Position numbers and translations under genes: made by a program
The notes under the pieces: generated by a model
What the model saw: only the letters and a program-made list of their open reading frames with translations
What the model was told of the DNA's origin: nothing
Databases searched by the model: none
Assembly (NCBI GenBank): GCA_037043015.1
Contig: CM073324.1
Coordinates: 10,189,013 to 10,253,012, forward strand
DNA: 64,000 nucleotides
Direction of reading: 5' to 3'
Origin: Bryum argenteum
Lineage: Eukaryota > Streptophyta > Bryopsida > Bryales > Bryaceae
In this document: positions 1-64,000 of the stretch, in pieces
Layout: each line of letters begins with the position of its first letter
How positions within the stretch are numbered: position 1 is the stretch's first letter

Positions 1-177
1 GCTCAACCCAAATGGTGGTAGAAGGCCGTCCGAGATTTGCTGTCGAACCCATTTTGCAGTTAACTGCACGCTTGCTTCTCCCAGCGACCTATCCTCTGCT
101 GGTTGATACACGGCCTCGGCCGTGTTGGCTTCTTCCTCATTTACGACCGGGTACGGAAACTTGGTCATCCTCTCACG

Positions 178-1207
178 TCACAATTGGGCTGACAAAATAG
201 CTTGAAACTTCATCGTCTTCCTCCTCCGGCCCGACCAGTCTGTCGTGTACCCGTCCGAGCTAGCCGTCTCCCCCATCTTAGAGATCTGTCTCCCAAGGAA
301 TCCGTGACGGACGGCTTGCCGATGATGAACTCTCTTGCTCCCCATCAACCAAAGTGCTTTTGACAAATACAACCACGGCCTTCCCAAAGCAGATGGGGAA
401 CGGTTGCCCAATGCCGACCCTGATGATGACGAAGTTGAGCAAGTACGTGAACTTGCTGATCCGGACGGGTACGCAGTGATAACCGTCCTCACTGGAATCA
501 CCCTCGTCGATCGGCCATTCTCGAGTACTTGCTTGGTCGGCTCGAAGTTTGTGAAGCCGAGTTCGTGTGCAGTGTCTTCCAAAGATTATGTTGACACCGG
601 ACCCCCCGTCTACTCGGAACTTTCTTGATCATGCAGACCTCCACTTCAACTTCAATTTAGGGGCTCCATGATCTTCCGTCCCCGTGTAGTTTACGGTCGC
701 CACGGCCGGAAGTTTGATCCGACGTTGACGCTTCTTCGTCCAAGCGTCCTTGAGCAGCTTTTGATAATTAATATTATCATGCAGCAATTGCCCAAATGTG
801 ACGTTCGCCATCTGATTCTTAATGTCCTGGACTATGTCGTATTCGTCCACCTTCAAACGAGGACTAATCACGATGGGGACGTCATTGAACTTCACTGTTC
901 GGCCGGCTGATTCCGTCCTCGGGATACCGTCCTGCTCCTCTTCATCGGCTATGTCACCTAACGAGTCCCTGATTTCTGCACTAATATCTACGTCTAATGC
1001 ACTTGCTTCCACCCCCTTTTCAAAGGTGGCCGTACTGTCAACTACTGGGACGGGTGGATTATCTGAATCCGTCCCAGGTGTACTGCTTCTACTGGATCTC
1101 CTCTTGCTTCTCCTATTTTTCCTACGACTATGGCGTGACTCTTTCTGCGTGGAGCTTCGGGTGGCCACTCTGAATACGTCCTCTCCGTCCGCCTGCTCCA
1201 CAGCCAA
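178..1207 (-). pseudogene. gypsy pol N-terminal / protease region remnant
   Basis: This lies immediately downstream of gag on the minus strand. Its first 192 codons (1207-629) are charged and end in a region (GRTVKFNDVPIVISPRL) typical of the Gag-protease linker in plant gypsy elements. I cannot point to an unambiguous D(S/T)GA protease active site in the remaining sequence, and the frame changes near 600. The pol assignment therefore rests on position. Reverse transcriptase would lie to the left, outside the window. Confidence 0.45.
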
Positions 1208-1210
1208 ACA

Positions 1211-2822
1211 TCATTTATCTGGCCTTTCCGTCCCGGCCGTATGCGCGTAGTTGAGGCCGGTCTGCTCTCTCGGTAAGATCTGGACGTGTTTGACCGGTGC
1301 TTTCTGAACTTCCGGCTCCGGGCAATCCTTTGCTACGTGTCCCCACTTTCCGCAATTTTGACACGGTAGTGGTAGCGGAGCTCCTCCTCCCACTTCCTTC
1401 TTCCATGGGCAATTATTTGCATAATGTTCCCCACTGCCATAGAGGAAGCAGAATCCGACCTGCGTGCGTGGCCCAGTGTACGTGCTTGGAGTCGCTTGCC
1501 CAGCCGTCCGAGGTACTGTGGCCGGCCTCGCCTGAGGTTTACCTCTGCCGTACGATTGTTGAATCTGAAAAACCAGCTCGTCCATCTCTGCTGATTCTTC
1601 ATCTTGCCATATGTCCTCCTCCGTGACGTACCGGACGTTCTTGACACGTTTTGGGCATTCTGTAGCAAAATGCCCCTGCCCACCGCACAAGACGCAGAAC
1701 ACATTTGCCCTAGAGACCGGAATCATCTTCCTTGGTTTCCGCTCTTCGAGATTTAACTCGATGGCTTCAAGAGTCTCCGGATGCCTTTTAACGTCTTCTT
1801 TGATTCGTCATCTTCCTTCTTTACCTTTGATGCAAAGCGTGCACTACGATCCCGCTCCAATCTGAGGTCCTTGCACTTGTGCGGTCGTCTTGACGATTCC
1901 GGCCTCCTCTGGGGAAGAGGATTCCGGCTCGAGTCGTATTCGATCCGCCTCGCTGCACTTCCCGGCTCGATTCATCCGAACTCCTATGCCGTCTTCCTCT
2001 GCGTCGTCTTTGCCTCCTTCTCTTTCTCTTTCTTCTTCTTCTCGGCCTTAGGACGGATGTTCGCAGATTTGCGTAATTTTCATAATTTCGAGCGGACTCC
2101 ATAGCTTCGCGTAGTGTGGCCGGCCTAGTTTGGCGGATCTGAATCCCATCTCTTCCGCAATCCGCCACATACCAAGCAATCAAATCTTTGGGGCGACATT
2201 GTCCGTCAACTTCGGATCGAAGTGCCTTCACTCACCGGCCGTACTTCCGGATCGCTCATCCGACCCGAGGTAGATCTTGGCCGAGTTGCCCCAACGCACG
2301 GTCTTCTCCTCCGGCCTCTCTAAAAGTTCGCAAGAACAATGGAATGAGAGTATTCCAATTTGTTCTTTCTGCTACCTCCAGATCTTGATACCACCTCAGT
2401 GCTTCTCCCTTCAACAATCCTTGAAAAATCCGATGTTTAGAATCCGGAGTCTCTTCGTTAGCATTCGCTGTGGCCTCGAATTCGCAATACCAATCATCCA
2501 CGTCCGTCTTCCCAGTTCCTCTGAACTTTTTGTATTTTAGCCGGTTGTGGGGTGCCATCTCAACCTCTTCTTGTTCTGGCTCCCTCCTTCCCGCCTGTTC
2601 GGGATCCGGAACCAAGAAGGTTACTTCCGGCATTGATTCTTCTATTCTTGTGTTCACCGTCCTCCTGTCCAAGGACACGTACACAATACCTCCTTCCTCT
2701 CGTGAACTGGATGCCGCGTTCGTACGTAGGACGGCTGCTAGAGTACTCACACCTTCTGACCTTCTAGCACCAATCCGGACAGACCTCCTTACGTCCTGCA
2801 CCTCTTGTGCCTTCTGACTCAT
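1211..2822 (-). pseudogene. gag: gypsy Gag polyprotein (capsid plus three zinc knuckles), frame-broken
   Basis: Gag packages retrotransposon RNA. The N-terminal piece (2822-2256) carries a capsid-like region with the plant Gag signatures DVDDWYCEFEATA and GEALRWYQDLE. The next piece (2231-1821) continues it and ends in an Arg/Lys-rich stretch. The last piece (1726-1211) has two canonical CX2CX4HX4C knuckles, CVLCGGQGHFATEC and CQNCGKWGHVAKDC. Between them lies a third, degenerate knuckle, CFLYGSGEHYANNC, where the second Cys is Tyr. The pieces are separated by a reading-frame change near 2250 and another between 1821 and 1726. The start follows a short leader after the primer site. Gag identity is clear; one intact protein is not present. 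Confidence 0.75.
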
Positions 2823-2995
2823 AAAGAAGTAACTAGGTAACTCTCTAGTACTTCATTTACAACAATAGAAACCGACCTGCACTTGCAGCTTCTGTATCTA
2901 CGCAGAACTATCCTCACAAGTAGGCCGGATAAAGAATACGTCCTATCCGAATCCGTCCTCACGTACTAACACTACCACTCGGTCAGCTGTTAGAA

Positions 2996-3013
2996 TCCCC
3001 GGCAGCGGCGCCA
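2996..3013 (-). other. primer binding site, tRNA-Asp type
   Basis: On the minus strand it reads TGGCGCCGCTGCCGGGGA. This is complementary to the 3' end of plant tRNA-Asp apart from one position. It sits 12 bases inside the inferred LTR edge at 3026 and fixes the element's orientation. Confidence 0.8.
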
Positions 3014-3025
3014 AAAATTTTTACA

Positions 3026-3533
3026 TGTCGGATGCCATGTATTCACTTTATCTTCCCTTACACGTTTATTGGTGTAAAACCCGTGTTCGGTGACTCGTGT
3101 ATCGTTCCGGGGATTCTCGGCTGACCAAGGCAAGTAGTGCTAAAACAACCAAACCCACAAACGTTCCTAGTCCCAACTTATGTTTTAGCCTTGCGGGGCA
3201 AGGGTATCCCTTTGCAAGAGGGGATGCACAAAGACTCTTTCCTTATATTTATCGTGGCGGAAACTTCCACACTTAGACTCTCTACACACACACACACACA
3301 CAAAGGCACACATTACGTCCTCACAACTAATCCGTCCTATCCGTCCGAACTAGCGCAGTCACGCAGCCGCCCCCTGGTTATCCTATCACCCTTACTACAA
3401 TGACAGACTCCAAGAGCTCGAATCCGGCTAGAAGACGCCTACACGTATTCTCAGTCGGGGTTGTCGACGACCGGACGGGGGCGACCGGTCGACCATGGTC
3501 CGGTCGTCCTCGGCCCCTGGACTGTCGGTGACA
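3026..3533 (-). repeat. LTR of the tRNA-Asp-primed gypsy element (outer edge uncertain)
   Basis: The inner edge is placed where TGTCGG begins on the plus strand, 12 bp from the primer site. The outer edge is placed at GGTGACA (3527-3533), which gives matching TGTC...GACA termini. No second LTR is visible in the window to confirm the length, so the outer edge could be wrong. It contains an (AC)n tract. Confidence 0.4.
3284..3302. repeat. (AC)n microsatellite
   Basis: An uninterrupted run of about nine AC dinucleotides lies within the LTR. Confidence 0.9.
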
Positions 3534-4060
3534 TAACGGGTTTTTATAATTTACTTGGGGTAAATTACCGTCGGCCGCCGGCCGACCGCACTTTTCCATC
3601 CGATCCTTTGACCAGCCGACCGCACTCCGTCCGACGTTGCCGACCGACCGCACTTCGTCCGACGCTTGGACCGCCGACCGGTGGCGGGACCGGCGTTCCC
3701 TAGGCCGACCGGTGTGCGGACCGGCGAGGTCGGCCGCCGACCGTTAGCGGACCGGCGAGGTCGGGCGCCGACCGTTAGCGGACGGGCGAGGTCGGGCCCG
3801 GCCGACCGGGTGACGACGACCGTCGAGGTCGGCCGCCGACCGGGGTGACGACCGTCGAGGTCGGCCGCTGACCGGGGTGACGACCGGCGAGGTCGGCCGC
3901 CGTCGCCGTAGCGGTCCAAGGATCAGGCTGGCCGTCGCCGTGGCGGTCCGGGGGTCGGGCTGGCGGTCGCCGTGGCTGTCGGGGGTCGGACCGGCGGTCG
4001 GCAAGGCCGTTGGATCGGTCGGCGGTCGATCTGACTGCCTGCAGTGGCTCTTTAAACTTG
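3534..4060. repeat. GC-rich iterated GGTCGGCCGCCGACC-type DNA, left outer arm
   Basis: A very GC-rich stretch made of repeated short units such as GAGGTCGGCCGCCGACCG and GGCGGTCGCCGTGGC. Its right part (about 3900-4045) is the reverse complement of 9180-9330, so it forms the outermost arm of the inverted-repeat complex. Open frames on both strands are products of the repetition and are not called as genes. Confidence 0.6.
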
Positions 4061-4352
4061 AAATGCCCCTAACTTAGTCAAAACTTATCCGAATCGAACA
4101 TTTAAGATGTTTTTTGACATCTACAGAACATGTACATGCCAAAAAACATCTTAAACGTCCAATTTGGATACGTTTTGACGAAGTTATAGACCTTTGAAGG
4201 TTTGACGGCCTTTGAAGGCCTATAACTTTGTCAAAACTAATCCAAATTGTGCATTTAAGATGTTTTTTGGCATCTACATGTTTTGCAGATGTCAAAAAAC
4301 ATCTTAAATAAGCAATTCGGATAATTTTTGACGAAGTTATGGGCATTTGAAG
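4061..4352 (+). repeat. hairpin module, copy 1
   Basis: A ~292-bp unit made of four related ~57-bp segments in alternating orientation. Each has a core AAGATGTTTTTTGRCATCT and a flank AACTTCGTCAAAA. Adjacent segments pair with each other, so the transcript would fold into two strong stem-loops. The same unit recurs inverted at 5886-6178 and direct at 8866-9158. Function is unknown; it could be a foldback or MITE-like terminal unit. Confidence 0.8.
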
Positions 4353-4552
4353 TTTGAAGAGCCAATGCAGGCAATCAGATCGACCTACGACCGATGTGCC
4401 GACCGATTCAACGGCCGGCGACCGATTCGACGGCCATACCCGGTCGGCCCACCCAACCTTCTTCTTTCAACACCCCTTCTCTTCCTAACTTCCCTTCCTC
4501 CCTCCCCCTCCCAAATGCTTGACTTTTGTGACAAATGAAAGGATCGTTGAGA
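4353..4552 (+). repeat. inverted-repeat arm of element alpha, left
   Basis: Near-identical reverse complement of 5684-5885. It runs from the hairpin module through GACCGATTCAACGGCC-like DNA to a pyrimidine-rich stretch and ends at GGATCGTTGAGA. Confidence 0.8.
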
Positions 4553-5683
4553 CTTACTGTTTTAGGACGTACAATCTAACATATATAGGCCTAATTGGGA
4601 AATTTCTGATACTTGTATTAATAGTCAAAAGAATGTCCGAAAGATTCTCTTGCAAGAAGGACCATATCCCTAAAGGAGAAGCTCTAGAGTGACCTCCAAG
4701 ACGGCCATATCTCAAATCCGCAAACACGTTTTTTTTTTAATTTGATTTTGGGAAATCCAACCGTAGGGTCTTGTTCATAACGGTTGAATTAGTCCACCCA
4801 TCAATTTTTATTAGATTTCACTGTACGGATCTTGAGATATATTGAGTCAAATTTTCAGTTTTTGTAAAAAACATCATATCTTTTTCAAGCAAATTGACCC
4901 GATTCGGGTCAAACTCTCCTTTAGGGGTTAAGGGGTATACTTATGGGTATACATATAAACTATTGAACTTAATAGTTTCATTTTTGAGTTTTTAATTTTA
5001 GTTTTTGGAGAGTGGTGCAAAATTAAGTTGTTAGAGTGAAACAAAGGAATGAAATTTGGGGGAAGGGGGCGGTAGATGTAAATTACAAAGGAAAGAAAAA
5101 ACATTAATATTTAATAGGAAGATACTTGCAAATTCAAAAATTAAATAAATTGGGAATTTAAGAAGATAATTAAGGCAAGAAGACAAACTTTTGAAATTAA
5201 AGTTTTAAGTAAAATAGCATACAAATTTACATTATATAGGAGGGTTACATGTTAATTAAAATTGAAAGGCAATAAATCAAAATTAGAAGTTGAGGTTGCT
5301 TGGGACAAGATTTAAAATACTAGCGTTGGTAGATAGAAATTAAAACACAAGGTAGGGATAGAGTAGGAATTAAACAAATCTAATTTGCTATCTTGGCTGG
5401 ATTTTCTCCTCTTCTTCCTCATCTATGTCAAGAAGGACCTGACACAATTCTATTTAATTTTTTGTAGGTTGTGACTAATGTGACTAATGCCCTTTTGTAC
5501 CTTATTCACACAAGTCGTAATTACTAAATCACCTCCATCTCTCATACGTAGACCACATAGTATTTTGGGTTTTTTATAGATTATAGACTACGTAAACCAC
5601 GTTCCGGTAAATGTTTGTGCCTATTGAACAATTTGACAATTTATTACAATTATTAGATTGCATTAACTTCCAACTTTCAACGA
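4553..5683. other. AT-rich core of inverted-repeat element alpha, no gene seen
   Basis: About 1.1 kb of AT-rich DNA without a credible open frame or recognisable domain. A CCAACCGTAGGGTCTTG-type phrase near 4760 recurs in diverged form near 8158 in the core of element beta, suggesting related origins. Confidence 0.6.
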
Positions 5684-5885
5684 TCTCAACGATCCTTTCA
5701 TTTGTCACGAAAGTCAAGCATTTGGGAGGGGGGGGGAGGAAGGGAAGTTAGGAAGAGAAGGGGTATTGAAAGAAGAAGGTTGGGTGGGCCGACCGGGTGT
5801 GGCCGTCGAATCGGTCGCCGGCCGTTGAATCGGTCGGCACATCGGTCGGAGGTCGATCTGATTGCCTGCATTGGCTCTTCAAACT
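5684..5885 (-). repeat. inverted-repeat arm of element alpha, right
   Basis: Reverse complement of 4353-4552 with a few substitutions. It includes a G-tract (about 5730-5740) matching the C-rich tract on the left. Confidence 0.8.
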
Positions 5886-6178
5886 TCAAATGCCCATAAC
5901 TTCGTCAAAAATTATCCGAATTGCTTATTTAAGATGTTTTTTGACATCTGCAAAACATGTAGATGCCAAAAAACATCTTAAATGCACAATTTGGATTAGT
6001 TTTGACAAAGTTATAGGCCTTCAAAGGCCGTCAAACCTTCAAAGGTCTATAACTTCGTCAAAACGTATCCAAATTGGACGTTTAAGATGTTTTTTGGCAT
6101 GTACATGTTCTGTAGATGTCAAAAAACATCTTAAATGTTCGATTCGGATAAGTTTTGACTAAGTTAGGGCATTTCAAG
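5886..6178 (-). repeat. hairpin module, copy 2 (inverted)
   Basis: The same four-segment hairpin unit as at 4061-4352, in reverse orientation. It serves as the right end of element alpha and the left end of element beta at once. Confidence 0.8.
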
Positions 6179-6501
6179 TTTCTGCAGGCAGTCACATCGG
6201 CCGCCGACCGATTTGCCGACCGATCCAACGACCGCCGACCGATCCTACGGCCCACACCCGGTCGGCCTCTAGCACTCCCCTCTCTCCCTCTCCCTCTCTC
6301 ACTCACGAGCCCTTCCTCTCCTCTTCTTCAATGTATTCCTCCTCTTCAATGTATTTAAGAACTTTCTATTTCGAGGACCTGACATCATATTCTCAGCCTA
6401 ATTCAAGGCATGGACCCACGTGCCATATTCTTTGGGGAATGTCAAGAAGATTTTATTGTAATCTATGAGAATGTTTTATTTGAATAATCTTATGGGCTTG
6501 G
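6179..6501 (+). repeat. inverted-repeat arm of element beta, left
   Basis: Reverse complement of 8551-8865, containing GACCGATCCAACGACCG-like DNA, a CT-rich stretch and the phrase GGACCCACGTGCCATATTC. Confidence 0.75.
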
Positions 6502-8550
6502 ATATGAAAAATAGAACTTTTATGTATAGGTCCACTTTGTTCATATGAATTTTAGTTTTCACTATTCATGAACCATTCGACATGCTCAACGAGTAAAATG
6601 TCCACATGTTTTCATAGAATTTGCAATTTCTTCATATTGACATATGATAATGAAAAAGAATGTGGTCTTTATTTTTTAACAAATTTAACCATCTTTTGTC
6701 CGCCTTTCGTAATGGGTCATTCTTTTTTAAGGGTTGGAGTGAACATGTATTGGTGAAGAAAAATTGTAGTATTCCAAAATTATGTTACTTCACCTTTCAA
6801 AGAGCAACTTGAAGTAAATTCTATGAAACGTATGGAAGAAATTTAAGCATGCACTAAATTGGAAGGCTAGTAGCATTCATACAATTGTGTGAAATAAATA
6901 GATATATAAAATAAAACTTCCAATGTAAATTCGTATAACCCAAATTCAATAGACATGTGTATAAACTAGTATATGCTAATATTTGTTTTTCGAGTGCCTA
7001 ATAGGATTCAAAGATTACATTTCTATAAGACTTTCCTATATATATAACAAGTTACATAGTGGCAATGTGTAAACTTAGACTATGCATTTATCGTTTTTGG
7101 TCAATGTTCATAAGTTCCACACAAGAATGATTCTTTTCCACATTTATGGCCTATGTTATTTTTTGTTTATGTATAAAATGATCTATTTTTGAGTTTTTAT
7201 TTTATCAATTCTTGTTATTACAAGAAACTCCATTTTGACATAATTTACATGTATATTGGAAATATTTGACAGTACAACTTACGGATTATATTTTAAACGT
7301 TCAATATATTGCACCTTGTAATATTCTTTCATATAAAATTCTAATCCTACATTACTTTATTAATGTACATCATGTACCCTATAATTTTTTATAATATATT
7401 TTTGTTAGCATTCTTGGATTATGATTAAACTTGAGTTTTATCTAAGTGTAAGATTTTCTAATTATATTGCGTACATAATAATTTTTTATCTTCTCTAGTA
7501 TGATTTCTCTTCACATTATAATTAGAATACTTTTTAAATGACTTATACAAAGCAAATAAGAATTTGTTTCTATTTTCTATTATTCCATGATAATAAATAA
7601 TAATAATTTTGACCGAAGCCAAATAAAATTTCAAAAAACTACTAGTTTTATAATATATAGCATTGGAATATTAGTATACTTGTTCCTATAGTTGTAAACT
7701 CATATGTTATTTTAATACGCAATTGGATAATATTAACTTCAATTGATTGATATGGCGATCAAATTTGTATTGAATAAGAATATTCTTTGTAGAAGCCTCT
7801 TCTTAGCCTCAATTAGATACTTTCTATTCATCTTGTTCGACCCCTATAATATTTAGCATTTTTGTCAAAGGACTTTAAAAACTTACACTCAAATACTAAA
7901 TGCCCCCCGGGTTGAATTTGAATATGAGGCATGTTCCTAAAATTCCTTCTTTGGACAAAAGGAAAGAAAAGGTAAAATTCTTTATATTTTCTTTTTACAG
8001 TTGTAAAACTATAATATGCGTTAAATAGTAAGTAACATCTTATTGATCTTCATTATCCCCTAAAGATCCTTGATACAAAATTGTCTAAATTATCAAGAAG
8101 AACCTTCTTCTACTTCAGGCCCAAAGAAACTCAATCTAAGGATTAATAAGAAGATCCAACCGTAGGATCTTGAAGTTAACTTGACCCTTTACTCGAATGT
8201 CGAATTTGAACCATTGATATTTCTCCAATTTTGAGATTATAATGGTCAAAGTTGGCTGAATTTTTCCTCATGGAAATCCCAAAAAGCCATTTCGGCTTTC
8301 TTGGATCTTTAGGGGTTATTAGAGTATGTGAATTATTGAGAAATTAGCAAAAGTGGCTTGAGTCTAGTTTATGTCTTAGTTCAAATAGAGAGACTTTAAT
8401 TCCTAAAGATCCTTGATGCAAAATTGCCTATATTCTCCACAATAATATTCTTCTACTTGAGGCCTAAAAGCCTCAATTCAAGCATTATATAGAAGACTCA
8501 ACCGTAGGATCTTAAGGTCACATGTCAAATTTCAACCTTTCATATATCTC
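6502..8550. other. AT-rich core of element beta, no gene seen
   Basis: About 2 kb of strongly AT-rich DNA. The longest open frames are about 60 codons with no recognisable domain. Two phrases near 8158 and 8498 (CAACCGTAGGATCTT) are diverged direct repeats. Confidence 0.6.
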
Positions 8551-8865
8551 CAAGGCCATATGATTATTCAAATAAAACATTCTCATAGATTACAATGAAA
8601 TCTTCTTAACATTCCCCAAAGAATATGGCACGTGGGTCCATGCCTTGAATTAGGCAAAGAATTTAATGTCTGATCCCCAAAATAGAAAGTTCATAAATGC
8701 GTTGAAGGAGAGGAAGAAGAGGAGAGGAAGGGCTTGTGAGTGAGAGAGGGGAGAGGGAGAGGGGAGTGCTAGAGGCCGACCGGGTGTGGGCCGTAGGATC
8801 GGTCGGCGGTCGTTGGATCGGTCGGCAAATCGGTCGGCGGCCGATGTGACTGCCTGCAGAAACTT
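8551..8865 (-). repeat. inverted-repeat arm of element beta, right
   Basis: Reverse complement of 6179-6501 with small indels, notably in the CT/GA-rich tract. Confidence 0.75.
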
Positions 8866-9158
8866 GAAATGCCCCTAACTTAGTCACAACTTATCCGAAT
8901 CGAACATTTAAGATGTTTTTTGACATCTACAGAACATGTACATGCCAAAAAACATCTTAAACGTCCAATTTGGATACATTTTGACGAAGTTATAGACCTT
9001 TGAAGGTTTGACGGCCTTTGAAGGCCTATAACTTTGTCAAAACTAATCCAAATTGTGCATTTAAGATGTTTTTTGGCATCTACATGTTTTGCAGATGTCA
9101 AAAAACATCTTAAATAAGCAATTCGGATAATTTTTGACGAAGTTATGGGCATTTGAAG
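8866..9158 (+). repeat. hairpin module, copy 3
   Basis: Same orientation as copy 1 and nearly identical to it. It is followed by the right outer GC-rich arm. Confidence 0.8.
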
Positions 9159-9587
9159 TTTGAAGAGCCAATGCAGGCAATCAGATCGACCTCCGACCGA
9201 TCCGACGGCCTTGCCGACCGCCGGTCCGACCCCCGGACCGCCACGGCGACGGCCAGCCCGACTCCCGGACCGCCATGGCGACGGCCAGCCCGACCCCCGA
9301 CCGCCATGGCGACGGCCAGCCCGACTCCCCGATCTGTCGGCCGCGCCCGGATCCGACGGCCGTCGGGCATGCAGACGGCGGCCCGATCCAACGGCCTGCA
9401 AGCGCCTGGAATTGATCCGACGGCCATGATCTACTGCGGTCGGCCGCCGTCCGATCTGACGGAGCGACCGGAGGCCGGTCGTTCAGACCGGGGATCAAAT
9501 TTTGACGGCTGAGATGTGGCCAGGTGGATGATCCAACGACCCCAGAAGTTACCAGGGACCGGGGTAACTCCCATTTACCCCCCGGAC
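9159..9587. repeat. GC-rich right outer arm of the inverted-repeat complex
   Basis: Contains iterated GCCATGGCGACGGCCAGCCC units that are the reverse complement of those at about 3900-4045. It ends at CGGAC (9583-9587), the target duplication of the young retrotransposon. Confidence 0.6.
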
Positions 9588-12403
9588 TGTCGCGACCCTA
9601 ATTACTCCAACTCTTCTTTTTCTTAGTGAGCCTTACTTGGTAGCGGAATCACGGCTCACTTAGTTGGTAGCAACCGGCCACGACTTTGCTAACACTTGCA
9701 TGTGCCCCACACATACAATGTTAGCACCATTCTAAGTCAAGGTGTCCAACCCACCTTGACTCCATAACTCATTATCCGGTACTCATTACCCGGAACTCCC
9801 ATCAACACATGGGTATGCCAACCCGGAACTCCCACCAACACATGGGCATGCCACTTGGTGGCACGGGGCGGCCTTCCACACATGTCCAAGCTCCCAAGGG
9901 TGCTACTAATCACCCCCGGAGCTAACCGCCCTTATCCATTTTCCAACTTCCCACTAGTCCCCTTCCACTCTTGTTTCTCACCCCATTCGGGACTTTGCCG
10001 GAATCCTCCCGGAATCCGGCACTAGTTTTCCCGGGGACTAGTTTGGAGCGGGACTCTTTCCAACCCAATGTTGCGGGATGCTCAAGAGCATCCCACAATG
10101 CCCAAGATGTAGAAGTGAGGCTTTCTCTCCATGTGTGAGCCAAAAAACCACTTTGGGGTGGCAATTGGTCACAAGGATCAAGATCACAAGAGAAATGAAG
10201 AAGGGAAGAAGGGAAACAAGGAGAGGATGAAGAACAAGGGAAAGAACAAGAAGAAACCACCGGCCGGATGCATTTTTAAGTACCCTTCAGATTCTAGGCC
10301 GCCATTTCTCCATCCTAGCTCGGAATTGGGCGTGCATTAGCTTTTTAGAAAGCCAACTTAATTGTGCATCTACCCTGAAAATCTCAAAAGCATAGGACAA
10401 AAAACCTAGGACTGATTGCCATTTGACTGGGCCTTGTTTTTATACCATCCGGCCGAGAACACCTTCAACACTACTGACTTTGGGAGGTGATTTCTCCCTC
10501 CCTACAGATCGGAATTGGACGAGCCATATACCAAAAGAAAGCTACTGAGGAGATCTACCAGCATCCCAAATCTCAATCGATTTGGACTGAAACCGAGGGA
10601 CTGATGGCTATTTGATCGAGAGGCACTTCCAAGGAGATGAGCAAATGACAACAATCTACAAGGAAGAGCAAAAACAAGGAAAGAGGGGAGCAAGAAGAGA
10701 GAGAAGGAGGCCCATGGCCTTCCTTCTCTTCACTAACTAAGCATTAGAAGAGGGAGAGGGAGAACACCAACATGAATCAATGAACAAGAGGGGAATGGAT
10801 TGATTGATTGATTATAGCTTGAAAACAAGCTCTTAAGTACAAATGGAGGAGCCGCCAAAGAGGCGGCTCACCCTAACCCTAAGGCCCTAATCTAAGGCCT
10901 CCATGGATGAATAACGCTCCATCCTCCATGGCGCTCCATCCTCCATGGCCCTCCACCTTGAAGAACCCCTACAAACGAATGTAACTCACAATTGCCACCA
11001 CAAAGTCAATTGGACAAGACCAAAACAATCAAGTCTCAAACACAAATATGAACACCCGAGGTTAATTGTGCAAGGCCAATGGTAAAACATCTAACTCTTA
11101 ATCAAGCAACTAACCCTATTTCTAATTAAGGATCCACTAGGGGGATTCATTCCTCCTCTAGTCCTTCCCCATCAAACTATGGATCCACTAGGGGGATTCA
11201 TTCCTCCTCTAGCCCTTCCACACTAAATCTAATCTAAAGCTTAAATAAATGCCAAACATCCTATCCAAGGCCTTACAACAACCATCCTCAAACATGCATA
11301 TTGTATTCAAAACTTAATTATCTTAATTTCACCAATCTACTTCAAAATGACATTTGCTAATTAACAATTCATTCATAAAAGTAACAAATAAACAATAACA
11401 TCAAAAGAGAGCAATAACATGCTCTCACACCATGCCTCACCTTCTTGAGCCATTCCCGGTCACTCCCGGGAACCGGCACTACTTATCACGGGGACTAACT
11501 TGGAGAGGGACACTTCCCAACCCCATGTTTAGAGATGCTCCAAAGCACTCTCCATTTTCCACAAGGTGCGGGAGTGAGGCCCCATCCCAAGCCTCACCCC
11601 TTCGAGCCACCCCGGCTCCTCAAGGCACCATGTGCAAGTGAGGAGGGAGACCACCCCTCCTCATAGTACTCTCTGGAGTCTTCGGTAGGCCCCCCCCTCT
11701 TGTGTTGAGGGGCCTTCCGTGACACACTTTTGTTTTGGAAGACCACCCGTTTTTGCCTTAGCCTCAAAAACGGGCCGTATCTTCTTCTCGGGCTAACTTG
11801 TAGCTCAGTTATCCAAATGGGACGTGCGATCCCATTTTCGACATCTACTCTTTGAGTAGATGTCAATGGACTCCTTACTTGTCCCAATCGGAGCTTGTAT
11901 GTGGGAGCTATGCTCCTCTGAACATTCGGGAGTCCCGGGAGGCAGCAGTCCCGGAGTCCCGAAGTCCCGATGCTTTGGAGAGCCATATCTCCCAAAGCAT
12001 TGCTTTGCTCCTCACGAGCCTTAGCATTTTGGAAAGCTCTTGTCCAGAGCTTTCCAAAGACATGCAACATGCCGCCATCCATGAGGGACGACATTTTGAG
12101 TCCCGAAAGGCAACACTCCCGAGTCCCGGAGTGTCCCGAACGCGCTCAACTTTGGAGAGTCATATCTCATGACTCACAACTCCAAATTGCGCGTTCTTTG
12201 GACCCATGGATGCGTGCTCAAACAAGGTTTCCAACCATGTAAGACACACCACCAAGTTCGTCCCGAGCACGACGCCATTGCGTGCTGTTTGCTCGGGACT
12301 CCCCTTGGTCACTTCACCTTGTCTCTTGCCAAGCCCGGGCGTCACTCCCGGGTCCTCTCGGCTCACCACGGTGTTCGGGCATCCTTTGGAAAGGGATGTG
12401 ACA
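9588..12403 (-). repeat. 3' LTR of the young retrotransposon (contains a nested insertion)
   Basis: Without the nested insertion (10134-11429 plus one 5-bp duplication) it is 1,515 bp, against 1,516 bp for the other LTR. It begins TGTCGCG and ends GTGACA. Confidence 0.9.
10134..11429. mobile_element. nested solo LTR inside the 3' LTR
   Basis: A 1,296-bp insertion with TGTGAG...CTCACA termini, flanked by the 5-bp duplication CCATG (10129-10133 and 11430-11434). The sister LTR shows the empty site CTCTCCATGCCTCACC at about 17644. It has no internal coding domain, so it fits a solo LTR of another family left by recombination. A non-autonomous LTR element is the alternative. Confidence 0.8.
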
Positions 12404-12418
12404 CTCACCCCCACCAAA
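12404..12418 (-). other. polypurine tract
   Basis: The minus strand reads TTTGGTGGGGGTGAG directly before the 3' LTR, where plus-strand DNA synthesis is primed. Confidence 0.65.
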
Positions 12419-13489
12419 CAAATGTCGATGCCCTCATCGACAATCTCGCTTGTCGGCGAGCATGCAAGTTCTTGAGGTAGCCGCCTCCTTGGCACTTGCA
12501 CTGCGTTCCAGGGTAGCTAGCCCCGCAATGCTCCAAGCATCCTATTACTTGAAAAATGGCTAAGTCTCAAAGGTGGCACCCGATAGGTCTAAGGTCCTTT
12601 CTACCCAAGGACTTTCCTTGAAGGACCCACATAAACTAGACCTATCCACTTTGAGACTCACTTGAATGCCCCCAATGGCCCCAAGTTAGGCTCAACTAGC
12701 CCATCATACTCACATGACTTAGGATTGAATTCAAGGCTAACCAACACTTTCTTGGTCGCAACACCAAGCCCTCTTTTCAAACACTTAGGCTCTCAAAGTG
12801 GTGAACTTTGCTCGCCTAGGGGTAATGCTAAGTCCCGCCCGACCTAGCCTTTGCTTCACTCTACCGAGACATGGGTGATCAAGCCATGCGTTGACGATGG
12901 TCAACCCGCAAAGGGCACTTTTATGAGCCTGTGCCACTACCTTGCTCCCGCCCGAGCAAGTCCTAAGCTTGAGAGTCGTGGGGTTCACCCACTCACAACT
13001 CCCAAGCCAAGGTCCCCTGTTTTGCAAAGATTCCAAGTATTGGCTTCGCGTATCCTTCAACCTCTTCTAACCAACCTAGCAATCCAAAATGAGATTAGGA
13101 CTCATCTCACTTCCAACATGCAATCAAGGAACTTGCCAGCAACTTAATTGTCAACCAAGTATTACAACATGTGTCATTTGCACCATTTGCACCAAATGCT
13201 AGACAAAACTTAGGCCAAGTGTACACAAGTGTGGTGATTCACCCCACTTCAAAGGTTGATGTCCTCATCAATGCTTTCTCGGTGTCTTGGATCTCCGTTG
13301 GCTTTCATACCTTTCCACCATCCCCTTTGCATTGGCCATGGACTTTGGCCTCAACCCATGTTGTTTCCTTCTCATGGTACCCCGCCTCTTCACTATGTAT
13401 TATTTGCCCTTTTTCTTGGTGATCCAAAGATTCATAATGCCTTTCACTCCAAACTCCAAGTGATCACCAAGTAGTTCAGGTGGAGGCCG

Positions 13490-15529
13490 TTACACTTGCT
13501 TGCGTTCCGGCCTCACCTTATCTTTGTGATATAGCTTGAGCAATGAGACATGGAAGGTGGGATGAATCATGGTCTCCGGTGGTAAGTCCAACTTATACAC
13601 ATCCTCAAACAACCGTTTTGCAATGACAAATGGACTCACATACTTTGCCATGGATATCGGAGTCAAGCCATCCGGAAAGGTGAGATTTTTCACATTCTTC
13701 TACACCTTTTAGCCCTCCTCATACTCCTCATGGCGCCGCCCTTTGTTAACTTGTTTCACATAGCTCTTTGGGCCTTGTCTAGGTTTTCTTGGTCCTTTTC
13801 AATAAGTTGCTATCTCATGGCTACCAAGTCTTTTGCACCTTGGCTTTGTTCCATCTCCGATTGCAATCCATTCAAAAGCTAGGTTGTTAGGCATAAGTGA
13901 CTTCACACATAAGCCACCTTGGGCGGCGATTGACTCATAGCTCCATGCCTCAATGCATTATGGCTACCAACCGCCAAACCCAAGTAATCACTTGATCACT
14001 TTGGTCTTGGCAACCCATGGTGCCGGCACCAAACACTGAAAAAGGAGCACCACCTTGTCAAAGGCGGTCACCATCTCTTTTGTTGGCTCCATCCTTGCCA
14101 ACTTACAAAACCTATCCACTACCACAAAGATGGCGTCACTTCCTCGTGACTCCGGAAGGCTTGTAATAAAATCCATGGAGACACACTCCCATGGACCATC
14201 CCGGATAGGCAAAGGCCGTAACAAACCCACGTGCTTTTGATATGGCGCCCGGTTGGCTTGATATTCAAGTGATACAAGTCTTCACATAATGGGCAATGTG
14301 TTCCTTCATTTCGGGCCAATAGAACCTCTTTGAAACCAAACATATGGTGGACTTCTCCCCCCTATGTCCGGCCAAGCGGTTGTCATGCTCCTCCTTGAGC
14401 ACACTCAACCTCCACATGCCCTTTGGAACACACACCCTATTTTGCTTTAACTTGATCATAGATTGATAAAGCCGGATACCTTTGGGCTTCATGCCACACC
14501 TAAGTTCACTTAAGAACTTTTGAGCCTCGGGGTCTTTTAAATACGCCTCCCTTATCCGTTTTGCCAAATCACCTTCTCCCGCATACATCACTCTCAAGAC
14601 TTGCGTGGTATTTGACTTATGTTCACCTTCCAACCTAGTGCATCCGGCGCCCATTCACTCGGCCCGGCTTGTGAATCAACTCCACATTTATAAGCACTAA
14701 GGTAACATGCCACCTCAATTGCTTGGGTGCAACTTAGGCTTATGTTTCAAAGTACTTCAATGAAACATTATTGGTGAATACCTTGATCTCATAGAGACCA
14801 AGGTAATGTTGCCATGTCTTCAAACAATGCACCATGGCAACCATCTCCTTTTCATGCGTTGGCCAATTGATTTAAGTGCCATCAAATTTCTTGCTCTCAA
14901 ATGCAATTGGCCTTCCTTCTTGCATAAGCAATTCCCCGATGGCAAAGTCACTTCCATCGGTGTGCACCTCAAAAGGCTTATCAAACTCCGGGAACTTCAA
15001 TACCGGCGGGAGAGAGAGCTTCTCCTTGAGTTTGTTTTTCAAATGCTTGCACACATGAATCGGTCCCATCCAAGGCCAAGTTTTTCTTAAGCAAACCGGA
15101 CATGGGCTTAACAATCTTGGAGAAGTTCTTTATGAACCTCCCATCATAATAGGCCAACTCAAACAATGACCTCAATTCCCTTTGTGAAGTGGGTTGGCTC
15201 CCCTTCTTGATTGCTTCTACCTTCTTGTGGTCCGGTTTGACACTTTGCCCCGTCATAATGAGTCTCAAGAACTCAATCTCTTGCAAGCCAAACTCACTCT
15301 TCTCCCCATTTGCATGTAACTTATTGTCCCGAAGTTTTTCAAGCACGATTGCAAGGTGTTGTGCATGCACTTCCGCCGTTTTGGAGATCACCAATATGTC
15401 ATGAATGTAACAATGACAAGCCCATCCATCTCTTGATGGAATACCGTATTCATGAAGGTTGTGAACATTGATGAGACGTTGCACAACCCAAAAGGCATCA
15501 TCAAAGCCTTTACCACCTCCCAAATACAC
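13490..15529 (-). pseudogene. pol: gypsy pol remnant: reverse transcriptase, RNase H, integrase
   Basis: In minus-strand order: an RT fragment (15529-14981) with YIHDILV where YxDD is expected, so the catalytic motif is altered. Next is an RNase H fragment (about 15060-14880) with FEVHTDGSDFAIG. An integrase H-H-C-C zinc region (14654-14265) follows, including HDNRLAGHRGEKSTIC and HYVKTC. Then comes part of the integrase core (14230-13988) with WECVSMDFITSLP and VVVDRFCKLA. A C-terminal piece (13693-13490) ends HPTFHVSLLKLYH, the usual end of the GPY/F module. Several frame changes separate the parts, so no intact polyprotein is present. Confidence 0.8.
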
Positions 15530-15948
15530 TAAGGAGGTGTGGAGTTAGAAGTGGTCTTATTCCTTTCAAGTCCCAAATCGGTCCTTAGCATCATCTAGAA
15601 CCGGTTTTCCTCTAACTCCTCCAAGTTCACCAAGTTGATCCTACTCCCTAACATATTGGGAGCCTTGGTGAACTCTAACTCAATCTCCTTGCCTTTGGGG
15701 TTGGCAACCACTCTCAATGGCCGCTTTTTTTATCTACCCCATAGGTATCAAAGGAAGTCTTACAAAAGATGAGATCAATCCCATCCATCTCACTTATAAT
15801 GAAGTTTTCCACAAAGGTGAAGTTTTGACACTTCACTTCCACTTCCATAGCTACAAGGCATGTTTCGTGGAGCTTGCCTTTTTGCAAACCTCACTTGAAT
15901 GAGTTTGCTTACTCAAATGCAAGCCCATCCTCTTTGAAGCTTCGGGAC

Positions 15949-17062
15949 TTATGAAGGAGTGGGTTGCCCCTTTTGTTTGGAGCAATGCATTGCCATGTGG
16001 CCCTCTTCACCACAATTCAAAACAAGTAATGTAACTTGTCTCTTTTTATTTTGGACTTGTCCCCACTTTGAGCTTGTCCTTGGCAAACTTGTCCTTCCCA
16101 TCCTTGAAAGGCCTACTCTCACCACCCTAAAGCTTTTGCCAACCATTTTTCTTATGTTGGCTCTTGGATAGTAATTTGCCTTGCTTTCCGGTTGAGGCCC
16201 TCTCTTTAGAGGCCTTTTGGTGACCTTCATCATCACCAATCGATTTTGCCAACTTGAGCAACTCGGCACAAGTCTCCAGCAATTTCGGCATCTTGAATAA
16301 TGCCCGCTCCACCCAACCTTAGAGTCCATTGAAGAAAATGACCTATTTGGCCAATTCATCTAACTTCGGGAGCACATTCAAATGTGCATTGAAATCCTTC
16401 ACATAGGCATGAAAGGTGCCCGTTTGCTCCAATTGCACAAGGGTCATGCCATCCCGAATCTCTTGGTACTCCGGGGTGAAGCGATCACTTAGGATCCCCT
16501 TGAAACCGGTCCAAGTCAAGTTGCTCACCACTCCCGCGTTCTCATTCCGGTATCAAGTCCACCACAAAAGAGCATGCTCTTTCAAGAAGGTCACGGTAAT
16601 GTTGATCTTGTCCTCTTCACGAGCTCTTTGGGCCTCAAAGTTGAGCTCAAGTTCCACAATGAAGTCCTTGACCTTGTTTACCTTGCCCAATCCCGTGAAG
16701 GAAGAGAGCAAGTTGGTCTTGCACAACTTGCGGGAAGAAGGGCATGATGCCCTTCCCTTGAGCTCCTTAATCTCTTCTTCCAAGACTTGAAGAGTTTTGA
16801 CAAGCTCATTGAACCATTCATCTCGTACCTTCCGCTTGTGGCCGTGATTCCCGGGAACGGGACTTAGAGGATTTTCTTCCTCCCCATGGTGAGTGACCTC
16901 CTCACCACTAGCAACTTCTCTTGGTTCCCCTTGCTCCTCTTTTATTTCCATCCGCACATTCGATGGACCTAAAGAAGACTCCTCATGAGGGGCAACCCCG
17001 GCCTCAAAGGCTTGACTACGTGTCTTCGGGCCACATCGCGAGCTTCCGGTCTCTGGTGCCAT
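15949..17062 (-). pseudogene. gag: gypsy Gag of the young retrotransposon
   Basis: The ATG at 17062 lies 33 bp inside the primer site. The N-terminal part (17062-16553) is charged with a coiled-coil-like stretch (EWFNELVKTLQVLEEEIKEL). It leads into the capsid core with KDFIVELELNFEAQ and LLWWT, where an in-frame stop interrupts it. The continuation (16531-16343, same frame) has GFKGILSDRFTPEYQ, a typical Gag core phrase. The last part (16359-15949, other frame) carries a degenerate zinc knuckle, NCGEEGHMAMHC, lacking the first Cys. Confidence 0.75.
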
Positions 17063-17094
17063 CCTACTCTTGATTGGATCCCGTTGCGTAGCCT

Positions 17095-17106
17095 GCTCTG
17101 ATACCA
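17095..17106 (-). other. primer binding site, initiator tRNA-Met
   Basis: The minus strand reads TGGTATCAGAGC, the classic plant LTR-element primer site, two bases inside the LTR edge at 17109. Confidence 0.9.
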
Positions 17107-17108
17107 AG

Positions 17109-18624
17109 TGTCGCGACCCTAATTACTCCAACTCTTCTTTTTCTTAGTGAGCCTTACTTGGTAGCGGAATCACGGCTCACTTAGTTGGTAGCAACCGGCC
17201 ACGACTTTGCTAACACTTGCATGTGCCCCACACATACAATGTTAGCACCATTCTAAGTCAAGGTGTCCAACCCACCTTGACTCCATAACTCATTATCCGG
17301 TACTCATTACCCGGAACTCCCATCAACACATGGGTATGCCAACCCGGAACTCCCACCAACACATGGGCATGCCACTTGGTGGCACGGGCGGCCTTCCACA
17401 CATGTCCAAGCTCCCAAGGGTGCTACTAATCACCCCGGAGCTAACCGCCTTATCCATTTTCCAACTTCCCACTAGTCCCCTTCCACTCTTGTTTCTCACC
17501 CCATTCGGGACTTTGCCGGAATCCTCCCGGAATCCGGCACTAGTTTTCCCGGGGACTAGTTTGGAGCGGGACTCTTTCCAACCCAATGTTGCGGGATGCT
17601 CAAGAGCATCCCACAATGCCCAAGATGTAGAAGTGAGGCTTTCTCTCCATGCCTCACCTTCTTGAGCCATTCCCGGTCACTCCCGGGAACCGGCACTACT
17701 TATCACGGGGACTAACTTGGAGAGGGACACTTCCCAACCCCATGTTTAGAGATGCTCCAAAGCACTCTCCATTTTCCACAAGGTGCGGGAGTGAGGCCCC
17801 ATCCCAAGCCTCACCCCTTCGAGCCACCCCGGCTCCTCAAGGCACCATGTGCAAGTGAGGAGGGAGACCACCCCTCCTCATAGTACTCTCTGGAGTCTTC
17901 GGTAGGCCCCCCCCTCTTGTGTTGAGGGGCCTTCCGTGACACACTTTTGTTTTGGAAGACCACCCGTTTTTGCCTTAGCCTCAAAAACGGGCCGTATCTT
18001 CTTCTCGGGCTAACTTGTAGCTCAGTTATCCAAATGGGACGTGCGATCCCATTTTCGACATCTACTCTTTGAGTAGATGTCAATGGACTCCTTACTTGTC
18101 CCAATCGGAGCTTGTATGTGGGAGCTATGCTCCTCTGAACATTCGGGAGTCCCGGGAGGCAGCAGTCCCGGAGTCCCGAAGTCCCGATGCTTTGGAGAGC
18201 CATATCTCCCAAAGCATTGCTTTGCTCCTCACGAGCCTTAGCATTTTGGAAAGCTCTTGTCCAGAGCTTTCCAAAGACATGCAACATGCCGCCATCCATG
18301 AGGGACGACATTTTGAGTCCCGAAAGGCAACACTCCCGAGTCCCGGAGTGTCCCGGAACGCGCTCCAACTTTGGAGAGTCATATCTCATGACTCACAACT
18401 CCAAATTGCGCGTTCTTTGGACCCATGGATGCGTGCTCAAACAAGGTTTCCAACCATGTAAGACACACCACCAAGTTCGTCCCGAGCACGACGCCATTGC
18501 GTGCTGTTTGCTCGGGACTCCCCTTGGTCACTTCACCTTGTCTCTTGCCAAGCCCGGGGCGTCACTCCCGGGGTCCTCTCGGCTCACCACGGTGTTCGGG
18601 CATCCTTTGGAAAGGGATGTGACA
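17109..18624 (-). repeat. 5' LTR of the young retrotransposon
   Basis: 1,516 bp, TGTCGCG...GTGACA, followed by the target duplication CGGAC. Confidence 0.95.
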
Positions 18625-18629
18625 CGGAC

Positions 18630-21600
18630 CATGGTCCGGACTATGGTCCCGGTCGACATAGTCCGGACTACGTCCGCGGACTAGGTTTACCCCGAATGTC
18701 GACCGATTTGACAACCCTGATTACGGACGTCTATGCGCTTGATCCGTCCTTCGAGACTACAGAGGGAACCCAAGTCTGGTGGCGGTGGAGGTCGGATTGG
18801 AATCCGGCCTCACACACTCTACTCCCGCACCCTCCCCTGCACCGTAAGTGTTTACCACAACAGCTTTCCCTCTCCTGCACACCTAGACCGTTCAAGACAC
18901 AAGGCACTCAAGAATACGCCCAACCCGACTTCAACTCCACAGAAACGATCTAACAAAGAATCCGGATTCCTAACTCCCAACTCACAACACACAAGGTAGA
19001 TCCGGCTTTCCAAGCACTCAACTAAAAAGGAGACAGGGAAATGATCACACCGAATATGCGCATAAGAAGGTTCGATTAACACTCAAGCAAGGAATGCTTT
19101 GGTGGACAAAACTCCCACCTATAAGTACTTCTAAGTCAACGACTTAGATCCCTAATCGGATTGCGGCGCCGCCTACCAGCCTACTCCTCAAAAAAGCGGC
19201 ACGCATTCCCAAAAAGAAAACACTATATCGGCCTAGGACGGATACCAATCCGACCTCCTAACTCTGGCCGTCCTTTGACGCCGGCCTCTAAGACATCCTA
19301 CCTCTTTCTTCGCGAACTAACTCCGTGCTTGGCCGCTTGATGGCGTCGCGCGATACGTCCCCGCCTTCACTCTCTTGCCCGTGTCGGTGATCACGTACTC
19401 GTCCTCGCTGGAGTTAGTCTTGTCCCCGCTCTTCAACTCTTCCTCTTCGAATGCTCGAGGCCGATGTCGTGAAGCTTCGCGCCCGGGAGACTTCTCGTAT
19501 TCCTCGGCCGTGAGCTTCCTCTTTGCGGTGCGCGTGTTCTTGGCCGGCGAGTCTGGCTGGGGGCGGGTGCATCCGACTCCGTCTTCACCCTTCGCCTTGC
19601 CCTTCGTGTCGGTCGGATCGGAGGGCCCGGCATCCGTCCTCGCCATCCGGCCGCGGGGTCTTGGCCGGAGTAGAAGTGAAGGCCGGCATCACTACCTCCT
19701 TCATCTGCTCCCGGACGGCGTCGAGCAGTACCTTGACCTCGGCGTTGCTCTTCTCTACTTTCGTGGCGTACGTCTTCGCCGCCAAGAGGAATTTCTTGAA
19801 TGTCTCCGCCTTGAAAACCTCCGACTCCAGGATTCCGGCCTCGAACAGGTTTGCCCTCTGCAGCACTTCGGCCGGAACCTCGCAGATTTCCACGAGCTTT
19901 ACGACCTGCTCGTTCGCCGTGATTACGGCCTGCCTTCCGACCAGGAGTTCCTCCTCCCTTCTCCTGACCGTCTCGCGAAGACGTCTATTCTCCAGGATTA
20001 GCTTGGTCACTTGCTTCTCCGTCTGTCGGAACTGCTCCTCGTCCGGTTTGGAGTCCCACTGCTTTGACCTCCAAAGAACGTCTTCACTCCAATTCTTGGC
20101 ATAGCTTCGCCAGCAGTCCTTGGTAGAGGAAGTACTGGCACCTGGCTTCCGTGAAGTGGTGCCATGCTCGCCTCATGGGATCCGGGTGATTGGCGGACGG
20201 ACTGAGAGGTGGGGGGGAGTCGGGGGTCGTTCGGATTCATGGGGTTCTCCCAATCGGCCGTAACTTCCCCTTCATCCACCGGCCTCGAGGGTTGTCCCCT
20301 CTCAGTCTGGAGTTCCGGCCTCGGTCGGATTCGTGGGAGGGGACGGGACGGAAGGATGATTACCTCTGGACGCGTCCGCGGTGGGGTTGCCTCCGGAGCC
20401 GGCTCCTCTGGTGCGTCGGGTGGAACGTCCCCTTCGACTGATCCGACCTCGTCCTCCTCCTCTTCCGAGTACACGGCCTTGCTATCCGTACTCTCCTCTG
20501 ACTCGAACACGCCGTTGTTTTGCGACGACAGCGCGATCTCATAGTTCGACTCCTCTCTCATCCGTCAAGACCTCCTCCTTCTTGTGCAGGTGGTAAAGAA
20601 AAGGAGTAATAGGGCTAGGACGGGTTTTACCTACGTTTTCCATGGCCGGGGCGACTAAGTCGCGGATGATCATCCCCCAGTCCGTCTCCCGTTCGCCGCG
20701 CAAGGAGCCCAGGACGGTGTTGGCCAGCCGTACGGTGATCCGGTGCGGCTTCTCTCCGTGAATAATCGGCGCCAAAAACTTGATGACGGCGCGCTCCCTC
20801 GGATTCTTGCAATCCTCGATCGAGTAGCCATTGTTCTTGTGTGGATCCCCGTGGAACGCCTTCTTCGCCCACTTGTGTTTCCGGCCGCACAACCCTACTC
20901 CGTTATTTACGGTCAGGCCGTAAACAGCTCTCCAGTGCTCGGCCGTCTAGGAAGCCGGCTTCCCTCTAACCGTCCCCTCGAACTGGTTTGGCGCGCCGAC
21001 CTTGATCTCGCGCACCATCTCCGCGTCGCGCAATCCCCAGGGCGTATCCAGCAGGCCGGCTAACCCCATCCTCTCGAGGTCTTCCGTCAAGGACTTCTTC
21101 TCATTCTCCTCGATCGGAATACACGGCGACACGAGCTTGATGGAAATCTTGACTCCTCTTGCTCCCGAGCGGAAGCGGACGCCGCCGTCTCGCCATCGGA
21201 AAGAAGTGCGCAAGGAAATAGAGAGTCGCCGGGCCGAGGTCGGCCGATGGGCGGATCGCAACTAAGGACGGAAAGCGAAAAGACGGAGGGCGGGAGCGCA
21301 AGACGACAAGGGGCGCAAAAACGAGGAGGCGGTGGCGACAAGGGCGGATGGGTTGCCTTATATCGAGGGGGCGGAGTTAAGTCCGACCATCATGACATGG
21401 TCCGCCGCCATAATTGTCCTCCCCGTGCATTTGAGTCGCCTTCTAGATTTCTCGCCATTATTAAATTCTTCGCCACTCCGTCCTTCACCTACCATCATAA
21501 CTCCTAATCCGTCCTCTCGACAAAGACGCCCCTAGCGTGCGGGGACAGAGTACGGATTGGCAAATCCGTCCTACTTAACATAAACTAGAGTTTAACTAAT
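18630..21600 (-). mobile_element. retroelement-like segment of unknown family, host of the young insertion
   Basis: The flanks are rich in GGTCCGGAC/CCGTCC phrases like those in the first gypsy element, and coding is confined to the minus strand (21261-19317). No RT, integrase or transposase signature is present. The termini cannot be fixed. I infer a non-autonomous element or an accessory gene of a larger LTR element. Confidence 0.4.
19317..21261 (-). pseudogene. unknown transposon-associated protein, frame-broken
   Basis: I do not recognise a named family with certainty. The minus-strand reading starts in the 21261 frame and continues across one in-frame TAG (20947-20949) into a conserved-looking block (about 20944-20560). 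That block contains HWRAVYGLTVNN, FLAPIIHGEKPHRITVRLAN, LRGERETDWGMIIRDLV and ITPFLYHLHKKEEVLT. After a frame change it becomes an acidic, Pro-rich, low-complexity region (20561-20007), and after another a coiled-coil-like Glu/Arg/Leu-rich tail (20010-19585). The layout recalls plant transposon-associated proteins found in Athila-type elements, but this is a resemblance only. Confidence 0.45.
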
Positions 21601-21869
21601 TCCTTTATTTGTAAAAACGTAATTGCCTTATAGTATACGGCTTAGCAAATACATAGGTCGGATTCTAGACACTATACTTATTCTTAATGCGCATTAGAAC
21701 ATAATGGCCAAAAATCGAAAAAAACGGGGTCCGACACACTCTGTGCTGCATAGTGAAATTGCTTATACAGAGTAAGCGACTTCTTGTTTTTTCACAATTG
21801 CAGAGAGGCAGCGAAACACGATCTGAGGCCGCGAAGAAAAAATGAAGCGACATGCGTGCTTGTAGGTGA
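21601..21869. other. intergenic, nothing recognised
   Basis: No credible open frame or known motif. CACTATAC at about 21670 resembles a CACTA end but does not match the well-defined terminus at 23145. Confidence 0.5.
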
Positions 21870-23145
21870 GTGGAACAGATGTCTGCATAGATGTCTATAA
21901 CGTCGTTTTTAATGATGTCTGAAAGGATGTCTGAACAAATGTCTAAGCAGATGTCTGCAGGAATGTCTAACTGTGTCGATATCTTGAGGTTAGGAAGTAA
22001 ACCATCTCAACCTAGATAGTGCAATTAAATGGAATTAAACCAGAAATTTTTACCTTTACAAACCCTTTTTTTTAAATGCGATTGATATTGGCTTATTAAA
22101 CATGTGCAAATGGCGGGACATGCACAGGACCATAAGGGTATCGGCGAAAAGAAGCGATGGTAGTGGAGGGGCTTCCGAGTTGATTGTGGGTGCGTAGTAT
22201 ATCGTAGTTGTTGACAAAAGCGTATTACTAAATACTCTAGTTTTGTGTTATCCGAGATTCTAATGACCTAAGCAATATATGTTTGATTGACACTTTTTGA
22301 TGTAACAATGTTTCTTTTGATGTTGTGTGAGACGTTTGTGGATTACGGTTCTGATGACTATATAAACATCTAAAAATGTCATCCTAGATGTCCTTTCATA
22401 TGCCAAGAAAACATCAATAGTAACATTGTTGCAAACATCATGTCTAATACAAAACGTTTACATCGATGTCCTGCGGGATGTCGCTACAAACATCCGAGCA
22501 AACATCACAAATTTAAGAAGGACATCAACCTAAACATCATTCTATGCACTAGAGACATTAGTCTTGACATCGTCCTAGGCACTGGAGACATCAATCTTGA
22601 CATCGTCCTAGCCACTAGGGACATCAAGCAGGAGACGTTGATGTCTAACGTGATGTCTAACAGCAACGTCATTTGACCCTAAAACCCCCCAAAAAGTTGC
22701 TGACGTGGCATGCCACGTCAGATTTCCCGGGTTCCACGTCGGATTTCCCGGGTTCCACGTCGGATTTCCCGGGTGCCATGTCAGATTTCCCGGGTGCCAC
22801 ATCGGATTTTCCCGGGTCCACGTAGGATTTTGGCGCCGCCACCTCAGATTCCACGGGAGCACCAAAAAGTCCACATCATTATGAAATTCATTGCCATGTG
22901 GCACTGCCCGTCCACATGGCGCTGATGTGTCATCTACGTGGCACATGTTTTACCCTCCCAAAGTTACCGTCTAACCCTGATGTCTTTAGATAATTTTAGA
23001 TGTCTAACTTGATGTCTTTGATGTCTAACTTGATGTCTTGGATGTTAAAATGTCCCGCATCCACTTGCTAGACATCAACGCGTTAGATTTAGACATCACA
23101 GACAATAAATTTAGACATCAGAAAAAACAGGGTTTTCTTATAGTG
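21870..23145. mobile_element. one end of a CACTA-like (En/Spm) transposon with GATGTCT subterminal repeats
   Basis: The right end, read on the minus strand, starts CACTATAAGAAAACCCTG. This is a typical CACTA terminal sequence, followed outward by TAA (23146-23148), a possible 3-bp target duplication. Inside it are many copies of GATGTCT/AGACATC (about 21878-21975, 22370-22660, 22980-23130), the usual binding-site array for CACTA transposases (established knowledge). The opposite terminus was not found, so the left limit is where the repeats begin. Confidence 0.65.
22712..22831. repeat. ~21-bp tandem repeat with CCCGGG core, about six copies
   Basis: The unit is GATTTCCCGGGTTCCACGTC with small variants (GTGCCATGTC, GTGCCACATC). 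It sits within the CACTA-like end. Each unit contains the palindrome CCCGGG. Confidence 0.9.
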
Positions 23146-24526
23146 TAAGTTTGCGGAAAAAGCATGCATGGATTGGTATGAGGAAACGGAGGCTCAATTC
23201 CTAGAGCACAACTACCTCAGGAATGTTAGCACGGGCAAAGAGAGACTGAAGAAGAAATTGGCGGCAGTAATTTTGAAGGCCATGGAGGAAACGGAGAAAT
23301 ACCAAGATGTCGATTATTATTCGCAATACGGGTTGTGGATGGATAATACAGTTGAACAATGCATCTTCAATGTAAAGGAGTTGTGGAAGAAGCGATTTGG
23401 AACGAGGCGTCTAACACAAGAAGAGGACCATTTCAAACGCAAGATGGATTGGTGGATACACACAATCCAAAAGCTTAGCAAGAATAAAACCCGAGGGAAG
23501 TCATGGGAAAAAACCGCTTTGCTCGCCACATTTGAACGAGACACAGGGTCGGGGGTGGTGTGGATTCCTCAAGACGCTACGATAGAAGCTCTATCAGGCC
23601 GCAATATGGAGGGAGGCCATGGACTAGTGCGGAAGGTGAAGATACTTGGAGTAGACCACGTTCCAGAAAATGTCGAGTTTGCAACAAAGCTTTCCAAGAA
23701 TATGAATCTTCAGAAGAGGAGGATAGAGACTGCTGCAGAAGCTCTTGTATGTCCTTTGAATCATCCAGGAATTATCAAGTTTTGGGCGTTGCATACAAGG
23801 ACATTCGAAGCTTACTCGTATTGGTGGAATGGGGGATCACTACACGAGATGTTGAAGTTGGATGAGAAGGTCGGCGACAAACATCTTCACTGGTCAAAAG
23901 TGAAGGAAGTTCCGAGTCTCACTCAGGAGGAGGCTTTCAGAATTACCCTTTTCCGTCAGCACAGGATGAAATTAGCTTGGGGTTTAGTGTACATCATGAA
24001 TCTCGTGCATAAGACGGGAGTTCTTCACAACGACCTATCCCCCTCGAACATACTATTGCATTTCCCAACTTTCGGAGGAACCAAGATTTGTATTGGAGTG
24101 TGTGACTGGGGGATGGCATCTCGTATAGTAGAACAACAGCCTTCACGTTACGGATACCAGAGGACGGAAAAAAAGAAAGAAGATATGACACGTCGATGGT
24201 GGGTGGCGCCCGAGTTGTTCTATACTTATGGACCTGAAGGTTCAGATACAAATTTGAACGTCCAGGAACTTCGACATCCAACCACGGTAGCATCAGATTC
24301 GTATGCGGTTGGCAAGCTCATCCAGCTGATTGGTGTGTATAACGAATTCGACGAAGAATTATTACCGAATTCGACGGTGCGAGATTCATTCCTAACGAAG
24401 GTGTTCTCAATGACCAGACATGAATTAAATGAGAGAATGACCTGTTCGGAGGTGGTGAACCGCTTGATGGCGAAACCATATCATATGCTTCCACCGGAGC
24501 TTGTATTTAGAGAGGACAGTTATTAG
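23146..24526 (+). pseudogene. protein-kinase-like gene, 5' end removed by the CACTA-like element
   Basis: The first ATG is at 23168 (452 aa), but the frame is open back to the transposon end, suggesting that an upstream part was lost. The N-terminal ~130 residues have no recognised domain. The kinase fold follows: Gly-rich loop SGRNMEGGHG (143-152), ATK lysine (174), HPGIIKFW (199-206), catalytic loop HNDLSPSN (287-294, where HRD is usual), DWG (313-315, where DFG is usual) and VAPEL (346-350). The catalytic Asp and metal-binding Asn and Asp are kept, so activity is possible. HND and DWG mark a divergent group. The C-terminal part fits the helical lobe, without a membrane segment. It ends in TAG before AT-rich DNA. 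Confidence 0.65.
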
Positions 24527-24908
24527 TTTATAATATCAGTATATCTTCTTGCAATTCATAGACTCCTTTGGATGACCATCTCACGTCATTGAGTGCTCAT
24601 TTAGCCATGTAATTCACATTTCATACTTGCAATATATACAATCTACTTTTTGACATATTGTTCCAAATCTAATAGATTTTTGCAACTCTTATAATTATGT
24701 TCCCTTTTTTACACTAGTCACGTATGTATGTCACCACATTTTGTGTTACATGAGTTTCAAACCTCATGGTAGATGTTAGCCTTTCCTTCGTGGGTTTGTG
24801 GGTTGTTGTAATTTGTTTCATCTTGAATTCTTAATGCTTCATCTACGTTTAAAAACGTGAAAGGAAGAATTTTGGATAATGTGGGATAAAAAAATTTACT
24901 TATTCTAC
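24527..24908. other. AT-rich intergenic DNA downstream of the kinase
   Basis: No gene or motif recognised; may include the kinase 3' UTR. Confidence 0.5.
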
Positions 24909-25380
24909 TCGGGAAGCCTCCAATGCAAGGCCACTTAGGCGACCACCGGTCGAGGGGCTGAATAGGCGACCGCCGGGTCAGTGAGACCGCCCGGTCAGCC
25001 GAGACCGCGCGGTCCAATGAGACCGCCCGGTCCAGCCGAGACCGCCAGGTCCAGCCGAGACCGCCCGGTCGCCATGGGCGATCGTCGGTCGCTCATGAGC
25101 GATCGTCGGTCGACCATGGGCGTCGTCGATCGCTTGCCGCTCATGGGCGTCGTCGGTCGCTCATGGGCGTCGTCGGTCGACCCTGGCGTCGTCGGTCGCT
25201 AAAGCGACCGCCGGTCCAGTAAGTCGACCGCCCGGTCCGGCCAAGGCGACCGCCGGTCTAGATGACACGACCGCCGTCCGATCCCTACGTGGCGCGTGAT
25301 CGCGAACCGTATTCTTGAGCCGTACATGCCACGTGTGCGACCACGTAGGATGCAACGTGGGCGAGGTAAATCCGAGGTAA
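24909..25380. repeat. GC-rich iterated GACCGCCCGGTC-type DNA
   Basis: Short units such as GAGACCGCCCGGTCCAGCC and GGGCGTCGTCGGTCGCTCAT repeat many times. The style matches 3534-4060, suggesting LTR-derived DNA of the same gypsy group. It abuts the broken end of the outer MULE transposase. Confidence 0.6.
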
Positions 25381-25477
25381 AAAAAAGATTCTGTAGATTC
25401 TATTAGACATTCTGAGGCTCAATGTCTGTCTGACATGTCGTGTCTGTCTGACGTCCGTCTGTGTCTAGCAAGACAAC

Positions 25478-26515
25478 CCTCACAGCAACACAAACGGGAG
25501 GTTCTTTGCAGATCTTACAGACCAGTGTTGAAGAAGGAGGAGGCGCGTGGCCGACTGGGAAGGGGTCCTTGGTAAAGCCCTCGAACTCCACCTCATTCAC
25601 TTGTGCTCTGCGGTCAGGTCGTAGCAGGAAGCCACACTTGTCATTGTGGCATTGAAGATGCCCTACACAGTTAGAGTAGCGGAAAGACAACCCGAGGTTG
25701 TTCCTGATGTTAGTAGTCATTGTCCTGGTCCACACATGACCGTCGTATCTCTTGTCCATACCTTCCATAGATTTGGCTACCTTGACAGCAGTAGTTGGTA
25801 GAACGGGAGGGAGAATGTAGATGACATCACCGTTGAAAGTGGGAGGCAGGAAAGAGACGCTGTGAGTACGAATGGAACGGAAATCAATTTTTTTGAGTAT
25901 AGTTTTGTTGCGAGACATACTACCTAGACTACGGAGTGAGGAAAGAATGTTTTTGGGTTTTATAACTTTGGGGTTAGGAAGAGAAGTGGGGGTGGTTCTG
26001 AGACTGTGTTCAGAACGAGAGGAGGGGGGAGAGAGATTTTATGATAGTCGACGGGACGGGATGGACGATTTCCTCTCATCATCGGATGAATCAGAAATAT
26101 CAATTCGGACTTCGAGTCCGGGTTCAACCTTGACACGAGCAAGAACTGGAACAACTGTGGAGATAGTAGAAGAACTACGAGGAGTGAGGAGGACAGTGGA
26201 AGCGTTCATTACGGACTCTGTCAATCCGAACAATCGATACTGTCCAGGCCGTAGCTTATACATTTTGCAATTGCTCTCTAGATCGACAGGTTCGACTAGG
26301 ACGGAGTACTGGACAAGATTAGTGTTTGGATCTAAGACATGTTTCTCTAACCAGAGAGACGACTCATCAAACCCGAATCGAATTGCTAGCCAAGACGGAG
26401 TAACTTCAGCCACTCCATCTACACCCGGAGGAATGCAGATTGGGGGACTTAAGTCTTCAGACCTAATGGCAATGACGTGTGCAGCGGGAGGCAGTGGAGC
26501 GGAGGATGCCATCAT
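25478..26515 (-). pseudogene. MULE transposase N-terminal fragment (outer element)
   Basis: Two blocks match the inner transposase. Block 26515-26039 contains AIRFGFDESSLWLEK, GQYRLFGLTES and DISDSSDDERKSS. Block 25918-25478 contains PPTFNGDVIYILPPVL, MDKRYDGHVWT, NCVGHLQCHNDKCGF and VCKICKEPPVCVA. Homology stops abruptly at about 25478, before the catalytic domain, where GTCTGTCTGAC repeats and GC-rich DNA begin. The start is the ATG pair at 26515/26512 (MASSAP, compare MASSSLE in the inner copy). A frame change lies between the blocks. This copy cannot make a working transposase. Confidence 0.75.
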
Positions 26516-26845
26516 AGACAGTGGCGAGGAAGACAACATCAACAAGTGTGCACAGAAAGAGAGTCTGAGGTGCGTTTTGAAAGTTCAAATACGAGAAATT
26601 GGTGTAGGGTGTTTGGATACGTATAATAAAACGTACATCAGGTGTTTGTATAGAGTACTTTTTAAACGTAATTTCTTATAATAAAACGTACATATAGCCG
26701 ATACTATTAATCGTGATCAAGATCATTTAAAAGGACATTACTTATAATACTCAAAATAAGTGGACTGACATAATTGCATTAAGTAGTCACGATTAAAAAT
26801 AGGAGATTCGTCGATAAAATAGGTAGGTGGAGAAGGTAAAGTGAC

Positions 26846-26863
26846 GGCGGCAGTCATTGTCAG
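26846..26863. promoter_or_regulatory. conserved promoter motif GGCGGCMGTCATTGTCAG (outer)
   Basis: The motif GGCGGCAGTCATTGTCAG, with AGACGCGT further downstream, also occurs twice in the inner element's divergent promoter (34101-34118 and 34342-34359). It is conserved where most surrounding intergenic DNA has diverged, so a transcription or transposase-binding role is inferred. Confidence 0.5.
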
Positions 26864-26986
26864 AGATTTAGTTGGATAATAGACGCGTTCAGAAGTTAAC
26901 TTATTTTGGATTGTCAGACACCGTCATAGCGGGATGTTAGGGAATAAGCATTGGCTGCTTAGGGTTTTTTAGCCGCGTGGGAGAAC

Positions 26987-26994
26987 TATAAAAC
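26987..26994 (+). promoter_or_regulatory. TATA box candidate for outer gene A
   Basis: TATAAAAC lies about 170 bp upstream of the first homologous coding stretch of gene A, in the divergent intergenic region. CTTCATTTGCAG downstream could be a 5' UTR splice acceptor. Confidence 0.45.
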
Positions 26995-27839
26995 GGAGTT
27001 GAAACTCATAGTTCAACCTCTTCATTTGCAGTTAGAACACTTGGTCTCGTTAGGTGGAACGTGTGATAAGTTATTTCATTGCAAGCGGCATGGACGAAAC
27101 CGCATAGCGGTAGTGACAGAGGAAAGGAGGTAGGTCAGAGAAAGAAGAAGCGGAGGGGTGGAACAAAGTTCACTAATTCTAAAGCACAGGCGTAGTGCTG
27201 CGGGAAGCGATGGGAGAAGCTCTAGCGGGGATGATCGGGAGCCAGATGGGTACGATATCTTGATCGACGATGATGTCCTACCGCCATTCAGGCGGACTAT
27301 CAAAATGCGATCGCTGAACCTCGACAGTGTCCCGGAGAGTGTCGGGACCGACGATGCTGAAGAAGAAGAGGAAGAAGGGTGTAGAAGGCAGTTCATGACG
27401 TTTAGCGAGACCGTTTGCGTTGATGGCGATGAGGATGGAGGTGTGGACTCTATAAATGAGGTAATGAAATAGTGTATGTTAGAGATATGTTGATATTCGT
27501 ATAGGTTAAAGTATTCCTGATTTGCGTATGCATAAATATCAACATGTGTTGTCTTCAGGGTCGCATAGAATCGGAAGAGGAGGCCGATCGATCAAGGGAT
27601 GAAGCAACACTGTTTGAAGAGAAAAGAGTTACTGATATGGAAGAGCGCACAGAAGCCTCTTCTCATCAAGAAACTCAGAATGATACAACAGAAGGATTTG
27701 AAACTGGTGCTGAACAATTAGAGGAGGTACATGAAAAACTCTACTTCCTGGTATACTGGGAGGATTTAGGGTTGGTTAAGTATACAATCAACGAGAGTTC
27801 ATTCTTCAGTTCGATGTAGTTTTAAATTATAATATGAAT

Positions 27840-28159
27840 TTAAAGAGGATCATGATAAATATGGATCATGGTAAAATATTATCGAGTGTCTCGTAATCCG
27901 CACGTGAATGTTGAGATGGTTTTCTACGATTGCATGGTTGGGATTTTTGTTCTGAGTAAAATTATAATCTATGCTGGAGAGTCAGGTAGAACAGGTTGAT
28001 TTTGACTGGAAATTAAACAATTAGAATTGTTTGTGTTATTTAAAGTTGCCCTAATTCCGGGTACGTACCAACCATGGAGTTGATTTCCGGCAGTGTAAAG
28101 CATTTAGAACCGAGTAGAATCCGTAATTCCAAATAAGTACCAATCCTGGTGTAAAGACC
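27840..28159. other. intron DNA of outer gene A, nothing recognised
   Basis: AT-rich, without open frames or repeats. Confidence 0.5.
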
Positions 28160-28179
28160 CGGCTAGGTGTGAGGTCCGG

Positions 28180-28600
28180 GAGCAAAGTCTATACCGGGGT
28201 TCATAACCGGCAGCAAGTAAGTACCGGGTTCATAACCGGCAGAGTCTATACCAAGGTTCATTACCGCGGTTCAGAACCGGCAGAGGCTATACCGGGGTTC
28301 TTAACCGGCAGGGAGGAACCGGCGGTTGAAGTCCGGCAGTCAATGGTGTACCCCGGCAGTATGGAACCGGTAGCTGGGGGCTGGATTAACCGGTTTATAA
28401 CCGGCAGAGTCTATACCGGGGTACATAACCGGGGATCAGAACCGGTAGAGGCCATACCGGGGTCCAATACCAGGGTTCAGAACCGGCAGAGGCTATACCG
28501 GGGGTCATAACCGGCAGCGAGTTGAAGTCCGGCTGTTAAAGGTGTACCCAGCAGTTTGGAACCGGTAGTCGGGGGCTGGAGTGACGGAGGAGGAGGCCTC
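28180..28600. repeat. iterated ACCGGCAG / TATACCGGGG minisatellite in gene A intron
   Basis: About ten imperfect units of 30-50 bp built from TATACCGGGGTTCATAACCGG and AACCGGCAGAGGC. It sits in intron 2 of outer gene A. The inner element has an unrelated minisatellite at the corresponding place (35840-36255). Confidence 0.8.
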
Positions 28601-29239
28601 GCGCTCCGTCTTCGCGGCAGAAGTTTGTCATCAGTTGGTTGCAGGACGCTAGCTAGGCGGAATGGATCCGGATTAGGAGATTAGGAGCACTGAGCAAGTG
28701 CCGCCGATTGTTCGGACGGCGTTGTCAGCTTGATTCCGCCGATACATTAAAGGAATGGCGCGGGTTACCTTGAATTAGAACCCTAATTTGCTGACAGCTG
28801 TAGCCGCCGCCTGCGCCTTGGGTCGATGCTTTGCAGGCTCTAAATTTGTCAAGTGTCAGAATGACGCACTAAGAAGTAGGCGAGGGATAGGTGCTCGCAT
28901 GATAATAGTTTGACGAATTCCGCTTTAAGAGCTCCGGAATGTCTTATACAAGATTCCTTCGTTTTCGTTACAACTTGTAGGAAGGAGCTGCGTTTTCAGA
29001 AGAGGAGGAAGATATGGCTAACCTTGTCGAAGAAGAGGTGGCAATGGTCCATGGGGAGCAGAACGTCGTGAATCTAGAGAATGTGAGTTCCGATTCAGAT
29101 TCTAGTTTGTTTGCCGGTTTTTACAAAGCACATCAGTACGCTCCTGGAGAGAAAGTCAAGACACGGGCAGAGTTGGAGGCGTTATACTCGAGGAACATCA
29201 AGGTCAGTGCTGTAATATAAACACCTACTCAATCTATTG

Positions 29240-29622
29240 CGATGACTTGCCGAGGACAGCCCCCCATATGAGTTTGTTTCCTCGTTTCGTTCCTGGTGAT
29301 TGCAATGCGAGGGAGTCAGATGCACCCCAAAGAAATGAGGGGTGTCGGCATCCCGGGGATGTTGTCCTCTAGCCTTGCTCCCCGGGTTTGATGCTGTCTT
29401 GGCTAACCTGCGGTACCGCTGGATTGACCCTATGGTGCATCTCATGTTTTTTTTTTGGTTCATGTGGTCCTCGTTTTGTTCGTGGTGATTGCAATGCAAT
29501 GGAGTATCTCGCGCCAAAGCATGAGGAGGGGTTGACATCCGGGGCCGAGCCCTCGAGGAGAGCCTTGCTCGTCGGGTTTCTTTGCTCTCTTGGCTAACTG
29601 CGGTACCGCAGATTGACCCTAA
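29240..29622. repeat. palindrome array of the outer element, left part
   Basis: Two units of a ~190-bp repeat with the phrases CTCTTGGCTAACCTGCGG and GGTACCGCNGGATTGACCC. Palindrome cores GCGGTACCGC lie at 29410-29419 and 29600-29609. The array continues on the far side of the inner element. Confidence 0.9.
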
Positions 29623-29631
29623 CGGGTGCAT
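29623..29631. repeat. target site duplication of the inner MULE, left
   Basis: CGGGTGCAT, identical to 43970-43978. A 9-bp duplication is the Mutator hallmark. Confidence 0.85.
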
Positions 29632-29900
29632 GGACGTTCGTGGCATGAGCGTTGAGCGGTGAGTGGCGGCGGTGGCGCTGAATTTCAAATTTTTAGCTAG
29701 GAAAAGTTATTAATAGTAAAATTACTAAAAATTTTAATAAAAATTTTAAAAACGAATATTTTCAAGAATATTTTCAAGATTCTCACCTATTACCGTGGAT
29801 CTGAGTACCTATAACCGTGGAATTTTTGGGCATATACTGTGGATTTTTGTGGTGAAGACACGTTGTTCACAACAAATTGAACCAAGTTTGATCACTTGGA
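29632..29900 (+). repeat. left terminal inverted-repeat region of inner MULE
   Basis: GAGCGTTGAGCGGTGAG iterons are followed by ATTACCGTGG and TTTTTGGGCATA. Similar phrases occur inverted at 43780-43969 and at 50640-50860. Confidence 0.7.
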
Positions 29901-30064
29901 CAATTCATCATATATCCAAAATTAGTGACGACTGTGACACGGAAAACATGGTATTCATATAAATATATTAATGTTTAGATATATCGTGTTACATAATGTT
30001 TATAGGTCTAGCCAATACGAAAAACTATAGAGAGTAAACTAGAAAATAAAGTGAATGGGGTGAA

Positions 30065-33000
30065 CTAAGAAGTAACGTGGTCTAGTACCCCCCTCTCGAG
30101 AATTGTCTTGACCTCGTTGAAACTAAGGGTAGCCGCATGCATGAAGAGATCCATTTCGACATCTAGTTTGCAGACTGACTCTAGAATAAAGTAGAGATGC
30201 TTGCAGTTTTTATACGGGTTCCCACATCTACCTAACTTAGCCATTGTCTCTTTGAATGCTGGGCAATTGCATTCCGGGAACGAGCTGATCGAGACTTGAT
30301 AGATCGACTCGGTCGGAGGCGGTTTAGAGACCGCAACGTAACCACACACCCAAAACCGGGTTCGGGGATCATAGTCACCTTCAAAATGGTTGCCTTCATC
30401 GCCTTGGCAGAGTATATGTTCTTCATTTGCTTCGACGAGGCTGTCGGACATGAGCGACGGATGGTCTTGGAGTTTCGCGTCTTCGGAAAAACATCTGCGT
30501 TATCCGGTACAGGAACATTGGACAAATCACGAGGTGGAGCACCATTCGTAAACGTTCGGTTTACAGGACACGCTCCTTTGAGGAAGTTGAAATCCGGCAT
30601 TCTTCAATGCATCAATTTCACCACGCGTGAGATTGGTCCCGATTTTCACCGCCAAACCAAAGGGATAGGCGGTCGTTCATCCGTCTCATTGAAGGGCTCA
30701 ATCCACCTACGACGAAATCCCTTCACGCACCTCTCAATATCATCTGCACAGAAGAAGAACTCTTGTACCACCTTGCGGGGAGCTTTACGAGGTGGTTCCA
30801 AACTCCGGTGTAAGTTGGAGTCAGGGGTGCTCCTCCCGTTTAGGACTATCCGGGCGGTACATTTCTTCCTAGTTACACCATCTGCCCCAACATGCTTTAG
30901 CGGAATGCTTACCGACACGGGCAATATGCCATAGCTTCTCGTTCACTCGAGTCTCTTGCACGGCACTAACGCCACAAATATCGACCCGAGCGGAGCTCAA
31001 AGGTTGAGCAGACTTTCCTCCACTTCATGTTCTTCACGAATTGTGCTCAAAGTATGAGCTCGTGCTCGAGTAACTCTAATGCCTACCTTAGGTCGGGAGA
31101 AGTTCACGATGTCCGGTCTATGAGTTTCTTCTTCAAAGACCAATGGGAACATCTCGCCTTCGTTTTCATGGAACCGAAAACCTCGGCTCCCTCGTGATGT
31201 GCATCACGAGTGCGAGAACTCTTCGGCTCCGGGCATCTCGAGGACCGCCTTGTTGAGGAGGAATGATCTCGGTCACGGTGCGCACGTCGTTGGGGCTGCT
31301 CAAGTCGGGTTCCTCCTCGACGGTCCGTAACCACCCGCTCCGCCTTTGAGGTACTGGTAAATAAGCCACCACTTGCAAGAAGGCTCGAATGTAATCGTCC
31401 ACGGCCGCAACGTCTGTGTCTCCACCTTTGTTGCCCGAAGCTTGAAGCCATTTGTTGTGTACGGACTCGGCAAGATTGCAAGATGGCATCTCCGCTAACT
31501 CCTCTTGAGTGTATTGTTTTTCCTACGTTCAAGAACATCAAGTTTTGGTCACAGAGGATGAGAAAAGTCACAAGACATTTGGGAGGTAGGGGGCTCCCTC
31601 GTACACGAGGGAGCCTCCTAAATATAGATTTTTTAAAAAAAATTAAAAAATTGAGTAAAAAAATTTACTTTTTACTGGAGTAGTAAAAGGCATAACTCAT
31701 AGAATCACGTAAGGTTGAACTTAATAGCTCCATAAACCCCCCCCATTGGCGATATCGAAAATGCCAGAATGCGAGCCAAAACCCCAAATGTCTCACTCCA
31801 TCCTCGAAAGCAGCGCGTGAAGACGTCCACCATGCTTTGATTCCCAAATAGCGTGTCTCAGCCTCTTCCATGGACGAGGCATTTTTATATTGAAGACACA
31901 AATGCTTGTGTTGGTCTTGTAGTTCATGGCGAATGTACTTTGCTTGGTGTGTTTCTCAAGCGGCCCGAGACCAATGGAAGAAGCACGTCCTCTCTTGTCC
32001 TTCCATGGGCACGGTAGGGTTGCCAGAACCGTATATGATCCGGACCGCATTCCAATTGGCTTGTGCACTATCAGCCATGAAACCTTGAAACTGAGGCTTA
32101 GGGACCCCATTTCTTGACATCACATGGTTCAGATTCTTCCAAAAAACAATTTGAGCTTCTCTATCCTCGGACATAAAATCACAACAAGCAATTGTAAGTA
32201 CTCGTTGGTAACTGGAGTCGTACACGTGGCACGCCATGGTCGTCCAGTGGATAACACGTTTGACGTGATCAAACATCATCCAAGCATGCTCTAGGTCACC
32301 ACCAAGTTGCATCCGCCGGACCAGGTCCACTCCACTAGCAGGGCCAACTTCTGACATCTTGAAAATGAAGACTTTGTCCAAGTCGTCTCCTTGCCCTGGA
32401 AACATGTTACGCTGAACAAAGGCCCAATTACTGAGCCCTCTGAGTTTGGTAATACCGTCCATGACTCCATAGCGCCTTAGATACCTGAACGTGTAGACAC
32501 GGTTTCTAATACTTGGAGAGTTTAGGTCTTTACAACTATCGAACACAGGCTCTAGTTGTTTCAAAGATAGGTGGGTATGAGGCTCGTCCTCTTGACGTAA
32601 AAGGTAGTTTCCTAGAAGGTCTCTGCTGGCCTCCATAACAATCTTAGAAACAGGAGCCTGTGGATTGCGTTCGACATGTTCTTCAATCAACTCGTCAATC
32701 TTGCTCCGTGTACCTCTGTAGTCCCCAACCTTGACAGGGTGGTCGTGATTGCCGATATGAACGCACGCACGCTCTTGGTTTTCATCACCAAAAATATAAT
32801 AGATCTTAGCTTTACAAGTGGCAACGCAAATAGGAGGTTCCTTACAAATCCTGCAGACGATCGTGGATGCGGAAGGAGGTGGTCCACCAACTCCGAATGG
32901 GTCTTTAGAGGATCCATCGAACTCAACTTCGTTCACCTCTGCACGCCGCGCTCGGTCTCGCAAGAATGGACAATTCTGATTGCGACACTGGACATGACCA

Positions 33001-33867
33001 ACACAATTAGAAGATCTGAAAGTCAAGCTCATGGTGTTGGAGATGTTAGTGGTCGTGGTTTTAGTCCATAAGTGTCCGTCGTAACGTTTATCCATTCCAT
33101 CCATGGATTTTGCATTTTTGTTAGCAGCAGATAGAAGAACGGGTGGAAGAATGAAGAGAATGTCACCATTGAAAGATGGTGGTAAACTAACTACACGGAT
33201 TTGTCTGGATGTTAGCATAATCTAGTTTCTTCAGCATCGTCTTGCTACTGGGCATACTACCTAACTTGAGGAGGCAGGCGAGAATGTTTTTGGGTTTTGA
33301 CGTTTGTGAGGAATGTTGTTGAGGGATAGGGGTAGACAATTGAGATGTAGTAGACGGGGATTGAAGCGGAAGAGGAGAACAATTACTTGGAACCGAAGTG
33401 TTGCGCTCGTCATCAGATGACTCGATAAGGTCTATGCTAACACATTCACATGGTTCGACCTTTATACGACGTAGAACGGGAGTGATCGTTGACGAGTAGA
33501 GAGAACTACGGGGGTCGATGGGGCGATTGAAGCGACCATTATAGATTCGACAATCCGTATAGGCGGTACTTGCCGGTATTAAGATCCCGACTTTGCTTCT
33601 CATTCACAAGCACTGGACTAGGTTCAACAACCATGGAATACATGACGTTCAAGGTGATAGGGTCTACAACGTCCTTCTCTAACCACAAAGACGACGAATC
33701 GAACCCGAATCTAATTGATAACACTTGAGCGCGATTCGAGAGCTACTCCTTGGGGGCTGGCTTTGGTATGCGTGAGGAACCGGAGAACCGGGAGAGAGAA
33801 TTTCGACAACGTTCGGACTAGTAAGCTCAAGACGAGGATGCCATGATGATAGAACGAGGTACGACAA
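30065..33867 (-). pseudogene. Mutator-like (MULE) transposase of the inner element
   Basis: It cuts and joins the element's ends. In order from the N-terminus: a variable region with RFGFDSSSLWLEK (about 33720); a conserved PPSFNGDILFILPPVLL / MDKRYDGHLWTKT block with Cys pairs (NCVGHVQCRNQNCPF, VCRICKEPPIC); the MULE DDE region (about 32260-31990) with CHVYDSSYQRVLTIACCD and GFMADSAQANWNAVRIIYG; and LAESVHNKWLQASGNKGG (about 31470). The C-terminal SWIM zinc finger has CNCPAF and NCKHLYF (about 30260-30190). Frame changes lie near 33730, 33545, 31950 and 30440, and a probable intron (about 31690-31500) holds a palindrome. The family call is strong; an intact protein is not present in this sequence. 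Confidence 0.85.
31592..31615. promoter_or_regulatory. palindromic site CCTCGT-NN-ACGAGG, left outlier
   Basis: The core CCTCGTACACGAGG (31597-31610) is extended to a near-perfect 24-bp palindrome. It is embedded in a ~45-bp context (A-rich tract, then TAGG..) that recurs in the opposite orientation at about 43600-43650, near the other end of the element. Confidence 0.7.
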
Positions 33868-33954
33868 TAGTAGAAAGGAGAATGGAAGTCTTTCTGCAGA
33901 GTATATGTATTTTGAATAGTTATTACCTCTAACCCTAGATTAGTATAAATAAAA

Positions 33955-34425
33955 CCATTTGTATACTCCACCTCCAAAGGCTGACAGAGTAAGTTTGAAA
34001 GTTTGCTACATGAAAAAAAGTAAGTCACATTGAGTTAGAAATAGCCTTATTTGGATTTTTGCAGATCACACAATGGTGTTATGTAAACGTGTAAAGGTGC
34101 GGCGGCCGTCATTGTCAGGTAGACGCGTAGATATTCTTAGTGCTTTAAGCGTAAGATAGAATTTAGAATCCTATGTTAAGCCATCCTATGTTAAGCCATT
34201 TGTATACTCCACCTGTAAAGGCTGACAGAGTAGGTTTAAAAGTTTGCTACATGACTAAAAGTAATTCACATTGAGTTAGAATTAGCCTTATTTGGTTTTT
34301 TGCAGATCAGACAATGGTGTTATGTAAACGTGTAAAGATGCGGCGACCGTCATTGTCAGGAAGACGCGTAGATATTCTTAGCGCTTTAAGCGTAAGATCG
34401 AATTTATAATCCTATGTTTAGCCGG
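33955..34425. repeat. tandem duplication of the divergent promoter, 241-bp period
   Basis: Two diverged copies start at CCATTTGTATACTCCACC (33955 and 34196). Each carries the conserved GGCGRCCGTCATTGTCAG motif and AGACGCGTAGATATTCTTAG. It lies between the transposase (minus) and gene A (plus), so it probably holds the promoters of both. Confidence 0.75.
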
Positions 34426-35099
34426 AAACATAGAGGATGTCAGATGTTCAAGATTGGAATGACGGGTGCGCCGGCTGTAGATCTATTTTATTATATTTTA
34501 AAATTGAATCTGAGTTCCGGGGACAAGGTATATAGTAAGAGTGGAGCAAGGATTCAAAATCATTTAATCTTGAGAGCTAAAGTAGTGGACATCTAGAGCT
34601 GTATTCTTGTTTTCTTGCGTGGTGTTCTCAGTTCTAGAGACTACATTAAGGACATAGTTGAAATACCGTAGAGTAGCGGACATTCAACAGAAACGGAAGA
34701 AGAAGAGAGGAGGTTTGAAGTTTAGTGGTTCTAAACAGCGCAGGCGGATGGCGTTGAGGAGGAAAGAGTCAATGTCTCAATCCAAATGCGATGGATCAAG
34801 AGAGGAGCGCGAACTTGAAGGGAATGCGGAGCGGCCGGAGCCAACCCCATTCCAACTGAGGTGTATTAGACGAGCCACTAACTTAGAGAGTGTTTCAGAG
34901 GTCGATGAGTATGAAAAAGTAGAGGAAGATTGCGAGAACACTATAGACGAGGTCTTCTCTACTGCTTCAAAGTATTGCACTTCCCAAAGTGATTCTCGCC
35001 ACGCCGAGAATGACGATGAAGACCAAGGAGTTGATTCGGATGAATTGGTAATTTTTCAATTGCACATTAACTTCTCTATTTGCCTAATCTAAGTACTTG

Positions 35100-35780
35100 G
35101 ATATTTGGATAAAAAAAAGTTGATACTTTCTTTCCACATCCTTGTAGATTGTATAAAATCAATTTTGTTAAGTAAATAGACCATATTCTCCATCTCCCTG
35201 TAGATAAACCCTTATGGTTGCTTCATAAAAATCATTTTATCTGAATCTCCATAAAGGTAAGAGTCACAAATCCAACAAACAAGATATGAATAATCTATAA
35301 TCTAGTGTATAAGTAGAGTGTAAAAGTAAACCGTTCCGCATTCTCTCAAAAAGCCGAATAAATGAGTATAAAAACGACCTTCATACTCTTTTGGTAGTTC
35401 ACAATCATTTAAACCAAAATTCTGTCCAATGATCACAGAGACATCGATGCATACTGATACATCCATAGACTAGATTATGTACTTCAGTTTACTACATCCA
35501 TAGACTACACTAAATTTGATAATTAGTGTTAGATTATTATAAGATTTGAAAATGCTATAAGTTTTTACTTTTGTTTCTAAAAATTTACCAAGATCATTGA
35601 TTCTGATACTATTTAAGGACCCCCATCTTGGCCAATATAGTGGGTAAAATTATTGAACAACGATAAAAACTTATAACGTGTTTATGTAAATTAGTGAATC
35701 TAACACTAATTACCAAACTTAGTGTAGTGACTGGGGAGATGTCTCATCCACCTTGCGGGGCACCATCTAAGATGACATTC
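35100..35780. other. intron DNA of inner gene A, nothing recognised
   Basis: AT-rich, no open frame, no repeats. Confidence 0.5.
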
Positions 35781-35837
35781 ATTCATTGGTGTGCACTTGT
35801 TGGCAATCCCCTCCAGAATGAAATTAGCTGAATCCCA

Positions 35838-36255
35838 ATACCATGCTCGATACTATGGCCGATACCATGCCAGATACGATGGTCCATACCATGGGCGATA
35901 CCATGCCCGATACCCTGCCAGATACGATGGTCCATACCATGGGCGATACCATGCCCGATACCCTGCCAGATACCAGGCTCAATACCATGCCAGGGCCATC
36001 GCGCGAGTCTGCAGGGCCATCGCGCGAGTCTGCAGGGCCATCGCGCCAGTCTGCAAGGCCATCGCGCCAGTCTCCAGGGCCATCGCGCCAGTCTGCAGGG
36101 CCATCGCGCCGAGTCTTCAGGGCCATCGCGCCTTGTCTTCAGGGCCATCGCGCCAGTCTCCAGGGCCATCGCGCCGAGTCTTCAGGGCCATCGCGCCGAG
36201 TCTCCAGGGCCATTGCGCCGAGTCATGGGCCATCCGCAGGGCCATCGCGCCGTTT
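35838..36255. repeat. two minisatellites: GATACCATGCC type and AGGGCCATCGCGCC type
   Basis: 35838-35990 consists of units such as GATACCATGCCCGATACCCT and GATGGTCCATACCATGGGC. 35990-36255 has about twelve units of ~21 bp with the core AGGGCCATCGCGCC. Long open frames on both strands here are repeat artefacts. Confidence 0.9.
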
Positions 36256-36895
36256 TTTTTCTATGTTGTTTTGTGAAGCGAGGAGTTTTTTTCTCTTCCG
36301 TTCCAAGTTATCCTCACAGAAATGGTTGGGCAGATTGGAGGAGAGATTCACGTTGGAGAAGGAACCCGAGTCGGAGGGGAGATGACGATGTTGGAGCGCG
36401 GAAGGGAGGGTGCAGACGTCGACGTGGTGAGCATTCAGACAGAGGATTCGTTTTGGGAGCATCTAAGAACTTGTGGGAAAAGTTTTCCCATTTCGATAGA
36501 GGTAGGAAGGGAGAGTTTCGTCGCCGAATTGGAGACTGAGACAGACACACAAGAAGAGGTAAGATCGACCTGTTCAAACTCTAAACCATTCTGATGAGCC
36601 TAAACCCTCATTAACTGCTCTTCGTGATAATGCTCGTCGTGGTCCTGTTCAATCCGAAGGCTCCCTCGTGTATGAGAATGTTCTCAGTTCTAGGTCCGAA
36701 GGCTCCCTCCCACCACCTCAAATATCTTCAATCTAGCCTGCTCTTCCTAGATTCGTAAGCGTAGTGTGATGAATCGCAGAACGAGTCATATGCACGCCCG
36801 GCGTACGATCGCTCTGATGGTGGCTCGTATCCCATCGCTCGTATCCCATCGCTCGTATCCCATAGCCGGAGTCTCGCGTTGTCTGGCCTGTTCCG

Positions 36896-37300
36896 TGAGC
36901 AGGTCTTACCTTGCGAGCAGCTTCGGCGGCGCGTTCAGTGCAGGTGGGCTCGGGCTCTGGTGCGCCCCAGACGTGGCATCGTAAGCTCGCGCTTTCGTCA
37001 TCAGATGGCTCCCTCGTGTACGAGGAAGTGTAGGGATTCAGTGGCCAGGGCCGGATCGTGTTGATCCAGCCGTTCCGGATCCTCATGCTCGTGATGCTCG
37101 TGAGCAGGTCTTACCTTGCGAGCAGCTTCGGCGGCGCGTTCAGTGCAGGTGAGCCCGGGCTCTGGTGCGCCCCAGACGGTGGCATCGTAAGCTCGCGCTT
37201 CTGTGTCCGAAGGCTCCCTCGTGTACGAGGAAGTGTAGGGATTCAGTGGCCAGGGCCGGATCGTGTTGATCCAGCCGTTCCGGATCCTCATTCTCGTGAT
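36896..37300. repeat. direct duplication of ~200 bp in gene A intron
   Basis: The phrase GAGCAGGTCTTACCTTGCGA through CAGCCGTTCCGGATCCTCAT occurs at about 36897-37085 and 37102-37292. Each copy includes one CCTCGTGTACGAGG palindrome. Short ATGCTCGTG repeats follow (37290-37395). Confidence 0.85.
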
Positions 37301-38392
37301 GCTCATGCTCGTGATACTCGTGATGCTGTCATCCTCAGCCGTTCCGGATCCTCATGCTCGTGATGCTCATGCTCGTGATGCTGTCATCCTCATGTTCGAG
37401 TAGGTTTGTGAGCGGTGTGTGAGGTTTGTGAGTGCGGTGTGTGAGTGCGGGGGTGCCCTCGTGTACGAGGATGGCACCGGGATTCATTGTCCAGGGCCGG
37501 ATCCTCATGCTCGTGACGTTCGGGAGTCATGGCGGCCTCTGGCTCTGTTGGGTCTGGTGATGGCCGCGTTCTGGTTGGTGGTTCAAAAAATTGTGATTTT
37601 GGTGGTTCAAAATAAAAACCCAGAATTCATGAACTTGTACCTGTACCCTCGTACACGAGGGAGTGTTCAATGCTGGACACCGTCTGGACATATGTGGTAG
37701 TTTTGTCTGATCCATTCATGCTGACGGTATGAGGATTTCAAGCGAATCGGGTACTGGTATTCGTGATGCTGTTCATCTCTTTGATCTTGTTACGCAGACA
37801 TTAGAGTGGTCAAACCAAGGATTGGTCAAGTACACTTGAGAGCTGAAGTAGGGTGGTTCAACCAGTGTGACCTCGTATACGAGGTTGTAGTAATGGGAGT
37901 CATATTTGCTACTATGTTGTCTTCATAATGCTCTCAAAATCTATAATCTTCTAAGTTTAGATAATTCTTTTAATTCATTATGATTAAATTGACCATTCTT
38001 GCAAATTATTGTAGTTTTTTGTGAATTCAAGTTGTTTCCTCGTTTACGAGGTAAGGTACGCATTAAAATGTTTCTCTATTGAACCGATTTTTTGATTATA
38101 ATACGTTTATGAAGAAGGATAGCAAATACAGTTTTGATGGGTGCCTCGTGTACGAGGTTGGGTAAAGAATTCGGTTCTTGATCGTATTTTTGTCTATTCT
38201 TTTTATTACACTTTGGGCATGGGCATTGGGCTTAAGCACTCTCCACTTGTGGTAGGTATCCTCGTATACGAGGGTGAGATCGAATCTTAACCAGTTAGAT
38301 CAAAAGTTTGTGAATGTTGATAATCATTTTAAATATATGGGCTTTGGAATTGGGCATCACTTCATTTGTGGTAGGTATCCTCGTATACGAGA
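37012..38392. promoter_or_regulatory. cluster of nine CCTCGT-NN-ACGAGG palindromes
   Basis: Exact half-sites lie at 37012-37025, 37217-37230, 37457-37470, 37647-37660, 37871-37884, 38038-38051, 38144-38157 and 38260-38273; one with a single mismatch is at 38379-38392. A weaker copy is at 36664-36677. The two central bases vary (GT, AC, AT, TT) while the 6-bp arms stay fixed, as expected for a dimer-binding site. The cluster fills the intron before the last exon of inner gene A. Further sites lie at 31597 and 43631. Confidence 0.85.
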
Positions 38393-38557
38393 GTAGGTGT
38401 ATACAAGAGAAAATTTCAGCCAACTTTGATCATTATAATCTCACAACTGAAGAATAATCAACGGTTCATATTTGAGATGTGATTAGAATGTCTAATTCAA
38501 TTTGCCAATGTGCACTCGTGATTGTGACTAAACCGCTATATTTGTTTTTGTGTGCAG

Positions 38558-38883
38558 GAGTTCTCTGGGATAGCATGGAGCATGTCATTGAGTCGACAAT
38601 CGATAGTAGTGATTTTGATGGAATGAGTCACGGTGTTCAAAATTGGATTGGAGACCGTACCGTTGTCTTAGGTTTACCTGCCACGATCGTTCCCATGGCT
38701 GAGCCCTCTAATGGGGATTCTTTTCCCCGTTCCAATGTTGTATCATCCAATATTGTTGACAAGGAGGCTCATGCTCTATACATGAGAGAATGGCGACGTC
38801 ATACACGTGAGAAGAGACTAGAAGCTCGAGATGCGGCCCGTTTAGCCCCTAGACGGTCTCCTAGGCTAGCAACTTTTACTTAA
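38558..38883 (+). CDS. inner gene A, last exon (basic tail RRSPRLA)
   Basis: Begins after the acceptor TGTGCAG and ends in TAA. It encodes an acidic-to-neutral stretch and then MREWRRHTREKRLEARDAAR and the terminal RRSPRLATFT. The outer counterpart ends ISPRRSPRLAAKLKSK. The shared SPRRSPRLA-like end is the most conserved part of gene A. To keep the reading frame with the previous exon, one base must be gained or lost, so either the exon border is off by one or there is an indel. Confidence 0.5.
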
Positions 38884-39058
38884 CTTGATTCATGATTTGA
38901 CTCTCCACATTGTATTGTCTTTGACAATACAATGATTTATATTTTGTATTATCCATGGATGATAGTTTATTAATCATCATATTTTTACTGATATATATCT
39001 ATTGACATTTGTTGTTTGCATAAGTTTAATTTAGTGTTTTACCCTTTCAATTATCCAG

Positions 39059-42000
39059 CTAAGAGATGGCGATGACGATAATGAGAATGGCGAGCATACT
39101 CCCTTGAGTATTCCGGAGACCCAACCCATGGAAGAGGATCGCAGTCTGCCGAACGTCCCGACACCATCCACTGGACAAGACATCCCCCCGCGCCATCACG
39201 TAGGTGACATTGAGAATGGGGACGGGCCCGCGCTTACTCCGGATGAAGGGGCCCAAGCAGTGCTTCCTAGTGAGCATCTTGCTATTGTGCACGCAACGCA
39301 CGCCCTTGGGCTTGCTTCACCGGAGAGAGAGCAACAAATGGAGGGCCCGTCATCTCTTTCCGAGGATTCCGATGATGATGAGACCGCTAAACATCCTTCA
39401 CATCTCAAGGATAAGGATATGAAGTTTAGCGAGCACGAGATTCGAGTTTGCACCACGACGGACTCCGTTAAGGCCATCAAAGGGATTCTCAACAAACCGG
39501 AAGATAAGTCCCGGTTTCGAATTCCTTTATGTCGCCTTCAATCTTACCCGAAGGTTAGACCTGTTCTTGAAGCCGACGTGCAGAGGCTTCAAAACGAGTT
39601 TGCCCGAGGTTATAGGGAGGGTGATCGCGTCATGTACGTCTCGTTATATGACGAGGATAGTCGGGATCTTCTTGTTTCCCCGGAGATTGTCAGCACTTGG
39701 GATGAACATTGGGTGAATGAAAATAGACGATTCGAGGACGACCTGTCTCGTGACGTCCACCTCCATCAATTTCAAGGCAAAATGTTTTTTGTCTATCAAG
39801 GGAATCATCGTTTGGCTGCATGGATGCGAGAAATTGCAGAGTTTCACCAAGAAGATCCTTTTTGGCACATTCGGGTTGACTGCATCGTGCTTGATGCACG
39901 GGGAAGGAATGGCGTTCTCGTCAATGCCATGGCTGACGTCAATTGGTAAGTTGGTTGTCTTCCATGAAGTTCGATTTACATTTTTTTTCATTAACCTTAA
40001 CTTCTTACATCCTCATGCATATGGTTTGAATTGTAGGTCGACCGAGAACGACTTCGTGAAGAGTAGTCTTCCAGCGAAGTTACAACGAATTCGGACGTTC
40101 GGATCCATGAAACTTGAGGCTTTCAGGGACTTGATTTCGGAAGAGGCATATGTTTTTTGCCAAAAAGAGAAATCAAGGCGTACCACTTGGTATTCTCTCG
40201 GCGATTGACGTTACGTATTCGTAGCATTCTTGTTCAAGGTAATAATTTTAAGTATTGATCTTCCAAATACTGCTTATGACTATTGTCAAATGTTATGTAA
40301 TTTGTACTGTGTGATTTTCGTAATTCACAGAGAGAGGTTTCTCGGGCTCAAGACCTTGTTGCAAAGATTTACAAGGAGACCATTTGCTAAAGAGAAGCAA
40401 ACCGGACACGGGTGTGGTTGGCTATGCATCATGCGCAATGAAGACCATCAAGATCTTAAAGGGTCGAAATTTTGAGAAATTTATCGCAGATGGCTAATCC
40501 ACAAAATGGCCCCAAGTTCTTCGACGAGGTACGTATAATATATTATTGCTTTCTATTTGATTACCCGTAATATGATAATTGACGTGAGTTATGTCTTAAT
40601 CAGATTACTACACATTACTCGACTTTTCCAGTACCCGAGTTGTCAATTGAGCGACTTCAAAAGATTGCTACATCTCATGTTGAGCCGGAATTCAAGGCAA
40701 AGTGGTCATCTTGGTGGAATAGCACGGATAATGAAAGACGACTTGTGTGTTTTCCCTTGGATCGTCCAATGAAAGAGAAAACCTTTGACGCCTGGATTCA
40801 GAAGGCTTCTTTTTGGGTACAAGTATGCATGCTCTCTGATCAAACTTATATTTTGGGTTGTTCGAATCTCTGAAACTATACCATGCTTTAATTCTCATTT
40901 ACGTGATTCACAATCGTTTTTGCAGTTGGAGTTCGAGCTCGTACAAGAGTTCAATAAGATCCTCGAAAATCACGCTATGCCTATTGTGTGGAAAGAGGAC
41001 GTTCTCCCTCCATCCGCTTACGTAGAGCATTGGAGGGTGCGCCTTTGGGATCACGCGTACCTTGCATATCTCGCACCAACAGCAGGCCCAAAGTTTGTCA
41101 AAGGAACCGATTTGAAGAAGTTCGAGAATGGCACGTTGATCATCAAACTCTTGGTCTATAGGTATTTTATGCTCCCCGCTTACTTATTTATTTGCTTTCT
41201 ACTTGGTAATAATTGGTTTTCTTAACCATTTTGTTTTTCAGGTACTTTACCCGCGAGTTGATGACCAAAGGTGCTCTTCGTTTGTCTTCTCTTCCCGAGT
41301 TTCTGAAGGATGCTCGTGATAAAGACTCCAAGCATAACGCATTCACTCCTCGCCAGTACGAGAGGTTCTCAACAGTAGCCCTCAAGACTGGAGCTTGGTT
41401 TTTGGACTGCTCAGCCCCGTTCGTTCCTACGGAGGAGCAAGATCTTGCAGTGTCAATGGGCGTCGTCTCTGCACCTCAAGCTCGTATCGACATTGAAGAC
41501 GACAATGATGCAGGAGACTTTAGTCGACGATATGCCTAACCGAGCTCCTAAAGTTGGGAAGAAACGTGCTCAAGTGCCAGCAAGATCACGACCTGCAACC
41601 ATGAACGCATCAATGTCTCTAGGTGGTCCTTCGTCACAAGCTGAATCTGGTCCTTCCCTTACCCAGGCAAGTGAACGTCTTGGTGACGTTGATGGCTTGC
41701 CATCCCACGCCACAAAATTCAATCGGCTTGTTCGCGGTCGCGATGTGGTGCGTCCTGACTTACCTGAGAAAGTATCTGCTAACGTATCACCCTTGCCCAT
41801 ATTCCTCGAGCACGGAGACATGGGTGAGGTTTTGAACTTGAGCGACACTAATTCCCGCATGGAACCTCAGGCTGTACGCATTATGCAGCATATTCGTAAG
41901 GTAAACCCATATTCTCATAATTTCATATTGTTTTCAATGTCCCTCTTTAATCGTGGTGATTTTATGACACTAATAATTGTTATACTTTATTGTCCAGGTT

Positions 42001-43305
42001 GGGAAAGGTCGTGATAAGCCCATTCAAAACATGACTATGAAGCCCAAACATCCCGGCATTGACCTAATCATCGCTGATGCACCTGAAAACCTTACGGTGC
42101 CTCTCATCGAACCACACGTTGTACCCATGTGGAACATGCGAGATGACGATTATTTCGATAACGTGTTCGCATTTGCTGATGCGAATCTAACGGATGATGG
42201 GGTTATACTTCTCATGCACCCAAGGGATAGGGTCATTGAACGAGTTTGGACGAGTGCGCGTATAGTTACCGATTCAAGATTGTTCGTGATCGGTGGGGTT
42301 ATAACCCACTTCGTTTGACGTCCGCTATTGTACTCGGGCGAACGGTAAATCTCTGACGTTTATATTTCTATATTGTTTTCTCCGTTCAATTTGATAGATT
42401 GTAATGTGGTTTTCTAATCGCCCGATTGGATTGTGTAGACTCAGAACTTCCACATCAAGGTCTTTGCAAGAAAGGATGCAAAGTTTGAAATAAAGAGATC
42501 GAATGGTCTATGGGGGCAGCTCGACATTCTCCCGGACGACAATGACAACTTAACCAACTTCACCCACGCCAAAGACCAGATGTTACGCCCCGATGGGAAA
42601 CCGTGGTGGGGCGCTCGGGAGAAGCATCCAGATTTCATCCAGTGTTTTATCGAGTGCTTGACCGACGAGAACGACATCGTGTTTGATTGGAGTGTTTCTA
42701 CAGGTATGTGGTTTATGTCAAGATTGAGGATAAATGTGATCAAGTGATTTATACTAACACTTCCTCGAATTGTTTTTGTACAGGAGCTTCTGTTATCGCA
42801 TGCAAACGAACGAATCATTTTCTCATCGGCTTGGAGCGAGATGAGGAAATCTTCGAGACAGTCTTGAAACCGATGTTAGAGCAATCGCAAAGTCGGCTTG
42901 ATGCAAGCTCATCCAGAGATCTTACAGAGGATGTGGAGCCTAGGAGGAAGAAACCTCGCAAGTACATGGGTGCGTTATATCTGCTCTTTGTATTTTAACT
43001 TTTTATGACGCTTTTGTCAACGGGAATTTCTAAACTTCACTTTGGAATCTAGTCACGCAGGATTGACTCGAAGATTATCACTCCATTCGGATCTCATTCG
43101 GAGTCCTCCATCGCCATTTGCGCTTCCCTCGTATGCTGAGCGACTTGCCGAGCAGTGGGTGGCAGCTCCATCTCCTATTCGTGCTCAAGCCCAGCGACCA
43201 AAGTTTCCTCAGAGTGTATTGCGCTTCATAGATTTTGAAGCTGACCAATGTGATGAAGAATTTGACTCGCCCCACGATAGCGACCATTCTCTTGATTACT
43301 ATTGA
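39059..43305 (+). pseudogene. inner gene B: ParB-like domain fused to DNA methyltransferase-like domain, ten exons
   Basis: Exons: 39059-39945, 40037-40238, 40330-40528, 40604-40822, 40926-41161, 41242-41900, 41998-42344, 42439-42703, 42784-42969, 43053-43305 (about 1,150 codons). Exon 1 has an acidic leader and then a ParB/sulfiredoxin-like domain: FRIPLCRLQSYPKVRP, GYREGDRVMYVS, YQGNHRLAAW (GNHR at 39800-39811) and IRVDCIVLDARG. Exons 4-6 form a middle domain I do not recognise. Exons 7-9 are methyltransferase-like in circular order: DAPEN at 42076-42090 (motif IV place), ADANLTDDGVILLMHP, and then VFDWSVSTGASVIAC / LIGLERDEEIFE, the FxGxG SAM-binding place. Exon 10 has LPSYAERLAEQW and DFEADQCDEEF. 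Defects: TGA at 40206, several frame changes in exon 3, one near 41525 and one near 42255. Confidence 0.75.
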
Positions 43306-43379
43306 ACTTAGCCTCCCTATAGCTTTTGGCAACAATATTCGATATTTTTGAATTCGTATGTTTTCAACTCATTTATGAG

Positions 43380-43625
43380 TTACTATTACTTATTTATACA
43401 TCTTGGCGTATTGGTTATATATTAAACCGTTTTAATTCTAATTACCATGTCTAAACCGCTCTAATATTTTTTTGATCACGCCAATTCAAATATGTTGTTT
43501 GAGTGAGAATCGGTGTATATAAAACTCAGATTGTATTAAGAATGTTTATGAGGTAATTGGAATTTTGAAACCATAATATGTAAATCGAACAATTTTTTTC
43601 TTAAAAAAAAAAATCTATTTTTAGG
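43380..43625. other. AT-rich subterminal DNA of inner MULE, nothing recognised
   Basis: No gene; ends in an A-rich tract before the palindrome at 43631. Confidence 0.5.
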
Positions 43626-43630
43626 GGTTC

Positions 43631-43644
43631 CCTCGTGTACGAGG
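43631..43644. promoter_or_regulatory. palindromic site CCTCGTGTACGAGG, right outlier
   Basis: Lies 325 bp from the right end of the inner element. The surrounding ~45 bp (A-tract, ATCTATTTTTAGGGGTTC, then GAAGCCCCCTAC) mirrors the context of the left outlier at 31597, in inverted orientation. Confidence 0.75.
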
Positions 43645-43779
43645 AAGCCCCCTACTTCTGACAATTATGTCACCTTCTCTCGCCCTTCACGACTTTTGCT
43701 TGAGCGAGAGAAACCCTAAACCACCTAAACCCCTAAAGTGATGACGTCTGTGATGACGTCAGCCCTAACCTATTGTATA

Positions 43780-43969
43780 GTGTACCCAAAAACCTAAACA
43801 AATGTGATTTAAGTCCACGGGTTTGGGAGCATTTACTTCTAAACCCTATACCAATATTTCAGTTTTATTTACCCTAAACCGTGGTAATAGGATACTTAAT
43901 ATTCGTAAACTCAGGGGGATTTTTTGGAAATTTTCTCACCGCTCACCGCTCACGCCTGTGCATTCCCCG
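43780..43969 (-). repeat. right terminal inverted-repeat region of inner MULE
   Basis: CTCACCGCTCACCGCTCACG iterons at 43935-43956 and CCGTGGTAATAGGATA further in. Inverted relative to the left end. Confidence 0.7.
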
Positions 43970-43978
43970 CGGGTGCAT
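43970..43978. repeat. target site duplication of the inner MULE, right
   Basis: CGGGTGCAT, identical to 29623-29631. Confidence 0.85.
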
Positions 43979-44790
43979 CTCATGTTTTTTTTTGGTTCAT
44001 GTGGTCCTCGTTTTGTTCGTGGTGATTGCAATGCAATGGAGCTCTCTACGCCCAGCAGCATGAGGGGTTGACATCCGGGATAGAGCCCTCGAGGGAGTGC
44101 CTTGCTCGTCGGGTTTGATGCTCTCTTGGCTAACCTGCGGTACTGCGGGATTGACCCCAGTAGCGTGAGGGTGCTGGCATCCAGGACAGAGCCCACGAAG
44201 GAGTGCCTTGCTATTCGGGATTGAAGCTCTCTTGGCTAACCTGCGGTACCGCGGGATTGACCCCTGGGTGCATCTCATGTTTTTTTTCTTATAAGTTTGA
44301 TTGCTGGGTTCGTTTGTGGTGATTGGGATGCGAGTAGCTGTGTACCTCCAGCAGCGTGAGGGTGTCGGCATCCGGGACAGAGCCCTCGAGGGAGAGCCTT
44401 GCTCGTCGGGTTTGCTGCTCTCTTGGCTAACCTGCGGTACCGCAGGATTGACCCCAGTAGCGTGAGGGTGCCGGCATCCAGGACAGGGCCCACGAAGGAG
44501 TGCCTTGCTATTCGGGATTGAAGCTCTCTTGGCTAACCTGCGGTACCGCGGGATTGACCTCTCTCAGCATCTTATGCCTTTCTTTTGTTCATGTGGTCCT
44601 GGTTTCGTTCGTGGTAATTGGAATGCGAGGGAGCTGTGTATTCGCAAGAGGGTGAGGGTGTCGGCATCCGGGACGGAGCCCTCGAGGGAGTGCCTTGCTC
44701 GTCGGGTTTGATGCTGTCTTGGCTAACGTGCGGTACCGCGGGATTGACCCCTGCGTGGATCTCATCTGTTTTTTTTATGAGTTTGATTCA
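43979..44790. repeat. palindrome array of the outer element, right part
   Basis: Five units with spacings alternating near 190 and 106 bp. Each has CTCTTGGCTAACCTGCGG and a palindrome: 44137-44146 (one mismatch), 44243-44252, 44434-44443 (extended to the perfect 16-mer CCTGCGGTACCGCAGG at 44431-44446), 44540-44549 and 44730-44739. Units also contain GAGCCCTCGAGGGAG, a second palindrome. Confidence 0.9.
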
Positions 44791-45208
44791 TGTTTTTTTT
44801 TTTGAGTTTGAAGGTCTAGAACAGAGACATTGCGGAAATGCTTCAAGGAGCATAGGATTTGTGGAGCTTTGTTTTTTTAACTGCTTGATTTGAAACCCCT
44901 CAATGTAGCAGTACTGATGCACATTCTTTTGGTTAATGATCTCCTTCTTATGTTCTATATTTCGTTCCCGTATCCTTATGTGAGAGCTAAGTACAAATCC
45001 GAGTCGTGGTTTTCTGCAAGCTAGAGCTTCTATTACTATTGCAACGGTTTTATATCTTTAAGGCATGTGAAATATCGATTTGATAGGCGTGTATCTTGTT
45101 TATTAATTGCCTACTGTGTTATGATGTATAGTAATATCTCACTACTTATGTTAACTGTATTCTAATTTCTGTACATACTAACCTTGAATGTTTTACGTGG
45201 ATGTGCAG

Positions 45209-45523
45209 GTCCCCTTGAAAGTTAATGTTGTCCCTGAGAAGGAATCTGATGCCAACAGCGACTTATCGGCTATGAAAGCTCATGTTATGGCTGTAGTACA
45301 GTCTCGCCGTTTAGTAGTAGCCTTGACCTCCATTCCCGAAACTCCGCCTCCTGCCTCTCCTGTCCGTTACACTTCAAGTGTATACGTTGATCGGGTCGTA
45401 CGAGCGGTTAACATGCGAATTAAAAGGAATGAGGCCAAAGCTATACGTATTCAAGCGATAGCATTAGCTAGAATTTCACCACGTCGCTCACCACGACTTG
45501 CAGCAAAGTTAAAATCTAAATAG
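45209..45523 (+). CDS. outer gene A, last exon (basic tail RRSPRLA)
   Basis: Starts after the acceptor GTGCAG in phase 0, matching the phase of the exon at 28981-29202, and ends in TAG. It encodes VRYTSSVYVDRVVRAVNMRI, a Lys/Arg/Ala-rich helix-like part and the terminal ISPRRSPRLAAKLKSK. Homologous to the inner exon at 38558-38883. Confidence 0.55.
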   Translation, partial: VPLKVNVVPEKESDANSDLSAMKAHVMAVVQSRRLVVALTSIPETPPPASPVRYTSSVYVDRVVRAVNMRIKRNEAKAIRIQAIALARISPRRSPRLAAKLKSK

Positions 45524-45654
45524 TTTTTGATAACATTACTTCAGACATATATGGTTTCTCTTCTGAATGCTTATATATTTGAATATATATTCATTAATTT
45601 GGTTTATTCTTATTATTGTGGTGCGGTGTTTTATTTTTTTACTTGACTTATCAG

Positions 45655-48600
45655 ATGACAATATCAGAGATAGAATCTCTTGAAGACAAAGAAGATACCA
45701 CACCCGCTGCAAACTTCCAATCAACTCCTGCTCCGCTTGAAGATGATAGCAGATCCGTCCTACAAGAAGATGTGGAAGGCATGTCTCCTGCAGTGCCACG
45801 CAGTAGTCCTATCCAAACCGATTCTCCTCCAAGGAGTAAGCAAGATCTCGGTGAACACGAATCCCTTTCGGGGCGACGAAGAATCTCCTTTGCACCTGGA
45901 GTGTCAACGTTGGCATAGTTCACATGCCCCCTCATCTCCAAAACAAAGACCCCGGGCCGAGTGCAAACGAGATGCGAATGATACACAAAAGCGATTCCAT
46001 TGCAATCATAAACAGTTCCGTTTCAAACTCAGTGAAGAAGTCTCGTCTACTTATTCCGCTGTGTCGATTGGTGTGTTACCCAAAGGTTCGACCTATTTCG
46101 GAGCAAGACGTCAGGAAACTTGAAAACGAGTTCAACAAAGGTTACCGAGAAGGTGATAGGGTAATGTACGTTTCTCCATTCGATAGGAAAGGAAGAGAAA
46201 AAATAGTAGATGCTCGAGATGGTGTGTGGGAGAATCCGCTATGGAAAGATGTAAATGAAGAGTTCGAGAGGACTTTGAAGTCGGATCCTGATCTTCATCA
46301 TCTTAGTGGCAAATACTTCTATGTATACGAAGGAAACCACCGTGTGACGGCATGGAAGCGTCACATTGAAAAATACCACCAGATGGATCCAACATGGTAC
46401 ATCTCGGTTGATTGCATCGTACTGGATGCTCGCGGACAAAGCAATCTTCTTCTTGACGCTATGAATGACATAAACTGGTAAGTACTTCAAACATCTTCTT
46501 CATTTATTTTATTTCTAATCATTGTCATCTGGACGTTCTCTCATATCTATTTCCGCTGTACAGGTCTACAGAACATGAGCATGTCGAAGACAGTTTATGT
46601 GCAAAGCTGCAACGCATGAGGAAATTCGGTAAGTTGAAACTTAAAGATTTCAAGGATCTTATTACTCCGGAAGATTACCAAATCTGCAAAAACGCTAAAG
46701 CAAAAAAAGAAACATGGTATCCTGTCACACTAGACGTCTTCGTCAAGTTCTTATATGCGGTAAGTCTTCTTCATACCTACTAAACATTGCTATCATTTAC
46801 TCATGTCATTACAATTTCTGAATACTACTTTTGTGCCATGTAGAGGAGGTTAGCGAAAGCATCAGATAATGCCGAAGCAACTTATTACGCCACTACCCCT
46901 AAAGAAAAACAAACGGGGCCAGGAGTTTGGAGTGCCATGGATAACGCCATCAAAGCGGAAATCAAATCTATTCGTGGCAAACAGTTTAACAAGATGGTTG
47001 TTGTGGCCAATAATCAGCTTGGGAAAGTTTTCCCGAAAGAGGTATATAATTCAAGCTTAATTTCGAATGATACTCAATACTGTTATTGGTTAATTCTGAA
47101 ATTTACTACGTCTACTTGTTCTACGTGCAGATCTATTCTCACTACAGCGAAAACTTGAAACCCGACATGACAATCGAACGGCTGCACATGGTTGCTACCA
47201 CCAATGTCCATTTCGATTTTAAGGGAAAGTGGCTGCAATGGTGGAATGCGCCGGATGATGTTCGCCGATCTGTCCACTTCCCAGTAGAGCGCCCTATGAA
47301 GGATAAAGCATTGCTTGCATTCTTGCATCGCGCTTCTCTCTGGGCTCAGGTATATTGTACTTAAGTTCTGTCATTATTGTACTTCCGTCATCGACTGACT
47401 ACTAATTCTAACGATTTCTTCCTTATTGCAGTTACAACAATCCCTCGAAAGTCAAATACAACAACTTCTGGAGGATGGCAAAATCCACATCCAGTGGTCG
47501 GATGCGGTATTAATGCCATCCGCGTATGTTGAGAAATGGAGATTGCTTCTATGGGATAAGGCCTTTGGCAACTACCTCGCTCAAAATGCCAGCCCGAAGT
47601 TCATAAAAGGATCCGATATTCAGAAGATTAGTGGTGGCAAGGTTACAATTAAACGGCTCTTATTCCGGTACGTTTTCATTTAGCTTTTCATCTTTGAACT
47701 CCATTTGCGGAGTTCAAAAATCATCCAGGACAGTATAATACATTTTCTCATTCTAATATATTTTATTGACTGTAGGTACTTGAAACAAGAGCTTCTTAGC
47801 AAAGGAGCTTTGGCTTCGTAGTCCATTCCACCTGAACTCGAGGATGTAACCGTCTCAAATGATCCATCCAGCATCTTCTCCGAAGCCCAACAGACACGGT
47901 TTTCCAACTCACAGTTGCTGACCGGTGGTTGGTTCCTAGAGTGCAACGATAACTTTGTGCACAAGGAAGAGAGACATCTGCTTCGCAACCTCACTTCAAA
48001 CGCACCAGGCAATGCAGCTATGGAGATCGATGACGATGACGACGAAGGCGTCTCCATTTTACCAAGCGCGCCCGTGTCACCCTCCGAACCTCCTTCACCG
48101 ATTGCACATCCTAGAACCCGAGCAAACAGGAAGCGACGCATCGCTGCCGCGGAGCCTATCGTTGATCTTGATCAAGAACCCGATGAATCCGGTCCGCTCC
48201 ATCAAGACGTTGCGAGTCCCGTAAGAAGGCGATTTGACTCGGGCTTGGATGGAGCGACCAACAATGCAAGTAGACGCGCTCGACCATTGACTCAGATTTC
48301 TGTAGGCGCTCTTACGAATGCGGGGTCCCCTCCTCAATCTTTTACTGTCGACCACAGCTCCGGAAAGAAGTTTGCTTCACTCCCATTTCTTGAACCGAAG
48401 CATGTTGGAGAGTGCTTGTCTTCTGATATTACTATTTCTCTCCCAATGTACTTGGAAAAAGGGGATATCGGAGCTTCTGTTCAAAAGGCAGCTCACGAAA
48501 CAAAAGATTGGGACACGCAAGTCATGGACATCATTAACCACATCAGAAAGGTATTATATCTTAGATCTCTTATTACATTCTCTTATTTCTGAAATTCTGT

Positions 48601-49955
48601 TTGGAACATATCGTTTACAACATCTCTAACTTTTTATGATTTATAAAGATTGGCAAGGACAGGAAGTATCCATGTAAGGAGATGGGCACGAAACACCCGC
48701 ATCCGGGCATTGATCTCATCTACGCGGACGTTCCTGAGAACTTACCCGTGCCTGACGTGTCGCCCGTCGAGATTCCTTCGTGGAACAAGCGAGAGAAGAG
48801 CTACTTCGAGAGTGTGTTCTTTTTTGCTTTCTACAACTTGACAGACGAGGGTGCCATACTTGTTATGCATCCCAAGGATCGTCGAGTCGAGAAAGCTCTG
48901 GATGCCGAGTCAAAGGCTTTCGAATTCCGAATGGTGCGAGATTGGTGGGGATATAATCCCATGCCAATGGCCTCGACGAACCCCCAAGTGAAAACGGTAT
49001 GGTCTTCGTACTGCATTCAAATCATCATTCATGATTACTTACAACGCTTTATTAATCCACTCTCATGTATTGAATTTTCCAGACTCACAACTTCCACATA
49101 AAGGTCTTTGTTCGGAAGTCTTTTGCCACCAGATTCTCCATACGACAGGTTGCGAAAGAATACGCAGGTGTGTCGATTCTTCCCGACGAGGAGGACCATG
49201 TTTTCAATTTTGCGAGCAATGACTCCATTCGTAAGAAGGAAGATGGTACTCCGTGGCGTGGCTCGCGAGAGAAGGATCCCTCCTTCATCCAGTGTTTTAT
49301 TGATTCTCTCACAGACGAGCGAGGAATCGTCTTTGACTGGAGCCCTAGTACTGGTTAGTTGTTGCTTAAACCAACTCTCATTCAACTTATGCAATATTGT
49401 AGATATGATGTTGGTTGCTGGTATGTAGGTGCTTCCGTGATAGCCTGCGCGCGATCGAACCGTCATCTCATTGCTGTTGAAGCTGATGAAGAGATATTTG
49501 ACGGACTTTTATCGGCATACGTGGATGGTACCGCTTTTGAGGAAGAAAGTGGCGATTCGGATCCAGTTTATGACTACGACAGTGACACTTCTGAACCGCT
49601 TCAAAAGAAGCAACGCCCAACATTTTGTGCGTATTTATATCTTACTTTTCCCCCTTCTATTGTCACCTTCACTTGCTAATAATTCACTGGTATTGACTTT
49701 TTCTGTACTTTTAGGATCGCAGGTTCCAATCGAGGCTTGATTGGCGACGCTAGTCTCTACAGCAGTCCTTCGCAAACTTTCACCCTACCATCTTATGCGG
49801 AGCAGATAGCTCAGGACTTTGTCGCTGCCCCTTCTCCCGTTTTATCGGACAGTAGTAGACGTCGACGCTTTAGCTCGAGAGTGCTTGCGTTTATCGACGA
49901 TGAGGCTGATCAGTGTGACCAACACTTTAATGGTCGTTCACCATCAGCTTCTTAG
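45655..49955 (+). pseudogene. outer gene B: ParB-like domain fused to DNA methyltransferase-like domain, ten exons
   Basis: Exons: 45655-46477, 46564-46759, 46844-47041, 47131-47349, 47432-47667, 47776-48550, 48649-48996, 49083-49353, 49429-49626, 49715-49955 (about 1,168 codons). Intron positions match the inner copy throughout. ParB-like part: LLIPLCRLVCYPKVRP, GYREGDRVMYVS, YEGNHRVTAW (GNHR at 46332-46343), ISVDCIVLDARG. Middle region: WRLLLWDKAFGNYLAQNASP. Methyltransferase-like part: IDLIYADVPENLPVP (48718-48762), FFFAFYNLTDEGAILVMHP, MVRDWWGYNP, IVFDWSPSTGASVIAC and LIAVEADEEIFD. Defects: a frame change near 45915 between the acidic leader and the ParB part (an ATG at 45924 could restart) and TAG at 47819-47821. 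Otherwise the exons are open, so this copy is less damaged than the inner one. Confidence 0.75.
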
Positions 49956-50640
49956 TTGTTATTATTTTCATAGTTTGGTTTGGACTACGTAGGGTTATAT
50001 AGTTGCCCTACGGCATTGGTCATACATGTGGTTTTATTATACGTTTTTATATCTATTTATGACGTTTACCTATTAATCATGAATGTTTAGTGCATTCCTA
50101 ATTAATATTCAAATGTTTAAGTTTTAAACTCAATGCAAAATAAATGTTTCAAAACGTTTTTTTATTTTCAATTGGAGTGATTGAATCTAGCTAGCGCTGG
50201 TAGTGGCTCTAGTTTTGTATTTGTCTAGCTCAGGATAGCTGCTTTACGAAGCAGTGCAACGCTCAAACGAGCCCGTGGAGAATCGAACTCGGACCACTAC
50301 AATGCCACGTGAATGTCTTTCTGTACACCTTACAAAGAAATACGGAAGGACGACTTGGATTTATTAACTTTATATTATATATACCGAAGCATTTACATAT
50401 AAGTTTGATAAGCCCAAAATAGGGAATTGATGACGTCAGCCCTAATTATACTATACATTTTCAAAATACTTAAAGTAAATTTATTGATGTCCTAATGGGC
50501 CCTCCAAGATTTCGGTTTAACTTTAGTATTTGTGAGTGAACGAGGCCAGTACATGATTTGAAATGTATGGGTTACATTTGATGATGCTTACTCTAATTTA
50601 ATTAAATTTTATTTAAACTTACAAATGTGAATAATTTACG
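49956..50640. other. subterminal DNA of the outer MULE, no gene seen
   Basis: AT-rich. A phrase GAGAATCGAACTCGGACC (about 50277-50294) resembles a tRNA T-arm on the minus strand but is isolated. Confidence 0.5.
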
Positions 50641-50860
50641 AACTGTTGTAGGACCCCAATACCATGTAAGGAAGTGCATAAAGAACCTATATCCACGGTT
50701 TTGGGTATTTTATGCCCAAAAATAACCATTTTAAAATTTCAGAACCACCGTTTCCATGGTAATAGGGCCATTAACTTTTAGATTTATTTTTCTTACCGCT
50801 CAAACTTTACTGCTCACCGCTCACCGCTCAACGCTCAACGCTCACACCAGTGGTTTCCCC
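50640..50860 (-). repeat. right terminal region of the outer MULE
   Basis: Iterated CCGCTCACCGCTCAACGCTC (50793-50846), preceded by CCATGGTAATAGGGCC and ATGCCCAAAAATAACC. These phrases match both ends of the inner element. The element ends at ...TTTCCCC (50860), inside the C-terminal integrase region of a gypsy element. Confidence 0.75.
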
Positions 50861-52580
50861 TTCACTAAACTCACATGAAAAACAGGATGAATACCTGACG
50901 GTGTATTCAAACGAACCGCATGTGTACCTACGCACTCCAATACACGATAAGGAAGAGCAATCCAATCAAGCTTCTTGATTGGCCGGGACGTGTTGATGTT
51001 CTTCAACTTCAACCACACACGATCACCCGGACGAAAATCCTCGCCACCGAAATAGTGTATTTGACTGACGTTCTTGAGTCTCTTGGGCAATGGCCATTGC
51101 CGTTGTTGCCAGTTCACTTGAATTGCGCCAGTGCTCAACAAGCTTGCGTCCTTTTTCCGCCGGTGACAACGAAGAACCTGCCTCCTCGGGTATAGTAATA
51201 TTCATGACCGAATGATGATAACCGTGAGTCATAAAAATGCGGACATACCTATAGATGCGACACACGATTATTCAACGCCATCATCGCGATCGGCAAATCG
51301 AAAAGCCCAATCTTCTTGCTCAAATGTCGTGAAAAATACGAAGATATGTTTCAAGCTCTTGATTCGCCCTCTCTGTTGCACCATCTGTCTCCGGATGGAA
51401 AGCTGTCGACAACCGACGCGTAATCTTCATCAATCTACATACTTCTCATCCCAAAGCGACTAATAAATTGACTACCACGATCCGACACAATTTCTTGCGC
51501 AGGCAATCCGTGATCTTGAAAAACTTGCTCTAAAAGTTTGTGAGCCACATCAAGTGCACGAATTGTCTTCATAGGCACAAAGAATGATAGATTTGGACAA
51601 ACGGTCTGTCACAACCATGATATTTGTGCGATCGGCCGCTTGGTGCCAATCCGGTAATAAAATCAATGGAGAGCTCAGTCCAAATCCGTGCCGGAATTGG
51701 CAAAGGTTTTAGCAACTCTTGCTTCTGTTCCCGCCAAATCTTCGATTTTCCACACACGTTGCGATTCCCGTCATAAATCTCCGAACATCTTGTGTCAACC
51801 TGGCCACGATATTCACGCCAAATCAAGTCACGCTGTACCCTCACGACCTGGATGTCCTGCTAGTGGTGAATCATGAGTAGATTGGATCAAACGCGTCCGA
51901 AGAGGTTCGTGCGCCGGAATCCATATTCGTCCACGCCAACGCAATCGATGACCTGAATCTACAGAACACTCACTAATCGTGATAGGTAAGCCCCATTCTT
52001 TAGGTAGTCGGCGCTCACCATCCATAACCGCCTTTCGCATATTCCAATAACGATGATTTGTTTGCAGGGCAACATCCCATAATGCAATCATCTCTGCGTC
52101 AATAAATGGACATATGGGACGCGGGGTCATTATTGACTCTGTAGCAGGAGCCTCTTTCTCTGAATCTACATCACCATCTGTGATCCATGCGGATTTAGCG
52201 ACAACCTTCAAAGCGCCATCATCTCCGTCTAAAAGCTGATGATATCGATTCATGATTCGATCATCATCTGCGTGTTGGGGAAGATCATGTTCCCGACGAG
52301 AAAGTGCATCCGATTGAACTTGATCCTTGCCAGGCTTGTGCACAATCTCAAAGTCAAAATCATTCAACTCGTAGGCCCAACGCATTTGCCTCTCGCTCAA
52401 ATGTTGCTTCTTCTGAAAATAAGCCAAATTGCGATGATCTGAACTTACTTCAAAATGTTGGCCAGCAAGTAATGTACGCCACTCGCGGATGCAATGTACA
52501 ACTGCTAGCATTTCCTTGTCATGAATCGGATAATTGGACTCACTTGGTGTATTTATTTCTTGAGAAATAAGCAACCGCAT
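50861..52580 (-). pseudogene. pol: gypsy RNase H and integrase, frame-broken
   Basis: RNase H: NYPIHDKEMLAVVHCIREWR, VSSDHRNLAYF and DALSRR (52580-52270). Integrase zinc region: TRLIQSTHDSPLAGHPGREG (about 51890-51830). Integrase core: WTELSIDFITGLAPSG and CDRPFVQIYHS (51844-51569). C-terminal GPY/F module: GDRVWLKLKNINTSRPIKKL and HPVFHVSLVK (51141-50861). Several frame changes lie between 51830 and 51140, so the protein is not intact. Confidence 0.8.
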
Positions 52581-53416
52581 GCCAAAGTCCGTCCACCTTT
52601 TGCATTAAGGTGCCACCAACAGCATAACCAGAGGAATCACATTCAATGGTTGTTTCCAAACCTGGAGTCCATTTAACGAGCACCGGCGCATGAGTTAATG
52701 CCTCCTTCAATCGATCAAAGGCATGTTGACATTTCGATGTCCAATGGAAAGGTTGATCTTTCCGCGTTAGTCGAGATAAGAGGTTACGCAATGTTAGAAT
52801 ATCCATCTATGAATTGTCGATAATAATTGCAGAAACCTAAAAATCCACGAACTCCTTTCACTTTTGTTGGCGGCTCCCATTGACGAATTGCCTCAAGTTT
52901 TGTTGGATCAGCCTGCAAACCCCAACCGGTCTTCACCAAATATCCAAGATACTTAATAGTGTCTGCTTCAAACTCGCTCTTATCAAAATCAAGTTGAAGC
53001 CCTGCGTTAGCAAGCTTACGGATGATCCTGAGAACTGCATCACGATGTTCTTTTTGAGTATCACTATAGATCACCACGTCATCAATATATGCGGCAAAGA
53101 TATATCCAATTAAATCATGAAGTATCCAATTGATATATCGTTGAAAAGTTGCAGGTGCGCCCGTCAGTCCAAACGGTGTGACCAACCACTCATATAAGCC
53201 AAAGCGTGTTTTGAACGCCGTCTTCCACTCGTCACCTTCTTTCACACGTATCCGATGAAACGCAGAGATTACATCAATTTTGGAGATATATTTGGCTGTA
53301 GCAATGGATCTTAACGTCTCATCAATGCGCGGAATCGGATAGCTGTCATTCCGACTCATCTCGTTCAATCGCCAATAGTCAACACAGAATCGCAATCCTC
53401 CGCCAGGTTTCTTCAC
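52540..53416 (-). pseudogene. pol: gypsy reverse transcriptase
   Basis: An RT core with GGGLRFCVDYWRLNEMS, SKIDVISAFHRIRVKEGDEW, LTGAPATFQRYIN and the catalytic YIDDVVIYSD, all intact between 53416 and 52784. It continues as VKGVRGFLGFCNYYRQF and, after a frame change, the thumb/connection part (52806-52540) with FHWTSKCQHAFDRLKEAL. GVRGFLGFCNYYR is the phrase that points to the fungal-like clade. Confidence 0.85.
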
Positions 53417-53709
53417 AAATATGACCGAGTCTGCTGCTGCGGTGAATTACTTACGCGAATAAATCCATTATCCAACAACTCCGTAAGGGTCTTGCGCAAA
53501 ACTAATAATTGATCCTTGGACATCGATCTGCATGGCGGGGATGTCATCATTAGTCTTCCTTCAATAAGATTGATCTCGTGATCAACCCCTTTCCTATGCG
53601 GGGCAACGACTTTGCATCTTGTCGATTAAAAGCGTCAATAATCGGCATGAGCGATCGGGAGCATGTTGTGCCGGGTCCCTATACACCTTCATTTGTAGTG
53701 CCTTGGATG

Positions 53710-54642
53710 TCAACCAAGTGGCACTAAAACCTCTCTTGGTTCACCGCTTCTCCGCAAAGTTTGAATCACCGATGCACGTATCTCTTGCATTGGCTCCAAC
53801 GTAATCGGTCGAGTCTTCACAATCATCTTGAAAGGTTTTCGAATGCAAACCTCTTCTTTAGCAGGTCGAACACTTGCATCATGTTGCTCCATCCAACCTT
53901 TTCCCAAGATTATATCATCTATCTGTCCTGGAATAACATAGGCAACAATCCTCTCCTCCATACCATCAATATCGGCCATAAAATTTGCAATTTGGCAAAT
54001 CATAGGCCGCTTCTTCATTGTCGTAACTTGCTCCAAAGATCTAGGTTGAATAGATGACGCATCCAACCCTCTCCGTCGAACAAATTGCTCAGACACAGTT
54101 GCAAAGCATTGGCATCCAGAATCACACAAAGCACGAGTAGATATAGTTGAGTTTATTAAAACATCAACATACATACCACCCGTGTCTGAGTTGTCTCCTA
54201 GATTCTTCAACTTTGACAACCTGCCTCCACGCCTCCGACTGAGTCTTATGCCGGAAGCTGCTCGTTTTTCCGGCTCTACATCAGAGTCACAACTCTCCAT
54301 CTCTTTGACTTCCTCTGTCTTGACATTGCTCTTCTTTCTCACTGCGCGCACTATCGAAGTTTTGTCCGCGCTCTCTTTCTTCTTCTTTTCATTGCCTTCA
54401 CATTGCTTGGATGAACAGTCATTTGCACGGTGGCCTCCCTTCAAACATAAAAAACAACGTCCCTCTTGGCGACACCGTTGTTGTTCCTCCAAAGTCAGAC
54501 GTCTCCGAAACTTGCTTATTTGGACTGTAGGCATCAAATCCATCTCATCTCCATCTGGCCATACGCGATTTGATGTCGCGATCAGAGCTGCACGACCCTT
54601 CTGATATTGCAAGCAATCAAGTTGAGAGCCGACCGCCAACAA
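53710..54642 (-). CDS. gypsy Gag C-terminus (zinc knuckle) and aspartic protease
   Basis: 310 codons uninterrupted. A zinc knuckle CFLCLKGGHRANDC (around residue 65) is followed by an acidic/basic linker. The protease-like domain has ALCDSGCQCFATVSEQFVRR, where the active-site triplet DSG is followed by Cys rather than Ala, and DDIILGKGWMEQHD near the end. The DSGC form is typical of fungal Ty3 elements (established knowledge). Confidence 0.8.
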   Translation of the reverse strand: MLAVGSQLDCLQYQKGRAALIATSNRVWPDGDEMDLMPTVQISKFRRRLTLEEQQRCRQEGRCFLCLKGGHRANDCSSKQCEGNEKKKKESADKTSIVRAVRKKSNVKTEEVKEMESCDSDVEPEKRAASGIRLSRRRGGRLSKLKNLGDNSDTGGMYVDVLINSTISTRALCDSGCQCFATVSEQFVRRRGLDASSIQPRSLEQVTTMKKRPMICQIANFMADIDGMEERIVAYVIPGQIDDIILGKGWMEQHDASVRPAKEEVCIRKPFKMIVKTRPITLEPMQEIRASVIQTLRRSGEPREVLVPLG

Positions 54643-54645
54643 AGC

Positions 54646-55411
54646 TTAGACAAACATACCATAATCGATGTACGTCACAGGTCCAATCATCGCGCGTTGC
54701 ATCTCTGAGTTGAGAGCACCGCAAAGATATCCTATCTTCACCATATCCGGAACCATGGTAAGTTGACTCTCACCAAGCTCCTTCTCAAACTTGGGCAAGA
54801 ATGTTGCGAATGACTCCCTACCCTGCTTCATTGCTTGAAGCCGATTCAATGCCCGCTCATCGCATTCGGGTCGATGTAAACGCTTTGTCAAGATGTTGAA
54901 TAAAAGTCGCCGCATTGCAACCACGTTGATTTTGGTAGAAAGATACTACCATCATCTCGCGCCTTCGTCCATCCTCAAAAACAAGTATGCGGCTTGATCT
55001 TGAGGTGTACCAAGTACAGCTCCATCAATTCGAAGCTTGTTATCTGCTTCGACCTTCCATATCGGGTAGCCCTTGCGACTCCCGTCAAACTTTGAAATAT
55101 CTGGCAATCGCTTGCGCAATGCGACGGCAGTTCCTCCATATTGTTCTTTGCATCGAGTGCGGCATCATCTGCGATGAAGACGGACCTCCTAAACTCGTGA
55201 ATTGTCCAGCCGCTGGAGCCACCTGCGACTGTTGTGCAACCAACTGCTCGATAGCCAACTTCTCAGCTTGCTGAGAAGCATGAAGTTGTGTGCGCAACCT
55301 CACGATCTCCTGTTGATAGTCTTCCGCCGTAATTTCTCCTTGCGCCTGCTGCTGCTGCTGCAAGATCTCATCATCGATCATCTGGGCGTTCTCCATCTCA
55401 AAAAGCAACAC
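54646..55411 (-). pseudogene. gag: gypsy Gag N-terminus and capsid
   Basis: The N-terminal part (55411-55085; likely ATG at 55396, MENAQMID) contains a Gln-rich coiled-coil (EILQQQQQAQGE). The capsid part (54924-54646), in a different frame, has LNRLQAMKQGRESFATFLPK and FEKELGESQLTMVPDMVKIG. The stretch between them is frame-broken. Confidence 0.65.
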
Positions 55412-55693
55412 CTCTCAATCAACTCTTCAGGCTTCGCAAAGCCTTCAAATGCGTCCCGGTTCTGTGGCTATCTTCAATCACTACCACGAGGGTGGATAAG
55501 TTCCTCAATCTAATCAATGTCTTACTTTTGTCGTTTGAAAAAACAAGGGAGGATGAAGCCCTTCAGAAAATCAAGAGAAGTCTTGGATTATGTAAGAGTC
55601 TAGCTGTCAAAACAAGCAAAAACTACAAAAGAAATATATTGATCCAAGACTTAGGTTTACAATGAATAAGAGTCCCTTATATACTAACCTCTT

Positions 55694-55768
55694 GGCTCAA
55701 CTGCCGAGGCTATACTTTAGCTCTACTGCCGAGGCTATACTTTAGCTCTACTGCCGAAGTTCTATTTA
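55694..55768. repeat. 25-bp tandem repeat, three copies
   Basis: The unit CTCTACTGCCGAGGCTATAC plus TTTAG repeats three times in the presumed LTR/leader of the fungal-like gypsy element. Confidence 0.85.
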
Positions 55769-55899
55769 TAAAATTAATAGCGAGTAAACATCCGAGCTTA
55801 TCAACGAGGCCTTGGCCCATGACAGAATCAATTAAATTTGTGCATCGTCATAAAATGGGTGTTGACGGGAAAATCCCACTTATTATAAGTTTGGTAAAG

Positions 55900-57150
55900 G
55901 ATTGTTTCAAAGTTTACTTATGATTACCTTATGAATTTACTCTCCATGGATCTACTTTACATGATTCTAACTTTTGTTTATAAAGTAAACAATTCTTCTT
56001 GGTCGAACATTTGGCGAGATGTGAGAACAAGGGTCTTGCCTAATTTAAATACTTAAGGGGTAGAAGTAGACTAGGGTTGCACACTTATGACTTATGGACA
56101 CATGCTCTGTACTAAGGACAGTAAGGAGTACCGAATGTCAGCACCACTAATTTGTGTAAGTCTAATGGATAATTTAAGTTATTAAAATCTAAGAATATAA
56201 ATTGAAAATTTGACTTTGTATGCTAGATCATACCCGTGCGGGCTGAGACGTGGACCATCGAAAAGAGGTATTGGACCACTGTCGGGTGATGATGTAAGTC
56301 TCTTCACATGTGGCGACTGAGGAGCACTTAGTCCTCCATACTCGATGTGATCGTAATGCTTCAAGTTCCATTCGATCTCATCCTTCAACTCGCTCAGAGA
56401 CACAAAACTCGATGGCGGGCGAGTCTTCTGGCCTCTGCACACCTTCGCACGACAAACGATGACAAGACATGCAACCTTAGTTTCAGGGTCAGTCGAAACC
56501 CTCCCCATTGCCTGCCCTTACCGTCATGGCTATTGGGAAAGGAGTTCGCGAGTATTCGCAGCAATTCGAGACACTAAAGATGACACAACAAACTATCGAA
56601 AAGCTAGTCGAGCGCGCATTAAAGTGAAATGAAAATGCAACAACCAAAGGGTCAACACTCACAAAGCCTACTGCCAAAACAAAGAAAGAACGAAACAAAA
56701 CTATTGAGGGAATGGAAAGGCTCAGGATGTGTGCAGAGAAGTTGCGACCACAATTCAACATGTAAGCCACAAATCTGGAACACGATCAAGGTAATCTGAC
56801 ACACGAGTATCATCGAAAAAACAGAATAAGGTCTAGCTCAGATCGATCACGTGTATCGGAGACCTTATCAGAGGGAAGAAGGATCGATGAGAGGGATGAA
56901 ACGCTTACCGTAGGACCTACTCCCGAGGCGCATGGTGATTGTGGAGAAAGGCAGGGTGAGTGGAGGCAATGGCAAGTGCTGAAGATGTAGAGCCCTAGTT
57001 GTTGCTGCATACAACGAGTAGCTCCACATTTATCGAGCCATCGCTGGGGAGCACACGACTCAGATTCTTCTGCCGTCGTGGTGGCAGTCAAAATGGTTAT
57101 AGTTTGATTGGAAGATGTGTCATAGACAAGTGCATTCTTGAGCTCTCTCA
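55900..57150. other. no convincing gene
   Basis: Mixed DNA with short open frames only; nothing recognised. May be diverged retroelement sequence linked to the copia fragment that follows. Confidence 0.5.
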
Positions 57151-57414
57151 TCAAACATCTACGCCAAAAATGGAGATAAGCAATCTGATGCTATCGGACT
57201 TGACGCTTGGAGCGTAGGTTTCAGATTCATAATCCATTCCATATGTCTGGAAGTATTCTTTAGCAACCAATCGAGCCTTGAAGTGCTCTACTATGTCATC
57301 CGACCTTATCTTTATGCCGAATATCCATTTATTCGTGAAGATTGACCTTCCTGGCCGTAGTACCTCCATGCTCCATGTTTCATTCTTCAACAACGTATCA
57401 ATTTCCTCCTCCAT
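57151..57414 (-). pseudogene. Ty1/copia reverse transcriptase fragment
   Basis: 88 codons. It contains MEEEIDTLLKNETW, GRSIFTNKWIFGIKIRSDD, FKARLVAKEYFQTYGMDYES, ETYAPSVKSDSIRLLISI, the conserved start of copia RT. The catalytic YVDD part and all other domains are absent; it is a dead scrap. Confidence 0.85.
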
Positions 57415-57469
57415 TGCTTTTTGCCACTCAACTTTTAGTTGGACTTCGTAGCTTTAGCATATGTCTTCA

Positions 57470-58640
57470 GTTCCTCCGAGATTAGGGAGATGTGAGCGTA
57501 TTTGGACTTCTTCGCAAGAATGTTACATGCAATCAATTGCGGTGAAACAGATTCCGTATCGGGCAATGGTAAGCTTGGGGTATCACTTTTTGGACACACT
57601 AATTAGGTTATTTTTATTGAAAGCCTCCAAAGTTTGTCTAATTTAGTCATTTTAATCAAGTAAAAAGACCCTAAAATAGAAAATAAAATATCATGCACCT
57701 CACTAAAATCAAAGTATATATGCCTATAGATTTTCTTTTAGATTTTTTATTTTTTTTGGATCCATTCATAGATGAGGGAAAAAGTGCTGAATTTGGGGAT
57801 TTGCAGGCATTATAGTGCACAATGAATTAATTTTTTTATTATTAAATAAATTATTTTGTATTCTATACAAGAAGATGTAGGTCATATTCAAAAATTATAT
57901 TAAAATAAAAATGGTTGATATTCCATTTGCTTGATTCTATGGATTTTAGATTATTGGGACATGACTTACTTTTTCAACTAAAAAATCAAATAAAATTACT
58001 TCAAAATATTTTCTTTAATTTCTAATTTTTTTTCTTGATACATTATAAGTATAGACAACTAAAACCACATCTAATGAAGTCTTATTGTATTACAGTTTAA
58101 AAATGGATATGTTTGTCACACCAGCATAGAGTGCAATTGTTCATGGGACAACCTTTTTGGGTACCCCAACTAGACTATCACCCTATCCTCATCTCTGCAA
58201 AGGCCTGCTATCGACCTAATTCAAATGGTGTTGTTCAAGGTGTCAAGAGACAATACTCCACTATGTCAAGAAAGATCGGCTCTATTCACAACACATGATT
58301 TCTTATCTTGATCGATAAGTGGTAAAGGTCCCACTTCTTCTTTCAAGAAATTGTATAGACATAATCTCAACTCACTTAGTAATAAGGATTTGAAGAGCCT
58401 TAGATCAAACCTACTCCTAATATTGGTTGTTTTGGCTCACGAAACTTTTCAAACTCATTTTGCACCTAGGGAAGATTTTTTCTTTCTTTCAATTCTAAAC
58501 ATTATGGTCTCACTTATGATAAGAATTCTGAATCTAAGATTCAGATTACACATACATATACAAAGTTAGGTACTAGATCTTATAGTTATATACTTGAAAA
58601 TAATCCAAATTCTCAAAATCTCCACTTTGCAATGGAAATG
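57470..58640. other. AT-rich DNA, no gene seen
   Basis: Open frames of at most ~70 codons without recognisable domains. Confidence 0.5.
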
Positions 58641-58709
58641 GGCAGTTATGAGGCTTTTGGCAGTTTTGAGGCTTTTGACAGTTTTGAGGCTTTTGGCAGT
58701 TTTGAGGCC
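58641..58709. repeat. 18-bp tandem repeat GGCAGTTTTGAGGCTTTT, four copies
   Basis: Units start at 58641, 58659, 58677 and 58695, the first and third with one change each, the last partial. Confidence 0.9.
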
Positions 58710-58891
58710 TTGAGAAATTAGGGTTGACTGTATTTTCCTTGTTCTGAGGGGGTCGAGATCTGGAAATCAAATGCACCAAGTTGGTGCGCTTACAAGATCA
58801 GGGATCAGAGATTGTTCGAGTTGTCGTTATACCGAGTTATCGTTCTAGTTGCTGTTGCCCCCCACAAACACTTATTGCTTTTTTTGCACTT

Positions 58892-59001
58892 CCTTCGATA
58901 CTACACAATTTGAGACCTTTGTTTGCAATTTGTACACGGAAAGCTTCCTTCGATACTACACAATTTGAGACCTTTGTTTGCAATTTGTACACGGAAAGCT
59001 T
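58892..59001. repeat. exact 55-bp tandem duplication
   Basis: Two identical copies (58892-58946 and 58947-59001) beginning CCTTCGATACTACACAATTT and ending GTACACGGAAAGCTT. No function suggested. Confidence 0.95.
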
Positions 59002-61100
59002 CATTGGCCAGTTCTGCACAGGCTTCTGTCCAGATCTCTTGACTTGCTTGGACTAAGTGCATGATGCGGATGGAAGTGTTCGAAGATTGAAGAAACAAGT
59101 AACTTGTAAAATCATGAAATGGAGGAATCACTCTTGAATTTGTCTTACCAGAGGGTATTTTCATAGAAATGGATCAATACTAGTATCTATTCTCTAGTTT
59201 ATGTCACCTCTCTTTGAAGAGTTAACGGAAAGCGCTCTTGCCCATAGCGTCCCTTTTCGTCATAATTTTTCACTTCTTGCATTGGACTGAAGGTCCAATT
59301 CGCTCAACAACCCCTACTTCATTGCATTTTTATGTAGAAATCTCTTTTCTGCTGTCAAGAAAATGAAATTCGGGAGAGGAAGTTTTCTAAGTCTGGTAGT
59401 CTCTGTGGAAGTCCAATTCTCTTGAAGCGTGATTCAAACCTTGACGACTGAAGGTTGAGTTCTCCTCGATGCTTAAAGCAATTTCTTGCATATGATCCCA
59501 TGAAGAATGTGATGTTTCTGCAGATCGCCAACTTCATTGCAAATTCTTCGCCGAGAAATCTGCCACCAAGAGCTGTATGATCGGGTGGCGCAGATCATAT
59601 AGAGTACACTACTGTGTTCTAGGTCAGGTGGCGTCTCAATCTGCACCAGGTTGAAGAAGCATTTGAACTGAAGACATTAAGCGAAGCACTTCATAAAAAC
59701 TGGTGCAGCAATTTTAATCGTACTTACCGAGTCGTTTGTAACGTACTTCTCATTTGAAGTGGAGAAAGCGTAATCACATCTTGAAAGGCGGAACACACGC
59801 CGTGTAAGGGAGATGGATAAGCTACTCATCCTCAATTCTCCTCTCGTTCTACACTTATCGAAGTTGAGCTACCTTTGAATGAGTAATATCCTCTTTGCTT
59901 CAGTAGAAGAGTTTCGTGCGGCTGGCTTGTAAACCCTAGGATCGCACTTTAACCGAAGTTGAAGGTACCTGACAAGAGAGAATGTATACTGATCAGGTGA
60001 TGCGATTCACGATTTGCTAGATGGTGGTAGGTAAGGCCCCAACTGGTACCAGAAATTCTGTCGAAACCTAATTTTTATTCAGACGAGCGCTTCAATTTGT
60101 TCTCTGTGAGGCATTTGCTGCTGACACTCGGTTGTAACACGGCCATTTGCGCAGTGAAAGATGAGCCCTCTTTCGACAGATTACAGTATCAATATGAATC
60201 AATCATCACTGGTCTGAAATCGTCCAAAGAGCATTTCAGAGTGGAGAATGCTACATTTTCGGGTGGAGTGAGCAAGGATCTGCGTGAGAGCGTGAACCTC
60301 GCAGCCTGCCTGAGCGCGGCAGCTTTTTGGCCCACAAGTAGCGGTCGACGGGTGCATACCGCAGTTGTGGGGAGCAGACAGCTATGGCTACACTACTGAT
60401 GGCGGAGCACTTTTTGCGAGTCCAGCGCTGTGCAGTCACGTCCAGTATAAATTCCATTTTTTTGTGAAATGTTTGAAAATTGCAAGCATACTCAAAATTC
60501 ATCAGTTTTGAGAATCGTAAAGTGCGCTGTGATCACATCAGAGTGAACTACTATACCTACCACATTCAACATTTATAGTGATGTGAAGTGCATTTTCAGG
60601 TGGAGAGGATAGTGTATCAATTATTAGGGCGTTTTGAGAAATTCCTCTGAGCCACCAAAAAAACTTAAAGCAATGATTCAACAAGTATGGACTCAAGTTT
60701 CTCAAGATAATCTAGATAATCATGCAAGTGAAATTGACCATTGTAACTCAAGCAAAAAGTGGGAGTGCTCAACGGTAGATGGTGTAGATAGTAAATGTAA
60801 CTTGTTATGTGCATTTTCTATGTAATGATACTAAATTTTAATGTGAATCCAAAGCACATCAAATGGGATCAATTTTGAGTTCACAGGAGATTTTCAAAGT
60901 TGTCAAACAAAAAAAAGGAGTTGGAATTAATACTGGACCTGAGAGTAGAGTACCAGGGCTGTTCGTAGACCAACTGTACTGGAAATGATGACCTGGACTC
61001 ATGACTGGCGCTGGCCAAGTACTTTACGCAGCCTAAAATAAAACAGCGAGAAATAAAAAAATATGGGAGGAAATCTTAAGGGTGAGGATTAGGTGGTTCA
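59002..61100. other. intergenic DNA upstream of the BASS1-like gene, no gene seen
   Basis: Short open frames only (longest about 100 codons, without domains). Confidence 0.5.
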
Positions 61101-61103
61101 CAA

Positions 61104-61108
61104 CCAAT
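61104..61108 (+). promoter_or_regulatory. CCAAT box candidate for the BASS1-like gene
   Basis: CCAAT lies 168 bp upstream of the ATG. An AT-rich AATAAAAAAATATGGG stretch (61052-61067) may act as the TATA region. Weak evidence. Confidence 0.25.
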
Positions 61109-61275
61109 CCTCTGTGTCTCTCTCTGCTTGATCTACTGGCACGCAGAAGCTTTGTCCCAAGACCGACGTCGCTACCCTTCTTGCTCGCCCACCCTCCTCT
61201 GCCTCTTTCTTTTTGTCTCAGGCCCTTTCCTGTGAGCCTTCTCCGACCGTGATCGCCACCTTCACTTCTCTCGCC

Positions 61276-62511
61276 ATGGCCAGCATCGCTGCTTCTCGAG
61301 CTTTGGCGTCGCCATGGACCTCCAGCTTTCAGCTGAGGAGAGTCCAAGGCCCCGCCTTGGGGTCCGCCATGGCTGCTCCCAGGTCGATCAGGTTGCCGGG
61401 GTTGAGCGTGAGGGCCATGGACGCAGGGGCGATGCAGCCCATGGAGGGCAAGGGCTTGGGCATGGGAATGAGCATGAGGCGTAGGAGTAGCGTGGTGTGC
61501 GCTGCGGAGGCCGGGGGCATGGGGAGCGACGCGCCCTTGAAGCGCGAATTCAATACGTTCGAGAAGGTGGTGGACGTGCTGACGACCATGTTTCCTGTGT
61601 GGGTAATCCTCGGCACGGTGATCGGCATTTACAAGCCTGCGGCCGTGACATGGTTGCAAACGGACCTCTTCACTCTCTGCCTGGGCTTCCTCATGCTGTC
61701 CATGGGGCTCACGCTCACGTTCGAGGATTTCCGACGCTGCCTGCGCAACCCCTGGACCGTGGGAGTGGGGTTCGTGGCGCAATACCTGGTGAAGCCCATG
61801 CTGGGATTCGCCATCGCGCATGTGCTCAAGCTCTCTGCGCCATTGGCGACGGGGCTGATCTTGGTGTCGTGTTGCCCGGGCGGCCAAGCGTCCAATGTGG
61901 CGACCTACATCTCCAAAGGGAATGTGGCTCTGTCGGTACTCATGACGACGGCGTCCACCATTGGGGCTATCTTCATGACGCCCCTGTTGACCAAGCTGCT
62001 GGCGGGCCAGTTGGTGCCCGTGGACGCTGTTGGGTTGGCCGTGAGCACATTCCAGGTGGTGCTCATGCCGACCGTGGTGGGCGTGATTGCCCATGAGATG
62101 TTCCCCAAGATCGTCGAGAAGATCTGCACCGTGACGCCATTGGTAGGCGTGATCATGACCACATTGCTATGCGCCAGCCCCATCGGCCAAGTCTCTGAAG
62201 TGCTGGTGGCGCAAGGTGGGCAGCTCATCATCCCTGTGGCCCTTCTCCATGCGGCTGCATTCATGCTGGGATACTTTATGTCCAAGGCTTTCAAGTTTGG
62301 CGAGTCAACCTCTCGAACGATCTCCATCGAATGTGGCATGCAGAGCTCGGCTCTGGGCTTCCTCTTAGCCCAGAAGCATTTCAGCAACCCTTTGGTGGCC
62401 GTCCCGTCGGCTGTGAGTGTGGTGTGCATGGCTCTGGGTGGCAGCGCCCTGGCTGTGTACTGGAGGAATCGGGACGTCCCCGCCGACGACAAGGACGACT
62501 TCAAGGAATAG
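61276..62511 (+). CDS. BASS1: plastid bile-acid/sodium symporter family protein, BASS1-like
   Basis: 411 aa, full length and uninterrupted. It is a membrane carrier of the plastid envelope; BASS family members move organic anions such as pyruvate with sodium, but BASS1's own substrate is less certain (established knowledge). Residues 1 to about 75 are Ser/Ala/Arg-rich and acid-poor, a transit peptide ending near SVVCAAEA. The core has about nine hydrophobic segments with [20 protein letters not shown] (141-160), [19 protein letters not shown] (198-216), TMTPLLTK-type LL segments, [10 protein letters not shown] (300-309) and [18 protein letters not shown] (352-369). The C-terminus [10 protein letters not shown] matches angiosperm BASS1. 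The ATG in GCCATGG context begins the transit peptide; upstream codons lack a Met. There is no intron, unlike the flowering-plant gene. Codon use is GC-rich against AT-rich flanks. Confidence 0.93.
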
Positions 62512-64000
62512 ATTTTTATACACTGTTGGTATTGACATCGAGGTAAAATTATAGCAGCTTTTCTTTTCATTTTGGTTGCAAATGCTTAAGTTGCACCGAT
62601 TCATTGCATTGCATTGTACCGCAATGAGATGGTTGTGTGAGAGCATCATACGGTTAAGGTTTACTAGGTGGGCACCAGGTTTCTTTCTTTTCGCATAGAT
62701 GACAGCCAGCTGCCCTTTTTTGGTCGCCGTACATGTTGTACTCTTGAGTCTGTAACAATTTACGAGGTCATCGTCATCTTCCTCTTCGGCATTCCTCATC
62801 ATTGCAAGCAAGTGGCTCTTCTTTTCTGCTTGAATGGATTCCGACTGTCGCCCATTTCACACATCCGAGGTCAGGGCCAGTAAGTGGAGCTGTCGAGAGA
62901 GGACGGACAGTTGCACTGGAGCATGAGTGGCGGTGATTCCCATGTGGTTGGACTTGACTTGAGGATGACGGAGGTCACGAGGGTGACTGAAGTTTGCATG
63001 GTGACAGGTGGTTGTAACAGCAACTTTGTCACACAAAAAGGAGCGATTGCAATGAGGGATTTTGTGCAGCGAGGTGTGATAATGTGTGGAAATGGGTGTA
63101 TATCTTGAATGTGCAGTGGCAACCGGTGCAATTGAGTGTTCCGATCAAATCAAAGCAAGTCACAGGAACAGGAATACAAGGCGGAGGCACGGAGGAACCC
63201 TACTTGATAATTGACCTGTTGCGAGCATGATAGAGGCTGCTCTGATCAACTGCAACACGTCTCATGCCTCTGCCTCTGCTCATGTTCTTCGTTTCTCTGG
63301 AACTCTCCGGCTTCTCTTTCGTCGTCGTCCTTCGCTGCTTCGTCGTCGCTACCGAAGCACTAGCCATGCCTCCTTTGACCGCTGTTCCTAGTTGTCATCT
63401 TCTCATAGAATAAAGTCTAGGGTTCTTTGTAATCTGTATTGTGCATCTGGAGGATCAGAAGGCCACATTTAGAAGAATTACGGAAGGAACAGTAACAGTG
63501 GTTCGGAGTCAGTGAGAGGAGATGGTGCTTAACTGCGGAACCTTGAAGGAAGATGATCCAGTGTACACAATCGGATCTTCGAGTTTGAGGATAATTTCCT
63601 CAACTCCGGGAAAGAGAAACATGAAGAGTATGGGCCACATTGTGAATATGTAGAGTATGGGTCACATTGTGAATATGTACATGTCTCCCTCACATCTCTT
63701 TCTACTACAAAAACTAGAGTTAAATTGGATCCAACCCAACGAACAAGGTCAAAATCCAAGTATGGATGAAGAAGAAACATCTCCCTCAATACCATGTATA
63801 GTATGAAGTTAGTGTAGAATTGGCTTGCAATGGTAAAACATACCCCATGTCTGGTAGTGAATCCAGCACCAAAAAATCTTCCAACTAGGGTATTGTTGGA
63901 AACCCATTCAAGATTATGTTTGTGGGAAAGAAATTCATGAAAATCTGAATTGGAAATCACACGATCGGCTGGCATTGGTAAAACATACTCCATGCTTTTC
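62512..64000. other. region downstream of the BASS1-like gene, no second gene supported
   Basis: Short open frames without domains. GAATAAAGTC at about 63408 could be a polyadenylation signal but lies 900 bp beyond the stop. GGTAAAACATACYCCATG occurs twice (about 63832 and 63976). Confidence 0.5.

What the first reader, a model, noticed from the sequence alone, without database searches (positions are those of the whole stretch)
29632..43969. A Mutator-like transposon that carries a ParB-domain/DNA-methyltransferase fusion gene
Seen: a MULE transposase (DDE region and SWIM finger), heptamer-iterated ends and an exact 9-bp target duplication bound a 14.3-kb unit. The largest gene in it joins a GNHR-type ParB-like domain to a methyltransferase-like domain in the circular motif order (IV then I). 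Known: ParB-methyltransferase fusions are a phage and bacterial mobile-element theme, and MULEs usually carry only a transposase or captured host fragments. I know of no described plant MULE with this cargo. Inference: the element brings its own DNA-marking or partition-like system, perhaps to protect, silence-proof or maintain itself.
Basis: partly seen in the sequence, partly recalled or inferred. Interest (0 to 1): 0.95.

Follow-up and report, generated by a model that had tools for sequence, protein, structure and literature searches.

The report
Plant jumping gene with ParB–methyltransferase fusion
A 14-kb plant jumping gene, one of at least two related families in this genome, carries a gene that joins a ParB-type domain to a worn-down DNA-methyltransferase domain, next to clustered palindromes that differ between families, which suggests a self-recognition system that may help it escape silencing.

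Summary
The unit is real: 29632-43969, 9-bp target duplication, heptamer-rich ends, ten-exon gene B. Gene B fuses a ParB-type fold (AlphaFold model pLDDT 85; best PDB neighbours ParB, Noc, sulfiredoxin; GxxR motif as GNHR) to a permuted N6/N4 DNA-methyltransferase-type domain (Pfam, best E 6e-6). The catalytic tetrad DPPY is replaced in 15 of 15 rows read, so methylation is doubtful. Gene B travels with the transposase: 28 of 33 listed family-1 copies have it upstream, divergently oriented, within 32 kb. A second family, about 50% identical in protein, has at least 150 copies and is under purifying selection; the element here sits inside such a copy. New: a 14-bp palindrome (CCTCGTRTACGAGG) is clustered between the genes, and 78 of 79 listed sites on one chromosome lie by family-1 copies; family 2 has a different iterated palindrome (CTGCGGTACCGCAG) in the same place. 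This works like the VANC/target-repeat anti-silencing system of VANDAL elements, with an unrelated protein. Best reading: a family-specific self-recognition module, probably anti-silencing. All 15 complete family-1 gene-B copies read, this one included, are broken as assembled. Weak points: no Pfam MULE match, no binding or methylation data, host (probably a moss) unnamed.

The parts
29623..29631 (.). left 9-bp target duplication CGGGTGCAT (outside the element)
   Evidence: other copies show other 9-bp duplications
29632..43969 (.). transposon, family 1, inserted into a family-2 element
43970..43978 (.). right 9-bp target duplication CGGGTGCAT
30065..33221 (-). transposase gene, open pieces 33221-31956, 31955-31665, 31522-31166, 30942-30646, 30499-30065 (the last with a SWIM-like finger); provisional Mutator-like
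   Evidence: 34 places (window included) at 94-100% covering 94% or more of a 1001-base query, where 40 of 651 candidates were scored; no Pfam MULE match; SWIM E 0.061
34658..35045 (+). possible first exon of gene C (no known domain), weak match to family 2
   Evidence: (tblastn E 0.032)
38566..38883 (+). last exon of gene C, ends ...RRSPRLATFT; 36% identical exon in family 2 (45254-45502)
36664..38392 (.). cluster of 10 palindrome sites (consensus CCTCGTRTACGAGG) between transposase and gene B: 36664, 37012, 37217, 37457, 37647, 37871, 38038, 38144, 38260, 38379
   Evidence: 12 positions in the window at 2 mismatches or fewer, all inside the element; 23 strand matches against 0.34 expected
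31597..31610 (.). palindrome site within the transposase gene
43631..43644 (.). palindrome site 3' of gene B
   Evidence: unchanged in 16 of 16 alignable copies
39062..39945 (+). gene B exon 1: ParB-type domain (about 39500-39945), GNHR motif
40037..41900 (+). gene B exons 2-6 (40037-40238, 40331-40528, 40604-40822, 40926-41161, 41242-41900): middle region; no function assigned
41998..42969 (+). gene B exons 7-9 (41998-42344, 42439-42703, 42784-42969): permuted N6/N4 methyltransferase-type domain, motif IV DAPE, motif I DWSVSTG
43061..43305 (+). gene B exon 10, C-terminal tail
25484..25879 (-). family-2 element (host of the insertion): transposase N-terminal exon
29408..44741 (.). family-2 palindrome sites (consensus CTGCGGTACCGCAG) at 29408, 29598, 44135, 44241, 44432, 44538, 44728; the family-1 element sits between the second and the third
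45254..49955 (+). family-2 gene C last exon (45254-45523) and gene B exons (45927-46477 to 49723-49955)

Best explanation
A provisional Mutator-like DNA transposon carries a transposase (minus strand) and, divergently, genes C and B. Gene B makes a protein of roughly 1,100 residues with an N-terminal ParB/sulfiredoxin-type nucleotide-binding fold and a C-terminal domain descended from a permuted N6/N4 DNA methyltransferase that has probably lost catalysis. Shown: the parts, their joint mobility, selection on gene B in family 2, and clustered 14-bp palindromes that differ between the two families and lie next to gene B. Inferred: the gene B protein (or a complex of B and C) recognises the palindromes of its own family, assembles over the noncoding region between the genes, and keeps that region transcribable by excluding or reversing the host's silencing marks, in cis and in trans on sister copies. 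This is the logic of VANC and its target repeats in VANDAL elements, done with a different protein. The methyltransferase-derived domain would serve as a DNA- or methyl-group-sensing module, not as a writer; the ParB-type domain would supply nucleotide-controlled loading or dimerisation.
Against: No binding, expression or methylation data. It is not shown that B, rather than C or the transposase, binds the palindromes; no helix-turn-helix or other DNA-binding domain turned up in the Pfam scan of the whole family-2 protein. Within family 1 the palindromes are only modestly more conserved than their flanks (47 of 1504 against 318 of 6426 substituted cells; without the atypical site 38038 it is 21 of 1232), and their CpGs decay about as fast as other intergenic CpGs (19 of 215 against 33 of 314). 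All 14 complete family-1 copies examined, and this one, have stops or frameshifts in the projected splice model. Two diverged relatives, L049 and L050, show no palindrome array in what was fetched, and L054 has only one or two sites. Only two clearly different palindromes were found, so co-divergence of protein and site rests on two families.
Confidence: 0.45

Rival explanations
1. The palindromes are regulatory or transposase-binding sites, and gene B is an accessory transposition factor (target choice, end pairing, copy control) with no part in silencing.
For: Palindromes lie between the divergent genes and also at 31597 and 43631; the N-terminal exon of the transposase has a FLYWCH-like finger (recalled motif, no call); gene B and transposase co-move.
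Against: The termini carry a different motif (GTGAGCG heptamers) that the two families share (for family 2 only the right end was seen), so end recognition does not need the palindromes; the palindromes differ between families while the ends stay alike.
Confidence: 0.25
2. Gene B is an active DNA amino-methyltransferase (6mA or 4mC) that marks the element's own copies.
For: PF01555-type domain; palindromic sites are typical targets of such enzymes (general knowledge); the domain is under purifying selection in family 2.
Against: 0 of 15 rows keep a proline at position 2 or an aromatic residue at position 4 of (D/N)PP(Y/F/W); 8 of 8 rows have DWS where DPF is usual.
Confidence: 0.12
3. Passenger cargo: a gene of phage or bacterial type caught once and carried without function.
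For: Broken in the 15 complete family-1 copies read; ParB-methyltransferase fusions are enriched in phages (PMC12704722, passages).
Against: dN/dS of 0.05-0.14 in family 2, retained exon structure at about 50% protein identity, and 152 relatives in public sequence sets, mostly unnamed, one from a moss.
Confidence: 0.08
4. Partition-like maintenance: gene B acts as in ParABS, on an extrachromosomal form of the element.
For: ParB-type fold and clustered palindromes resemble ParB plus parS.
Against: No ParA was recognised, but only gene B and pieces of gene C and the transposase were scanned; the copies are chromosomal insertions with target duplications; no HTH found.
Confidence: 0.04

Closest known systems
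VANDAL elements and VANC anti-silencing proteins (Arabidopsis; PMC5735166 abstract and Results, PMC10398659 abstract)
   Same: Mutator-like transposon with a transposase and further genes; short family-specific motif iterated in tandem repeats of noncoding regions; motifs diverge between related families.
   Different: VANC has DUF1985/DUF287 (PMC5735166), which a Pfam scan of family-2 gene B did not report; motifs there are 8-9 bp; here 14-bp CpG-containing palindromes; function not tested here.
ParB-CTPase-fold/N6_N4 methyltransferase fusions of phages (PMC12704722, passages)
   Same: Same two domain types in one protein; GxxR P motif; viral neighbours in the fold search include a DNA methylase of Mycobacterium phage Vincenzo.
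   Different: Here in a spliced gene of a plant transposon, with a long middle region and a degenerate methyltransferase motif IV.
Fungal DNA transposons carrying TET/JBP dioxygenases (PMC12730594, abstract)
   Same: DNA transposons that carry a DNA-modification-type gene, proposed to help escape silencing.
   Different: Different enzyme class, hosts and transposase groups.
Bacterial ParB with parS
   Same: ParB-type fold; clustered palindromes of 14 bp (parS length recalled as about 16).
   Different: No HTH or ParA recognised; integrated element.

Membership tests
Mutator-like elements (MULE) | 8-11-bp target duplication | tested here: met
   9 bp in 6 of 7 copies with both termini readable
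Mutator-like elements (MULE) | MULE-type DDE transposase recognised by profile | tested here: inconclusive
   0 Pfam families for the joined transposase pieces at E up to 10; none of 72 PF10551 matches in the genome lies in the window; D...CxxH pattern seen by eye only
Mutator-like elements (MULE) | SWIM finger (common, not universal) | tested here: inconclusive
   PF04434 E 0.061, 13.3 bits against a cut-off of 19.6
KDZ transposons | KDZ transposase domain | tested here: inconclusive
   no Pfam family for the joined transposase pieces at E up to 10; the genome-wide PF18758 search (accession recalled) did not complete
VANDAL/VANC | VANC protein domains DUF1985/DUF287 | tested here: not met
   family-2 gene B from residue PPHLQ to its end (1074 residues) matches only PF01555 at E up to 10. 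Not filed as VANDAL
VANDAL/VANC | family-specific motif iterated in noncoding regions (works-like criterion) | tested here: met
VANDAL/VANC | sequence-specific loss of DNA methylation caused by the encoded protein | not testable with these tools
   no methylation data
ParB-CTPase fold | fold | tested here: met
ParB-CTPase fold | P motif GxxR | tested here: met
   GNHR; G136 and R139 at 90% or more in 113 sequences; definition from PMC12704722; residue-level superposition not done
ParB-CTPase fold | NTP binding | not testable with these tools
   needs protein
canonical ParB | helix-turn-helix and parS binding | tested here: inconclusive
   no HTH match in the Pfam scan of the family-2 protein; middle region not modelled; binding not testable
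N6/N4 DNA methyltransferase (PF01555) | profile match in permuted motif order | tested here: met
   4 of 4 rows of A1, best E 6e-6; 2 of 19 rows of A5, whose other rows are mostly exon fragments or carry unspliced introns; whole family-2 protein E 0.0062. Scores shown lie below the curated cut-off
N6/N4 DNA methyltransferase (PF01555) | catalytic (D/N)PP(Y/F/W) | tested here: not met
   0 of 15 rows. Descent from the family is supported, activity is not

The most novel reading that the evidence does not exclude
A plant nuclear transposon lineage has turned a phage-type ParB-methyltransferase fusion into a eukaryotic counterpart of ParB and parS: a nucleotide-switched DNA clamp that loads at family-specific palindromic iterons and spreads over the element, shutting out the silencing machinery, with protein and iteron co-diverging between families.
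Probability: 0.2. Interest if true: 0.95.

Novelty: new variant of a known kind. Interest (0 to 1): 0.8.

Why it matters
If right, sequence-specific self-recognition against silencing arose independently of VANC, from parts of bacterial-virus type, probably in an early-diverging land plant lineage. It offers matched protein and site pairs (two families in one genome) for testing how transposons out-evolve silencing, and would show a ParB-type switch at work in eukaryotic nuclei. Even without the mechanism, a plant DNA transposon with a ParB-methyltransferase fusion was not found in print in the searches made here (open-licence PMC papers only, listings read).

Tried and rejected
Single-exon Pfam scans gave nothing useful. 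A protein-database search with the long read-through of copy L012 found nothing at E up to 1; profiles of the separate domains did find relatives (152 and 21 proteins at E up to 10; one named, from the moss Ceratodon purpureus). The first AlphaFold job with 12 close sequences was useless (pLDDT 41.6) and was not searched. PDB profile search for the ParB part found no ParB, and Pfam gave no ParB family for 113 members (DUF6551 in 5, DUF1015 in 3, best E 0.028-0.048); PHROGs gave one weak ParB match (E 0.047); the fold search decided. NCBIfam gave one weak methyltransferase match (E 0.021). Selection on the palindromes within family 1 was tested and is weak. A third family with its own palindrome was looked for in L049 and L050 without success. 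Active methylation, ParABS partition and passenger cargo were considered and ranked low for the reasons given under rivals.
Full report
OBSERVATION. The unit at 29632-43969 is a transposon insertion. The 9-bp word CGGGTGCAT flanks it, a nearby repeat unit shows the site without insertion, and of 7 copies with both termini readable 6 have 9-bp duplications, each of another sequence (L022 has none; the other fetched copies could not be judged). The ends share iterated GTGAGCG/CGCTCAC heptamers. The window lies in a 258.8-Mb genome of 25 contigs.

GENES. Gene B has ten exons with GT-AG borders. A second, diverged copy downstream matches all exons by tblastn at E 1e-3 or better except exon 3 and the second half of exon 6, which I placed by frame and splice sites. 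A further gene C ends in an exon with RRSPRLA in both families; its upstream exons are weakly supported, and the pieces scanned match no Pfam family. The transposase runs the other way. It has no Pfam MULE match and a sub-threshold SWIM match. I keep Mutator-like as provisional.

COPIES. Family 1: 33 places of at least 650 bases at 93-100% for exon 1 and 38 places at 94-100% for the transposase exon, 34 of them nearly complete; both searches scored 40 candidates, of 82 and 651. 28 of the 33 gene-B places have a divergent transposase upstream within 32 kb, 21 of them within 12 kb, and no pair within 32 kb had another arrangement (33 of 42 gene-B rows and 38 of 40 transposase rows used). Of 20 copies fetched for the gene-B half, 14 are complete, and all 14 plus the window copy carry stops or frameshifts under the projected splice model. 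Assembly errors in methylated repeats could add to this; I could not test it. Family 2: 150 exon-1 places scored of 1201 candidates, 80-100% identical in protein, 124 without in-frame stops; 150 transposase places scored of 883 candidates. 67 of the 150 gene-B places have a listed divergent transposase upstream within 35 kb, against a mean of 2.1 for random positions; 14 pairs had other arrangements. dN/dS is 0.061-0.137 for exon 1 in 9 of 10 pairs (the tenth pair is nearly identical, 0.52) and 0.049-0.094 for exons 7-9 in 6 of 6 pairs. In family 1 it is 0.21-0.36 in 11 of 15 pairs, 0.66 in one and above 1 in the three pairs within one young subgroup, as expected for decaying copies. The family-1 element of the window is inserted in a family-2 element, between that element's transposase exon (25484-25879) and its gene B.

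PALINDROMES. CCTCGTRTACGAGG occurs at 12 positions in the window at 2 mismatches or fewer, all in the element: ten between the genes, one in the transposase gene and one 3' of gene B (23 strand matches against 0.34 expected). Genome-wide there are 192 and 196 exact matches on the two strands against 1 and 0 for the reversed control. Only the first 100 rows are listed, all on contig C1; of their 79 positions, 78 lie within 12 kb of a family-1 gene B or transposase, a region of 1% of the contig. All 20 gene-B halves have 4-10 sites. Two of the window sites lie in a 205-bp tandem duplication, but over 192 sites in 21 copies the core is kept while most flanking positions vary. Family 2 has a different palindrome in the same place: CTGCGGTACCGCAG and variants, in irregular repeat units, 150 exact matches against 0. 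Of 57 listed positions 47 lie within 6 kb upstream of a listed gene-B exon; of the 10 others, 6 lie within 10 kb of a listed family-2 transposase exon (read off). A variant forms arrays beside gene-B copies, one of 15 kb. Three of four fetched family-2 upstream regions have eight sites or more each; the fourth, interrupted by another element end, has one or two. Both palindromes have two CpGs four bases apart (CG-N4-CG). Against strong selection within family 1: substitutions in palindromes 47 of 1504 cells, flanks 318 of 6426; CpG decay 19 of 215 against 33 of 314. Without the atypical site 38038 the first figure is 21 of 1232, but that choice was made after seeing the data.

MECHANISM. The layout (transposase, further genes, family-specific iterated motif in noncoding DNA) is that of VANDAL elements, where VANC binds the motifs and removes silencing marks (PMC5735166, abstract and Results; PMC10398659, abstract). 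Gene B shows no VANC domains. I therefore propose that gene B is a self-recognition and probably anti-silencing factor built from a ParB-type switch and an inactivated methyltransferase. Recognition of the palindromes by B is inference; so are anti-silencing and loss of catalysis.

LITERATURE. ParB-fold/PF01555 fusions are known as phage-enriched (PMC12704722, passages read; words beginning with plant, transpos or moss do not occur in its main text). A survey of MULEs lists SET, OTU, PMD and DUF cargo in a table, and the words methyltransferase and ParB do not occur in its main text (PMC6446971, passages). Fungal transposons with TET/JBP genes are a parallel (PMC12730594, abstract). No paper describing this fusion in a plant transposon turned up in the listings, which cover open-licence PMC papers only.

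CHECK. 

Noticed in passing
24900-25300: GC-rich tandem repeats with GACCGCC/GGTCG units beside the truncated end of the family-2 transposase.
   Followed up: no
35504-35728: 32-bp inverted repeats (94%) 161 bp apart inside the element, possibly a small nested MITE.
   Followed up: no
35826-36252: Two further short tandem arrays (12-bp and 21-22-bp units) between transposase and gene B of family 1, and a 241-bp tandem duplication at 33952-34423.
   Followed up: no
38501-38504: 12 of 20 fetched family-1 copies carry about 555 bp here that the window copy lacks, just upstream of the last exon of gene C.
   Followed up: partly
50780-50870: Right end of the family-2 element with heptamers, ending ...GGTTTCCCC, like the family-1 end ...GCATTCCCC.
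   Followed up: partly
24000-24520: Open frame that looks like a protein-kinase tail (HNDLSPSN...DWG...WVAPE); reading by eye only.
   Followed up: no
L030 and L054: Other cases in which elements of these families lie inside or against each other (family-2 exons in L030, another element's end in the array of L054), suggesting nesting.
   Followed up: partly
G000:C3:13002906-13017911: A 15-kb array with dozens of the family-2 variant palindrome upstream of a gene-B copy.
   Followed up: no
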